From Climacium dendroides (taxonomy: Eukaryota; Streptophyta; Bryopsida; Hypnales; Climaciaceae), in contig OX467087.1 of the NCBI GenBank assembly GCA_950106755.1, positions 19,224,047 through 19,288,046 on the forward strand: a stretch of 64,000 nt of DNA, written 5' to 3'. Positions 1-64,000 of the stretch are shown here, in pieces. Every line of letters starts with the position of its first letter. The first letter of the stretch is position 1. Below the pieces are notes generated by a model. It saw only the letters and a list, made by a program, of their open reading frames with translations. It was not told the DNA's origin and ran no database searches. The position numbers and the translations under genes are program-made.

Positions 1-1382
1 AACTTGATTCTTGAAATCCCAACCATGTTTGGACCAATCAATGGTTGTTGGTTGACCAGTAATGTCGATGGTCGCCATTTCATCCATGCTGAAATGATCA
101 TCCACCAAGGCCCACGATGTCAATCCAAAACCCCTCTCCTGATTGTGTGCGTTGTAATTGTGGTCAATTTTTTTGAATTCTTCCACCATTTGCCTAGTCC
201 TGTCTACACTGAAGACGCATGCCATCTTCCATTGGTAATACTGCTCCATCAACACATGCAATTGATTTTTCAATCTCAAATTCTTTGCAAGCGTGTCTGT
301 CAATTGGGTGCTTTGGTCAAAAGGCATTGCTGCAACTTCATTCGTGGGTAATTCTCCGAAGGACAATGAATCATCTTGAGTATCCATTGTTGCACCAACT
401 TCTGCATGTTCCAATGGAATTTGAGAAGTATTCAAAGGCCCTTGTGCTTCCCCTCGTGGATCTTGACCAGCATTGGCCATTGTTGCTGCCTGAAGAGCGT
501 GTCGAAGTGCCTCCATGTCACATTGCTGTTGATTGATGATGTTGTCCTTTTCTTGGATTTCTTCCCTGAATTTGTTAACATCATTATACAAAGAACGCAA
601 TTCCGCATTCTTGTCATTCACTTTGGTCAGCAAACTCTGGATTCGGTTTGCAGCAGTTGTAACATGGACAACTTCTACTACTGGTTTGTCCATAGGTGGC
701 ACCTATTTCTCCACAACATTTTCAGGTAAAACCTCAGTAGTTACACGTGCAGCCCTTCTCCTTTTAGCATGTTGTTGTTGTATTCTATGGCTGACTGGAA
801 CTACCACATGAGATCCATCAGAGTCGCTGTCCGTAGATGAGTCTGGAGTCTCACATATTGGTGGTGGTTGAACTTGTGTAGTTGTTTTCCCTAGACCACC
901 TCCTGGGTATCTTTTTACCCCCCTTGGAATGAATCCATTTGTTGGGGTACGAATATTGACATCTTTTCCTATTGTCTTCAAAGTTGACCAATCCACTCTT
1001 TTGTTCAACTTCACCTCCGCATGGACCCCTCGTGCAATGAAAAGATGCACTTCATTGTGCGGGACGGTTGCGACATCATACAACACCTGGACCACCTCAA
1101 TGCATCGGGTGGTGAACTCCTCGTCAAGGCAATGTTTCAAATTTGCTTTGTGGAAGTGTCTGTGGAAGTTGTGGCACTTTTTGGGAAGACCTTGTCAATG
1201 TGGCACTACTCGATGTAATTGGCGCAGTCATCAAAGGTCCATGGATCAAGCACATCCTCCCCCCCCTTGAATGCAAGCTTAGCAGGGTTACGTAGAACAT
1301 GCAGTCGCTTACGATGTATATTTCCTGGTCGAAGTCGGGTCTTGTTTCGTTCCTCCTTGGTCATTCTTGGTGGCGTAGCCAT
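1..1382 (-). pseudogene. VDW-domain coiled-coil protein, 5' part, runs off the window
   Basis: Not a named family that I recognise. Reading leftward from an ATG at 1382 the product starts MATPPRMTKEERNKTR, has a basic N-terminus, then a degraded copy of the helical domain seen in the proteins at 35558 and 53526: a YIE.CHIDKVFPK stretch aligning with YVKMYHIGKLWP, then KRVDWSTL at about 990-1013. A disordered Ser/Asp-rich linker and a Gln/Glu-rich probable coiled coil follow. From 702 to base 1 one frame stays open for 234 codons to the window edge. Damage: TAG at 1206-1208, a frameshift near 1145 and TAG at 703-705. What I infer is a member of the accessory-protein family carried by the array-bearing elements further right; no transposase or GC array is visible next to it. 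The rest of the gene lies outside the window. Confidence 0.6.
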
Positions 1383-1843
1383 TTTTGCAGAAAAAATCAA
1401 AAACCTCCCACGTGGCATGTGGGAATCCAGAATTCGGAAACGGATCAATAATACAAGAAGTAGGTGGGAAAAATAGAAAAAAATAAATAAATAATAGTTA
1501 GAGTGTGATTTTTGGACCAGATAGCTTGAATTAGAAAATAAGCGTTCCGGCACAACCCTAAACCGGAACTTATTCGGATCCGGAATCCGGACTCATCCGG
1601 AACACAAGAACCTACCATATAGGTCTCATAGCTACGGAAGTAGGATACCGTTAATACAACGGACCTGTAGCCGTTGCCCTTAAGCCCGTAGAAAGACGAT
1701 TTAGTACTTAAGTTGTCTTCCTAGGGTTTCCCCTTCACTTTCCTGTTCTGTGTTCCTGAGATTGTTTGTGAGTAGTTGAGAGAAAGAGTGGTGAGTTAGC
1801 GACTGAGGTAGAACTACTTTTCCTTCGTTCTCACTTAGATCTT
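1383..1843. other. Intergenic; start of a CCGGA-rich element
   Basis: No gene seen. From roughly 1500 the sequence becomes rich in CCGGA/TCCGG words, typical of the non-coding parts of the gag-like elements here. A TGTGATTTTTGG at 1504 could be the element's terminus, preceded by TAGAG, and TAGAG recurs at 22076-22080. That pairing is too short to be decisive because the right end does not read CA. The stretch 1700-1843 would be the leader of the gene starting at 1844. Confidence 0.35.
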
Positions 1844-3791
1844 ATGGCATCCGGACCAGTACGGAAGGTAGCGGTATCTGCCTGGGTTATCTCTTCGGCC
1901 ATTCCGGATAGCCCGGAACTACACAAGCAGTTAGAGGAGGACTTAACTAAGTTAGGATGTGTCGGTCTACTACACCGACCATGGAACCTCAAGAGTGAAG
2001 AGATGATTCAAGAGCTACTTCACGGTGTTCCGAATCAGTATGAGCTCACTTTGAGAGGGCGGCCAGTCACTTGGACCGAGGACATTTGGACGGACGTCTA
2101 TCAGTTCCGAAAGAGTGGGAATGGTTTAGCATCGAGGACGGACCGTTTTGTAGCTGGGAAGTTCACTGGGTTTGCAAACCCTAAGGACGGATTCGCTATC
2201 AGCGAGTGCAAGGACGAGAGACATAGGCGGATACTAGAGTTTCTGATTCTGATCTTGTATCCGGAAAAGCCAACGCGGGTTACCATTACGGTGGCCAATA
2301 CTATCTTTGGGGCTATAGAGAACCGGTTAGTACACTGGAGTAGGGTCATAGCTGGGATAGTGGCTAAATTAGCGGATCACGTGACCCGAGTAAAGGCGAG
2401 TCCAGTTAGCACCTATTTGTTTCATCTGTACCATCAACAAGAACTTTTGAGTGCGGCGGAAGTAATTCAGTATGACACCGGAAAGACACTCATGTCATAC
2501 GGACTTTCTGGGGAAGAAGCGGAAGATCCGGTCGAGTCTGATTCGGAGGAACTTCCCGAGGAACATCTGACCGATCCGAGGACCAAGAAGAGGAAGTCAA
2601 CCGATCCGGGGTTGAGAATCAAGCCACCGACGATGGAGAGGGGGAAATCCAGCAAAGGACCTGAGATGAAAACGGAATCCGCATTTTTCAATGCGGGGCT
2701 CGAGTGGATACGTGAAGCCAAGGTACTTCACGACGGGTTGTCAGATTTGGTGATAGATACCGCGGAAGTGTTGAAGGTGGATCTGGATCAGATCGTGGAA
2801 GTTGTCAAGTGACTGCCCAAGCCGGAGGATCTGAAGAAGAGGGAGGATTGGATCTAGGAATTGGAGGCGGAACGGAATATACTCCAGATCCGGGTGAATT
2901 GGGCGGAAGGGGAAATGGTAGCTGTGAAAGAGAAAGAGGCTCTCGCTCTGGTCAAGAATCTAACCGGGGCAGTCAACATCAAAGCCAACATCATCACAAA
3001 AGCTGCCTTGTTTGACTCGAAGATGATATCGGAAGGCCACATTACCGGAACCAAGGTAGTTACCATCCTAGTAGACTTCACCGCGAGGATAGAGCGAGTT
3101 TTTAAGGAGATCCAGAAGTTACTGGCGGCCATCGACCCAAACCATGCGATGGATTTCTCCACCTTTCCGGAACTTCCTTTTGTCGCAGGTACCCCAGGGA
3201 AGCCAGTAGTGGATCAGGCAACCCGGATGGAGGGTCTGAGGGGGATACTCACACCAGCCGAGCCTTCCGCCAGTAAGATACGGATGACGGAGTTGAATCT
3301 GAGGCCAGCCTCGGAACCGGAACCTGAGTCTAGCACGAAAACGGTTCCGGTGCCATCTAAGTTCTCAACTCCGGAAGTCCCTAAGGCACAAACAATGCCG
3401 AATTTGATGACCGGATCATTCAAGGTTCCGGGATAGCAAGTGAGGGGAGATCTCATCAACCGGATCGGTGGAATGACCAATCCGGCTCGGACTAATTTGA
3501 AAGGATTTGTGCACATGCAAGAGAGTGACCACGCCGGAGAAAGGAAGCGAACCCACAACATTGGAGGATACAACACCAGAGAAGGAGAAGGAAGTTCAAG
3601 TCATTGAAGATTCTGACGAGGAGAGTGCCCACTCCACTTCCGGAACCGAAGGCGACAGCGATCCGTCTCCCGCAACACGCCATATCCAGACTCGGGCCAC
3701 AACAAAAACTACGCCAGCAAAGAATACGAAGGGGACGCCTACCAGCCAAGCGGGGAGCCGTTCAAAGAAAGGACGGAAGCCAAGACATTAG
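1844..3791 (+). pseudogene. Gag-like / plant-transposon ORF1-like protein, decayed
   Basis: ATG at 1844 after a long leader. One frame runs to 3436 with premature TGA at 2810 and TAG at 2855, ends at TAG 3434, and a tail continues in another frame to 3791, so there is also a frameshift around 3440-3510. The N-terminal 200 residues form a conserved globular domain: RPWNLK, then KDGF, then KPTRVTITVANTIFGAI, then a LFHLYHQQELL helix. An acidic linker and a coiled-coil region (about residues 340-440) follow, which matches the 42745 protein (ISEGHITGTKVVTILVDF beside ISGTRVVHILTDF). The tail contains VQVIEDSDEES, which resembles a SUMO-interacting motif. The domain recalls plant retrotransposon ORF1-type proteins (Pfam Transposase_32 class), but I infer that from pattern only. 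No protease, reverse transcriptase or integrase is present. Confidence 0.6.
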
Positions 3792-3854
3792 GGTTGGTAG
3801 GAGAGGAGGTATAGGATCCGGAATGGGGTTCTGAGCATGGACCCGGTTTCTGGA
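3792..3854. other. 3' flank of gag-like gene and CACTA target site
   Basis: Short CCGGA-rich sequence ending in the 3-bp target GGA (3852-3854), which is repeated at 5035-5037 on the other side of the CACTA element. Confidence 0.6.
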
Positions 3855-5034
3855 CACTAGTAGAAAAATACAATGACCAAATTAACAGAAATCAACAGAA
3901 AAGTGTTGATTTTTTTTGTTAATTTGGACGTGTTAATTTGGGCACTTTTGAACAGAAAAGTGTTGATTTTTGAACAAAAATGTGTTGTTTAAGAACAAAA
4001 AAGTGTTGAATTTCTAACAAAAAAGTGTTGTTTTAGAACAAAAAAGTGTTAATTTTTTTGTTAATTTGGTCACATTATTTTTTTTGAAAAAAAATGAATA
4101 AAAGGTGACACATGGAAATGCCACATAGGCACCCCCAACTAGCCACGTGGCATGCCACACAAGCTACTTGAATGCCACGTGGACAGTCCAAATGCCACGT
4201 TGGCAATTCACGTGGCCAACGTTGGCATCAAGGTTTGAACCTTGCACCTCATGGTTGAGGCCCAAGACTCAAACCAATGCATCACTTATACATATACATG
4301 TTTAAAGTGTATATAAAATCTTATTTGTTTAGTTTTTCATTTTTTTCCCATTGTTTTTTAAAGTCAGCGTACTTCAGGGCTGGTTTTGACTTAGTAAATG
4401 ACCTTTTCTCAAGAAACTTTGAACTAATAAAAGTTGGAAAATCAAGCCAACTTTCACCTACAACAATCCGTTTGAGATTTAGATCCTCCAATAAAAAGTT
4501 ATGGACAAAAATCAGAGAGGGGTTTTAAAAATGTAAAAGAAATGATTCATTTTCACCCCTCTCTGATTTTTGGCCATAACTTTTGATTGGAGGATCGAAA
4601 TCTCAAACGGATTGTTGGAGGTGAAATTTGGCTTGATTTTCCAACTTTTATTAGTTCAAAGTTTCTTGAAGAAAGGTCATTTATTAAGTCAAAACCGGCC
4701 CTGAAGTATGCTGACTTTAAGAAATACCGAATTGTTAATGTTTAGTTTTAAAAAAAATCTACATTGTACAATTAAAGATTCCAAGAGATTCCAAGAGATT
4801 TCAGGAGATTCTAAAAGATTCCAAAAAGATTCTAAAAGATTCCAAAAAGATTCTAAAAGATTTAACAAAGTTTTGTTGATTTTAGTTGCACTATCCAAAT
4901 CAACAAAAATAATGTGACCATTTTGTTAATTTGGGCAAAATCAACAAAAATTTGTGAAAATGGACAATACAGTACCCAAGTTAACAGAAATTTGTTGACT
5001 ATTTGTTGATTTGGTCACTGATTTTCTACTAGTG
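3855..5034. mobile_element. Non-autonomous CACTA (En/Spm-type) element, 1180 bp
   Basis: The element starts CACTAGTAGAAAA and ends TTTTCTACTAGTG, a perfect 13-bp terminal inverted repeat, and is flanked by 3-bp duplications GGA (3852-3854 and 5035-5037). CACTA termini and a 3-bp TSD are diagnostic of this superfamily. Inside are many copies of AAAAGTGTTGATTT / TTGTTAATTTGG words near both ends, which look like subterminal transposase-binding repeats, a large inverted repeat (4358-4720) and an AGATTCCAAAA array (about 4780-4862). There is no transposase, so it depends on one supplied in trans. It inserted just 3' of the gag-like gene. Confidence 0.92.
4358..4720. repeat. Long imperfect inverted repeat (hairpin) inside the CACTA element
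   Basis: Arms about 4358-4525 and 4553-4720 are reverse complements with a modest number of mismatches: TTAAAGTCAG at 4358 pairs with CTGACTTTAA at 4711, and AATCAGAGAGGGG pairs with CCCCTCTCTGATT. The loop is about 27 bases. A transcript across it would form a hairpin of about 165 bp. Confidence 0.85.
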
Positions 5035-5758
5035 GGAATCTTAGGCGGATAGTAAAGAAATCCGGTTATCTCGGATGGTAGTTAGCAATCTTTCCGGATA
5101 TTTCGGGAGGTTCAGGGATTGGTGGCCTGGATTTCCGGGTTTCCTTTTCAGGCTTTTAGGAGTTTACTTTGGATTTTTGTGTTAGTATTTTAAGGGCAGG
5201 CAAGTTAGTTGTCTGCCATTCCATCCTACTCCATTCCGTTTTAGTGCTTTCACGTATGTATTACAATTCTCTTTTCTTAATCTAAGTCAGCTAGGGTACT
5301 TCTAGCTGCACTTTTGCTTAGACAGGGTCTTTTGGCTGAGTGTATGCATGGGTGTGTGACTTGGTACTGGAGAAAGAGAAGGGAGGGAGAGGAGGAATCC
5401 GGATCTTGGGCTACTGATCTCTTGGAATTGAGCTGAGTGGGAGGAATGCAAGCCGAGTAAGGGAGTGTAAGTGTGACGTGCTTTTAATTTGCTGGAACGG
5501 CAATCCGGATAAGGCGGTAGAGGTCCCTGCGAGTCCGGAACCAGGAGGGTTCTGTGCGGAGTTAAGCAACCGCCAAAGGAAAGGATCTCCCGCTACTTCA
5601 GAAAGTCTGCCAACCTCCCCCTTGGTAAATTGTCTTCTCCTTGAGATTCTATTCTTTTGGGTCTATAAGTTCTGATCCGTCGTTGTAGTAAGAGAGGTGT
5701 GAAAAGTGCTCTGTGTGACCTGATTCCGGATCGGCCAATCCGGAAACTGTGAGAGGAT
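5035..5758. other. 3' non-coding part of the gag-like element
   Basis: No gene. Rich in TCCGG/CCGGA. It contains polypyrimidine tracts, and the segment 5690-5758 is alignable with 45040-45090. It ends in GTGAGAGGAT (5749-5758), the target duplicated by the MULE insertion. Confidence 0.5.
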
Positions 5759-5890
5759 CAGGGTTGCTAGCGTGCGAGCTTGGGAGCAGGAGCCTGCGAG
5801 CTTGTGAGCGGGAATTTTGTTTAAGAAAAATTTTGTGCAAAAATCAAAAGTTGAATAGAAGGTTGGCTTAGAACCCATGACCGTGGATTT
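5759..5890 (+). repeat. MULE left terminal inverted repeat
   Basis: Imperfect TIR; the outermost 35 bp match the right end best (GCTAGCGTGCGAGCTTGG core), and the inner block CCCATGACCGTGGAT is shared. The two ends have length differences between these blocks. Confidence 0.8.
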
Positions 5891-6650
5891 AGGGTGACTG
5901 TAGGCTCTATAACCGTGGATTAAAAAAGCAAAAGCAATTTAGGGAATGTAGTGCCATTTGTGGACTATGAAGGATACTTCTATATTTAAGGGATTTTTGT
6001 TGCACATAAAATAGAGCTAGGGTGTCTTATCAGACATGGACTGTTGGAAGAAGGTGAAAGTACCTAAATGAGCCAAAGGTGTAGGGTGGCAATGTTATGT
6101 ACTAGTGATATTTTATTGTTGGGGGTTTAGGTAGAGTGGTTCACTTGTTGAGCTTTGTTTGGCTTCCTATTCAAATGTATGTGTTCATTAGAAGGGCAAG
6201 TGTGACCTCATTTTATTCCCTACTTCATATCATGACTATCACCATTTAAAGGTGACTACATTTATTTGCATTCCATTTTTTTTCCACTATGTAGGAGTTA
6301 ATATTGGAAGGAGTTATAATTTCTTTCCATTTTTATTCCAAGCACATTTATTCGCGCTACTCACTAATTTGCAATAAATAATGTAGTGTACCTTGTTTTC
6401 TCTATTTTTTTCCCACTACAGAGTACCTACTCCTACAGTTGTAAATGAACTCCAAATTCTATAATTCCCACACTTGTCCAATAGACATTGTTTCTCTCTG
6501 GGTGTATATTTCATAACATTTTTAAGGGCAAGTTTAGTATCAAGCAAGAAGTACATTGCACCTCAGACTTTATGAATAACACACACAAATCAAATAAACA
6601 TAAAAGGAATACACATAGTTCAACTCATAAGATTCGTCAATCTTATGAGT
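5891..6650. other. MULE subterminal non-coding sequence
   Basis: AT-rich, with no gene seen. It lies between the left TIR and the stop codon of the ParB-methyltransferase gene and would hold that gene's 3' untranslated region and polyadenylation signals. CCGTGGAT recurs at about 5910, a second copy of the inner TIR word. Confidence 0.5.
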
Positions 6651-9600
6651 CTAAGTTGCGGTGGACTCGGTCATAGAAACCTCACTAGAAGACGACTTTG
6701 GCGTCTCCTCACCCTCAGAAGCTGAAATGTCTACAAAATGAACCACATTTGTAGCATACTTCGGAATGCGAGGTTTAGGATCTCTACAACCATGCTGTTC
6801 ATATTGTGTCGCCATCTTCTCGGCATACACTGGAAGTTCATAAGACTTCTTCGGACTCAAGATAAGTCTTCGAATCTTCTTCATTGGGTGCGTTCCCTTC
6901 ACTGCTTCGTTCCTTCAAGAACCACACATAGAAGGTTTAGGTTCTTGAAATTCTTTGTATGCAATGTATATTACAGATCAAAAAAATGTTGTCATTACAA
7001 AGCAAAACTTACTTACTAGGTCTGACGGTGCGTGTGAACACCATTGGTTCGACATGTACGGCATCAAGATCAAGGGCGGCAATAGCTTCCACTGGAGCTT
7101 GAATCACTCCTTCTACTGGAGTGGCTTTCTTCATCAGCTTTAGAACAATGTTGAAGATATCGATGTCCTTCTCCAAGGCCACAATATGGCGGCCCGTCCC
7201 ACGACAAGCCGTAATAGATGCCCCTGCAATAGAAGCATGTGGTGATCAATGTTTAAGTACATCTTTACAAGAATAACCAATTCATTTTAGAACTCTTTCT
7301 TGAAACTGAGTAGTATTATACCTGTAGCAGTGGTGCAGTCGAGAACTACATCATCTTCATCGGTACAACCTTCGATGAAAAACTGTAGGAACCTCACATC
7401 TTTCTCTCGGGGTCCACGCCAAGGCGCTTTGGTTTCCTTGTTTACCATCATAGTCTCCTCAGTAATGTAATTGATGACTATGTCTTTCTTCTGGAGGTTC
7501 CACTTTGCTTTGGTCATGGCTGTGGTCTGCCTAAATTGGAAAAGTGATGCTACTTTTCCACCCACGTCCTTTATGAAAAGGGTGACTCCGAACTTCACGG
7601 TCTGCATCAAAAAATTAATTAGTAAAGAGGGGAATGCCATTGACAATCACACCATATATCAAACCAAGAATCACATGTAAAAGAAAACCTAAAATCACAT
7701 GAAAAATAAAATAGAGAACTCACTGTTTCGCCAAGGTTTATTCCCGACGCGAGGTCCAATTGGTTGAATGCCAACCACTCTTTCTTCATCTTCAAGTTCT
7801 TGAAAATCTTCATCAACCCTGCAAACATACTTCGAGACTGAACGCTGTAGGAATGAAATACCAGGAGACAACCATTGTCTTGTAAATACTCCTCGGCAAA
7901 TTGGAATGCATTTTGCATTCCAGCATATGTTGGGTCCGCGTTCCACGAGGGAACGTGCTTCTCTGAGACAAGAGGCACAGGCAAGTTCTCTTGGCAATCG
8001 AAGATGATTAGATCCACCAAAGGGTCTCTGGTGACCCTGTCGTTGAATGAGCGCGGTTTCCCTGCATTCACCTGCAACGAAGAAGTTTACCATGTCACAA
8101 GAGGATTGAACAAGAAACAAGAAACTCATCTAGAAATTGAAAGAGAGGAAAATTCAAATACATTTGAATGTTCACGATACCTTTTGAATGAAGTCCATGA
8201 CTTCAATATACGGATTTGGTGGTGAATTCTCAGAATCTTCCATAATATCAATGATGGACACGTTTAAGATAAGCTCCTCTATTCTGACATCGTCGTCGTC
8301 TATCACCAGAACTTGTGTGCCTTGGGTCAGCATATTCTCCGTCCACTCTGGAAGTATGGCCTTCCTCTTCATCCCGGAGTGGCTTCCTTCCACCAACTAC
8401 GAGCTCTGGTCAACTGCTGAAGACAATGGAACCCCGGTATCGCCCTCATCTTTTTGCTTGCCTTTGGCCTTCGCTTTCTCCTCCTTTTCTCTCAATTTCT
8501 CCCTCTCCTTCTCTTCTTGCTTTGCCAAGCGATCTGCTTCCCTCTTTGACTTGGTTTCTAGCGCCAAATGTAGCTTAGCTGCCTTCTTTCTGTCAGCTCT
8601 GTCCCTCTTGGCAATCGCCTTCGCCTTTTGAACTGCGTTGAGACCTGCAAACTCATCGACATTTAAGTCAACCCCACTAATGCCCTCCAAGGAATCCCGG
8701 AGGGCTTGCTCCGATGGATGCGTGTATCCAATAGGGCAATCGAGGTACCATGCGCCACGGCTAAGATGAGCCGTGGTGTACGTTTGGAGTTGACTCGAAG
8801 TGTACATGCAGGTTGCCGAATGGCGATCAAGAAAACTCCTAAGGAATTCTGGGAAGTCATCCTTTTTGATTGTACCTTTTCCCTCAAGTTCAAACTTGAA
8901 ATACCTAAATTGCCAAAAAATATGTAACATTGAAGGAAAAGTGAGCGACACGTGAAGTTTTAGTCCAGACATTTCCATCACAAATACCAAATGAGAGTCA
9001 AGAGAAAGTGAACCTGAGTTGGAAACAAATTATATGCTACTTTGAAGGCAGGCTATGGAAGTCTAGGAAGATTGAATTGGTTCCCAATTAATTAGCATTT
9101 TTGAATGAGCCTTACAATAGTGTGTAAGACATACCGATAGAGCACTCTTCTCACTGCTTGTTCAGACCCCTCATACTTCTTGAAATTGTCGCTCTTTTTG
9201 AAATAATTCGATCCCTTGAGGTAGTTCATATATCCATCACTCCAAATTTTCCTCCTCCATCCCTCCAGGTACTCTTGTAAGGTCTCCGACTGCAGCGGGA
9301 CGTTCATATTGATGACAATGCCGTCGTGCTGGACAACATCGTCAAAGTACTTCACCGTTGCATCCTCGATCTAAGAAAACATAGAACAACAATAATTTAT
9401 CATCCTCTGAAAGAAAATGAACTCTAGAAATTCTAAACAAAGAAAATCCAAATCCAATGACGTCTAAAAATTTATACAAAGATTATCACTTACCCCAGCA
9501 TACCACACACAGCGGTTCAAGAAGGGACCAAGTAATGTTTCAGAAACTGGCTTAGGCGGGAAACGCTTGGCATGTCGAGATGGTGTTGATGAGTTCCACC

Positions 9601-11086
9601 ATTTCAAGAACTTGATCTTGTGCTCTGCCGTGGTGTTGCAAGTGTCCACCATTTGTAGCTTCTCTAGAGTCATCTCTGGCACTTCATTGGCACTCCAATG
9701 TCTCTCAATCTGATATTAAAAAACAAAATGAAGTTAGTCACTGTTTCAGACTTCCTAATCGCAATGTCATATGAATGCTATGAAGGGGATGGATGTACCT
9801 CCTCAATAAACCTTGGCTTGTTTGCCGGATTGGCTACCGCCACCAACTTCGACATCTTGACGTTTAGTTTCCCGAGTTTCTCGTTTGCCCCAGCTTGCAT
9901 TGCTTGTGCTAGTTCCACAGGGGAACGGTCTTCCTGTGCTGTCACCTCATTGTATTTGCGACCAGCTGCATCTGCAGACTGCGCAACCTCTTGCTACAGA
10001 AGCAAGTGAAAAATAACACTTTCAAATACAAATAAAGAAAGTATCAAACAGAAAAGAATATAACACATCAAATTCAACAAGCCCGAGCATCCTCACCCTG
10101 AATACAAATGCCGTAAAGACTTGTAGTGGCATAGAATACCATGTTGGCTTCGGTTTCGGTGCCCCACACAGTCGAAGCTCGGAAGGCCTCAACATCTCTT
10201 GAAAACGCTCAATGGGAAGAAGGCCATACTTTTGCACCCTATAGAGTGTGTGAACCAAGTTGGTTTTGACGTGAGAATCCTCGGTGGATCTGAAAAACAA
10301 TTGATCACAGTGAGATTCAACACAGTATCTGCAGCATCCGAAAACCATAAAAAAACAAAAGTACATAAGAAAGGCTTGAAGGTATCAGACAACATACTTG
10401 TTGATGTCATGCATGACATGCATGACGAGCTCCGTCCTCTTCTTTGTGTCAAGTACAATGGCATCCACCGCGTAATGCCATTCAATGTCCTTGGAATGCA
10501 TTTTGCCAATGTACTTCATCCAGGAGATGAGTCGATGGTTTCCATCGCAAACATAGAACTTCAGGTTTTTTAAGAACCTGAGTTCGGGCACGGATTCCAC
10601 GTAGGCATTGAATGCGGCGTTCTTTTCCTTCCATAGCGGCCCCCACGCCTCCATCTCCCCTTCAGTGAATTGGGAGCTCTCTCCGGCCTCGTCAGTTGTT
10701 GTCACGTAGAAAACCGCTGCCCCGTCGCGGTAGCCCTTGCTGAACTCGTGTTCTAGAAACTCGAGGTCGCATGATAAGGTAGGCCTTACCATGGGCATGG
10801 ACACCATCTGGCAGAGTGGGATGTTCATTCTGAAAAGGTGGTGCGGCTTCATTCGAAGGGACGCTATAGAATTCACCGAATCCACCTTGTGGTACTGGCG
10901 GAGTTCTTCTTCCAAAAAATCTTTGTCATCTCCTTCCATCACAATGACCGGTGCGTCTTCTTCCATCATGTCACCCTCGTCTTCCCCTTCTCCGTCCCCT
11001 GCAATGGCCGGTTGCGTTGAGTCTCCTGTAGTTGGAGTCTGGAGATTTGTCTCTTCAGGCCACAAGTTTGATGGGGTGCCATCCAT
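6651..11086 (-). pseudogene. ParB-like + DNA methyltransferase-like fusion, 10 exons, one in-frame stop
   Basis: Exons on the minus strand: 11086-10398, 10289-10097, 9993-9799, 9709-9494, 9370-9135, 8904-8181, 8071-7724, 7601-7322, 7223-7017, 6901-6651. All introns are GT..AG with compatible phases and the total is 3339 nt (1112 residues). Residues 160-260 look ParB/sulfiredoxin-like: FYVCDGNHRL with DGNHR at 181-185, then a helix-rich segment. Residues 590-680 are a Lys/Glu-rich helix. Residues 750-1030 follow the beta-class amino-methyltransferase order: motif IV region (VDLIIFDCQENLP, 776-779 in place of DPPY), then FLQFFIEG, then VVLDCTTATGA (from 953, in place of DPFxGSG), then GRHIVALEKD. 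The fold pattern is good but the catalytic and SAM-binding residues are altered, so activity is doubtful. A TAG at 8397-8399 interrupts codon 679. ParB-methylase fusions are known from phages and integrative elements; finding one spliced inside a MULE is unexpected. Confidence 0.75.
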
Positions 11087-11288
11087 CTGCAAGTTAAAAA
11101 CATGAGAAGTTGTATTACATTTGAAATAGCCAAGATAAATGTAGAGACATACTGACATTGAAAAATTGATGAACTCCATAATGAATCAATAGATATTACA
11201 ATCAATCATTCTTGTAATGGGATTTCATGGAATGCAACTATCTCAAGAACTACATCCCTGTATCTCACTAGAGTCAATCAATCTCTAC

Positions 11289-11678
11289 ATCTTCATCCGA
11301 CTCTGAGCTCAAAAGGATGCAGACTGGATCTCCAAAATTTCGGGCACTACTATAGAAATTGTCCGTCTCAGCTGATGCTAATGGTGGGGAATAGTGGCGT
11401 GCACGCTTCTGATGTCCTTGAACACACACTTGACTCTGCACACTGGTCTCAGATGTGTCATGGAAGTTGTCCACAGCGTCTAGGACATCATGAAAAGTAA
11501 TCAATACCTCTTCGTCTTCGGGTTGATCACTGACAACGTTCTTGTCTTCCGATTCGATTGACACCTCCATCTCAGTCTCTTGCAACGGTGCAAGAGGCTG
11601 AGATGATTCTGCCTCAGCACTGACTGGTGTCTGAATAGGTGTCACTGTGGGTGAAGCTCTTCCTTGGCCTCGTCTTGT
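11289..11678 (-). CDS. Probable upstream exon with acidic SIM-like motif
   Basis: Open 130-codon block preceded by a good acceptor (CTATCTTCAG at 11679-11688 on the minus strand). It encodes a Ser/Glu/Pro-rich, probably disordered segment ending VCILLSSESDED, which resembles a SUMO-interacting motif. The proposed donor GAT|GTAGAG is phase 0 and would join the ATG-beginning exon at 11086. Without that splice the frame ends at TGA 11274. I cannot tell whether this is part of the ParB-methyltransferase gene or the last exon of a separate upstream gene. Confidence 0.45.
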
Positions 11679-12112
11679 CTGAAGATAGGCACCAATAATA
11701 GAGTTAGATATAATTTTGAAACGGGTATAAAAAAACATCTAAACTAGAAAGCCTTAAAACTAAAAGTAAATGTGAAGATCATCACCAACAAAGTCAATTA
11801 AAATTTTGGACTAGGCATCTCCACACATGTACATCCAAAATATTGTCTTTCATTTAGGATGCCTTAATCTTTTTGGCAGTACTAGGGCCCTAAATCCTCA
11901 ACCATGGGAGGTGCCTTGGACCCCTAAATCTTCAGAGGTCATCTGGTCCACCCCCGCTAAACCTACTAAAGTCCAACAAAAAATGACCTTTTCACTAATT
12001 TGGCAACAAGTGCCACACTGCAATCGCGTGCGCCACTCGTGTCACCAGCGTTACGAGCGCCACGAGCGCCGCGACTGTCACGAGCGACAAGAGAAAACCT
12101 GTGACATGCCTG

Positions 12113-12178
12113 GACTGAGATTCACATGCCTAGACTGAATCTGACATGCCTGGACTGAATCTCACATGCCTAGACTGA
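12113..12178. repeat. 20-bp direct repeat, about 3.5 copies
   Basis: Units read CATGCCTAGACTGAATCTCA with small changes and lie directly beside the first palindrome. Confidence 0.7.
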
Positions 12179-12192
12179 AATGAACTTGCAAA

Positions 12193-12300
12193 TTTTTTTT
12201 GTGAAATTTCTGGGGTCCTGGGCAGTCGGCCAAGTGGTGCCTCGGATCCGAGGCACTACTTGGCCAACTGCCCAGGACCCCAGAAATTTCACAAAAAAAA
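12193..12300. repeat. 108-bp near-perfect palindrome
   Basis: Centred between 12246 and 12247 on CCTCGGATCCGAGG. The arms begin with a T-run and GTGAAATTTCTGGGGTCC and differ from each other at only about two positions. There is no spacer. Confidence 0.85.
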
Positions 12301-12451
12301 AATCCATTTTAAGAATTACCCTTCCCCCAGGTGCACAAACTCCCTCCTCCCCGGGCGTGCTCATGCAACTTCCTTACGTGTTTTCAAATTCCATCAAGTT
12401 ATCGCAGTCAATTCATAATCGAGGCACCCAATACTCATCTCAGCGTTTCAA

Positions 12452-12617
12452 ACGAGCATGCACTGAAATGAAGTTGCAAATTTTTTTTGGGAAATTTCTG
12501 GGGTCCTCGGCAGTCGGCCAGGTGGTGCCTCGGATCCGAGGCACCACCTGGCCGACTGCCGAGGACCCCAGAAATTTCCCAAAAAAAATTTGCAACTTCA
12601 TTTCAGTGCATGCTCGT
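12452..12617. repeat. 166-bp perfect palindrome with no spacer
   Basis: Both 83-bp arms are identical as reverse complements by eye, including an 8-T/8-A run, and are centred between 12534 and 12535 on GCCTCGGATCCGAGGC. It is clearly related to the 108-bp palindrome 200 bp to the left (shared GAAATTTCTGGGGTCCT and CAGTCGGCCA). Confidence 0.93.
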
Positions 12618-12770
12618 GCCTCCCAAGAAAACTATGCAAGTCCATTTCAATACAGGTGGTGCCTCCAAAAAAATTGTGTAGGTTTGATTTCGGCCAGGTG
12701 GTGCCTCCAATAAAAACATGGTCAACTGCCCAGATTCACCAAAACGGCCCCGACGTCACTGATTTCCCCT

Positions 12771-13466
12771 GGATCCTTGGCGGGCTCCCTCGGTGCAGTC
12801 ATGCACACTGGGTTCCCCGATAGCGTCAACGGTGGACTGAGGTGGATTCGGCCACGTTGCTAGATCCTTGGCGCGCTTCCTCGGTGAAGTCATGCACACT
12901 GGATTTCCCGATAGCGTCAATGGTGAACTCACGTGGATTCGCCCACGTTGCTGGATCCTTGGCACGCTTCCTCGGTGCAGTCATGCACACTGAGTTCCCC
13001 GATAGCGTCAACGGTGGACTGAGGTGGAATCGTCCACATTGCTGGATCCTTGGCGGGCTCCCTCGGTGCAGTCATGCACACTGGGTTCCCTGATAGCGTC
13101 AACGGTGGACTGAGGTGGATTCGGCCACGTTGCTAGATCCTTGGCGCGCTTCCTCGGTGAAGTCATGCACACTGGATTTCCCGATAGCGTCAATGGTGAA
13201 CTCACGTGGATTCGCCCACGTTGCTGGATCCTTGGCGCGCTTCCTCAGTGCAGTCATACACATTGAGTTCCCCGATAGCGTCAACGGTGGACTGAGGTGG
13301 AATCGTCCACATTGCTGGATCCTTGGCAGGCTACCTCGGTGCAGTCATGCACACTGAGTTCCTTGATAGCGTCAACGGTGGACTGACGTGGATTCGCCCA
13401 CGTCGTTGGATCCGAGGCGTGCTTCCTCGGTGAAGTCATGCACACTGGATTCCTAGATAGCCTCAT
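12771..13466. repeat. 91-bp tandem satellite, about 7.6 units, in a 273-bp higher-order pattern
   Basis: Unit starts at 12771, 12862, 12953, 13044, 13135, 13226, 13317 and 13408, all exactly 91 bp apart. Each unit has GATCCTTGGC, CCTCGGTG.AGTCATGCACACTG and GATAGCGTCAA. Units alternate in an A-B-C order (TCGGCCACGTTGCT, TCGCCCACGTTGCT, TCGTCCACATTGCT endings), so triplets resemble each other more than neighbours do. Open reading frames through it on both strands are a by-product of the period. Confidence 0.93.
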
Positions 13467-14741
13467 TGAACGCCCAAGCTAACGCCCAAACGGAACGCCA
13501 GAACTGAACGCCCAAACTTAACGTCCAAACTTTTTTATATGTGATTCCAAATTAGACTGTCGGTTACATTTGCCGCACTTTAGAATTCCGGATCCTGGTT
13601 TCACCAAGGTACACCACCAGGAGGTCCTCAAAATATCACAAGAGATTCAAACTTACGAGAATATGCATTACATTTTAAAAATGAAATCAAGAAGATTGAA
13701 CTGAGCTCCAATAAACGGTGCTTACGTGAATATGTTCAAGAACTTTCACATATTGAATTTTATTTCTACTGGTGCAAATCCGCTCTTCATTTGTCAATCC
13801 TATTTTCTGTATTTTACGGTTTTGAAAGTATATTAACTCTTCAAAGTGTAGGGACTAGTCTTCAAGTCATCCCCATATTACCATCCTGGATACTATGAGA
13901 GATTTTACAAATTTTTGGTTTTCATTAGTCTCTATAGAGCTTTAGTGAAGACACTTTCCAAAAGAGAATTTCTGCATGTTGAAACACTTACCTTGAATGC
14001 TATACAAAATTCAAGTCACCTTCCATGTGATATAAGAAACAGGAACAAAGAGGGGCACAATGAGAACGACACAGAAATTGAAAATGACTCTGTTGCCAAA
14101 GCTTTTCCGAAATTCACTAGCCATGGTACCCAAAACTTTGGTCTTCTGAATTCTAGTACGAAAGTTAGTTTCATTCTTTGGAGGTTTTCCATATAGGAAA
14201 TAACAATAGTATCATTCTCGTATTGACAAAAAGAGTGCAATACTAATGTGGCTGAAATTTGTAAGTGCGTTAGAACTTACAAGCTGCAGATTCTACTTGG
14301 ATTCTACAGGGTGTATTTACAAGGCTATTTTGAAATTGTCAATTGGTCTCTTATAGAAACCCAGTACTGTGTATGTGCATGTCTCCAAGGTCCCTAATTT
14401 TAGCATTTAAAATCTACTCTAGCAAAACCTGACAGTGTTTTTCTTCACAAACGTTGTTCTAGATATTTGAGTTACAGTTGTTTCGAATGAAGTCTCTCTA
14501 TCCTTGAACTTTTGTAGCACATCCACGAACCCTACAGTTCCCTCTTCTAAACTATTAATGTGAATCTCAATATACTTGCATGTGATTGCAATCCTTCCAA
14601 CTTTGTTCCATGAACAAACAAGGAGGCCACATGACTCTACAAGCTTTCCTTAGAGGAGTAGAGTGAAGACAGTTCTTTCACTGGAGTGAAACCAAGGGAC
14701 TCAAATAGTTTTTAAAGAAAACACAAAGATGTTGTGCTTAC

Positions 14742-15090
14742 ATTTGAGATGTCGACTGTGTTCTTCCCACGTCCAAAGCTCAAACTGTCTGCTGAGGCCT
14801 CTCCAACAAGTTGGACATTTTCACCAGGGACATCCTCTTGCCTGACGATACTCCCGCTCTCGAACTGCAGAACTCTACGAAGATCTGGAGACGATGTCTC
14901 CCTGGACTTTGGCGCTCCTCGTATACCTCTTCTCATCCTCGACCGCTTTAGTTCTCTAGCTAAAGAATAGTAAAAGGACCCTCGTCTCTTTCTTCTTTGC
15001 CTGGGCCTCACACAAACAACCTCACTAACCTCGCACCCTACAAGCATGAAGGGAAAATTGAGGGCATTGCCATCGTCGCTCTCAACTATA
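14742..15090 (-). CDS. Probable 5' exon, basic/Arg-rich segment
   Basis: A minus-strand open block ending at the strong donor AAT|GTAAGC (phase 0), which is compatible with the phase-0 acceptor at 11679. It encodes RPRQRRKRRG, a likely nuclear localisation signal, and then a disordered Ser/Glu-rich stretch. The start is uncertain: either an acceptor TATAG near 15090 or a methionine at about 15042. I recognise no family. Its orientation and phase make it the best candidate for the 5' end of the ParB-methyltransferase gene. Confidence 0.4.
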
Positions 15091-16545
15091 CCACAGAACA
15101 GAAAACAACCGGAAGACAATGAAAACTAAAGGAAGCACATGAAGCCTTACACGTTTGGCCAGGCATTCCTATCAATAGCCGCCAAAATTTGAATCTACAA
15201 TGACAACACACATGCGAATTTGCTTCGTTTGTAGGCGCCTTCAGCTGTGAAGGACATCGGCCGTCAAATCCTTTTTAAATAGGTTGGCCCTGACCATAAT
15301 AGGACTGTCAGTACACATGAGGGCACCGCCAATTCCATTAAAATTAAACCCTAACAGGGTGAAACTACTTTCTCAATGCACAACGTTCACTCTGACAAAG
15401 TACTTGTTCTTCCCTCTAATGCTGTGCAAAAGATCCTTATTAGTGTTGCTCTATTCATGAATTGCTCCCCATTGAATGAGCTCTGCTAATTATGGTTGCC
15501 TAGAATTTGAAGGTCTCTTAAACCTTGAATTTAAAATTTGGTTTTGATTTCATGCAATCTACCCCACAATCTATGAAATAAAGTACCAAGTGCCTTCAAT
15601 GTTGTTGGATGAATATAAACGAAGTTCTTAGTGTATCGTGTATGCATTTAGTTGCATAGACAATAATCAGTATTATGATATGGGTATTTTAATTGACTAA
15701 ATCAAAACCTCAAAATTAAGGAGGCGTCCAAGGTGAAAATGTAGTTTAAAAATTAGCTATGTCATCAAATTATGGTAATAAAAAATTTATCTATATTGGC
15801 AATGTTTTTTGTTTAGGAGGTTAGTACCTCATGTTATTAGAGACTAAATTTTCTGTATTGCACATCATCACTAATATTTCGCTGTGCCTTACTTCATGAC
15901 ATCTTCCCAAAAGTAAATTTTGTAGCATCCTAGCATAATTATTAATTTCAAGATATGCCAATCATTAATTTAAGGAATAGAATTTGATGGGTGCAATTAT
16001 GCATATTCATGTCATCCGGTTTTGTGCAAGTTCTTTTTTAAGGAGCGGTTTTAATTACAAAACTAATTTCTATTGAGTGGATTCCAGGATATATTGTCAC
16101 CAAAATTTCTTTGTGATTCATTTTCGCCTCTTCATATCAAGCTATATGTGCTAGTGCTTTTGTAAGGAGCATTTCAATTTTTAAATTAATTAATTTGATT
16201 GGATTCCTAAATGTACTGTTCCCAATATTTATTTGGGAGGCATACTTCTCTGCATCACTATGTTGTTAGAGTGTTCCTTGTGCTTAGCAGTCATGTAAGA
16301 ATTTGAAATGACCTTTGAACTCATTAATTTTCTTCAATCTCAACTGCCATATCGTTTCAAATTATATCAAAGATGTCCCAAATAGGTGTTAAGATTTTGC
16401 TAATTGGTTTTAACATATGATTGCTATAGGACAAACCAAAGATGCACCACTATCATTGAGAACCCATACCTTTTTGTTGTAGAGATCATCTTCTTGGTTG
16501 CTTGGACTTCTCCTTGTTCCTTGACATTCTCCCTTTGCTGCAAAG
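15091..16545. other. Intergenic region between divergent MULE genes
   Basis: AT-rich, no gene found. Diverged direct repeats occur at about 15990-16330 (variants of TTAATT...TTGATTGGATTCC and ATTTCTATTGAGTGGATTCC). It presumably contains the promoters of both outward-reading genes, but no motif is clear enough to call. Confidence 0.5.
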
Positions 16546-19500
16546 ATGGCTTCCATTAGAGTAGACGGTTATGATATACCTGTAGTGTTCCCAATTGTTC
16601 ATGGTGGTCACGCTAGAGTTCCTAGTCACCTTCTGCACGTCCGTTTTAGGTTTGTAGAAATGTCCATCTACGTTGAGGAGGAGAAAATGTCCAAAACTGG
16701 CGAAGTGATTCAATCTGTTCCGGTTGTGAGGTCTGACGATGATGGGACGCATTGTTGGTATCTTGGTCCAGGAAATTACAGGGCATACGGACTTCCACTC
16801 TCCATGCTAGGTGCGTCAACAGAAATCCAAAGTCGACAGTTAGATAATTCTACCGTGAATATGCCAGTCACTACTCACACTATGTCACCCAGTCCGTCGA
16901 CAGATGTTCCAACTGTGCTACATATGCCTTCCAAGCTTCTTGTTGTGAAAGAGGAGAAGTTAGATCCAATCATAGAGTTGTCAAGTGAATCTGAAGGTGA
17001 ATCCCCCAATATTAGTACTCAAAGAGAGGAGGATTCATTCCGCATGGCATCTGTCCAACCCACTATGCTAAAATCCTCATGTAGAATCTTGTCAAGAAGT
17101 CTCTCCAATTCCTCATTCTCACTCCCCTCAACGCCCCATCCTGTTGAAACTAGGGAAAGCATTATGGAGTGTCTGAAGGGACTTGGTAGTATGCAGCGCT
17201 CTCGGAACGAGTTGTCCGCTATGGATTTGAGCACAGTGAAGCACCAAAGAGTTCCATTCCTTCCAACAGTTTACAATGGAGATGTCATCTTCGAATTGCC
17301 TCCTTGTGGGGCATCTTCATCTTCGTCGGGAGCCAAGAACTTGGAGGGAATGGACAAGCGCTACGATGGACATCCATGGTGCAAGCTTGTGACTACCAAT
17401 ATCCAGAACTCCGACAACCTAACATTTCGTAAGTCCTATTGTGCTGGCCATCTTGCTTGTGAGAATGCCAATTGTGAGTACATGAAGAGAGCTTCGAAGA
17501 AAAACGAAACTGAGTGGAGTGGCTACACTGTGTTTCCTTTCGCCCCCGGTGAAGCCCCCCCCAAAGGACTCCACTCTAGTGTGCAAGGTTTGCAAGTTGG
17601 CTCCCCAGTGTCTAGGCGCATGCAAGGCTAGGATATATTTTGTGTATTCTAAAAACCCTGAAATGACGAGGGCGGCTATTCACTTCGGAGAGCATGGCCA
17701 CCCGGTTGCTACAGGCATGTACAGGGACTCTACCACCCTAATACACGGACTCATTGCAGAACAAGTGGCAAAAACACCCACGGCCACTAACTCTGCAATC
17801 ACTCTCTCAGCTAGTAAAGACTTCCTCGGAAGCTATCTATTCCACAATGGAGATGGAGAGAAGCAGATGCTAAAAGCTGACGAAATGGAAGAGGTCATGG
17901 ACCGCTTCCAATACTTGAGTAGTCCAAGTATTCGAAATGTCATCTCTTCTTTCCGCTCAAACAACCGAGGAGGGGTAATTGACAACATCATGACCATGAA
18001 GAAGGAGTCCAAGTTTGAGTTCATACATGACAGCGTCTTCCCAGGTCAAGGCAAAGAGAAGGTTTACATTTTCAAGATGCTCACCGAGGGACCAGGAAGT
18101 GGAGTCGACCTTGTGAAGCGGATGCAACCGGATGGAGACCTGTAGAATGCATGGTTAATGTTTGACCACGTGAAGCGAGTAAAGGAGTGGACCACAATGG
18201 CTTGCCACGTGTATGATACCAACTACAAAAAGGTGATGACGATTGCACTATGCGATATGCAATCCGAAGATACCGAAGTGCAAGTACAGTTTTGGCGGAG
18301 CTTAAACGCGGTTATGCAACGCCACGGAGTACCAAACCCCAACTTCAAGGGATTCATGGCAGATAGTGCCATGGCCAATTGGAATGCAGTGCGGATAGTG
18401 TATGGCACTGGTTTTGCAAATGTTGAAATGGAGAATCGTGAGCGGACATGCTTATTGCATTGGAGTACCTCTCTTCACAAGCACACACAAAAGTACATCA
18501 AAGAAGTATTTCAACAACAACATTTAACTCTGTGCAAGCAATACAAAGATTCAAAGAATATGGATCAAGCAGAGGTCCGTTATCTCGCAATACGGTCTTA
18601 GTGGTTGTCATCTGGTGCGGCCAACGAAGAAGGCTTACATCACCTGGACCATTGGCTTGCTTTCTAGCATTTCAGATACCGTCAATGGGGAGGCTTCATG
18701 GACTTGGTGAGTCAATTTTGTCCGCAAATGTGTTTAGGTGCTTAGGAATCTCTGGCTCACTTTGCATGATGATGTTATTTGTACTTCTTAAAGAACTTTT
18801 TCTTAACTTCTTTTTGTTAATTAAGTTGAACATTTTATTTCTATTTATCAAGAAGTTGGGACGCTTCACACAATAGGAAAACATGCCTTCGATTTGAGAC
18901 ATGAATAGTCCATTGGATGAGGCCTTACCTGTTTTCTAAATGGAAGAGTCTGAATTAAATTTTAATAGGGGCAACAGTTATAGTTCTCTCAAATTTTTTT
19001 GATAAAATATGAGAAATTTTCTCTCTTAGGAAACAAAACTTAGGGGTTCCCTCCCCACCTCCAGTACGTGCCTCGGATCCGAGGCATGTGTCGGAGGTGG
19101 GGAGGGGACCCCCTTCATTCTTTAAACTTGTGTCCCTAAATCTGACTTGATAGTTGCATTTCATAATTGTTTTCAGTTATTTTAGGTTTGGATTTTTAAG
19201 TAGGCTAGATGTGTTGTGTTCGGCGGTAGCAGTAGATTTCTACTATCAGAAGGCAGTACTTGTCTTTCGTCGTATAGAACTATAAAAGTAATGAAAATTA
19301 TTTATGAAGATGCTACTCGTTACAACGGTGGTGAATATTTGTTATTAACTCTGTTATCCCTTTGATTACAAAATTCAGAAATTGAATTTGGAGGAGATGT
19401 TGGATTTGCCATCATGCAATCTATCCGAAACGGTGCATAACAAGTGGCTACAAATGTCCGGGAAGCGAGGCAACAGCTTGTTCGATGCCACATGTGACGA

Positions 19501-20767
19501 CAGTATCCGTGCTTGGATGCAAATGACAAACTACCGTGCATACTTGAAAGGTTCTGCAGCGGGATCAGGACCATCAAAAGGGGAGTTGAGGTTGAGAGCT
19601 GCAAGAAGAAGCGGAGACCCCCAAAAAATTGCACAGGCACTGAACACATTGCCTGGAGCAGAGGACATGGGAACTAGAGTGCCACACTTGGAAGGAGAAG
19701 AAATCTTTGGGAGCACTAAGAGAAAGTTGGATGTGCCCATCGGTGATGAAGGAGACTCACACAGACCAGACAAGATCAATTTTTCCCAACCCCGTGTCAA
19801 AACACGATCCACCACGAATGCTTCTCAATCATCTCTAGACAAAGGTAAGCAAATTCAAGCAAAGACTTCTGGGCATGTGAATGTAGCATTTGAAAGCGAC
19901 TGCGATGCATCCAACTGGCACATTGCTAGAATCAGCCACAAATCCAACGCAAGATGTCAAGCTCAGCAGTCCAGGTCTAACATCAAGTGCATTAGCAAGA
20001 TTGCAAAAGGAAAGAAGGGAACTCCAGCTCCTACTTACCGCGGCAGGAAAGAAGAATATGGTAGTAAGCGAGAGGTGGTGGCTGATTTTTGGTTCTGTTG
20101 GGATGATATTGAGCGATGCGTGAAGGGAACAAAGCGCAAATGGGTTTTAGATTGGCCAGAGGTGCCAGAGTTTTGGCCTGTTCTCTCTGGAACAAACTTA
20201 ACCCGCGAAGAGACCTTGTTGCTGCAACATGCCGGATTTCACCTCCAAGAACAACCAATTCTATCACCACATCGGCTATTCTACATGTCTAAGCTATTCA
20301 AGCCGGTTTTGTATGACAACCCTCCGCCACTAAACTCAGATGTGTATCCAACAGTGAGGAACAACAGAGTAATTCGAAGGATTGCAAATGCGCCTACTCC
20401 CGAGCAACGGAACAAGTGGGAAAGCGCAGGCAATGTTAAAGGACAAATTTTGGGAGTAACACTGCTCCCTTTTCCAGGCCTTGGTGCAATTGTGGAGTTA
20501 GAGACAGGGTCAAACTCTAACAAAAATACATACAGAGTTACAATGGGCCAATTTCCCACATGCACATGCCCAGACTTTGTGAATATGGCAGTTTCTGCAA
20601 TTGGAGGTCGGCAACAGTACGTGAATTGCAAACACTTGTACTATTTGTATAGGTACTTTTGCAAGATGGATGTCAATGAAGACAAATTTATTCATGCACC
20701 AAGCTGTAGCTTCAATGAATTGAAGTTGTTGCTACTTCAGGTTGCCATGATCACACTTCCAGAATAG
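16546..20767 (+). pseudogene. MULE transposase with GCM/WRKY-like finger and SWIM finger, decayed
   Basis: Two exons: 16546-18706 (donor TTG|GTGAGT) and 19379-20767 (acceptor TTCAG), phase 0, about 1183 residues once the frameshift is discounted. Order: an N-terminal unknown region with IIELSSESEGE (SIM-like) near 17000; a Cys/His zinc-binding region (DGHPWCKL ... CAGHLACENANCEY ... CKVCKLAPQC ... HFGEHGHPV), like the GCM/WRKY fingers of MULEs; a MULE DDE core (HVYDTNYKKVMTIALCDM, then GFMADSAMANWNAVRIVYG, then a C.LHW block); and a SWIM finger (CTCPDF ... NCKHLYYLY) near 20570-20650. Damage: one extra C in an 8-C run (17555-17562) shifts the frame, and TAG occurs at 18143, 18599 and 18665. 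Such a protein would cut and rejoin element ends in the nucleus; this copy cannot make a full-length product. Confidence 0.85.
19042..19113. repeat. 72-bp palindrome in the transposase intron
   Basis: Centred between 19077 and 19078 on GCCTCGGATCCGAGGC, the same core as the 12.2- and 12.5-kb palindromes, but with different arms (GGGGTTCCCTCCCCACCTCC against GGAGGTGGGGAGGGGACCCC). A few mismatches lie near the centre. Confidence 0.85.
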
Positions 20768-21110
20768 GCATAGACACGTTTCTGTATGCACTTCAGTTGT
20801 AATGAACTCTTCTTTATATATTACAGTTACAAAATTCTCATGCCAAATTTTCCCATCAAAAGTTCCATCTATATTTCCACTGACGTATCAATTTTGGCCA
20901 ATGCCTTCCCTAAACCCTCTAAAGTTTTTGCTGCTATTTTTAATTGCCCTAAACTTTGCAATACAAAATGTTTTAAATTCCTACTCGTACAGCAACACTA
21001 AGTATCATGAGTGCTGAAAACGGTAAAGAGTTCCCACAGCAATGTTCACAAGACAATATTGCCCAGTTTTCTACAAAAACTGATTCAAAATTTGCATAAA
21101 CATCTATACA
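20768..21110. other. 3' flank of the MULE transposase gene
   Basis: AT-rich with no gene. It would contain the 3' untranslated region of the transposase and leads into the right TIR. Confidence 0.5.
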
Positions 21111-21287
21111 TCCACGGTCATGGGGTACACGGACATAGGTCCCAAATTCACCCTAAACAGCCAAAATAAATCAATTTTTTGAATTTTTTTGGCCAAAAAA
21201 AAAAATGAAAAAAAAATTGGGAAATTTTTGGCTCCATGCTCTTCGCTCACAAGCTCCCCGCTCCAAGCTCGCACGCTAGCGTCGTTG
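21111..21287 (-). repeat. MULE right terminal inverted repeat
   Basis: The reverse complement starts CAACGACGCTAGCGTGCG. It shares GAGCTTGTGAGCG and CCCATGACCGTGGAT with the left end. A/T-run expansions make it about 45 bp longer than the left copy. Confidence 0.8.
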
Positions 21288-21772
21288 GTGAGAGGATACT
21301 CCCTCCTTTTTCCTACAGCGGTGTTGTCTTGGATGTGTTGTTAGTAGATTTAGAGCATAGAGAGGATATTGCACAAGTGGTGAGTCCCCACCCCTTTCTA
21401 GATCAAGGGCGGACCCTCTGAGGGTAAAACAGAGGCAACAAAAACCAGTGACGGAAGGGAGACGGAACTAAGTTCCGGGTGTGTCCGGATCCGGAACGGA
21501 ATCCGGAATGTACTACGTTTCCGGAACAAGATAGGGTAAGTAAAAGAAAGAGGATTAAGTGAGTAGTCACAATCCGGATACTTCTAACTCAATCGATATC
21601 CTACTAGAAGTTCCCTGGAACGATAATTCGTGTCATCTTGCAACCATTTGTCGTTGTAAGGATACTTACGGCTAATTGCGCGTATGACATGGCAATCAAG
21701 AGGACCCCACACAACGCTCACAACCAACTCAATGAAGAGGTGGAAGGCTGAGAGTATGCAGGGCGGGGACGG

Positions 21773-21781
21773 CTTTATATA
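21773..21781 (-). promoter_or_regulatory. Orphan TATA box beside GC minisatellite
   Basis: TATATAAAG on the minus strand, directly downstream (in that sense) of the GC-rich array 21789-21986. The same word precedes the gag-like genes at 42425 and 31059. No intact gene follows it leftwards before the MULE, so it is probably a remnant. Confidence 0.45.
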
Positions 21782-21788
21782 GTGGGAG

Positions 21789-21986
21789 GTGGGGGACGCC
21801 AGGGCGCGGACGCCATCGAGTGGGGGCGCGGACACCACGTGCTAGGGTGCGGACGTCATCGATGTAGGGGCGTGGACGCCATCGAGGGGGACGCGGACGT
21901 GAAGTCAGGGTGTGGACGCCATCGATGTGGGGCGCGGACGCCACGTGCCAGGGCGCGGACGTCATTGCAGTTGGGGCGCGGATGTG
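21789..21986. repeat. GC-rich minisatellite (GCGGACGCCATCGATGT-like units)
   Basis: About eight degenerate units of 20-27 bp built on GGGCGCGGACGCCATCGA; these share the CGGACG word with the larger arrays elsewhere. Confidence 0.8.
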
Positions 21987-22080
21987 TGGGAACAAGGCGG
22001 GAACATGAAATGATGGGGTGGGGATGTGGGAGCACGGGAATCCAGTCTTTAGGTTTTGAAGGGAAATAAGGGGACTAGAG

Positions 22081-22752
22081 CTCCTTACTCCCTATTTTTT
22101 TTCGTTTTTTTGTCAGAAAAGTAGACCGTAAGTAGTTAGGAACCGGATACCGGAATAGAGTTACTTTAGAATAGATAATAGTGTTAACAAAAGTAACCAG
22201 AAACCGGAAACCGAAAACCCGGAAACGACATAGTTAGGTCAAGAGTAGGTCAGAGTGAATTTTATTAGAAACCGGAAACCGGAAGAAAATAAAAGATCGG
22301 AGACCGGAAATGGATGGTAGGCAATCCGGGTGTAATGGATGCCTACCTAGTTCTAGACCACACTTGAGAGCGGGTCTATTTTGTGGAAAACGGTCACCTG
22401 TAATGGTCCTCGGGGAATGAAGCCCTAGAAATAGGAGGGGCAGGTGGCTGAGACCTCCTTTTGCTGGGAAACTACCTTAAAAAGAGATTGGTGAAGAGCA
22501 TTCGCGGTGTACTTATATGTCAGCCAAAAGAGAAGTGTTACGGGCTCAGTTTACAGACTGGATTAAGGACAGATGGGTCTCAAGAGGAGAGTTCGTTTAG
22601 AAGTTCACGCATGAGTGTAGAATTAGAAGTGTACTGGTGAGGCAACTCTTGAGGAGGATCCTTGAGCGGAATAAGAAGATTAGAGTGCTAGTGATTGTGA
22701 GACTCCAAAGAGTGATTCCGGTCACTAAGAGGTTTAGAGGAAACAGTCCACG
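22081..22752. other. Leader of a second gag-like element
   Basis: CCGGA-rich non-coding sequence with repeated ACCGGAAACCGGAA words (22190-22310). No gene. It reads into the gag-like gene starting at 22753. Confidence 0.5.
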
Positions 22753-23454
22753 ATGGTGAGAGAAGAGGTAGCTGTATCCTTATGCATGGTGAAGCCGGTG
22801 GTACCAGCTGATCCAAGAGAGAAAGCGGAGCTAGAAGAAGACCTCCGGTAGATGGGGTGCGAGGGGTTTCTAGCCCGGCCATGGAATTTGAAAGACGAGA
22901 AGATTGTGAAGGAGGTAATCGGCGCACCATTGAGGAAGTGGAAGGGGACGTCGAGGAGCCGGCCCAAGGATTGGACTCCAACATTGTGGAGGGAGACATA
23001 CGATTTCAAGAAGACGGACAAGGGACCGGCTTCCCGGACAAACCGCTTCTTTGTAGGTAAGTTCCAGAATCCCCCAACGAAGAAGGATGGTTTTCTTGTG
23101 GCAGAATGCATAAATGGTAGGGAGAAACGATTAATGAAGTATCTAGCAGCCATCCTTAGTCCAAAGCGGCCAAACAAGATTACGGTCACCTTGGCGAACA
23201 CTATTTTTGGTGCACTGTTGGGTGATCGGAAAGTAGATTGGGGCGTAGTGATGAGAGATCAGATAAAGAAGTTGGTAGGAGGCATAGGGAAGTCTAAATC
23301 TTCCCCTATAACCCCTTTTCTCTACCACTTGTACCAAGCACATGGCTGGCTTACGAATAGAGAGTTAGATTCATATGATACAGCCAAAGTCATGTCAGAA
23401 TTTGAAATAGAAGACCCGGATGAGGAAGCCGGGCAGGAAGAGGAAGATTCAAAG
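22753..23454 (+). pseudogene. Gag-like protein, truncated by the hAT element
   Basis: ATG at 22753; TAG at 22849-22851 interrupts, and the same frame continues to the junction at 23454. Residues show the family domain: ARPWNLKDEKIV, then KKDGFLVAE, then PNKITVTLANTIFGALLGDRK (over 20 residues in full; key part TLANTIFGALL), VDWG and FLYHLYQAHGWL. The acidic linker (DPDEEAGQEEED) is cut where the hAT terminus CAGGGTTGTC begins at 23455. The C-terminal half is absent from the expected place beyond the hAT element, so a rearrangement followed. It is more diverged from the other two gag-like genes than those are from each other. Confidence 0.65.
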
Positions 23455-23715
23455 CAGGGTTGTCGTGGACGTGCGTCCGCGGCGAAATTGCGTCCAAAAT
23501 CGGACGTCCGGACCCTACAGACGCAGACAGACGGTCCTCGGTCGCCGTCCTGCGGGCGGGCTGGTCAGATTGGCGGACGGGCGGGCGGACAGACGGCCGT
23601 TTTTCTTGGCGGACGGGCAGATGGGCCAGCGGACGGGCGGACGGATGGGCGGACGGGCGAGCGGACGAAGTGGCGGACGGAGTGGCGGACGGGCGGACGG
23701 GCGAACGGTTCAAGG
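23455..23715. repeat. GC-rich CGGACGG array at the hAT-side end of copy 1
   Basis: Degenerate array of CGGACGGG words (dense between 23570 and 23705) beginning with the element terminus. Seven further arrays of this kind occur in the window at equivalent positions around genes. Confidence 0.9.
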
Positions 23716-24104
23716 GCCAAGGGGTTTAGGGAGTCTGGGAGTGACCGACTGAGAGAATGAGGGTTTGTAACTTTGCATTTTGCAATTTTGCATGATTTTC
23801 AGTTTGTTTTAGGGTTCTTCTTACATATTTGTGAGTTTTGGCGCTTCAGAAATTTTTACGTGCTACACACTTGAAATTGAGAACAAAAAATAACACAATG
23901 AAGATTTCTTCAATATCACTTGGGACAAAATCCCCCCAAAATGATAGTTTCATTAATTTTTTCAAGATAATTTGGCAACCTTGTACTACTATGAAATGCT
24001 CCGAGAACTAATAAATCTTAGCTATTCATCTCTCTAAATCGTAAGCATTTGAGCACCAAGTTCTGTAAATGTTCTTCATTCAAATCCTTTCTAAATTTGA
24101 ATGC
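23716..24104. other. 3' flank of hAT gene, copy 1
   Basis: AT-rich, no gene seen. It contains the presumed 3' untranslated region of the minus-strand transposase. Confidence 0.5.
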
Positions 24105-27100
24105 CTAGGGGTGGTAATCACTATCTCCTTTCACCTCTGCCCCGCTACTGTACTCTCTTGATTGGAATCCATCATCTTCATCACTCATGGTGTTCTCTTC
24201 ATCGTCTGATGAAAGTGTTTGAGTTTCCCCTCTTTTCTCTTGTACTGTTGAAGATACACGAGCTTTCTTAGGCTTGCCCATCATTTGCTCGTTCTTTGCT
24301 TTCATCAAGGTTTTTCCTACACGTTCACGGAGGCGATCAACCGCTTTTCCTTTTCTCAACGGAAGTTCTGGAATAGACAAACGCTTATCAAGGGGGGGTT
24401 TTCCTACATTCACTTTCTTCGTTGGAGAAATAGCAAACGGCTCCATTACTCGTTTGTTCTTTGCTTTAGAGGGTTCTTCCATCATCATTGTCATCCCTGC
24501 CTTTCTCCCTTCTTCAGTGAATGCCTCTATAGCATTTGAAGATTCCAGTGTCGGGTCCGCTAGCCTTGTTGAAGATGTTGGTAGGCGGTTTCCTTGCTTC
24601 TTTAACATTGAGGCCAACGTCTCATCTTCCTCGTCATCGGTGAATGAAGAAATCTGCAATCTTTGATTTTCGGTACGTTCTATTTCTTTCGAAATGATGG
24701 AAGCTCGTGTCGGACGTTGAGAACTTCCTGAACCCACCAAAGTAGTGCTTACACTATTAAATAGTGAGCATGCACCTATTGGAGGAATGCTACGCGGTGG
24801 ACGTACAAAACTTGTCATGTTTTCCTTTGTGCCTTGGCCACTGTTCGAACTTCTACATTCTATCAAACGCGAACATACATTGTCTTGTGTCCCACTCGCT
24901 TCATGGTTTAGGCTACTTGGTTCCCCGTTGCTTTTGCTTGCCAATCCTCCTAGAGACTCCACGCTTATCTTGTCCACATTCATTTGCTCGCGGTCCTCAA
25001 CGTTGTCATTCTTTTCTAGTTGGGCCACCACTATGGATGGAGACCTACCGCTTCCAATCACTTCATCTATTTCGGAAGTTCTAGCATTGGATGCTATGGT
25101 TCCATTAGAAGTCAGGACTTGGACATTTGCGTCCTCTTCGTTTAGATTGAGGACCTTGTCACTACTTAGAAATCGATTTCCATCTACAAACCTTGCTATG
25201 GAAGGTACGCCTTCATCGTTTCCACAATCATTATCGTCCATTGAAAAGTCGTACTCGTCTCGGTCATTGTTGCCCATGTCATCATCATCCATATTTACTC
25301 TTCCAAAATGTTCACCTCCAAAATTGTATGTGTTGCCATCCAAATCTTCTTCTTCATTGAATATTGGGTCGTCCCAATTTGCTTCTTGTCCATGTGCTTC
25401 ATTCCCGTCCATACGAACACCTTCTTCTTCATCTTCGCTGCTCTCGTCATCTTCGTTTGGTCCCTCCGATTCTTCTGAATCTACATTTTCAAGGTACCAC
25501 TTCTTCTCATCCCTCTCCTTGGATGCGGCCAACACTCTTGAATTAGTGTACACATACACCAAATCCGCAACTCTCTTTGTTCTCAACTTATTCCGAGATT
25601 TGTTGTGAACAAAAGAATAGCTACTCCAATTCCGTTCACATGAAGATGAAGATACCGGTTGGCCCAATATTCTCCTTGCAATTGGAGCAATGAGCTTCCC
25701 ACATGCGCCTTCAAAATCCCACCAAGCGTGTGCCGATAATTTTTGTTCACTTGGATCCAACATGTTGTGGAAGGGAGGCTCCCTATGTCGAAACGCCATG
25801 AATTCCTTGACGACGTCCGCGTAGTCCGTAGGTTTACATATTCGCATGAGAACACGCTTGCATGCCTCGGTGGCCTTTGAATCGTCGGCTAGTTCTTTAT
25901 CGTGCAAAAGATAGGGATTCAAAAGAGCTCCTGCATATTGGAGATCGGTCTCTACCATTTCCCATCTAGCGTTGAACGCCTCCTTCAATGGTTTGGCAAA
26001 TTCAAGGCTCAATAGAAAAGGCGGATTTTCTAACCCCCCCACATGCGTTCGTATCTTCCTCATAATATGCAAAACTTTCCCTGAACATGGCGTCTTTGCA
26101 TCTAAATCACGAAGGCCATACACAACAGCGCCCATCAATTGCACAAAATTCGTGCAACGCCTCCAGAAATGCTCATTGTTTATTATCTTCTTTGTACACC
26201 GAGACTTTGTACAGTTCTTCTTTTTCTTGTCATCCAACGTCCTCACATATTGTTCCCAACGTGGATCTGTCACACTCTGTTAAAGTGCTCCCTTCACTTT
26301 CAACAAGCGTTTAAGCGCAATGAAATTTGAAGCAAATCTTGTTTCGCTTGGCATCAATAAGCTGTGCTCTTTTTCGTATGAACGAAATATTGCAAGTGGC
26401 ATGTGCCGCTTTCTAAAAAACGTAAGAACCATACGAGCTTTGGCCACGACATCCGCCACCCATGCTTCCATCCGCCACCCATGCTTCCTTCCCCCAATCT
26501 TTTAGCAACAAATTCAAGGCATGCACCACACAACCTTGAAAAGAAATGTGAGGATATTTGTCTTTTATGATTCTACATGCTCGAGGGTTTACAGGAGCAT
26601 TGTCCGTTGTTATTTGCACCACATTATGCGGACCCACCTCCTGTATGAATTTGTCCAAAATAGAGGCCAAGTACTCTGCGTTTTTTACGAACCCACTTGT
26701 GTCCACCGATCCCAAAAATTGCTCCCCTGCAGAAGATACAAGCATACAATTCACCAATGGCCGATTTGTAACCGAACTCCATCCATCAATAGACAAGGTT
26801 GCTCCAAACTTTCTGATACTATCCTCGGTCCTCTTCTGCAACTTTAGCTTGACATCTTCTTTCGCTTCTTCTAGTAATTTGGTTCGTAGAGCGTCGTACG
26901 ATGGTGGGTTGTATGGCTACCAAACTCAGCTGTTTTCTTCACTGCTTCTTTGAAGGCCTCACTTCGAGCTACCGCAAATGGTATGTTGGCTGAATAGAAG
27001 AAATTGGCCTACAACGCATTCAAATTGCGTCTATCAGCTTGTTCAAACCCATCTACTAGCCGACTTTGTCTTCGTGACCGATTGATGGAAGAGGGTGGAG

Positions 27101-27497
27101 TTGGACATTGTTCACTTGATGTTTCCACACTTTGATGTACCCTTGAAGACGCACGATGAATTTCAGACGGCGCTGCACATGAGTCCTCTTGTGTTGAACG
27201 TGAAAAATCCCTTCCATTTGAGGCATTGCTTGCAACCCTCCCTATGTTTTCACCATCTACATTGTCAAGGGCCGATCTTCGTGGACATAATCCATTACAA
27301 CCGGCAAAAAGAGTTCGAATTGACGAAGTCAATTTTGGACATATGCTTACCTCCCTGTCACGAACACCGTCTTTGCCTTCATATCCAAGGTGGCTCAACA
27401 TGCGACACTTCCGATTTGCAAACACCAAGTCACATGCCTTGCACTGCACTTTACCGCTTGATGGAACAACATACCAACCGGAAAAATCCTTACTCAT
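24105..27497 (-). pseudogene. hAT transposase (BED finger, DUF659, dimerisation), copy 1
   Basis: ATG at 27497. An N-terminal BED-type zinc finger (CKACDLVF with a downstream SHLGYEG histidine) is followed by a DUF659/RNase-H-like core (FGATLSIDGWSS; TTDNAPVNP; GCVVHALNLLLKDW), the C-terminal hAT dimerisation region (AWWDFEGACGKLIAP ... SSSCERNWSSYSFVHNK), and then an unusual tail of about 450 residues rich in Asp/Glu/Ser ending SSGAEVKGDSDYHP. Breaks: TAG 27009 (a Trp codon in copy 2), a frameshift near 26925, a 19-bp tandem duplication at 26450-26487 that shifts the frame, and TAA 26280. From 26273 to 24105 the frame is intact, including the dimerisation segment. A TATAAG box lies at 27674-27679. 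Confidence 0.88.
26450..26487. repeat. 19-bp tandem microduplication inside hAT copy 1
   Basis: CATCCGCCACCCATGCTTC occurs twice in a row (26450-26468, 26469-26487); the paralogue at 59110 has a single copy. A 19-bp duplication shifts the reading frame. Confidence 0.92.
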
Positions 27498-27737
27498 TGT
27501 GGAAAGCTCCGTTCAAGTTCAAGTCCAAGTTCAAGTTCCAATCTTGTCTTTAGTTCCAAATGTTTAGGTTCAAATCACCATGTCACATGTATCAAATATA
27601 GTCTGTAAGCAAAGCCTTGGAAATCTTAGTGTTCAATTTCTCAGAAGTGCTTGTAAATGCCTTCTTCCTTGCTCTTATACTCCTAATTTGTTGAATGTTG
27701 TATGCCTTAGAAGTAACCGTTGCCAACGGTCAGAAAA
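27498..27737 (-). promoter_or_regulatory. hAT copy 1 leader and TATA box
   Basis: TATAAG on the minus strand at 27674-27679, in GTATAAGAGCAAGG; copy 2 has GTATAAGAGCAAGG at 57825. It is about 180 bp before the ATG. The leader is alignable with 57826-58096. Confidence 0.65.
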
Positions 27738-27899
27738 CCTGGCGGACGGGGTGGGCGGACAGGGCGGACGGATGGTCGGTCGGGTCGGTCAAGGCGGACG
27801 GCCGGTAGGACGGGGGGGGGGGGCGGGCGGACAGGGCGGGCAGGCGGGCGGGCGGACGAGTCGGACGGGAGGGCGGACGGGTCGGACGAGTCGGACGGG
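27738..27899. repeat. Middle GC array of copy 1, hAT-side half
   Basis: CGGACGG words with an 11-13-base G run at about 27809. It ends in ACGGG (27895-27899), the target site duplicated by the element inserted at 27900. The other half is at 31346-31425. Confidence 0.9.
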
Positions 27900-27900
27900 T

Positions 27901-29050
27901 GTCGCAGCACAAAGTAAGCAATTTCCCTATTATACTCACAAAAATCACTCTAGAGCATAACAAAATGACCCTAAAGATCGAACCCACGAGATCCTGTGAA
28001 GTAGCTAACTCTAACAAGGAGATAAACTCAATTAAACCCTTTAATTCCACTTTTCCGGTTCTACCTCTAACGACCGGAACAACCAAAACCAACCGGAAAG
28101 TTTCAACCGGACTGTATCCTACGTCCGATTTTACTAGTTCCCTGATTTCTGGGCTGACTTATCACTTCTGGACCCTACAACTTCCGGTCTTATGTATCCT
28201 CCTGGGCGGATCCGATCCGGTCCACCCTTCCGTACCCGGTTTAGTTTTACCTCTGTTTTACCATCAGAGGGTTCGCCGCTTGCTTTTGAAAGTGGTAGGC
28301 CCACCACTCCTTCCGTGACTTATAGTGGCTGAAGACCCACTTCCTTATCCACTGATCCCCTAACTAACACGGATCCGGTTTGATCTTTCACAGTAATCCG
28401 AATAGTAATCCGAATCACAGGTCACACAAAGACCCCTCGTACAATCCTCTCATACTACAACGACCTTGACACTGATCCGTTCCGTATGAAGTTCGGTGGC
28501 TACAAGTGCATCTGTCTGTTCCAACAGCCACGAAAGTTCTTCCGTTCACCCACAACGGTGGCAAGACCTCACAGGAGTCAGGATACTCGACCGGATTTCC
28601 CACCCAGGAGTTCTAGCGCAGCTAAGGAATCCCTCCCTATCCGCCTAGCCTGATCAACGGATCTCTAACCCGGAATGCTAAACTTCTGTAGCTGCTGAGG
28701 CACTGGAATCCACTCCTAACTCTTCATAACCTACTCACATATACCTAGAACCGGAAACATACATCAAGGGGAGAAACTCTACCAACACCTCCGTACTCAC
28801 CTTCCTATTCTGACTTAGTGCACTCTTGCCAATACTCGGGAAAAATACACAAAAGTTAGTTTAAAGGAAAGTACACAAGGAAATGCCAAAAGAACTCTCT
28901 CCCCGTCTCCAGCTCAGAGACTATTTTATATACAAAAAGCAAAAAGCAAAAAGTGAATACATGATTTCCGCCTCTAAAGGCGCTGACAATCCGATCCTAC
29001 CTTATCCTAACCGGATTCTATTCCGGTTCCTATCTATAAGTCCTATTTTT
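27901..29050. other. 3' non-coding part of the 3.4-kb element, copy 1
   Basis: No gene. CCGGA-rich; it includes the 27900-28390 portion that is missing from the second copy, where a CACTA-type end begins at 45100 instead. Confidence 0.6.
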
Positions 29051-30739
29051 TTACAATCCTTCCTGTTCCGTCTCATACACTCGGGATCCAATGGTAGGGC
29101 TCTCATCAGGTCTCTCCAACTGCTCGAAGACCTCATTTAGATTCCGGTTCCGTTCTCCATCCGTAGGTAGAACCGGATGTTCTTCCTCAGCTTCCGGGGA
29201 GTCCAAATCTATCGGCTGATGTCCGGTCGAGGGTGTATCTTTCTTGGCCCTGCTTGATTGGGGCGTCTTGTCCTTTCCCGGCTCCTAAGCTACGTCTTCC
29301 GGAAACAAGTCCGGAAGAGAAATTTCTGAGAGCCGGACCAGAATTTCTGTCAACTTCTGGCTACTCTCCACGATCCAGTCCGCTGACTCCCGTGCCTTGG
29401 ATAGAAGCTTCTCTATTTGCTCCTCAAAATCGGTGAGGATGTGCACCACCTTGGTTCCGGATATCTTCTTGTCCTTGTGCACCTCCTCTTCGAACAGGCG
29501 CGCCTTGGTGACTGCGGCTCCGGATTCTCTAAGCACGTCCTTCACTTCCGCGGCCAACTTCTTCATTTCCTCCGCCATCTCCTTTGTCGCGGTGGCGTTC
29601 TCAAGCAACGCGAAAAGTTCGGCCTTGAGGGTGTCCACCTCATCATGTTGCTACTTGCTTTCCTCCTTCATCTTCCGGAGCTCTTCCGGATTGATAACAC
29701 TTTCAGCCACCTTCCACGGCAATTGACTGTCCGGTTCCGCTCCGATTAATTCCGCGATCTCCCCGAGCGCTCGCTTCTTAACTTCCCAATCCGCCCGGAT
29801 TCCGTAGAGGATCCCAACCAACTCGTCGAACGGATCTTTGGTCCCGGATCCGGATGCCACATCCGGTCCGGTTGGAGTCTCACTTCTGCGCGGCCTCTGA
29901 TGTCCCGGAGGCGTTCCTCGATTCCGAGTCAGAGTGGTCTTCTGCCTCTTGTTGGGAACATAAAGTTCCTCCTCTTCCTCTTCCTCTTCTTCTTCTTCTT
30001 CTTCCTCCTCCTCGGTTTCGTTTCCGGAATCCGCTTCTTGGTCGGACTCGGATTCGCCGTACTTCATGGTCCGCTTTTGGGCCTTCCATACCTTCAGCTC
30101 CACTTCCGTCAGCAGTTCCTGTTGCTGGTAGAGGTGGTACACATAAGGGCACAGGGGGGTAGCCCTACTTCTCCCCACTCTCGTAGTAAGCTGGGACACC
30201 AGATCAAAGAAGATCCGGCCCTAGTCTACTTTTCGGGTTCCGCTCAGCGCTCCGAAAATTGTGTTAGCCAAGGTGATAGTCACCCTGGTGGGCTTTTCCA
30301 GATGCAGAACCGGAACCAGGAACTGGAGCAGACGTAGCTCCCGGTCATCAAGGTAGTCTTCGACCGCGTAGCCGTCCTTCGGATTTACTACGCTTTCGAA
30401 CTTGCCCTGGACGAAATCATCCTTCCGGTTGGCAAGGCCGAGTCCTCCTGGCCGGAATCCATATACGTCCCGCCACAAAGCCTCGGACCATTGGACCGGA
30501 TTCCCTCTGAGGGTGTTATCGAACTGATTCGATACGCTACTCAGGAGTTCTCTAACCATCCTCTCATCTTTGAAACCCCAAGGTTTCAAAGCTAACCCCT
30601 GACAACCCATCAACGACAAATCCTCTCTGAGTTCTCCCTGTTCCGGTTCCTTGGTCGGCATGACCAGAACTACTTTTCTAAGCTTTACTTCACTCGGGGG
30701 CGGGGTATTAGAACCTCTCTTCCGGTTCAGCCGCGGCAT
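29051..30739 (-). pseudogene. Gag-like protein, copy 1 of the 3.4-kb element
   Basis: A single frame of 563 codons from ATG 30739 to TAA 29051 with three TAG stops (30221, 29651, 29285). Against the sister copy these sit at codons for Trp, Arg and Gln. Product: a basic N-terminus (MPRLNRKRGSN), globular domain (LKPWGFKDERMV; NPKDGYAV; PTRVTITLANTIFGAL), a helix HLYQQQELL, a Glu run plus PNKRQKTT (likely nuclear signal), a coiled coil at about residues 330-470, and HQPIDLDSPEAEEE (SIM-like) near the C-terminus. No enzymatic domain is seen. A structural nucleocapsid-like role is inference only. Confidence 0.65.
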
Positions 30740-31050
30740 GAGGGTAGCTCTACCCGGTTTTCACTCTCTACAGTCCTAAAAAGGGAGCGCGCGACACTCA
30801 GATGTTCCACTCCGCCTATAAACTACCCTACCGGCGTGCTCACACTCTTAGCTTCTCACGTATCCGCTCGCACTCAAGGTCTCACCCACTCATGTCCGGA
30901 GGAGATCTCTCCGTCTCACACCCTTCTCTCACTTCCGTACCCTCTTGTACTTCCTCTCCCTGGCCGTGGTCAACGATAGAAACGTCAGGCGCTAAATCAG
31001 GACACAACAACACGTGGAAATCCAGAGACCTGATAATGGGCAAGGCCAGG

Positions 31051-31059
31051 CTTTATATA
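31051..31059 (-). promoter_or_regulatory. TATA box of the gag-like gene, copy 1
   Basis: TATATAAAG about 312 bp before the ATG at 30739; identical in position and sequence to 42425-42433 of the sister copy. Confidence 0.7.
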
Positions 31060-31345
31060 GTCCTGACGCCCTGGACTGTCTTTATGACCGGTCGGATATC
31101 CGGTCCGGTTCTTGACATCTAGTTATTTCCTAATCCGGTTAACAAGATTCCGGTTTGGAAATACTATCCGGTTGAACATCTAATCCGTTCTGCTTTGACC
31201 TAAAACCGGATTAGTTCCGTAAGGTAATTTTGGTGACTATTTTTGGATTTATTTTTCTTTCTAGATGAATCCGGATACCTATTTCTAATTTCCGGTTCGC
31301 TCAAAAGGGTAAACAAATAAAAATAAAAAATATGAGTTGTCACAA

Positions 31346-31425
31346 CGGGCGGGCGGGTCGGACGGGTCGGACGGGTCAGACGGGCGGACGAGTTTGACGA
31401 GCGGTCGTGCGGACAGGGCGGTTTT
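31346..31425. repeat. Middle GC array of copy 1, RING-side half
   Basis: Continues the array broken at 27899: GGGCGGGCGGGTCGGACGGG and similar words up to the end of the GC block. Confidence 0.88.
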
Positions 31426-31667
31426 AGCCTTTTAGGGTGGTCAATTTTACTTAGTTATTTCTTTACTTCGAACTTTTGGGCTCTTGGTTCAGTTGGTTGC
31501 ATTCCATCCTAGGGATAACTAGATTACGAAAGTAGTAGAAAACAAGTGTTAAGTACTACAACAAAATTCTCAATCAACGACACAATTCACTAAAAATTGG
31601 GCATAACATGCACATTTCAAATTTTCAATAAAACTTAGTCCAAGAAAATGAATTTTATGATAAAAAC

Positions 31668-31670
<3 letters not shown>

Positions 31671-31725
<55 letters not shown>
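31671..31725. repeat. (TA)n microsatellite
   Basis: About 27 uninterrupted TA units in the 3' flank of the RING gene copy 1. Shorter TA runs occur near 36910 and 37930. Confidence 0.97.
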
Positions 31726-31728
<3 letters not shown>

Positions 31729-31914
31729 ATAAATAAATAATTACTTGCAACATGTTTTTCTTCACTACATGTATATGCAATACAAAAAAGTCATGATGGA
31801 CATGGTGGGCCATGTACAATACTACTAGTCATAAAAAAAATGAAGCCCACACTACATAATTATATCTTGAGTGCCATTAAAATACAACTACATAGGAAAT
31901 TAAACATTTCACAA

Positions 31915-34900
31915 TTACTTCAACACACTATTATCTTCTTCGGCATCATGAGATGTCCCCTCCCTCGCCATGAGTCTTCTACTTGTTCGACGAGGCACCG
32001 GTTGCAGACTATTTCCATGGCTGCTCCCTCCGCGGTTAGCTTGTACCTGCATGTCAACCCTCTCAAATTGTCGTTTGGTTTCCGGAGAGTGGTTATCTTC
32101 CTCTTCAATCTTCCGTTTATTCTTCTTCTTCGGAGACAGCTCCACTTCGTGGGCCCTCAAAGCCCTCACAGCACAATCTATATCATCCATCAGTTGTTTT
32201 ATCATTTCATCCTCGCTTTTCATCATCCAAGTTTGTTCGCCTCCCTCTCCTAGATACTTCCTCCACTTGGTTATAATGTCCTTCATGTTCATGTCAAATG
32301 CCCTTACAACGTCTTCCATCTTATGCTCTGTAGATGATTTACCATTTAGGTCCACCACAGAACGAACTCTTGCTGCTTCTTCCAACTTCGACAAAATGAG
32401 GGCCCGCCCTATCAAATCCGTATTGTAGCCCGCAAATTGCTTTATGACTTTTGGATCACGCTCAACCTCTACCAAGAGGTCATTTGGACCCTCTCTCTTC
32501 CATTCCTTCTCGGGAATTCGAAAGAACTTTTGGTGCTGTGTGCTCCAATGTCCGCCCATGCTGCGATAGAACAACTCTCGAGCCTCGCTGTTCTTAATCT
32601 CGAAGGCACGCAACTCAACCTCCACGTCAAACGTCATCCAAAAGAATTTATCTTTGGTGGGAAATGGGCCATCGCATAGCTCATATATTTGTGATCGAGC
32701 ATCCCACTTCATTGGTTTCCCCCAATGCAAATAGTTCTGAAATTTGTATGGCTCTTGGTCAAGTGGAAGGTTCCATCGATTGTATTCGTGCCCCGTAGCC
32801 ATACGGTACAAAATCCCTAGCATTTCATACAGCCTTGGACTCAAAGGAATACGGCATTCAGAACAACGGCGTTGAAATTCTGCCGATCTTTGAATGCAAA
32901 ACACATGGAATGTATGGCGACACTATCCCAATGCTATAGCTCCTTCGGGCCCAAAACAACCTTGGCAAAGAGAACAATGACCCTCCAAGATGGGAGTATT
33001 TGGAAAACTTCCTGGCACAAGCTCCTTCTCATGTTGCTGGAAGTGAGCTGACAACGTGCCATAAGGGACCCATCCTTCCTCCGCTTCCAAAGTCCAATCA
33101 ATGTTCTCTGTATCATAGGTCTTTCCGTGGTTTAGCCGCTCATACATCCTATCCATGTTCCTCCAAACCGTAAGTTTTAAATCAGGGTCCTTTCTTTCCT
33201 CCTCCAACTTCTCCACAAAATACTCATAAGAACTCTTGACATTCTCGTATGCTGTGTCTGATTGCAATGCATACCTCAAGAGCCCGTTCATGAGTCCGGA
33301 TGATACTAAGGAATGATCTTGTAGTTGTCGCGCCCACATCATCCACCGTAAATCCGCATTTTCCTTTGGAAGGATTTCACTTAGTACCCCTACTTCCATC
33401 ATTCGTTTCATTGTTGATTCGGCCTCATTCTTTCCTCGAACTGCCAAGTCCAATTGATGCCTTAATTCTTCAACTTCCGGATTTTGTGATTGCATGGAAG
33501 CATCTTCAAATGAGGGGAGAACTATGGATTTTGGACTCGGAATGCGCTGTCGGAGTTCTACGGTCCCATCCTCAGCTTTGCCCTCGTCAAGAGGAAGAGA
33601 TAGTTGATCGCTCTCTTGGTTCACTTGCCTCTAATAGTTGGTTCACTTGCCTCTAATAGCCCTATTCCGCTAGGCGATTGTTGACCTGCCTTCTCGTTCT
33701 GTAATGTCCACAATGTTTTGCGATGCTCTTCTAACATCTCTTTGCATGTCTTCAATTCCAACACCAACTTCTCATTCATAGCCTTGAGATTCTCATTCAT
33801 GGCCTTCAAATTGTCATTCGTTCGCTTTAAAGTCTTGTTATTTTTCTTGACACTCTCATAGGCATTACCCAAGGGCTTCAAGTTTGGGGTCGGCCTCCAA
33901 TACAACGTGTTGTATTTGCTCTCCAATATCTCATACTTTGCCTTGAGGTCATCATGATCTTCTTTGGAGTAACGCACCTCCTTCAACTCCAAATTCTGCT
34001 GTTCCAAAATTTTTTTTTGCTTAAGGTCTTCCAACTTCTCGTCTTGTAGTTTGTCCGCAAACTCGACAAACTTTCTGAAAGCCAAAGCACCATGAAGAAC
34101 GGATGGTGTCATTTTCGTAAATGTATCAGTTATTTGCGCAAGAGCAGGTGTCAATACAGCCACAACTCTAGCTGTACATGATAGAGAATACGCCGTTCTA
34201 AATATCTCGCCAAATCCTGCTGTTGAATTGCCTGAAGTGGAGCTGCGTCCTTCATTTGTAGTGCCACCTTCATTAGGATTTCCTCCTACATGCTCAGGGT
34301 CACCTTCGTTTATAGTGCTCCCTTCATTTCCGCCATTTGTTGCTTCTCTCTGAATTTCAAATTGATTCCATCGGAGGGAACACTGCAACAAGTTTTCCAT
34401 CTCTTCTAGTGGAGGCATCTTTTGTAGAGTCTTGAGATCCTCTGGGCCCAACAAAGCTAGCAACGGATGATCTTGGATAATCGGGGTCTCTTTGTCGTTG
34501 TTTACAGCAGCCTCGTCTTGAGAGTCCATCCTTACATCTGTCGGTTGAGTTGGATGCTCTTCATTTTGGTTTAGTGAAGTCCGAATTGCATTTTCAAGTC
34601 TGGACAGTAGGCTTGGTTTTTTCCTTGATTTAGGAGACGGAGGGACATAAAACATGATGTCTTGTGTTGTGTCTACTAAAAACCGGTCAATACAAGCGTG
34701 AGCCTCCTTCACGTCTTGAATGTCTTCTCTATCTTCAATGTCTTTTATAGGATCCTCTTCTTAGTGCTTCTGTGACATCGATGTAGATCCATGTTCTGTT
34801 GGCCGAGGGAGCTTCATTGCAACGTTGCTTTCTGGCACCCCTTCTAACACGTTTTGTGTAGGATTCAAATCCGTCGGTGGAGTCAAAAACACCTCTCCCT

Positions 34901-35558
34901 CCACATCGTCCACAAGACAAGTGCTTCCTTTTGTGGGGTCCCCCATACTAACCGGTTCTACCGCCATTTTCTTTCCATTCAGTACTTCCATACGACGCAC
35001 TTGGATTTCAAGAGGGATCTGAATTGATTCCACAGCATCCTCTAATGCTTTCTTTTTTTCACTTGCTTCAGGAAGTTGCGCCTTCGGAACAAACATATTA
35101 GGGATATGTTTCTGACGTCTGCCAATCGCAAGTGGCAATGTCGCTATCGTAGGATATGTACTCCAATCCACTTGACGGCCCAGTATGAGTTCAGCGTAAA
35201 CCATGCCTGCCAAGCTGTAGTTAATTTTGCCCTTGCTCATAGCCTTCTCTGGAAATAAGGCCTTCCACACCTCCATCGAACGGTGCACAAAATGATCATT
35301 GAGGCAATTCAATGGTTTAAAACAATATTCACGGGTGTGAAGAGGGTGACACTCTCGAGGCCACAACTTCCCAATGTAATACATTTTCACGTATTTGTGG
35401 CACAATTTAGAGGTCCAATACTCCACATCCTCTTTTTCCCAACCCGTCTCAGCCTTGATGCTGACGTCATCTAAAATGTCAAACCGTAGCTCATGACCAA
35501 CGCCCTTTGGCTTTGACTTCTTCTTGCCTTCAGTTGCAGCACTACTTGCCCCCGCCAT
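31915..35558 (-). pseudogene. Coiled-coil RING-H2 protein with VDW domain, copy 1
   Basis: ATG at 35558 (MAGASSAATEGKKK). N-terminal VDW domain: HKYVKMYYIGKLWP, then KINYSLAGMVYAELILGRQ leading to VDWSTYP. A disordered linker, a long coiled coil (about 34100-33700, repeated KAMNENLKAMNEKL) and a second helical region follow. Then a RING-H2 finger (CSLCQGCFGPEG ... CRHTFHVFC ... CSECRIPL) and a C-terminal conserved region with MGGHWSTQHQKFF and nuclear-signal-like KKKNKRKIEEE follow. RING-H2 domains usually recruit E2 enzymes for ubiquitin transfer; that role here is inferred. Breaks: TAA 34761, a 22-bp tandem duplication (33616-33659) that shifts the frame, and TAG 32923, which replaces the Gln just before the third RING cysteine. 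The order relative to the hAT gene is the same as in copy 2. Confidence 0.85.
33616..33659. repeat. 22-bp tandem microduplication inside RING copy 1
   Basis: TTGGTTCACTTGCCTCTAATAG is present twice back to back (33616-33637, 33638-33659) and shifts the frame by one; the sister gene has one copy of the equivalent codons. Confidence 0.95.
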
Positions 35559-35817
35559 GACTGCTTGATTGTCGAGTACTCACTTGCAATTTTAGAATGG
35601 AAATTTCCAATATATAATCCCCGTTCTCTCAAAATATATAATGTGCTTCATTGTCTCCAAATGTATGTAAGTAACCAAGGACCAAAATCCAATGTAGTAT
35701 GATCAAAATATGACCCCCACTCTTCACCACATAGGAGCAACTAGCGCGTGAAGCAATAGTAGCACATCCGACGTGGCAGTGATTCCCAAATAAAAGAGTG
35801 AAAGTGAGGAGATGTGT
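35559..35817 (-). promoter_or_regulatory. RING copy 1 leader
   Basis: Sequence between the GC array and the ATG. A TATA-like TTTTATTTGG (minus strand, about 35790) is weaker than in the other modules. Confidence 0.35.
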
Positions 35818-36075
35818 GTTGGCCGTCCGCCAATATACCCGTCCGCTCCCAGACCTAAAAGAGGCCCGGGACCGGACCTATCCCGGACCACGCGGACGTG
35901 GCCCGAGCCGGCGGACGGGCGGACGAAGCTGCCCCGTCCGCCGACGAAGCGGCCGGCTGGCCCGGTCCCGGTCCGCCCGGCGGACGGGCAGACAAAGCTA
36001 CCCCGTCCGCCGACCAAGCGGACAACCCGACTGTGTCCGACCGCCCCGTCCGACCCATCCGCCTAGCCCGTCGCC
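35818..36075. repeat. GC array upstream of RING copy 1
   Basis: CCGTCCGCC/GGCGGACGGG words, with a direct repeat of GGCGGACGGGCRGACRAAGCT near 35912 and 35980. Confidence 0.9.
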
Positions 36076-36110
36076 TATTATTTCGAGGCGTTTCAATTTT
36101 TGACAATTTG

Positions 36111-36912
36111 GCATGAAGCCTAGGATTCTTCTCGTCCGCCTTTACTTACTGTCATTTTTGGGGGGTCAATTAAAGTTTCAGCATCCTATGCTTTTCTCAT
36201 TAACCCAGAAAATAAGAAATAGACAAGTTATAATCAGATTTTAAATAATCATTTAGAGTTCTTTGAAGTTTACAGTGAGACCCTAAACCCTAAAACCCTA
36301 AAACCCTAAAACCCTCAACTCTTAGTCTCCTACATTTCAGATTACGCCATTGTTTTGAGCAAATTGTAAATTTGTAATATTCATTTGAAATTGTATGCAT
36401 ACAAATTTTAACTAGATACCGCGGATATTATTTTTTGATTTATTTTTTCATCATGTAGGATATTTCGAAGGGAAAGAAAAAAACAAAAACATGATCAATA
36501 TTAGTGATGAAGTGAAACGTTATAATTCCCAATTGACCAAATTGAGATGGTGCTACAATCACAACAATTACTTCAAGGGGTTTGGTTTTGGTTCTAGTTT
36601 TGAACGTCATGGACAATTTCCATTGACTTCAAGGTGTTTTGTACATATGGACTTATAGAGAAGCCAAAAATGTATATAACTTATGCATGTCACACATTGC
36701 AACGCCATGTTCGTACTGTATTTTGTAATGCCCTTTTTTGATTAGGATTGTTTTAAAAGTAAGGGTATACAAAGAGTGTAAGACTTCACAACATTTCTAA
36801 AATTAGTAGAACTGTAAAATCTTTACTCATTGTGAAAAGCATTATAATCTTCTAATCCATAAAAGATATGTTTTTGTGTTTTTTGTTTTTGTTTTCATTT
36901 TTTTTTGTTATA

Positions 36913-36952
<40 letters not shown>

Positions 36953-38221
36953 TTTCTTGGAGAATTTGCAACGTGAAGCAATAAAAAAATTTTAGTTTCT
37001 ATTTGTATAATGTATAAGTTCTTCTTTTATCTAAGCCTGGGTTTATACTGTGCCTAAGGCCGGATGAAAGTCCGGCCGGATTTGCCTTCGATCCATTCTT
37101 CAATCCGGCCCCAATTTTTTCCATCCGGCCCTACTTAATCTAAAGTCTAAACCCCTTGGGCCGGATTTTCAATTCATGTGCTCTTCAGTTTTATCAAGGC
37201 TCAATTAAAAAACGTCAATAAAAATATGCATGTTTATCTTTTATTTCTTTTTTAATTAAAAACAAAGATTTTTTTCTTTTGTTTCATTTTTCTTTTTGTT
37301 TCTATACATTTTATTTCTAAAATACAAAAAGAAGTTTATTTATTGATTACTTAAAAATAAAATAAAAATTTAATATTTTGGTTTTCCTCTTATATAGAAT
37401 ATGCATTTGTAATCAACACGTTTAATGCTAAAACATAGGTACTTTATTGTAGTCACATAGATGATTTTCCTTTAAAATTAAATTAAGTAAATCCATAAGG
37501 GAGTTGCTCTAAGAACACCCGTGCTCTAAGAGTGATCATGACGGAGAGGTACATTTTGCTTTAGTGAATGTACTAGCACATTTTAGGACATGGTCACTTT
37601 TAATGACCGTTGCCTTTCAACTTATTCGCCCTCCATAACTAATTACAGAATGATTTAAAAAATATGAAGGAAATCAAGTCACCAAAAAAATATGAGGATG
37701 AAGGGCCTAACGTGCATTTCAAAATCTACTCTACAATTTTTTAAATGAATCTTTAATGTGGTTTTTCTCCAAGAGTTAGTGTATTTGAGGCTCATTTCCA
37801 AAAGCCCTCAACACTATGAAAGTCAAGTTTGTGATGGAAACTCTTGTACAAAATCTTGAATAAGAAAATCATAATCAATCATTTAGAAAATTGGATTTTT
37901 GATGCTAAAGTTAGATTTAAAATAAACTTATATATATATATATATATAAACTACTAAGAATAGCAACTTGGTTAAGTATTATTAGACTTAGAATCTCTAT
38001 TCTCATAGATAATTTTCTTTCTTATTTAGTATTTAGGACGCTTTAATTCATTTAATTAAGATTTGTTATGAGATTTCAATTTGTTTTCATCAATTTTCTT
38101 TGAGATTTCAACTTATGTCCTGTTATAAATTCTGAAAATTTCACTACATGCCATATTTATTTTATTTTTTAATTAATTTTTAACGAATCTGACTCGAGCA
38201 TGATGAACTTCAATGTGTATA
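36111..38221. other. AT-rich stretch without a supportable gene
   Basis: Holds a telomere-type run (36281-36315), TA and T runs (36908-36955), and a CCGGCC-containing patch at 37060-37160. I see no coding frame, repeat family end or RNA gene that I can support. Confidence 0.6.
36281..36315. repeat. Interstitial telomere-type repeat
   Basis: CCCTAAACCCTAAAACCC and so on: one plant-type CCCTAAA unit followed by three CCCTAAAA units, then degenerate CCCTCAAC. Confidence 0.85.
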
Positions 38222-38520
38222 AGAACGGCCCGTTCGTCGACCGCTCGTCCGCCATCCACCTGTCCGCCTGTCCGCCCATCTGCCGTCCGCCGTTCGCTGT
38301 CCGTCCTCCCGTCCGCTGTCCGTCCGCTATCCGTCCGACAGTCCGCCGCCCGCTATCCGTCTGCGGGCTCCGTCTGATGCAGTCGTCCGCAGTCCGTCGA
38401 GGCCGTGCGATTGGACGCGCCGGGGCATATTGCCCGTCCGATCTGGCGGTCCGCCCGTCCGCCCGTCGGATTTGGGCAGTGATGTCAGCATCGGCGGACG
38501 GTATAAAGAGGGGCGCGGAC
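38222..38520. repeat. GC array upstream of the 38.7-kb gene
   Basis: GTCCGTCCGC/CCGTCCGC words dense from 38225 to 38470; it includes the TATA box at its right end. Confidence 0.9.
38502..38507 (+). promoter_or_regulatory. TATA box of the 38.7-kb gene
   Basis: TATAAA in CGGTATAAAGAGGGG at the array's downstream edge, 217 bp before the start codon. Confidence 0.75.
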
Positions 38521-38723
38521 GGCCCATTCCGCACAGTTGTTTCCCTTGCGAAGTGGGCACATCCAGCACCAATTGGTATCTGTGAGCCCCTTCCGACTTG
38601 GAGCGTGAACAACTGTGAATGAATTAACTTAATTTTTTGTAATCTCTTCATCACCTTCTCAATTATAGAAATTGTAAACTTCTCACTCAAACATTGCATT
38701 CGGTGCGGAAAAGAAGGATTGCC

Positions 38724-39824
38724 ATGGCTCCAAAAGGATTTCCCAATCCGCTGAAGAAGAGTACAAAGGGAAAATCACAAGACATGGATTGGGACGCCTA
38801 CTTCAATCACTTCTGTGTGGCTGAAGAGGGATGGCAATACGAGCCCAAAGCAGTATGGACTTGCACAACGTGCCGAGAGTATGTGAAAATGTCACACATT
38901 GCGAAACTCTGGCCAGCAGATAACATGGTTGTATTAGAGAGACAAGTGAGACGGTGGGAAGGTCCCATGAACACTTGCAAGAGTGAACATTTCAAGCAGA
39001 GATATGAGGAGATTTGGGCATCTTGCGGTCTAGGTGCTTCCAAACCAAATATCATGAACTATTCCACCATGGCAATGATTTGGGTGGAGATTGTACTCCA
39101 GAAAGATGTGGATTGGCGTACGGTGCCTGCAAAGGACAAGAAGACCAAATTGAGCTGTGACAAAGCGATGATAGACACCAATTGGGTTGGCCCAAGCGAT
39201 TGCATGCCGGAGTGGTCTAATCGGGGTCAATTTGGATTTCCTCCGGAACCATTGCCAGATGCAGAGGACAATGATGATGATGACGAAGAAGACTTACCAC
39301 CTCCACTTCCACAAAGGCACGTACGTCGAGAAGAGCGCGAAGACTTGGACTTCCAAAATCAATTGCGAGAGGCAACAAGAAATAGTATTTTGGATCAAGG
39401 TCGCCCGCGTCAACAACGGTCACCACCTCGTCATGATCGTGATGTGCGTTGCCCGCAATATGGAGGAGGAAGTTTGCATTTTAGCCCTAGCCCCCACGAT
39501 GACTTCCAAAACATACGAGGAAGCCATGGAAGCACAAATTTCACGGACTACGATGGATCTCAATATGGTGGGTCGCAATTCTATCCGGGGACGGGAGGGC
39601 CGGACTCATATGGGCCTCGTGGAAGCTCATACTACACCAGCTCAAGCGAACGAGGAACAAGAGGGGCCGAGGCAAATGCATCACCTCCTCCACCTCCACC
39701 ATTTGGGGGTCCATACTTCTTCGATTACGGACAAGGAGGAGGGTCTGGCGGATATGGGCGATGTGGTGGCTTCGGTCCCACACCCGAAGGTCGAAATGAC
39801 GATAGTAGTTCGGATTCAGAATAG
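38724..39824 (+). CDS. Intact VDW-domain protein with Gly/Tyr/Pro-rich tail (366 aa)
   Basis: ATG at 38724 in a strong context (GCCATGG); uninterrupted to TAG 39822. Residues 15-160 form the VDW domain: WTCTTCREYVKMSHIAKLWP, then NIMNYSTMAMIWVEIVLQ leading to KDVDWRTVP. The pair of CxxC-like cysteines in TCTTC is not shared by the RING proteins. An acidic Asp run (DDDDEEDLPPPLP) and an Arg-rich segment follow; residues 250-366 are low-complexity (YGGSQFYPGTGG, six prolines in a row, GQGGGSGGYG), with a DSSSDSE end. There is no RING finger. Function unknown; the shared domain and the array/TATA setting suggest an accessory protein of a transposon related to the RING+hAT element. It is the only complete undamaged gene I can support in the window. 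Confidence 0.75.
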   Translation: MAPKGFPNPLKKSTKGKSQDMDWDAYFNHFCVAEEGWQYEPKAVWTCTTCREYVKMSHIAKLWPADNMVVLERQVRRWEGPMNTCKSEHFKQRYEEIWASCGLGASKPNIMNYSTMAMIWVEIVLQKDVDWRTVPAKDKKTKLSCDKAMIDTNWVGPSDCMPEWSNRGQFGFPPEPLPDAEDNDDDDEEDLPPPLPQRHVRREEREDLDFQNQLREATRNSILDQGRPRQQRSPPRHDRDVRCPQYGGGSLHFSPSPHDDFQNIRGSHGSTNFTDYDGSQYGGSQFYPGTGGPDSYGPRGSSYYTSSSERGTRGAEANASPPPPPPFGGPYFFDYGQGGGSGGYGRCGGFGPTPEGRNDDSSSDSE

Positions 39825-40690
39825 AGTATAATGTAGTTTAACTATTTAAGGGTAGAGTAGAAGATGTCTTTTGACTTATTCGGAGGTTATGGATTTACTA
39901 TTATTGTTTAAATGTATTTTGGTGACCACTTTTGTGACCATTAGTGGTCAATGATGTCACTATTTAAAACTTTGAACATGCACATCTATTAAACATGTTT
40001 AGTTGTAGTATCAAAAATCTCTTCTTGGAAATGCTTGACAGTGTTTTTTCTTTTTTAGATTTAGTGCAAGGGTACCGAATGCAATGTTGACTTTCTGTAT
40101 TCTTTACTTGCTCTTGGAAGTTGGAAATGAGATTGAAATGCAATTAGTTCTGGAAAATAAATTAGAATCCAAATTCATTTGGAAGAATTGTATAATAGTA
40201 TTGTGGATTTTGATTAGCCCTAATGTAATTGAGCTTATACACATTAAGCCTTCCAATTTTTTGTGTCACGAAGTTCAATGGTTTGACTTGCAAGAAATAT
40301 TTGAGCTCTTTTTTGCAATTTGAACACCCTCATAGGTAAACATTATAATTTTTAACTCCATAAGGGATATTGTTGTGCTTTCTTTTTTTCCATAAAATCT
40401 AGCATGTCTAGTTTGAATTTGTACGGTTAAAAACTCGAAATTCCAAGAAAATGATAAATGTAATGAAAATATTGACATTTCTTTAGAAGTAAAAATTTCA
40501 AGAAATTGAAGAAAGTTGAGAAGAAGCCTTGGGTCTATTTTTTTAATTATTAGGCACTGAAATGCCCAAATGCCCAATTCCTCCCAAACAAGAAGACCTA
40601 CATGAAGCTTATTGAATGAAAAGGGGGAAAAATCACCCTAAAAATGAGACAGTAGAAATGAAGCGGACGATCTAAAAATCGCCCCCTCTG
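39825..40690. other. 3' flank, AT-rich, no gene
   Basis: No supportable coding sequence; it equals the stretch between gene 1's stop and the middle array in the RING+hAT copies. Confidence 0.55.
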
Positions 40691-41065
40691 GACCGTCCGA
40701 TCACACAGACTGTCCGTCCGCCCGATCGGACGGGCCAGAGGGGGTGGACGGCCACCCCGTCCGCCCGATCGGACGGGCTAGAGGGGGTGGACGGCCACCC
40801 CGTCCGCCCGATCGGACGGCCTCTGTTCGACCGTGCGGACCGGACGAGGCGTCCGCCAACCCTAAACCGTCTGCTCGGACGACCAGGAAGAGGCGGACGG
40901 CCTCTGTTCGACCGTGCGGACCGGACGAGGCGGCCGCCAACCCTAGACCGTCCGATCGGACGGCCAAGAAGAGGCGGACGGCCAGTCCGTCCGCCCGATC
41001 GGACGGCCTCCGTCCGCTGTAGGACTGGAATGAGGCCGTCCGCCTCATATAAGACAAGCGGACGG
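40691..41065. repeat. GC array upstream of the 41.2-kb gene
   Basis: CCCGATCGGACGG words. It includes two tandem copies of a roughly 55-bp unit at 40729-40820 and two of a roughly 81-bp unit (GGCCTCTGTTCGACCGTGCG at about 40818 and 40899). Confidence 0.9.
41048..41053 (+). promoter_or_regulatory. TATA-like box of the 41.2-kb gene
   Basis: TATAAG in CTCATATAAGAC at the array edge, 190 bp before the ATG. Confidence 0.6.
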
Positions 41066-41237
41066 ACCGTCTGCTCTCACTTTTGCCTTCCCCCTTGCAT
41101 GCAAGAGAGAGCGGAGAGCTGGTGGTTTGACCTCCAATGGCTCCTTTCTTTGGGTGGGTAAGAGTCTAATATTTGGGGTAACTCTTGCCAATTTTTTTAT
41201 AAAACTTTGACGTTCATCATTCTACCGGGTTATCAAC

Positions 41238-42161
41238 ATGCCGAGGGCGAAGAAGGCTTCCAAGGAGCCGAAGGGAAAAGAAGAAGCCCTTTCTATTCAG
41301 TGGACAAGGGAGAATCCCTCGGAGAGTTGCAAAGCATTCTTAATCGAATTGATTGTGAAGTTTTATGAGACAGAGACTACAGTGTCTCTTGACACTAAAT
41401 ATGTGCGATATGAAGAGGACTGCATCGAGAAATTCTTCGTGGATATGAGGCAGAGGATGTTGAATGCCTTGCACGTACCGCAGTGGATTGATGAAACGGA
41501 GAAGAAGAATTTCCCCAAATTTCTTGACAGCAAGGTGCATGATGCATTATGGAATGCTTCGGTCATTTTGGATAAATATTGGAGGAAGAAACGTGAAAAT
41601 GATGAAGCCTTCGAGCATGTCATTATGAAAGCGGATTTATTCACCAAAAGGTGCCAATCATTTAAGAGGAGGCAGAATAGAGCAGGGTCAATTGGTTGGT
41701 GGACGAGCAAGCCTAGAATGGACAAAGCACAAAATACACGTCGCCTTCTAATAGCCCTTTCGGAAACGGCCACGATGATTCCCGTAAATAACAAAATCAT
41801 GCGGTGTGGCTATGCTACAATTCGGAGAGTACGAATAGAAGGATGTGGGGAGATTCATTCATCATGGGAGTTTGCAGCAAAGATGTCTCTCCAAGAAGGT
41901 GAACGACCTGCTTTTGCAAAGATGGAACACAATACTGAGACTATGGCAGTAAGGATTCCGCATGCTGGAGTGATACGTTTTTTTGCAGTGCATTCCAAAA
42001 AGAATGAAGGATACTCATTCTGGTGGAACGGCGGTACATTGCGTGAAATGATGCGTCGGGATGACGACTATCTAGACAATATAGCCCTTCGAGTGCTGTA
42101 TGAGCCGCGTATAACAGAAGAAGAAATCATTGCTGCTAAATGTGACAACTCATATTTTTGA
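41238..42161 (+). pseudogene. Unknown protein, 3' end cut off by an insertion
   Basis: ATG at 41238 (MPRAKKASKEPKGK), open for 307 codons. The last six codons and the TGA (42159-42161) come from the 3.4-kb element that begins TGTGACAACT at 42141, so the native C-terminus is missing and about 301 residues are original. I recognise no family: a basic N-terminus, a helical region with a Lys/Arg-rich patch (KRCQSFKRRQNR), then mixed alpha/beta-looking sequence. By position (array, TATA, gene, after a VDW gene) it corresponds to the transposase slot of the RING+hAT copies, but it has no BED, DUF659 or hAT signature. It could be a different transposase N-terminus or another accessory gene. Confidence 0.6.
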
Positions 42162-42424
42162 TTTTTATTTGTTTACCCTTTTGAGAGAACCGGAAATTAG
42201 AAATAGGAATCCGGATTCATCTAGAAAGAAAAATAAATCCAAAAATAGTCACCAAAATTACCTTACGGAACTAATCCAGTTTTAGGTCAAAGCAGAACGG
42301 ATTAGATGTACAACCGGATAGTATTTCCAACCGGAATCTTGTTGACCGGATTAGGAGGTAACCGGATGTCAAGAACCGGACCGGATATCCGACCGGTCAT
42401 AAAGACAGTCTAGGGCGTCAGGAC

Positions 42425-42433
42425 TATATAAAG
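42425..42433 (+). promoter_or_regulatory. TATA box of gag-like gene, copy 2
   Basis: TATATAAAG, 312 bp before the ATG at 42745; conserved with copy 1. Confidence 0.7.
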
Positions 42434-42744
42434 CCTAGCCCTGCCCATTTTCAGGTCTCTGGATTTCCACGTGTTGTTGTGTCCTGATTTAGCGCCTGAC
42501 GTTTCTATCGTTGACCACGGCCAGGGAGAGGAAGTACAAGAGGGTACGGAAGTGAGAGAAGGGTGTGAGACGGAGAGATCTCCTCCGGACATGAGTGGGT
42601 GAGACCTTGAGTGCGAGCGGATATGTGAGAAGCTAAGAGTGTGAGCACGTCGGTAGGGTAGTTTACAGGCGGAGCGGAACATCTGAGTGTCGCGCGCTCC
42701 CTTTTTAGGACTGTAGAAAGTGAAAACCGGGTAGAGCTACCGTC

Positions 42745-44427
42745 ATGCCGCGACTGAACCGGAAGAGAGGTTCTAACACCCCGCCCCCGAGTGAAGTAAA
42801 GCTTAGAAAAGTAGTTCCGGTCATGCCGACCAAGGAACCGGAACAAGGAGAACTCAGAGAGGATTTGTCGTTGATGGGTTGTCAGGGGTTAGCTTTGAAA
42901 CCTTGGGGTTTCAAAGATGAGAGGATGGTTAGAGAACTCCTGAGTAGCGTATCGAATCAGTTCGATAACACCCTCAGAGGGAATCTGGTCCAATGGTCCG
43001 AGGCTTTGTGGCGGGACGTATATGGATTCCGGCCAGGAGGACTCGGCCTTGCCAACCGGAAGGATGATTTCGTCCAGGGCAAGTTCGGAAGCGTAGTAAA
43101 TCCGAAGGACGGCTATACGGTCGAAGACTACCTTGATGACCGGGAGCGACGTCTGCTCCAGTTCCTGGTTCCGGTTCTGCATCTGGAAAAGCCCACCAGG
43201 GTGACTATCACCTTGGCTAACACAATTTTCGTAGCGCTGAGCGGAACCCGGAAAGTAGACTGGGGCCAGATCTTCTTTGATCTGGTGTCCCAGCTTACTA
43301 CGAGAGTGGGGAGAAGTAGGGCTACCCCCCTGTGCCATTATGTGTACCACCTCTACCAGCAATAGGAATTGCTGACGGAAGTGGAGCTGAAGGTATAGAA
43401 GGCCCAAGAGCGGACCATGAAGTACGGCGAATCCGAGTCCGATCAAGAAGCGGATTCCGGAAACGAAACCGAGGAGGAGGAAGAAGCAGAAGAAGAAGAG
43501 GAAGAGGAGGAACCTTATGTTCCCAACAAGAGGCAGAAGACCACTCTGACTCGGAATCGAGGAACGCCTCCGGGACATCAGAGGCCGCGCAGAAGTGAGA
43601 CTCCAACCGGACTAGATGTGGCATCCGGATCCGGGACCAAAGATCCGTTCGACGAGTTGGTTGGAATCCTTTGTGGAATCCGGGCGGATTGGGAAGTTAA
43701 GAAGAGGACGCTCGGGGCGATAGCGGAATTAATCGGAGCGGAACCGGACAGTCAGTTGCCACAGAAGGTGGCTGAGAGTGTTATCAATCCGGAAGAGCTC
43801 CGGAAGATGAAGGAGGAAAGCAAGCGGCAGCACGATGAGGTGGACACCCTCAAAGCCAAACTTTTCGCGTTGATTGAGAACGCCACCGCGACAAAGGAGA
43901 TGGCGGAGGAAATGAAGAAGTTGGCCACGGAAGTGAAGGACGTGCTTGGAGAACCCGGAGCCGCAGTCACCAAGGCGCGCCTGTTCGAAGAGGAGGTACA
44001 CAAGGACAAGAAGATATCCGGAACCAGGGTGGTGCACATCCTCACCGATTTTGAGGAGCAAATAGAGAAGCTTCTATCCAAGGCACGGGAGTCAGCGGAC
44101 TGGATCGTGGAGAGTAGCCAGAAGTTGACAGAAATTCTGGTCCGGCTCTCAGAAATTTCTCTTCCGGACTTGTTTCCGGAAGACGTAGCTCAGGAGCCGG
44201 GAAAGGACAAGACGCCCCAATCAAGCAAGGCCAAGAAAGATACACCCTCGACCGGACATCAGCCGATAGATTTGGACTCCCCGGAAGCTGAGGAAGAACA
44301 TCCGGTTCTACCTACGGATGGAGAACGGAACCGGAATCTAAATGAGGTCTTCGAGCAGTTGGAGAGACCTGATGAGAGCCCTACCATTGGATCCCGAGTG
44401 TATGAGACGGAACAGGAAGGATTGTAA
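42745..44427 (+). pseudogene. Gag-like protein, copy 2
   Basis: Frame of 561 codons from ATG 42745 to TAA 44425 with two premature TAG stops, at 43363 (Gln in copy 1) and 43396 (Trp in copy 1). The three stops of copy 1 are not shared, so the two copies decayed independently from a common intact parent. Domain order is as in copy 1: PTRVTITLANTIF, VDWGQIFFDL, Glu run, coiled coil, HQPIDLDSPEAEEE. Copy 2 has FVAL where copy 1 has FGAL. Confidence 0.7.
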
Positions 44428-45419
44428 AAATAGGACTTATAGATAGGAACCGGAATAGAATCCGGTTAGGATAAGGTAGGATCGGATTGTCAGCGCCTTT
44501 AGAGGCGGAAATCATGTATTCACTTTTTGCTTTTTGCTTTTTGTATATAAAATAGTCTCTGAGCTGGAGACGGAGAGAAGAGTTCTTTTGGCATTTCTTT
44601 GTGTACTTTCCTTAAAACTAACTTTTGTGTATTTTTCCCGAGTATTGGCAAGAGTGCACTAAGTCAGAATAGGAAGGTGAGTACGGAGGTGTTGTTAGAG
44701 TTTCTCCCCTTGATGTATGTTTCCGGTTCTAGGTACATGTGAGTAGGTTATGAAGAGTTAGGAGTGGATTCCAGTGCCTCAGCAGCTACAAAAGTTTAGC
44801 ATTCCGGGTTAGAGATCCGTTGATCAGGCTAGGCGGATAGGGAGGGATTCCTTAGCTGCGCTAGAACTCCTGGGTGGGAAATCCGGTCGAGTATCCTGAC
44901 TCCTGTGAGGTCTTGCTACCGTTGTGGGTGAACGGAAGAACTTTCGTGGCCATTGGAATGGACAAATGCACTTGTGGCCACTGAACTTCGTACGGAACGG
45001 ATCAGTGTCAAGGTCGTTGTAGTATAGGAGGATCGTACGGGGGGTCTTTGTGTGACCTGTGATTCGGGTTGCTATCCGGATTATTGTGAAGGACCAAACC
45101 ACTATAAGAAACCCATGTTTTTTACTGCGTTACGCTGTGACATCACCGTTATTTTTGACGTCACTACGTTTTTGGACGAATGCGCAGATCAGGAACAATT
45201 TTTTGTGATGTCATCTGAAACGTCATAATAGACGTCAGGAAATATAGGGATGTCACTTTGAACGGACGTGTTTTTCACTATGTCCAAAAAAATAAAGGAC
45301 GTTTCAGATGACGTCTAAAAAAACACGAATCGGCCACGTCAGCCACTAGTGCGTCTTTCACTGCGGGCAGGTGCACTGCTGTCACTGAGAGGGCAGGGGG
45401 GGTGCTACCCTACAGGGAA

Positions 45420-45800
45420 AACACCTGATCAGTATAGGAAAGAGCTTCAGGTTGTAAAATTCAGGCTTTCTGGGAGGATGTGAAGTCATGGGTACAAGGT
45501 AGGATGAAAGTGACATAGACACATGTAATGACTCAACAAATGTGTTTTGGTATTACAAGTCTAGGGTATGCCAAAATAAAAAGGATGTACAGAATTAAAT
45601 ATTTTAGGTCCTAAAACATGAAATATGGGAAATAAAAATGGAGACTCATTGGGATAACCTTATCATAGAGGTGAAGTTACGCAATATTATTTGGAGATGG
45701 ATTTTGAGAACAGAAAATGGGGATTACTTGGGAGTGTTGGGATCAATGTGACATTATTCCATTGGCTTTGAAATTGCAAATTAGGCCCCATAAAATGGAG
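45420..45800. other. Non-coding, no gene seen
   Basis: Mixed AT-rich sequence between the GACGTC-rich end and the 230-bp repeat. Confidence 0.5.
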
Positions 45801-46280
45801 AGTGACTTGTAGTCCCCATAGTGAATTCCTTCCAATATTTTTTGGATTTACGGAGTTGGGATAAAATTAAATGGGGAGAAAATTAAATGGGGAGAATATA
45901 GGGGTGTCTAGTTCAAATTCATTCCATTGGGATGGGGCTTGGGGGTCCCCCCCAATATGGGGGTGAATGTTAGTACGGGGAGTGCGAAGAAGTGCTTTCC
46001 ATTGGGGGTTTGTGGATGGCCCAAACAATTTGGGAGTAATTTGAAGTCCCCACAGTGAATTCTTCCCAGTGCTTTTTGGATTTAGGGAGTTGGGAAAAAA
46101 TTTAGATGGAAAGAACATGGGGGGGTTATGGCCAAGTTCATTCCATTGCGTTCGGGCTCGGGGGTTCTCTCCAAAAAATTGGGGTGAATGGTCGTGTAGG
46201 GAGTGCCAGGAAGTGCTTTCCCACCTCGGTTTAGAGATGGCCCAAACAATTTGGAAGTGACTTGCAGTCTCCATAGGGTG
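45801..46280. repeat. Diverged tandem repeat, about 220-235 bp, two copies plus start of a third
   Basis: AGTGACTTGTAGTCCCCATA at 45801, AGTAATTTGAAGTCCCCACA at 46035 and AGTGACTTGCAGTCTCCATA at 46256; GGATTTAGGGAGTTGGGA-like, CATTCCATTG and GGCCCAAACAATTT blocks recur in order. Confidence 0.8.
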
Positions 46281-47778
46281 AAAGCACATTACGCCCCCCT
46301 ACAAAGTACGTCAGAAAAGTACTTTTTGAGGATGTATTTATATAACGTACTTTTTTTTAGATAAAATAAACATTATTTTCACTTTTCAATTGATCCAATT
46401 GGTAGGTACTTATGTAGAGAAGGTATTCTACCACATTCTAATCCAATTTAGTGTTTCATCCATCCTCTACAAAGTACTTTACCAACAATAAAAGCGTGTT
46501 AGGTTTGCAAAATAATTACAAATGACTTTGTACAGGCCAAATGAATGATAAAAAAAGCACAATAGTTTGTACAAAGATAGAATATATATACTATGCAAGG
46601 ACTTCTTGGTCATAGTAGAACTATAATTACAATATCTATTGGAATGTGGAAGTGAGATGGGCATTATCTTTTGCGGAGGAAAAAAGACACAAAAAATAAT
46701 ATTTACGTTCATTTTTTGATGAGTAAAGCACTACATTCACATACTGTAGCATGGCTACTGCTTAAATCTCCAAAATTTTGAATATTTGTTTGACTTTTTC
46801 CCTTGCCTCTATTCGTGAAGAATTACTTATGGTTTAGGGTAGTTTTAAACTTTCAACTTCATCTCCATGAGCTCCTTTATAATCCCGAAAGTCATTCAAA
46901 AATTAGCTAAACTCGTTCCTACCTATCAATAGAATAATAGGAACTATTTTCAATAGAAAAAGTAGTGATTTTCAGTGTCCCTTTATTACAAGGACAAAAC
47001 TTCTTATAGTATAGATGTTTGTTTAACCCCTAAATGCCCAAGGCTTTTTTTGAGCTTTGAAGAATTTGTTCTAAATTGAACAAAAAGACATCATTTTGAT
47101 AAGTTGTATCATTTTTTTTGGAATTATAATTGTACAAATTCAAACTAAACAATTTAGAGATCACATAGGAAAAGAAAACACAACAATATTACTTATGGAT
47201 TGAAAGATTATAATGTTTCATCATAAGGATGCTAAAATTGTAAAAGAAATTTGAAGTCTTTCAATCCTCTTTTCACATGCCAAATCTAAAAAGTTGGTCA
47301 CCAAAAAAATATGAGGATAAGGGCCTAACATGCAAAATCCTAACCAATTTATGGCTTCTCAAAATCTACTCTTGTCTATTGTGCAATAGACAGCCTTGTA
47401 CAAAATCTTGAATAGAAAAATCATAATCGTTCATTTTCAAAATTGAATTTTTAATGCTAATACTAGACTTCAAAAAAAAATTCAAAAATATAAAATACTA
47501 AAAATAGAAACTTAGTTAGATTTTATTTAACTTCAAAGTATTGTTTGACATCAAATTTGTGCTCGTAGGGTCCTCAATTGATCTGATACCTGGGTGATAT
47601 CCATCTCTGTTCCATTTGACAAGCTCAATAAAATTAGGGTTTTAATTGCATTGCAGCCAGCGGATTTGTCGCTCCTCTCAATTTCGCACATTCTCTTGCT
47701 CTCATGCCATTGTAATCTGTCAAATTGCAGCTTAGCTTTGCTACTTGTTCAATTTCTTGGAAGAAAGAAAAAAAAAAG
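46281..47778. other. AT-rich stretch without a supportable gene
   Basis: No coding frame, RNA gene or repeat that I can support. Confidence 0.55.
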
Positions 47779-47808
47779 ATGGTAGTTCCGATTCACCCCG
47801 AGGATCCT

Positions 47809-48018
47809 GCACCAGATCAATCCCGGACTCCACCCCCAGTCGGCGATTTGCTCCAGGCAAGCCAGATTTGTCGACACTGCACCAAATCAACCCCGGACTC
47901 CGCCCCCAGTCGGCGATTTGGTCCAGGCAAGCCAGATTTGTCAACATTGCACCAGATCAACTCTGGACTCCGCCCCCAATCGGCGATTTGCTCCAGGCAA
48001 GCCAGATTTGTCGACACT
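47809..48018. repeat. 70-bp tandem repeat, three units
   Basis: Units start at 47809, 47879 and 47949 (GCACCAGATCAA...GGCGATTTGCTCCAGGCAAGCC). An ATG at 47779 opens a frame through it (Pro/Gln-rich, 86 codons) that might be a first exon of the downstream gene, but support is weak. Confidence 0.85.
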
Positions 48019-48792
48019 GAATTGTTATTTTCTTAGTGTAAATGTGTGATTGAGGTTCCTTTTGAGAATTTATTCATATTCTTCTTTGTTTTCTTATATT
48101 ACTCTCTGAATGTACTTTACATTATTGTTATCAACTATGGAGTTGTGATTATGTTTTAATTCGCAAAATCTGATTTTTCAGATGTGAATCTTTCAATTTT
48201 CGTTTTCTCACCTGAGAATCGGTATTCTCCGAGGTTCATTACGTTGGATTTACCCTATCTCACAAGTTCTTAGTTCTCATCGGATATTGAGATAAACTTT
48301 CAATGCAGGGACAGATTAGGGTTTGGGTTTCTAGTTTGAAAATCACAATGTGCAGTCTAACCAAGTGCTCAAGAATATAAGATCAATATTTCACTGTTGG
48401 TTGTTATGAATGACCGAATTAAGTGATTTGCTCCAGACGATATTCGCGTTCAATTGTAGTCTTTATAATGCTGCTGATTGAGTTTGGATGTTCAAATGAG
48501 CTGCTTCCACAGAATTTTCATGAGCGTTTGTATAGTACTGTATGAATCTCCTTTACATTTTCCATTGACTATGGAGTTTGTGGTTAGGTTTTACTTCACA
48601 ATCCACTCAAAAGTTGTGAATCTGGAAATGATCATTTCTCACATAGAATCAGTATCCTCCTTATTCCGGTCGTGCCGATATCTAGATCTGAACATTCTGT
48701 TGGATTTACAAGATATTTGTTTGTTTTAGATTTGGGTAAATCTCCATTACATTCTCGAGGAGTTACCTGAACATCCTTGGAAAGTACTTCAG
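48019..48792. other. Intron or leader sequence, no gene
   Basis: AT-rich, with no supportable coding block; it precedes the acceptor TACTTCAG at 48792. Confidence 0.45.
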
Positions 48793-51700
48793 ATCGGGAC
48801 AACAATCTTCCACCGAAGAGGAAGAGGACCCCTCAAGTGCTGTTGGAGTTGTCGGAGGAAGCAGGGCACGACGCAGAGGAAGAGGAGGAACTCAAAAAGC
48901 AGTCTTGGAGGTAAGTTTGGAAGAAGAAATAATTTGAGTATAGAACCAGTGGTATTCAAGGTTTTGGGGGAGGCGCGCGTTGGTACGGACGTTAAGTGCA
49001 ACGCACACCCTGTTTCTTATGACGTCGACTCTATCATGTTAAACGTCATAGACGTTTAATGTGACGTCTGCATAAATTGTCTGACGTTCATGTCTTTGTC
49101 ACGGAGGACATGTTCTTTGAGTTGAACTCTATACAAAGAAAAGTGATTGTTTGTTCCTTAGTTAGAGAGAAATTTGTAAGAATTCAGAAGTGATCTATCA
49201 GGACGTACGGGAGTCAGCCCCCTGTAAGGGTGACAGACCCTAAACCACGGCGTCTTTCCAGTTTCTGTGAAGAGAAAGTTCCTGTAATATTCAAAACAAC
49301 GTCCAGGCGTGTTTACATCGACGTTAGATTCAACGTAGTGAGCAACAGAGGAACATGTAGAGTACTTTGAAGCCGCAAATAGCGTATGTGGACATCTCTT
49401 TTGCAGGGGTCCAGTTGCGGGAGTGATTTGATTGTACTGACGTAGCCCCATTTTCTTCCCAAGCTGATAGTGCATTTGACCTTTTACAGTAAGGGCTACA
49501 ACACAGGGTCTGATGAACCAGCTTCGAATGTTGATACTGAAGAGATGATCGACTAGTTGATCCCCGAACAGGCTCACGAAAAAGGCTTAAGCACTGTAAT
49601 GAAGAAACCTGTGTAAATAGACCGACAGGGGGAACCATTCGGACCTATGAAGGTTCCTTTCTCCAACGACATCAAGAAATATGCAAGAGACCTTGACCCC
49701 AGGTTTGGATGGGAGGGTCAGCCCAAGAAAGACAAACGGCGCTTATTTAGGTGCCTATATACAGGTTTGTATTTAGTCCTTCTTTGTGAAATGAAGAGGA
49801 CTATAGACCTTGTAGTTCATTGTTGCATGTAGTTCAGAAGACTGTTAATGTTGTGGAAGGTAGCTCATTGGCCATGAGGCGGGGTAGTGGATGTCACCTG
49901 TAATGTCCACAGCGACGTCGAATACAATGTCACGACTAATATCAGTGCAGGATCCTCTACAGTGAGGGGTGGTCCCTATGGTCGTCCGCACCACAGGGAC
50001 GTGCAGTGTGTATCCCCTAGTGTTTTCTGGAGACATAGGGGTGTCCATGTAAATTCTCTTGTTATTCTTTGGCACATCAATGTCGTACACAATGTAGAGG
50101 TAGCTATACTAAGTCCTCTGGCTTGCAGATTAGCGTATAGAGGGAGAGTCCGAGCGAGTGTCAGAGAAGTGGATGCAGCCGTTCATCACAAAAGTGCTCA
50201 TTCATGTTCGTTGGAAGCTCAATCGATTGATTGATGGCAGAAAATCCAAGCCGATTGGAATGGATGACGATGTGTAGGAGGCATTGAAGGAGGCTCGTGC
50301 TACCGATGCTTCCCAAGAGAAGTCAGCCCATATGTCTGCCATTTCTAAGGGGAAGGCATCCAGCACAGCCCAACATAAGGCCGTAGAGAGAGAAGTCATC
50401 TCGAGGCTGGTAAGTATGTAGTAACTGACGTCCACCTACTTGCCCATGTCGACACCACTTTCATCACACATGTTGCGTTTGTTGTTCCAAAAAATGTCAA
50501 AAATGATGGTAGATGTGGAGGACTGGGCCTTCTTCTTCGCACGTGGAAGGACCTTTGTGGGGTGGCATTGAAGCATGTAATTGTTGCATCTGAACTCTAA
50601 GTGCATATTTTTCTTCCCCTTGTACGGTGCCATTGAAGCATGTAACCTTTGCATGTGAACTCTAAGTGCATATTCTTCTTCCCCTTGTAGACTTTGTTGC
50701 GGAACAGAGCACCGTTTGAAGCAAAGGTGGACGCAGAAGTGGCCAAGGAGTTGCAGCGTGTGGAAGAAGAGAAGCGCAGAGGTCGAAGTCCCCATGGCAA
50801 AGAGCTGCAAGAGATGCGCAGTCGGCTGGATGAGCTTGAGCTCAGTGTAAGTCGCCTTACTGAGACCGTGAGCATGTCCCACAAAAGCATGGAGGAAATG
50901 CTACGTAAGATCCTCGCAAGTCAGTGTAAAGCAAGTGGTGGGGGGACCCTGGATGACACGGAGCCATCCTCGCCAATTGGGGCAGGGAATCCACCACTTC
51001 TCACGTCACCTAGGGCAGAGGCGTCGAAAATGGCACAGAAGGACTGTCTTGTGCCCGTGTTGCAGCCCACAATTCCTGTAGATGTCGTTGAGCCAGTCCC
51101 CATAGCTGGCCAAAGCAATGTCAAAGACGATGTTCTTGTTGATGTTAACTCCGACAAGCGGGCTGTTGAAGACGATGTTGTTCACGACGTTGTAGCTAAC
51201 GTCGAGGAGGAACAGGTAGAAGTCGTCGGTGAAGTTGCGATCCCTGAAACTACTAAAGGTCAGCAAGGAGTGGAAGATGTGTACGCCATAGTCAAAGACT
51301 CTGGGGTGCAAGCAACATCTGAGAGGAGAGAAAGCACAATGGAGACCTCCACGGAGCAACAGGTGATGCGACGTCTCTCTTTCCATTTTAAGTGCCAAGT
51401 GACTGACGTGAAGCACTCCCTTTGTTAGGCTAGTGACGTTATTTCCATGAATTGCCTTGTATGAGGATGGTGTCGTAGCGTAGTAGCGTTTGTTTGCAAT
51501 GCTTCAATTTTTTTTTAGAAGTGCGTGTCAAATTGGACATTGAAGTGAACGTCACTAGTGGCAGACGTTGATGCACTCTAGGGCTCAGCCTGTTCTTTTC
51601 AAAGCGAGTACATCAGAATAGTATGTAAGCAGAAGTCGAAGTTTCCTTTCAGTCCCCCATTCCATTGCATGCGTAGGTATATTTTACAATAACTATGTGC

Positions 51701-52166
51701 ATCTTATAGGAAAGCAAGTGCTTCAATGGTACTCAGGTAAGGCTAGGAAGTGTAGGTGATTAGAGGATGTCAAAAGTGAATAATAATTGTGTGATGGTGT
51801 TGCAGGAAGACATTGAAGTCCTTGGTGAGTCCTCAAGCCGGCCTCGGCGTGCTATGAGGACCACGCAAGCTGCGAAGGGCTTGAAGGCTACACCGAAGGC
51901 AACAATTCCCAAAGCGGTGGGTCTTCCTAAACCTACCCAACCCACTAAAAAGGTTAGGAAGGCTGCATTCCATTCACCCATACTTTCAGTTGTTTTTGTA
52001 TGCAACTTAAAAGAATAATGCAAGTGTAGCATTCCTTGACATTTGTTGTGGCTGTATAAGAGTCCCAGAAATAAACATGCACGAGTAGGTACTGCTGGTT
52101 TTGACTTGGTGTGGTATGATGTAGGCTGTTGTTGTCAAGAAATCGGATGCACCTCGGAAGAAGTGA
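48793..52166 (+). pseudogene. Transposase_24-like (Ptta/En/Spm) protein of the CACTA element, multi-exon
   Basis: Phase-consistent exons: 48793-48910 (donor GAG|GTAAGT), 49629-49764, 50129-50409 (donor CTG|GTAAGT), 50691-51362, 51806-51952 and 52125-52166 (stop TGA). The 5' start is not found. Product: an acidic/Arg-rich segment; DIKKYARDLDPRFGWEG and KDKRRLFRCLYT; then VSEKWMQPFITKVLIHVRWK, a Trp/Lys-rich block, followed by SQEKSAHMSAISKGKASS, a pattern like the S-E-K-N...K segment of plant En/Spm accessory transposase proteins; then a coiled coil (LDELELSVSRLTETVS). TAG codons at 50131 and 50275 interrupt it. In such elements this protein binds subterminal repeats; that is inference here. 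No TNP2-type catalytic transposase is seen. Confidence 0.5.
50561..50690. repeat. 65-bp tandem duplication of an intron 3' end
   Basis: Units 50561-50625 and 50626-50690 (CATTGAAGCATGTAA ... CTAAGTGCATATT.TTCTTCCCCTTGTA). The first ends TGTAC, the second ends with the usable acceptor TGTAG. Confidence 0.9.
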
Positions 52167-52928
52167 GTCCCTGTTTGCCACAACGTGTCCAACTTCACAT
52201 CGCATATCATGGTCAAGCATGTTATTCAGAACATTGAGTAGAACGCACCATGTTTTCATCGAAAGTGTTGTAGTTAATGTTGTTGTGGATTTCTTCGTAG
52301 TACTAGATTGTGGGCATGTGCATAGCTATTTTGTGCAGAAGTTGGCAAGTAGCCTTATAATCCCAATGCCATTGAAAACACAAGCTTCTATGCTTGGACA
52401 TCTCTTACAAAGACACATAATTCATCTTCTAATGGCATATCTCAATCTTCCATTCACTCATGTATATGGGCTGTAGAGTACATTGTCTTTGATGTTGAGG
52501 TTTATGATTCACGTTGTTCATTTCGTTCGAGAAAATATCCTTCCTCTCGCATTGTATGTCTTCTGTAATGCTCAAGAAAACACTGCAGATGTCATTGTGC
52601 GTGTCGAACGGAACATTGAGCGCAAAGCAATGCATACCCCAGTACACGGGTTGCTCTACTTAATGTCACAATAGACGTGTATGTGGACGATGACTGCGAT
52701 TTCAGCAAAGAATAAATTCCACAATATTGTCCACCCAACTCATTTCCTAAAGCACATTCTCGTTGACTCTAATGTCATTTAAAACATCCTCTTGTCAAAT
52801 GTGACGTCCCAGAGAACATCACACAGAACATCGGCATGTACCGCAGAAGAGTGCCACGTCAGGTGCCACGTAGGCTGCATGCACCGGAAATTATTTTCCT
52901 CGTCGGATATTTAGGGGTCCACGACATT
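52167..52928. other. CACTA-like 3' flank, no gene
   Basis: No supportable gene; ACGTC words increase toward 52800-52880. It ends in ACGACATT (52921-52928), the candidate target of the RING+hAT copy 2. Confidence 0.5.
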
Positions 52929-53315
52929 CAGGGTTGTCTCGGACGTACGTCCATCACGAAATCACGTCCAAAATCCGGACGTCCGGACGTCCGTCGTCTA
53001 GGCGTCTTAGACGCGGCCGGACTGTGGTCGGTCGGCGTCCAGCGGTTGGTCGAACGGTCGTGGGAGCGGTCGGGCAGCTGGTAGAGCGGTCGGGCGTGAC
53101 GTCGCAGCGGTCGGGAGGGTGGCCGACGGAGCGGTCGGGAGGGCGACCGACGGAGCGGGCGGTCGGACCGACGTCGCAGCGGTCGGGCGGACCGCCAGTC
53201 CGCAGGTTCGGTAGCTGACGGACCGTCCGATCGAACGCTGTCCGCAGGTTCGGGGTAGGTTCGCGTCGTCCGGGGTAGATTCGGGAAGACAAGTTCTAGG
53301 TTTGGGCGCGGACAG
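52929..53315. repeat. GC array upstream of RING copy 2
   Basis: Begins with the terminus and GGACGTCCGGACGTCCG, then GGTCGGGCGG/GCGGTCGG words with repeated GACGTCGCAGCGGTCGG units. Confidence 0.9.
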
Positions 53316-53316
53316 C

Positions 53317-53323
53317 TATATGA
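53317..53323 (+). promoter_or_regulatory. TATA-like box of RING copy 2
   Basis: TATATGA at the array edge, 209 bp before the ATG at 53526. Confidence 0.5.
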
Positions 53324-53525
53324 AGGGACAGCCAAGGCATTTTCCCTCACTTCAACTCTCCTCCTTGGGAAACAACACCACATCGGATGTGTTACTGTTG
53401 CTTCACCGCGCCAGTTGCTCCTATGTGGTAGAGAATTGGGGTCATACATCTTTGATTACACCGGAGGGGTTTTGAATCGGTCATTTACACACGGTTGAAG
53501 AGAAGAATCAAGGCATCAAGTAGCT

Positions 53526-56500
53526 ATGGAAGAAAAGCGCGGCATTAAAGGTGAAAGCAGCAAGAGATCGAAACAAAAAGGAGCTCGTCACGAGCTCCGT
53601 CTTGACATTTTAAAGGATGAGAACATTTTAGCTGAGCCTAAGTGGGAGAAGGTGGTCGATGAATACTGAACTTCCAAGTTGTGCAAGAAATATGTGAAGA
53701 TGTATCACATTGGGAAGTTGTGGCCTCAAGAATTACATGCTGGTTACACTCGGGAGTTTTCTTTTAAACCCGCAAGTTGTCTCAGCCCTCATTTTGTCCA
53801 TCGTTCCGTAGAGGTGTGGCGGGCTCTCTTTGGGGACAAATTGATGAGCAAGGGTAGAATTAACTACACCATAGCAAGCATGGTGTATACAGAATTGAAG
53901 TTGGCTCGCAAGGTGGATTGGAGTACGTACCCTGGGACAGTAGAAACACCGCTTGTGCTTTCTGATGGCTAGAAAGATATTCTCGATACGTTTGTTTCAA
54001 AGGGACAAGTCCTTCAAATGGTTGAAGGCAATGCTACTCTACAGCACAACACGGAAGAAAAACGTGTTTCTATCCAAAACAAAGTGCAGGACATGAAAGA
54101 CAAAGGGGAAAACAAGGAGGAGCGCCCCCTTGAAAGTAGCAAAATGAATGCCACATCAACGGATCGGACGAATCAAGCTGAAATTTCACTTCAACCCAAA
54201 GTGGAAAATACAGAAGGTAATGGAGGAGGAAGTATGACGCTAGAACCGGATACCGTATGTAATACTACGAAAGCTTTAGCGTCTTCTTCGAAGGGTGCAG
54301 AACGAGTCGTGCTTGACATTGTACCGATGTTTCTAAGCCCTTCACCAATTGCATCAAGCGCGAAGGGAGAACCTGGTATTTTCAAGGTGCCATCTCATCC
54401 ATCAAAACAAGGATCGACGTTGAAGACATTGGAGTACAAAGAAGAGGTTCCCTCAGAAGAGATGGACAGGGCAACTGCTAGAATCACTTGTCTTCTAGAC
54501 AGTGATGCCCTTATGGACATCAGTGCCAGGACTACAGATGAAGAAATTAACAGAAGTCCAAGTCCAGTTCGGAGTCCAATGCATGAAGTGCCACCTTCCC
54601 AAAACATGAATGATGAGAACTTACAGAAGGCAGAAATGGACTTCCAGGAACCGGGTGTTCTTAACAATGGCGAAGAGACCCCAAAGACGGAGGAGAATCC
54701 AATGCTAGCGTTCTTGGGTCCAGAGGATCTAAAGACTTTATCGATGATGCCTCCGCTACAAGAAATAGAGCACTTACTACAATGTTCTCTTAAATGGAAG
54801 ACTTTTGAAGTTCAAGAAGAAGTTCATCCTTCTGCAAATGAAGAGGGTACAACAAATGAAGGAGGCACGATAGATGAAGGGCAAACCTCAACCCCGTGCA
54901 ACCGAGTATGGAAGTTTGGCGAACTATTCAAGACTGCCTACTCTCTATCATGTACAGCTAAACTTGTAGCTGTTATGACACCTGCCCTCACACAAATAGC
55001 TGAAGAATTTATGAGCATGACACCAGAGATATTGGAGGGTGCCGTGGCCTTCAGAAAATTCATTGAATTTGCAGATAAGCTCCAAGAAGAGAAGGTGGAA
55101 AATCTCAAGGCTGTGGTTGAGCTTCAAACACAAAACGAAGAACTCATGAAGGTCAATTATGACAAAGAAGATCATGATCGCCTGAAGGTCAAGTTCGACA
55201 AATTGGATAAGCATTGCTCTATGGTGTTCTGGGATAAAGACCATAAAGCCTTGAGAGATATGTGTTTTAGTCTTCAAAAAGAAGTTGAGATTTTAAAGCT
55301 CTCGAATGGGACGTTGGAGTCCCAAAACCAGAAGTTGGTTTTGCAATTGAAGACATCTGAGGACAATTTACAATGGCATCGGGAGATGTTGAAGACATTA
55401 CAAAACGACAAGTCATCTGAACATTGCAGGGACGGAGCAAGCCTCTTGGAGGCAAGTCAACCAACTCAAGAAAGCGATCAACTTTCGCTTCCTCTTGACA
55501 AGGGCAAAGCTGTGGACGAGACTGTAGAAGTCGTTATGGCCATTGAAAGCCCTAAAGTTGTGCCTCCACTCTCATTAGAAGTTGCTTGCACGCAAACGGT
55601 GAATCATGAAGTCCAGGAATTAAGGCAACAATTGGACTTGGCAATTCAAGCAAAGAATGACGCAGAGTCTTCACTACAGAGAATGGAGCACGTACAAATA
55701 CTACACGACATCCTTCCAATGAAGACCGGGGATCTACGGTGGGTGCTGTGGGCAAGACACCTACAACAACAATCTGGTTTATGCTCTCAACTCATGAGGG
55801 GGCTCTTGAAGTATGCAATGCAGTCGGACGAATCGTTGAGAAACGTGCAGTCTTCTCACCTGCGTTTGAAAGAGAAGTTCGACGCAAAATTAAAGGATCC
55901 CGAAGTGTGCATTACAGTTTGGGGAAACATGGATAGAATATTCGAGCGGTTGAATCACGGGAGAACCTATGAATCAGACAACATCAATTGGGCATTGGAA
56001 GCGGAAGAAGGATGGGTTCCTCACAACACATTGTCTGCTCATATTGTTCAACATAAGAAGCAGCTTATACCTGGAAGTGATCCCAATGTTCCTTTGGTGA
56101 AGGAAAAGTGTTCTCTTTGCCAATATCGTTTTGGGCCTGAAGGAGGTCTAACTTTGGGTCAATGTGGCCACTCTTTTCATATTCTTTGCATCCAAAGAGC
56201 AGCACAATATTCCGCCCGTTGCCCCAACTGTCGTACTCCTTTGAATGCAAGATTTTATGAAATGCTAAGAATATTGCATTCTATGGCATCAAGTCATGAA
56301 TTCAACCGGTGGAACCTTCCACTAGACCAAGCGCCACACAAATTCCAAAATCATTTGCATTGGGGAAAACCAATGGTATGGCTACCAAACGAAGGGATGC
56401 ATTCATTATACATGGATCCTCAAGACAAGGATGAGTACTTCTGGATGACGCGGGACTTGGAAGTGGAATTGCGTGCCTTCGGGATCCCGGATAACGATGC

Positions 56501-57176
56501 AAGAGAAATGTTTTGTCGTAGCATGGGGGGGCACTGGAGCACGCAGCACCAAAAATTCTTCCAATTTCCTAATAAGGAATGGAAGAAAGAAGGGCCAAAT
56601 GACTCTTTCGTGGAAGTGGAGTCTAATCCTAGAGTCACAAAGCAGTACGAGGGGTACAATTCCGATTTGGTCGAGCGGGCCCGCATCTTAGCGAAGTTGG
56701 AAGAAGCAGCTAAGGTTTGTTGCATGTTGGACTTGAATACGAAAGCAATGACAAGCCATAAGATGGAAGAGATTGCTCGGGCTTTCGATAAACGGATGGA
56801 TGATGTTATCACCAAGTGGAGGAAGTATCTAGGGGGCGAACCTCCAATAGCTGATAAAGGTGTACCAACTTGGTATTACGTGCAGAGCGAAGATAAAGTC
56901 ATCGAGTACCTCGAAGACTTAGTAGATGCCGCTCTGAGGACTTTAAATGACCATGAAGTGGAGTTGTCTCCGAAGCGGAAGAATAAACGGAGAGTTGAAG
57001 AAGAGGATGACCACTCTCCAGAAATTAAAAGACTATTTGAGAGGGTTGACATGGAAGTACAAACTGGAGAAGGACCCAGTGGTGGCCAGGCGATACCTCG
57101 TCGCAAAAGCAGAAGACTCATGGCGAAGGAGGGGACATCTCGTGCTGCAGAAGAAGATAGTAGTACTGAAAACTAA
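53526..57176 (+). pseudogene. Coiled-coil RING-H2 protein with VDW domain, copy 2 (1216 codons, two stops)
   Basis: A single frame from ATG 53526 to TAA 57174 with TGA at 53667 (Trp in copy 1) and TAG at 53970 (Gln in copy 1); from 53973 on it is open for over 1060 codons. VDW domain at residues 52-135: KKYVKMYHIGKLWP, RINYTIASMVYTELKLARK, VDWSTYP at 130-135. Coiled coils lie at about 500-660 and 720-780. RING-H2 at 862-902 has spacing C-x2-C-x14-C-x-H-x2-H-x2-C-x10-C-x2-C with all eight ligands present. A conserved C-terminal region (MGGHWSTQHQKFF) and basic SPKRKNKRR and RRKSRRL follow. Ubiquitin-ligase activity is plausible from the finger but unproven. It is upstream of the hAT gene, same strand, with 920 bp between them. 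Confidence 0.88.
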
Positions 57177-57544
57177 TAGGGAAATGTTTCGTTTCCTACT
57201 CTACATCTATTATATTAGTACTAGTAGAAAATAAATAGCTTGTGGGGATTTTAATTAGTAGTTTTCTCTACCAAAAATTATTGTACTTAGGCTATCACGT
57301 TCATCATAGCTTCTTCATAATGTACATCGAATCATAGGTGTATGCCACAAAAGTATGTTTTGATTTCCTTCACTTTACATGTATATCTATATATACATAT
57401 TTTGTATTCTCTCTCTTTCTTTATATATATAGTTTTTTTTTGGCATATAAATTGAAGAATATGTCTATTTTTTCATTTATTTATTTATTTCATTGTTTGA
57501 ATTCAATTCAATATGTTCTATTTCAGACTCAATATTATACCTCA
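57177..57544. other. 3' flank of RING copy 2
   Basis: AT-rich, T- and TATA-rich; no gene. Confidence 0.5.
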
Positions 57545-57745
57545 TTTGCTTGCTCGGCCCTCTGGGGTCAGTCGGCCCTTTGGGGTCGGTCGACCCTCTG
57601 GGGTCAGTTGGCCCTTTGAGGTCGGCCGGCCTGTGGGGTCGGTCGTCCCAGTCCGGTCGGTCGGTCGGCCCCGTCCGCTCGGTCGGACCTTATCGTTGGT
57701 CGGCCCCGTCCACCCACACCGCGCGGTCGGCGCCGTCCGCTGATT
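57545..57745. repeat. Middle GC array of copy 2
   Basis: TCGGCCCTCTGGGGTCAG-type units, about 18 bp (four to five), then GGTCGGTCGGCCCCGTCCG words. The unit differs from copy 1's CGGACGG but the position is the same. Confidence 0.88.
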
Positions 57746-57825
57746 TTTCACGACCGTTGTACTCGGCCTACGGACTGTGCAACGGTCAATTCTTATTTCT
57801 AAAGCAAAGTGCGGACTGGACAGAG

Positions 57826-57831
57826 TATAAG
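57826..57831 (+). promoter_or_regulatory. TATA box of hAT copy 2
   Basis: TATAAG in GAGTATAAGAGCAAGG, matched by copy 1 at 27674-27679; 271 bp before ATG 58097. Confidence 0.65.
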
Positions 57832-58096
57832 AGCAAGGTTCAGGTCATTTGCAAGCGCTCCTGAGAAGCTGAACGCTAAGATTCCCAAGGGCTACGAGCT
57901 GCAAATTGAAAAATTTGTATCCGTTGCTTGGTAATGTATAGTTCAGTGGACAGGGGGGCTTTGGTTTACAAGGCTTCATACACAAATTTTTTTTCGTACA
58001 TGTGATTGGGTGCAGGAATGAACGTACTATGCGTTTGAAATCGAAGGTCGATATTTGAAGTTTCAAATTGGATCCGCAAGCTATTCATTTTTTAAA

Positions 58097-61000
58097 ATGA
58101 GTACAAATTCTCATCTTTGGTATACCATTCCATCCCCCGGCAAAGTAAAGTGTAAGGCATGTGGGCTGGAGTTCGGAAATCGGAAATGTCGCATGTTGAG
58201 CCATTTGGGATACGAAGGCAAAAATGGCAGGCGTGACTCAGGAATAAGCCTATGTCCACGATTGACATCGGATGTCAAGTCTCTTTTCCTTCGTTGTGAT
58301 GGGATGTTTCCATCCAAATCAATCATTGAAAATGTAGATGGTCGGAACGCACTGATGGTTCTAGGCAATACCTCAAATGGAAGGGAGTCGCCATGTTCAA
58401 CACAAGAAGACTTGTGCACAGCACCGGAACAAGCAGCTCTTTCAGCTTCAAGGGTGATTTCTAGTGCCCAAACATCAAGTGACCAATGACCTACACCTTC
58501 TTCTGTAACTAGGCCTCAAAAACAAAGCCGATTAGCAGATGGATTTGAAGAAGCCGAAAGACGGAAGTTGAATATGTTGTGGGCTAATGTCTTCTATTCA
58601 GCAAACATACCATTCGCGGTAGCTCGGACTGCAGCATTCAAAGAAGCCGTCATGAGAACGGCTGACTTCAAAAAGCCATATAGTCCTCCATCGTATCAAG
58701 CTCTACGAACTAAATTGCTAGACGAAGCAAAGGCAGATCTTGAGGTGAAGTTGCATAAGAGGACTGAGGATAGTATCCGAAAGTTTGGTGCAACATTGTC
58801 TATTGATGGGTGGTCCTCAGTTACGAATCGGCCATTGGTAAATGTCATGCTTGTATCTTCCGCAGGGGAGCAATTTCTGGGATCAGTGGACACAAGTGGA
58901 CATGAAAAGAATGCAGAGTACTTGGCTTCTATTTTGGATGAATTCATACAGAAGGTGGGGCCTCAAAATGTGGTGCAAATAACAACAGACAATGCTCCTG
59001 TGAATCCCAGAGCGTGTGAGATTATAACCGACAAATATCCTCACATTTTTTTCCAAGGTTGTGTAGTTCACGCTTTAAATTTGTTGCTCAAAGATTGGGA
59101 AAAGGAAGCATGGGTGGACACGGTAGTAACAGACGCCCGAGTGGTTCTTAAGTTCTTTAGAAAGCGACACATGCCACTTGCAATATTCCGGAGTTACGAG
59201 AAAGAGTACAACTTGTTGATGCCAGGGGAAACAAGATTCGCCTCCAATTACATGGCGCTTCACCGATTGTTGAAGGTAAAGGGTGCTTTAAAACAGTGTG
59301 TAACAGACCCTCGTTGGCGAAAATATGCGAGGACATTGAGGAAGAAGAAGAATGGTGGTGAGGAGTCTACAAATGCGACAAAGATAATTAACGATGACCA
59401 CTTTTGGAGGCGTTGCACCAATTTTGTTCAGTTGCTGGGCCCCGTGGTACATGGCCTCCGTGATTTAGATGCAAAGACGCCATGCACAGGCAAGGTTTTG
59501 CATATCATGAGGAAAATATGGAAGCACGTGGCGGATTTGAAGAATTCGCCTTTTAAACTAAGTTCGGAACTTGCAAAGCCATTGAGGGCAGCATTCCAAA
59601 AGCGATGGGAAATGGTGGAGACCGATATTCAATATGCAGGAGCTCTTCTAAATCCTTACTTGCTTCATGACAAAGAACTAGCAAACGATGGTGAGGCGAT
59701 TGACGCATGCAAACGTGTCCTCATGCGAATTTGTAAGCGTGGAGAGTACGCTGACGTCGTGAAAGAATTCATGGCTTTCCGACATAAAGAACCACCTTTT
59801 CACAATATGCTGGACCCAAGCGAGTCCAAATTATCGACACATGCTTGGTGGGATTTTGAAGGTATTTGTGGAAAGCTCATTGCTCCGATTGCAAGCAGAA
59901 TTTTAGGGCAATCGGTCTCTTCCTCTTCATGCGAGTGAAATTGGAGTAGCTATTCCTTTGTTCATAATAAGGCTCGAAACAAGTTGAAAACAAAGAGAGC
60001 CATGGATTTGGTGTATGTGTATACTAATTCCAGAGTCCTCGCTGCTTCAAAGGAGAACAATGAGAAGTTGTGGTACCACGAGAATGCGGAGTCAGAGGAA
60101 TCCAAGGGGCTTATGGAGGATGACGAAAGTAGTGATCATGATGTCGAGGAAGAACATCTTCCATGGCGTGGAAATGAGGAGGTCGATGACGATAGGGGGG
60201 AATCGGAATTGGAACCAGAAACAAGTGATGACAACCTCAAATCCGATAAAGAAGAGGATCTGAACGACGACACGTACACTTTTCGTGGTAGACTGTCACA
60301 AAGACGAAATGAGTATGATGATGACATGATTGACTTGGATACAAATAACCGAGATGAATTTGAATTTTTAGAAGACGAAGATCTACCTTCTATAGCGAGA
60401 TTTGTAGATGGGAGCCAACTTCTAAACAGCCATACCGTTTTGGCAAACAAGGAAGATACCATTGTGGAAAAGGCGGTTCAGAACGGGATATCAGTTATAA
60501 GAGGCCAAACTTTACAAGCAAATGAAGTGATTGAACGTGAAAGGTCTCCATCCATACCATTAGGCCAACCTGGAGAAAATGACAAACTACATTCTTGGGA
60601 GAAAATGGATGCGGACAAAACAAGCTTCGAATTTGGAGAAAAATTGGTTGATAAGAGCATCGAGAGACCGAGCTTCCTAAGCCTCAAACCGCTAGAGGTA
60701 TTGGACAAGGGGGATTCAGGTTCAAATGAGTGCAGAAGTCCGAACATGGTCCACAATGACCAAGGCAGAAATGACAACATGCAGAGGTCGCAACGTCCAA
60801 CGAATAACGATCCTCCACCCGCTCCACGCTCATTGTTGAACGGTGGAAGTGGTAGTACTACTCTAGGGGGTTCACCGAGTTTTCTACCTACATTGCAAGC
60901 TTCCAACATTCAAGAAGAAACTGTGAAGCAGAAATTCACTAGTTTAGAGTGTACTAGTGATAGGGAAGATGAGACATTGGAATCAATGTTCAAGAGCATA

Positions 61001-61492
61001 GCAAGCCGCCCACCACAATGTTCTCAAAGACTAGAGGATATGAAACTGCGATCTGTGAATGAAATAACAGCGGTTGCTTGCCAACGGAGGCAACAAGCAA
61101 AAGAAGCAATGGTAGAAGAATCCGCTAAACCTAAGAAGAAACGAGTGATGGAGCCATTTGCTATCTCCCCAAGGAAGAAAGTATATGGAGGAAGAACCCC
61201 CTTAGATACACGAGTATCCCTTCCAACTCTTCCCGCAAAGAAAGGACGATTGGCCGGCGGTCTTCGAGAACGCATCCTCGGTAAGAATTTCTTAAGGAGG
61301 AAGGATGATCCAAACATAGGCAAGGGGAAGAAAGCTTCTACATCTACGGAAATCAGAGGAAAAGAGAAAGAAAAAGTATTGTCTTCATCAGATGATGAAG
61401 ACAATACTTTCGACGATGAAGACGACGGATGGCTATCAAGAGACTATAGTAGTGGGGCAGAGGTAAAAGGAGATAGTGATTATCATCCTTAG
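58097..61492 (+). pseudogene. hAT transposase (BED finger, DUF659, dimerisation, acidic tail), copy 2
   Basis: A single frame of 1132 codons, ATG 58097 to TAG 61490, with TGA at 58487 and TGA at 59936. BED-type finger at residues 12-50 (CKACGLEF, then SHLGYEG); RNase-H-like/DUF659 core with SIDGWSS (Asp 237) and TTDNAPVNP near 297; VVHALNLLLKDW; dimerisation block AWWDFEGICGKLIAP ... SSSCE | NWSSYSFVHNK, in which the second TGA sits exactly (an Arg codon, CGG, in copy 1). The tail of about 480 residues is rich in Asp/Glu/Ser, has KPKKKRVMEPFAISPRKK (nuclear-signal-like) and ends SSGAEVKGDSDYHP as in copy 1. The tail is well kept between the copies, so it was probably under selection. Confidence 0.9.
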
Positions 61493-61934
61493 GAATTGAA
61501 TCTTACATTCTTAGAATGGGTTAGATTAGAATACGTTACATAGATAGTTCTTCAAATCTTTATGATTTGAATTTGGAAGACTTTATGAACGTAGTAGAAA
61601 TGGAGAAATGAGGTTTGACATTTGACACGCATTGCTCTATAATAGGAATTTGCGTGTTTATTTTGAAAAATGTAATAAACCTTTTTTATTCATTATCTTT
61701 GGTTGAATGGTTGAATAGGAAATTGAAGAAGTCTTCACTGCGTATATTTTGGTTATTCATGCTCCATGTACAAAACAAATAAATCAGATAATTTCTTGGG
61801 AAGCGTTAGAAATAATGAACCTCAGAAAGAAAGCTTGCATAGAAACTGAAATCTGTAAATACCAAATTACAAAATTGAAGATCGTGGTTGGCGGAATGGC
61901 GGGGGGGCACAACAGCAGCAATGCAGTAGACTCT
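61493..61934. other. 3' flank of hAT copy 2
   Basis: AT-rich with no gene. Confidence 0.5.
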
Positions 61935-62325
61935 CCGACCGCGTGGAAGGTCGTGGATGGGCCGACCGCAGGTCCGTAGCGGACCGTCCACGAGAGAAAG
62001 AGAAGAGAAGCAGGGGCCGCGGACTGGCCGACCGAGCCTACCGCAGGTTTAACGACGGTCCGATCAGCGACCGCAGCGGACGGGGCCGACCGATGGTTCG
62101 CAACGGACTGTCCAGTCTGTCCTACCGCGCGAATGGGCCGACCGATGGTCCGCAGCGGACTGTCGGACCGCGCGGATGGGCCGACCGCGCCGGACGGGGC
62201 CGACCGATGGTCCGCAGCAGACTGTCGGACCGCGCGGATGGGCCAACCGCGCCGGACGGGGCCGACCGATGGTACGCAACGGACTGTCAGACCGCGCGGA
62301 TCGGCCAACCGCAGCGGCCACATAA
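61935..62325. repeat. GC array at the hAT-side end of copy 2
   Basis: About 62-bp units (GGCCGACCGATGGTCCGCAG at about 62075, 62137, 62199 and 62261, small variations), each carrying GGACTGTC.GACCGCGCGGA. Confidence 0.9.
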
Positions 62326-64000
62326 AGGTGACCCAAATGATTAAGAGGTCATCTGCCATTCGGGAAACTGGGACTTACTATGTTTCTTGTCTTCAGGTCT
62401 GAGGTCTGAGGTTCGATCACTTGAGTTCATGCGGTGGTATGAGGCTTGGTTTCAACTTCCAACAACCAATTCCCATTTCTCAAAAGTGGGTGATCTATTC
62501 ATTCTTTGTGGAAAAGGGGGGGAATGAACAATAATAAAGCTAAAGTCCTTGCCAAGTGCCAACGAATCTTGAATGAAACCTACCACTAGAAAATGCAAAG
62601 AGTAAATTACTTAAATATTTTTCGATTTCAGGGCTACAGTTTTTCACAGCCAGTCGGCTATGTCACCATGTACCATTCTTTATAGAATTACAATGCATAT
62701 ATTTATATGGTCAAACTATAAATGGAACCGGTTTTAAATGAAAACAAGGTTTCATGTAGCGGAGAAAGCTCTATGTGAAATCCCTACATAAGTACATTTG
62801 TATTCTTTGTAATTTGAAACCTCCAACCAAATTGTTCCGCAAAATATTTAATCCAAGTTGGAAAGCTCAAATGAATGAAGAAACACCTATACTATTTACT
62901 ATCTCACCTTGCATGTTGATTTGTTTGTTGGCCAGGAATTCTGCATTTTAGATCTACATGACTCAAGATTTATTTATAAGGTATTTATAAATTTTGAAAG
63001 TATTCTACAACAAAATCGTGATTGTTGGACGAAGCACAACAAAATTATCAAATGTTTCTTGCAGTCACCTAGATCCATTAGAAATTAGAAAAAATTTAGA
63101 ATTTTCATTGTATTTTAGGTACATTTCAATGTCAAAAGGCTCCCAATTCTATATTTGGAATGATGAACTAAGTGACTAGGAAGATGTTTCATCTAAATGA
63201 AGATGTTTTATCCAAAATGATTCTGGATTCTGGAGAGTGCAAACCTTCAATGACCAATTTGATGAAATGGAGGTAACCAATAAACCAATATGTACACAAA
63301 GAATAGAAGCAAAAATATACAAGATTTAGAATATTATTCTTTTGTTAAATTACTAACAACAACTTCAAGGGGCTCTAACTCTAATCCCTCAAGTTGACTT
63401 CACATAAATACCTAAATATGACCTATAAACAGAAACCGAATTATTTAATGCATTATTGCATTGAGATTTGTAACTTTAAAGGACAGTTTGTTTAATTGTT
63501 TACATGCCATTTTATGAAATGGAATTGGAGTTGGAGATGAAATAAGGTCATTCTATATTTAACTATAGTGAAAAGTGATTGAATGAGTATTTTACCATAG
63601 TTTGTAACTTTGTATAATCATACTTTCTTAGTTTTTGTTGGATTTTATTCACAATTGAAGGGTGATTTTAAAAAATACTCATATTATTTTAGAGTCATGT
63701 ATTGAGTGTTTGCAAGTTGCAATGTCTTTTTTTATAACTTTTCATACTTGTTTTTTTTTGAGTTTACTAAAGTTTTGACTACTGAAAGCAATACTTTTAC
63801 TCTTTTAGAAACAAGCTTTTACGAGTTCTGAAGTTTACAGTTCAGATTTTAAGTATTTCAGTATTTTACAAATCACAAAGAATCATTATTTTATGATTAT
63901 ATGCATTAGAAAATGACTACAAACTTCACTTTTCTTCAATTACATATTTTTAAAATTCACCATGAAAAAATGAAAATTTAGTCTCTCTCCCTCTATGTAC
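62326..64000. other. AT-rich right end of the window, no gene seen
   Basis: No supportable coding frame or RNA gene. Stop codons are frequent in all frames. Confidence 0.6.

Follow-up and report, generated by a model that had tools for sequence, protein, structure and literature searches.

A ParB/Srx-fold and methyltransferase-related gene beside the transposase of a multi-copy, MULE-like DNA transposon in Climacium dendroides

What can a gene of many introns, which joins a ParB-like part to a DNA methyltransferase-like part, be doing next to a transposase on a eukaryotic chromosome? The gene lies in a stretch of 64,000 nucleotides of the Climacium dendroides genome (contig OX467087.1, positions 19,224,047 to 19,288,046), called the window below. 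We are highly confident that it is the accessory gene of a MULE-like DNA transposon with two genes and multiple copies, and that its protein of about 1117 residues carries a ParB/Srx fold at the N-terminus and, towards the C-terminus, a part akin to beta-class DNA methyltransferases (MTases), the gene being divergent from that of the transposase. Probably, it assists the element in dealing with its own DNA inside the host.

Translation of the minus strand from 11300 to 6501, together with inspection of splice sites, gives ten exons between 11086 and 6651 with GT-AG borders and matching phases (Table 1). This is the gene that an earlier note on this DNA had described, and its exons are free of indels, over 3354 exon bases, in 10 of 10 genomic copies. 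The length of 1112 residues given in that note has to be corrected: the joined exons hold 1117 codons and a stop, the TAG at the end of exon 10, and the frame passes from exon 9 to exon 10 if the former ends at 7013 and the latter starts at 6912. The note had also taken the product to be open in the window, overlooking the in-frame TAG in exon 6, because of which this copy encodes no single open product. Codon 679 is a sense codon in 8 of 10 sister copies and in all three relatives that cover the position. A genetic code in which TAG means Gln, the residue that one relative has there, was considered and set aside: with only one TAG and not a single TAA among its 1117 codons, the gene would hardly fit such a code. 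Upstream, a further 5′ exon is possible at about 11678-11289, where the window and 8 of 10 copies have an open frame, while a ninth copy has one stop and the tenth is more broken. Immediately 3′ of the stop of the gene, at 6623-6650, an inverted repeat (ACTCATAAGATT...AATCTTATGAGT) was seen by eye.

Table 1. Positions of the element, its two genes and its repeats within the window
Feature	Position	Strand	Basis or remark
TSD, left copy, 10 bp	5749..5758	+	10/10 identical to 21288-21297
Left TIR; element start 5759	5759..5803	+	9/10 sister-copy alignments start at position 5759 of the window and one at 6169
Exon 10	6651..6912	-	splice sites and phase
Exon 9	7013..7223	-	ASITACRGTGRHIVALEKD; MTase motif I/II region
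Exon 8	7322..7601	-	FLQFFIEG...VVLDCTTATG; MTase motif X/I region
Exon 7	7724..8071	-	IIFDCQENLPVP at the expected position of motif IV; alone, no MTase profile recognition
Exon 6	8181..8904	-	linker, charged region; broken by in-frame TAG
In-frame TAG, codon 679	8397..8399	-	window copy broken
Exon 5	9135..9370	-	splice sites and phase
Exon 4	9494..9709	-	splice sites and phase
Exon 3	9799..9993	-	splice sites and phase
Exon 2	10097..10289	-	follows the ParB fold; phase and splice sites; downstream of the intron in relative P0045
Exon 1	10398..11086	-	ParB/Srx-fold domain, residues about 80-229, motif CDGNHR
Possible extra 5′ exon, acidic	11289..11678	-	AG and GT at borders, in phase with 11086
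Palindrome, 54-nt arms, 96%	12193..12300		inside the element
Perfect palindrome, 83-nt arms	12452..12617		inside the element
91-bp tandem array, 7.7 units	12769..13465		between the two divergent genes
Transposase exon 1	16546..18741, end approximate	+	D..D..C(2)H motifs; window copy broken by a frame change (near 17545) and by TAG at 18143-18145
Transposase exon 2	19349..20767	+	SWIM-like CxCx(n)CxH
Right TIR; element end 21287	21243..21287	-	TIR/TSD comparison
TSD, right copy, 10 bp	21288..21297	+	identical to left copy

How far do relatives agree with this splicing? A query composed of several stretches of the product had 127 candidates, of which 92 proteins reached E <= 0.01, and three from another search bring the relatives to 95, all of them exon-sized frames from assemblies and metagenomes; their best-matching stretch is the ParB part in 70, the motif-IV exon in 18, the motif-I exon in 4 and a part of exon 6 in 3. 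The end of exon 1, MHDIN(K), is present in 69 of the 95. Among these, 53 stop exactly at the exon end, as a conserved splice donor (starting GTAA) predicts for genomic DNA, 16 extend into other sequence, and none of the 69 passes directly into exon 2, while in one relative (P0045, 59% identity over the ParB stretch) exon 2 follows in frame beyond an intron. Thus, the relatives support the predicted splice pattern. When candidates of 0.55 to 1.75 times the product length were searched for full-length read-through, none of the 7995 scored reached E <= 0.01, in a database that has exon-sized frames. The ParB alignment found no relatives in the viral contigs or prokaryote genomes searched, nor did the motif-IV alignment in the viral contigs searched; along its motif-I stretch, the C-terminal part matched two viral contigs at 33-34%.

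A ParB/Srx fold was found for exon 1, so that the ParB-type N-terminal domain proposed before can be retained, with DGNHR in exon 1 as had been stated. Its active-site motif ends in His/Arg, as in the ParB/sulfiredoxin superfamily, and reads CDGNHR in 62 of the 69 relatives having GNH; relative P0034 has CDSNH, and three of 13 extra genomic copies deviate from CDGNHR. The window protein matched no ParB family in Pfam or PHROG, and the ParB profile retrieved nothing relevant from PDB sequences. Across 58 members of the ParB alignment, 15 families were matched, among them DUF1015 in 11 members (best 0.002), a family that belongs, like DndB, to the ParB clan. KMP11 was matched in 6 of the 58 (best 6.6e-4), and these matches were taken as chance.

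The C-terminal part is matched by methyltransferase families of PHROG, up to E 1.2e-9, and by PF01555 at E 2.3e-4, which is under the curated cut-off. Tblastn in phage records returned 311 records at E <= 1 (8e-6 for the best among the matches listed). Seven phage MTase loci were fetched and six aligned, the gene of the seventh being split, and hhalign against these six matched residues 246-316 of the C-terminal part with E 1.7e-9, a stretch that spans the junction of exons 8 and 9. The region of motifs X, I and II has thereby the features of beta-class N6A/N4C DNA methyltransferases, by PHROG, by hhalign and, below cut-off, by PF01555, and the motif-I half, judged from these alignments, is related to that class. 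FLQFFIEG, VVLDCTTATG and GRHIVALEKD follow each other in the order reported previously. Exon 7 is best placed at motif IV, weakly (E 0.04-0.06 against 0.13 for the reversed control); on its own it had no profile match as an MTase, and its structure model, with a pLDDT of 45, was too poor for a structure search. As this placement is without significance, the order of motif IV before motif I is inferred from position. What had been called a methyltransferase-like C-terminal half is thus borne out for its motif-I half, while its motif-IV half is not recognised alone.

Can such a domain still work as an enzyme? The catalytic motif IV of beta-class N6A/N4C DNA methyltransferases is D/N/S-P-P-Y/F/W, and the six aligned phage MTases have it in the DPPY or DLPY type. 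If exon 7 is the motif-IV half, the window and all 18 relatives covering the site have DCxE instead; being family-wide, this is not decay of the window copy. At motif I, where F-x-G-x-G would be expected, the four relatives covering it all have VVLD(C/Y)T(A/T)A(T/I)(G/S), not DPFxGSG, in surroundings that are conserved among relatives, and the acidic residue after motif I is retained in the window. The non-canonical motifs noticed earlier are therefore fixed across the relatives that cover them. These fixed changes are compatible with a changed role of the MTase-like domain, which may or may not be the binding or decoy role suggested in the note, and suggest that a methyltransferase half can stay conserved without its usual catalytic motifs.

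On what kind of element does the gene reside? The element (5759-21287, 15.5 kb) has TIRs at both ends, and when 11 elements, the window and ten copies, were examined, a TSD of 9-10 bp was present in 8 of the 8 with both ends found: five are 10-mers, four of these exact and the fifth with a mismatch, and three are exact 9-mers after a one-base shift. MULE TSDs are of 8-11 bp, mostly 9, and TIRs and TSDs together are here those of a Mutator-like element. The 739-aa transposase frame, broken in the window, is open in 6 of 10 copies, and the 472-aa frame that bears the SWIM pattern is then open in five of those six. DDE transposases of MULEs have a CH motif between the second D and the E, and some MULEs a SWIM-type zinc finger. 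By eye, the transposase here has two D residues, 66 apart, and C(2)H, the third acidic residue not being placed, and, at the level of pattern, a SWIM-type zinc finger, with CxCPDFVN seen in the window as well as in 8 of 10 copies. Pfam matched neither the 739-aa nor the 472-aa frame, and because of this the name MULE is based on the TIRs, the length of the TSD and the motifs; the transposase, as read from these motifs, is divergent and MULE-like. The gene does lie, as the note had it, inside a TIR- and TSD-bounded element whose transposase bears MULE-like motifs. Within the window there was no second copy of the flank spanning the insertion site for an empty-site comparison, and no RNA family or tRNA. 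The palindromes at 12193-12300 and 12452-12617 have related arms and adjoin the 91-bp array inside the element; possibly they are nested foldback elements.

The window holds further repeats, recognised by eye. Two related hAT-like transposon genes (BED-like start, SCERNWS block) lie at 24105-27512 (-) and 58022-61492 (+), the plus copy having two in-frame stops where the minus copy has a residue. Another pair of related copies, long frames at 31915-35579 (-) and 53973-57176 (+), shows cysteines in a RING-like pattern next to extended charged regions, one copy being a single 1067-aa frame, and may represent the genes of another repeat. Repeated frames at 1772-2812, 22852-23760, 29651-30760 and 42724-44427 encode a related protein with an NTIFGA block and probably belong to a family of retroelements.

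Copies were sought in the genome that the window comes from, 412.6 Mb in 123 contigs. The last (3′) kilobase of the gene matches 40 scored places of 219 candidates at 96-100%, the window included, the 39 others at 96-99%; for the ParB exon, 150 places were scored of 1012 candidates, matching at 67-100%, and many are open. In all ten copies that were fetched, the region of the ParB-MTase gene is collinear and stands together with transposase sequence; one has an insertion in the transposase part and one is without the left end. Even in two distant subfamilies, with ParB exons at 79% and 68%, the transposase adjoins in divergent orientation in both, at identities of 77-86% and 67%, the second being truncated where the stretch ends. 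Between the divergent genes, all 11 near elements (the window and ten copies) have 2 to 11 units of the 91-bp array, which is absent from this place in the two distant subfamilies. One of these has a 22-bp array between the genes (L055, reverse complement, 7244-7397), and the other a 97-bp array beyond the transposase (L056, 9141-9523). As a binding site, GTGGAWTCGNCCAC was considered and set aside: it occurs in 7 units of the window array with 0 expected, but is not specially conserved across 74 units. Targets of VANC proteins are described, in the consulted sections of PMC5735166, as non-coding tandem repeats variable between related elements, and the varying arrays here are reminiscent of them, a lead and not evidence of binding.

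Is the gene kept by selection, or does it only decay? Three of the ten copies have no premature stop, one of the three with a changed splice site, and seven have one or two, four of these also with a splice-site change, so that 5 of 10 have a changed splice site. In 9 of 10 copies, exons differ from the window in total more than introns do, which at first sight speaks against selection and comes from C>T and G>A changes at CG and CHG sites. These two changes make up 182 of 208 exon singletons and hit 22% of CG, 24% of CHG and 5% of CHH sites (Fisher p 7e-25), while other changes are rarer in exons (26/3354) than in introns (27/1082; p 3e-5). The copies thus decay via C>T at CG and CHG sites, a bias whose natural reading is plant-type 5mC on the copies. 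When 13 diverged ParB exons were compared with that of the window, dN in the fold was 0.10-0.18 with synonymous sites saturated. The dN/dS of the ParB exon had a median of 0.06 and a range of 0.04-0.43 for the 30 pairs, of 91 among 14 sequences, with a usable dS (finite and above 0.05), the exons having been chosen without stops, which somewhat favours a low ratio. The ParB exon is under strong purifying selection.

These data bear on what the gene could be. That neither half is what it resembles, the likeness to ParB and methyltransferases having arisen by chance, might be argued from the missing ParB family matches of the window protein in Pfam and PHROG, and is hardly credible beside the ParB/Srx fold of exon 1 and the PHROG and hhalign matches. 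A captured passenger gene without any role would account for the premature stops of the window copy and 7 of 10 others and for the changed splice sites in 5 of 10; for the ParB exon it is refuted by the dN/dS value, which reflects strong purifying selection between subfamilies, and the exons without indels in 10 of 10 copies, the many open exons among 150 scored and the transposase linkage maintained in distant subfamilies make it very improbable as a whole. Alternatively, the protein may be an active methyltransferase that marks its own element, the ParB domain targeting it and the C-terminal domain adding N4mC or 6mA, with DCxE as an unusual but working motif IV. Self-marking was proposed for an Ectocarpus gene in the sections of PMC12477816 at hand, and conservation of the DCxE stretch and of the surroundings of motif I, with the acidic residue that the window keeps after it, would suit it; none of the 18 relatives that cover motif IV has Pro-Pro-aromatic there and none of the 4 that cover motif I has FxGxG, and we hold this reading to be rather unlikely. 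On methylation by this domain, then, the missing catalytic residues would argue against and the Ectocarpus proposal for.

A transposition cofactor or nickase, whose ParB/Srx domain would be an NTP-using nicking or clamp module aiding excision or integration while the MTase domain holds DNA, finds a precedent in ParB domains of mobile elements and a Bacillus ParB-methylase that are reported, in the part of PMC5512222 consulted, as nicking nucleases or NTPases, and agrees with the transposase that adjoins the gene in all ten near and both distant copies examined. The transposase of the MULE Muta1, by the sections seen of PMC5225508, functions in yeast, so that MULEs in general need no such partner, and we think this reading unlikely. 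We prefer binding to the element's own DNA as a means of aiding its mobility or of countering silencing. The pairing with the transposase and the strong constraint point to a role in the life cycle of the element, and the ParB fold to loading on DNA. The ParB-type domain would bind the element's own DNA, and the protein might load on the repeats between the two genes and spread like ParB clamps; the MTase-derived domain, with DCxE and not DPPY at motif IV, would serve mainly in binding DNA or SAM and not in ordinary base methylation. As an outcome, the element might stay expressed or mobile despite host 5mC silencing, or assembly of the transposition complex might be aided. This mechanism as a whole is tentative, possible rather than probable, and for identity and mechanism taken together our belief is about evenly divided. 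It is a doubtful extension that a prokaryotic ParB-methylase was recruited by a MULE-like family and converted into a sequence-specific partner that no longer methylates, binds the element-specific tandem arrays between the two genes and counters CG/CHG silencing by the host, as an independent counterpart of VANC with an unrelated fold.

How new is such a gene? The idea, which the note held, for a multi-intron version inside a Mutator-like element, to be undescribed to its knowledge, is not new: the consulted text of PMC12477816 reports a ParB-MTase gene opposite the transposase in an Ectocarpus Sola1 element, and by this account ParB-MTase accessory genes of algal transposons are a known kind. 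The gene here likewise has ParB-like and MTase domains in one gene, opposite the transposase and inside TIRs, the algal proteins being compared by description. No MULE carrying such a gene was found in the open-access literature, Iyer 2011 and Petroll 2025 being outside that coverage. As far as this literature shows, it is new that the carrier is MULE-like, that relatives jointly lack the canonical catalytic motifs and that a structure of many introns is conserved, and so are the data on copy number and selection. They extend the accessory genes of algal transposons to a MULE-like group, at high copy number and under strong selection, in a genome with what appear to be plant-type CG/CHG marks on the copies. 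With an MTase half that seems conserved without its usual catalytic motifs, the role of the MTase becomes a testable question, and the many copies in one genome make direct tests feasible, by mapping methylation and binding sites and by comparing transposition in the presence and absence of the gene.

Among known systems, VANC of the Arabidopsis VANDAL elements has a proposed likeness as an accessory protein of a multi-gene DNA transposon with variable non-coding tandem repeats; in the sections consulted of PMC5735166, VANC proteins are described with DUF1985 and DUF287, not with ParB or MTase, and we claim no membership. ParB-methylases of phages and mobile elements and polyvalent proteins, as presented in part of PMC5512222, likewise join ParB/Srx and a DNA methylase in one chain but are prokaryotic, while the six aligned phage MTases, with their DPPY or DLPY motif IV, are not shown to carry ParB. 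Similar proteins of green and red algae, cited in the same text on Ectocarpus (PMC12477816, referring to Iyer 2011 and Petroll 2025), resemble the present one in being transposon-borne. By the published description, Sola1-1_Ec32 of Ectocarpus is similar in several details: a two-domain protein of 1104 aa against 1117 here, encoded opposite the transposase in a giant DNA transposon of 21.5 kb against 15.5 kb here. The two differ in their carrier, Sola1 there and here a MULE-like element with TSDs of 9-10 bp, and in the MTase part, for which N4mC or 6mA is predicted there, whereas motif IV reads DCxE here.
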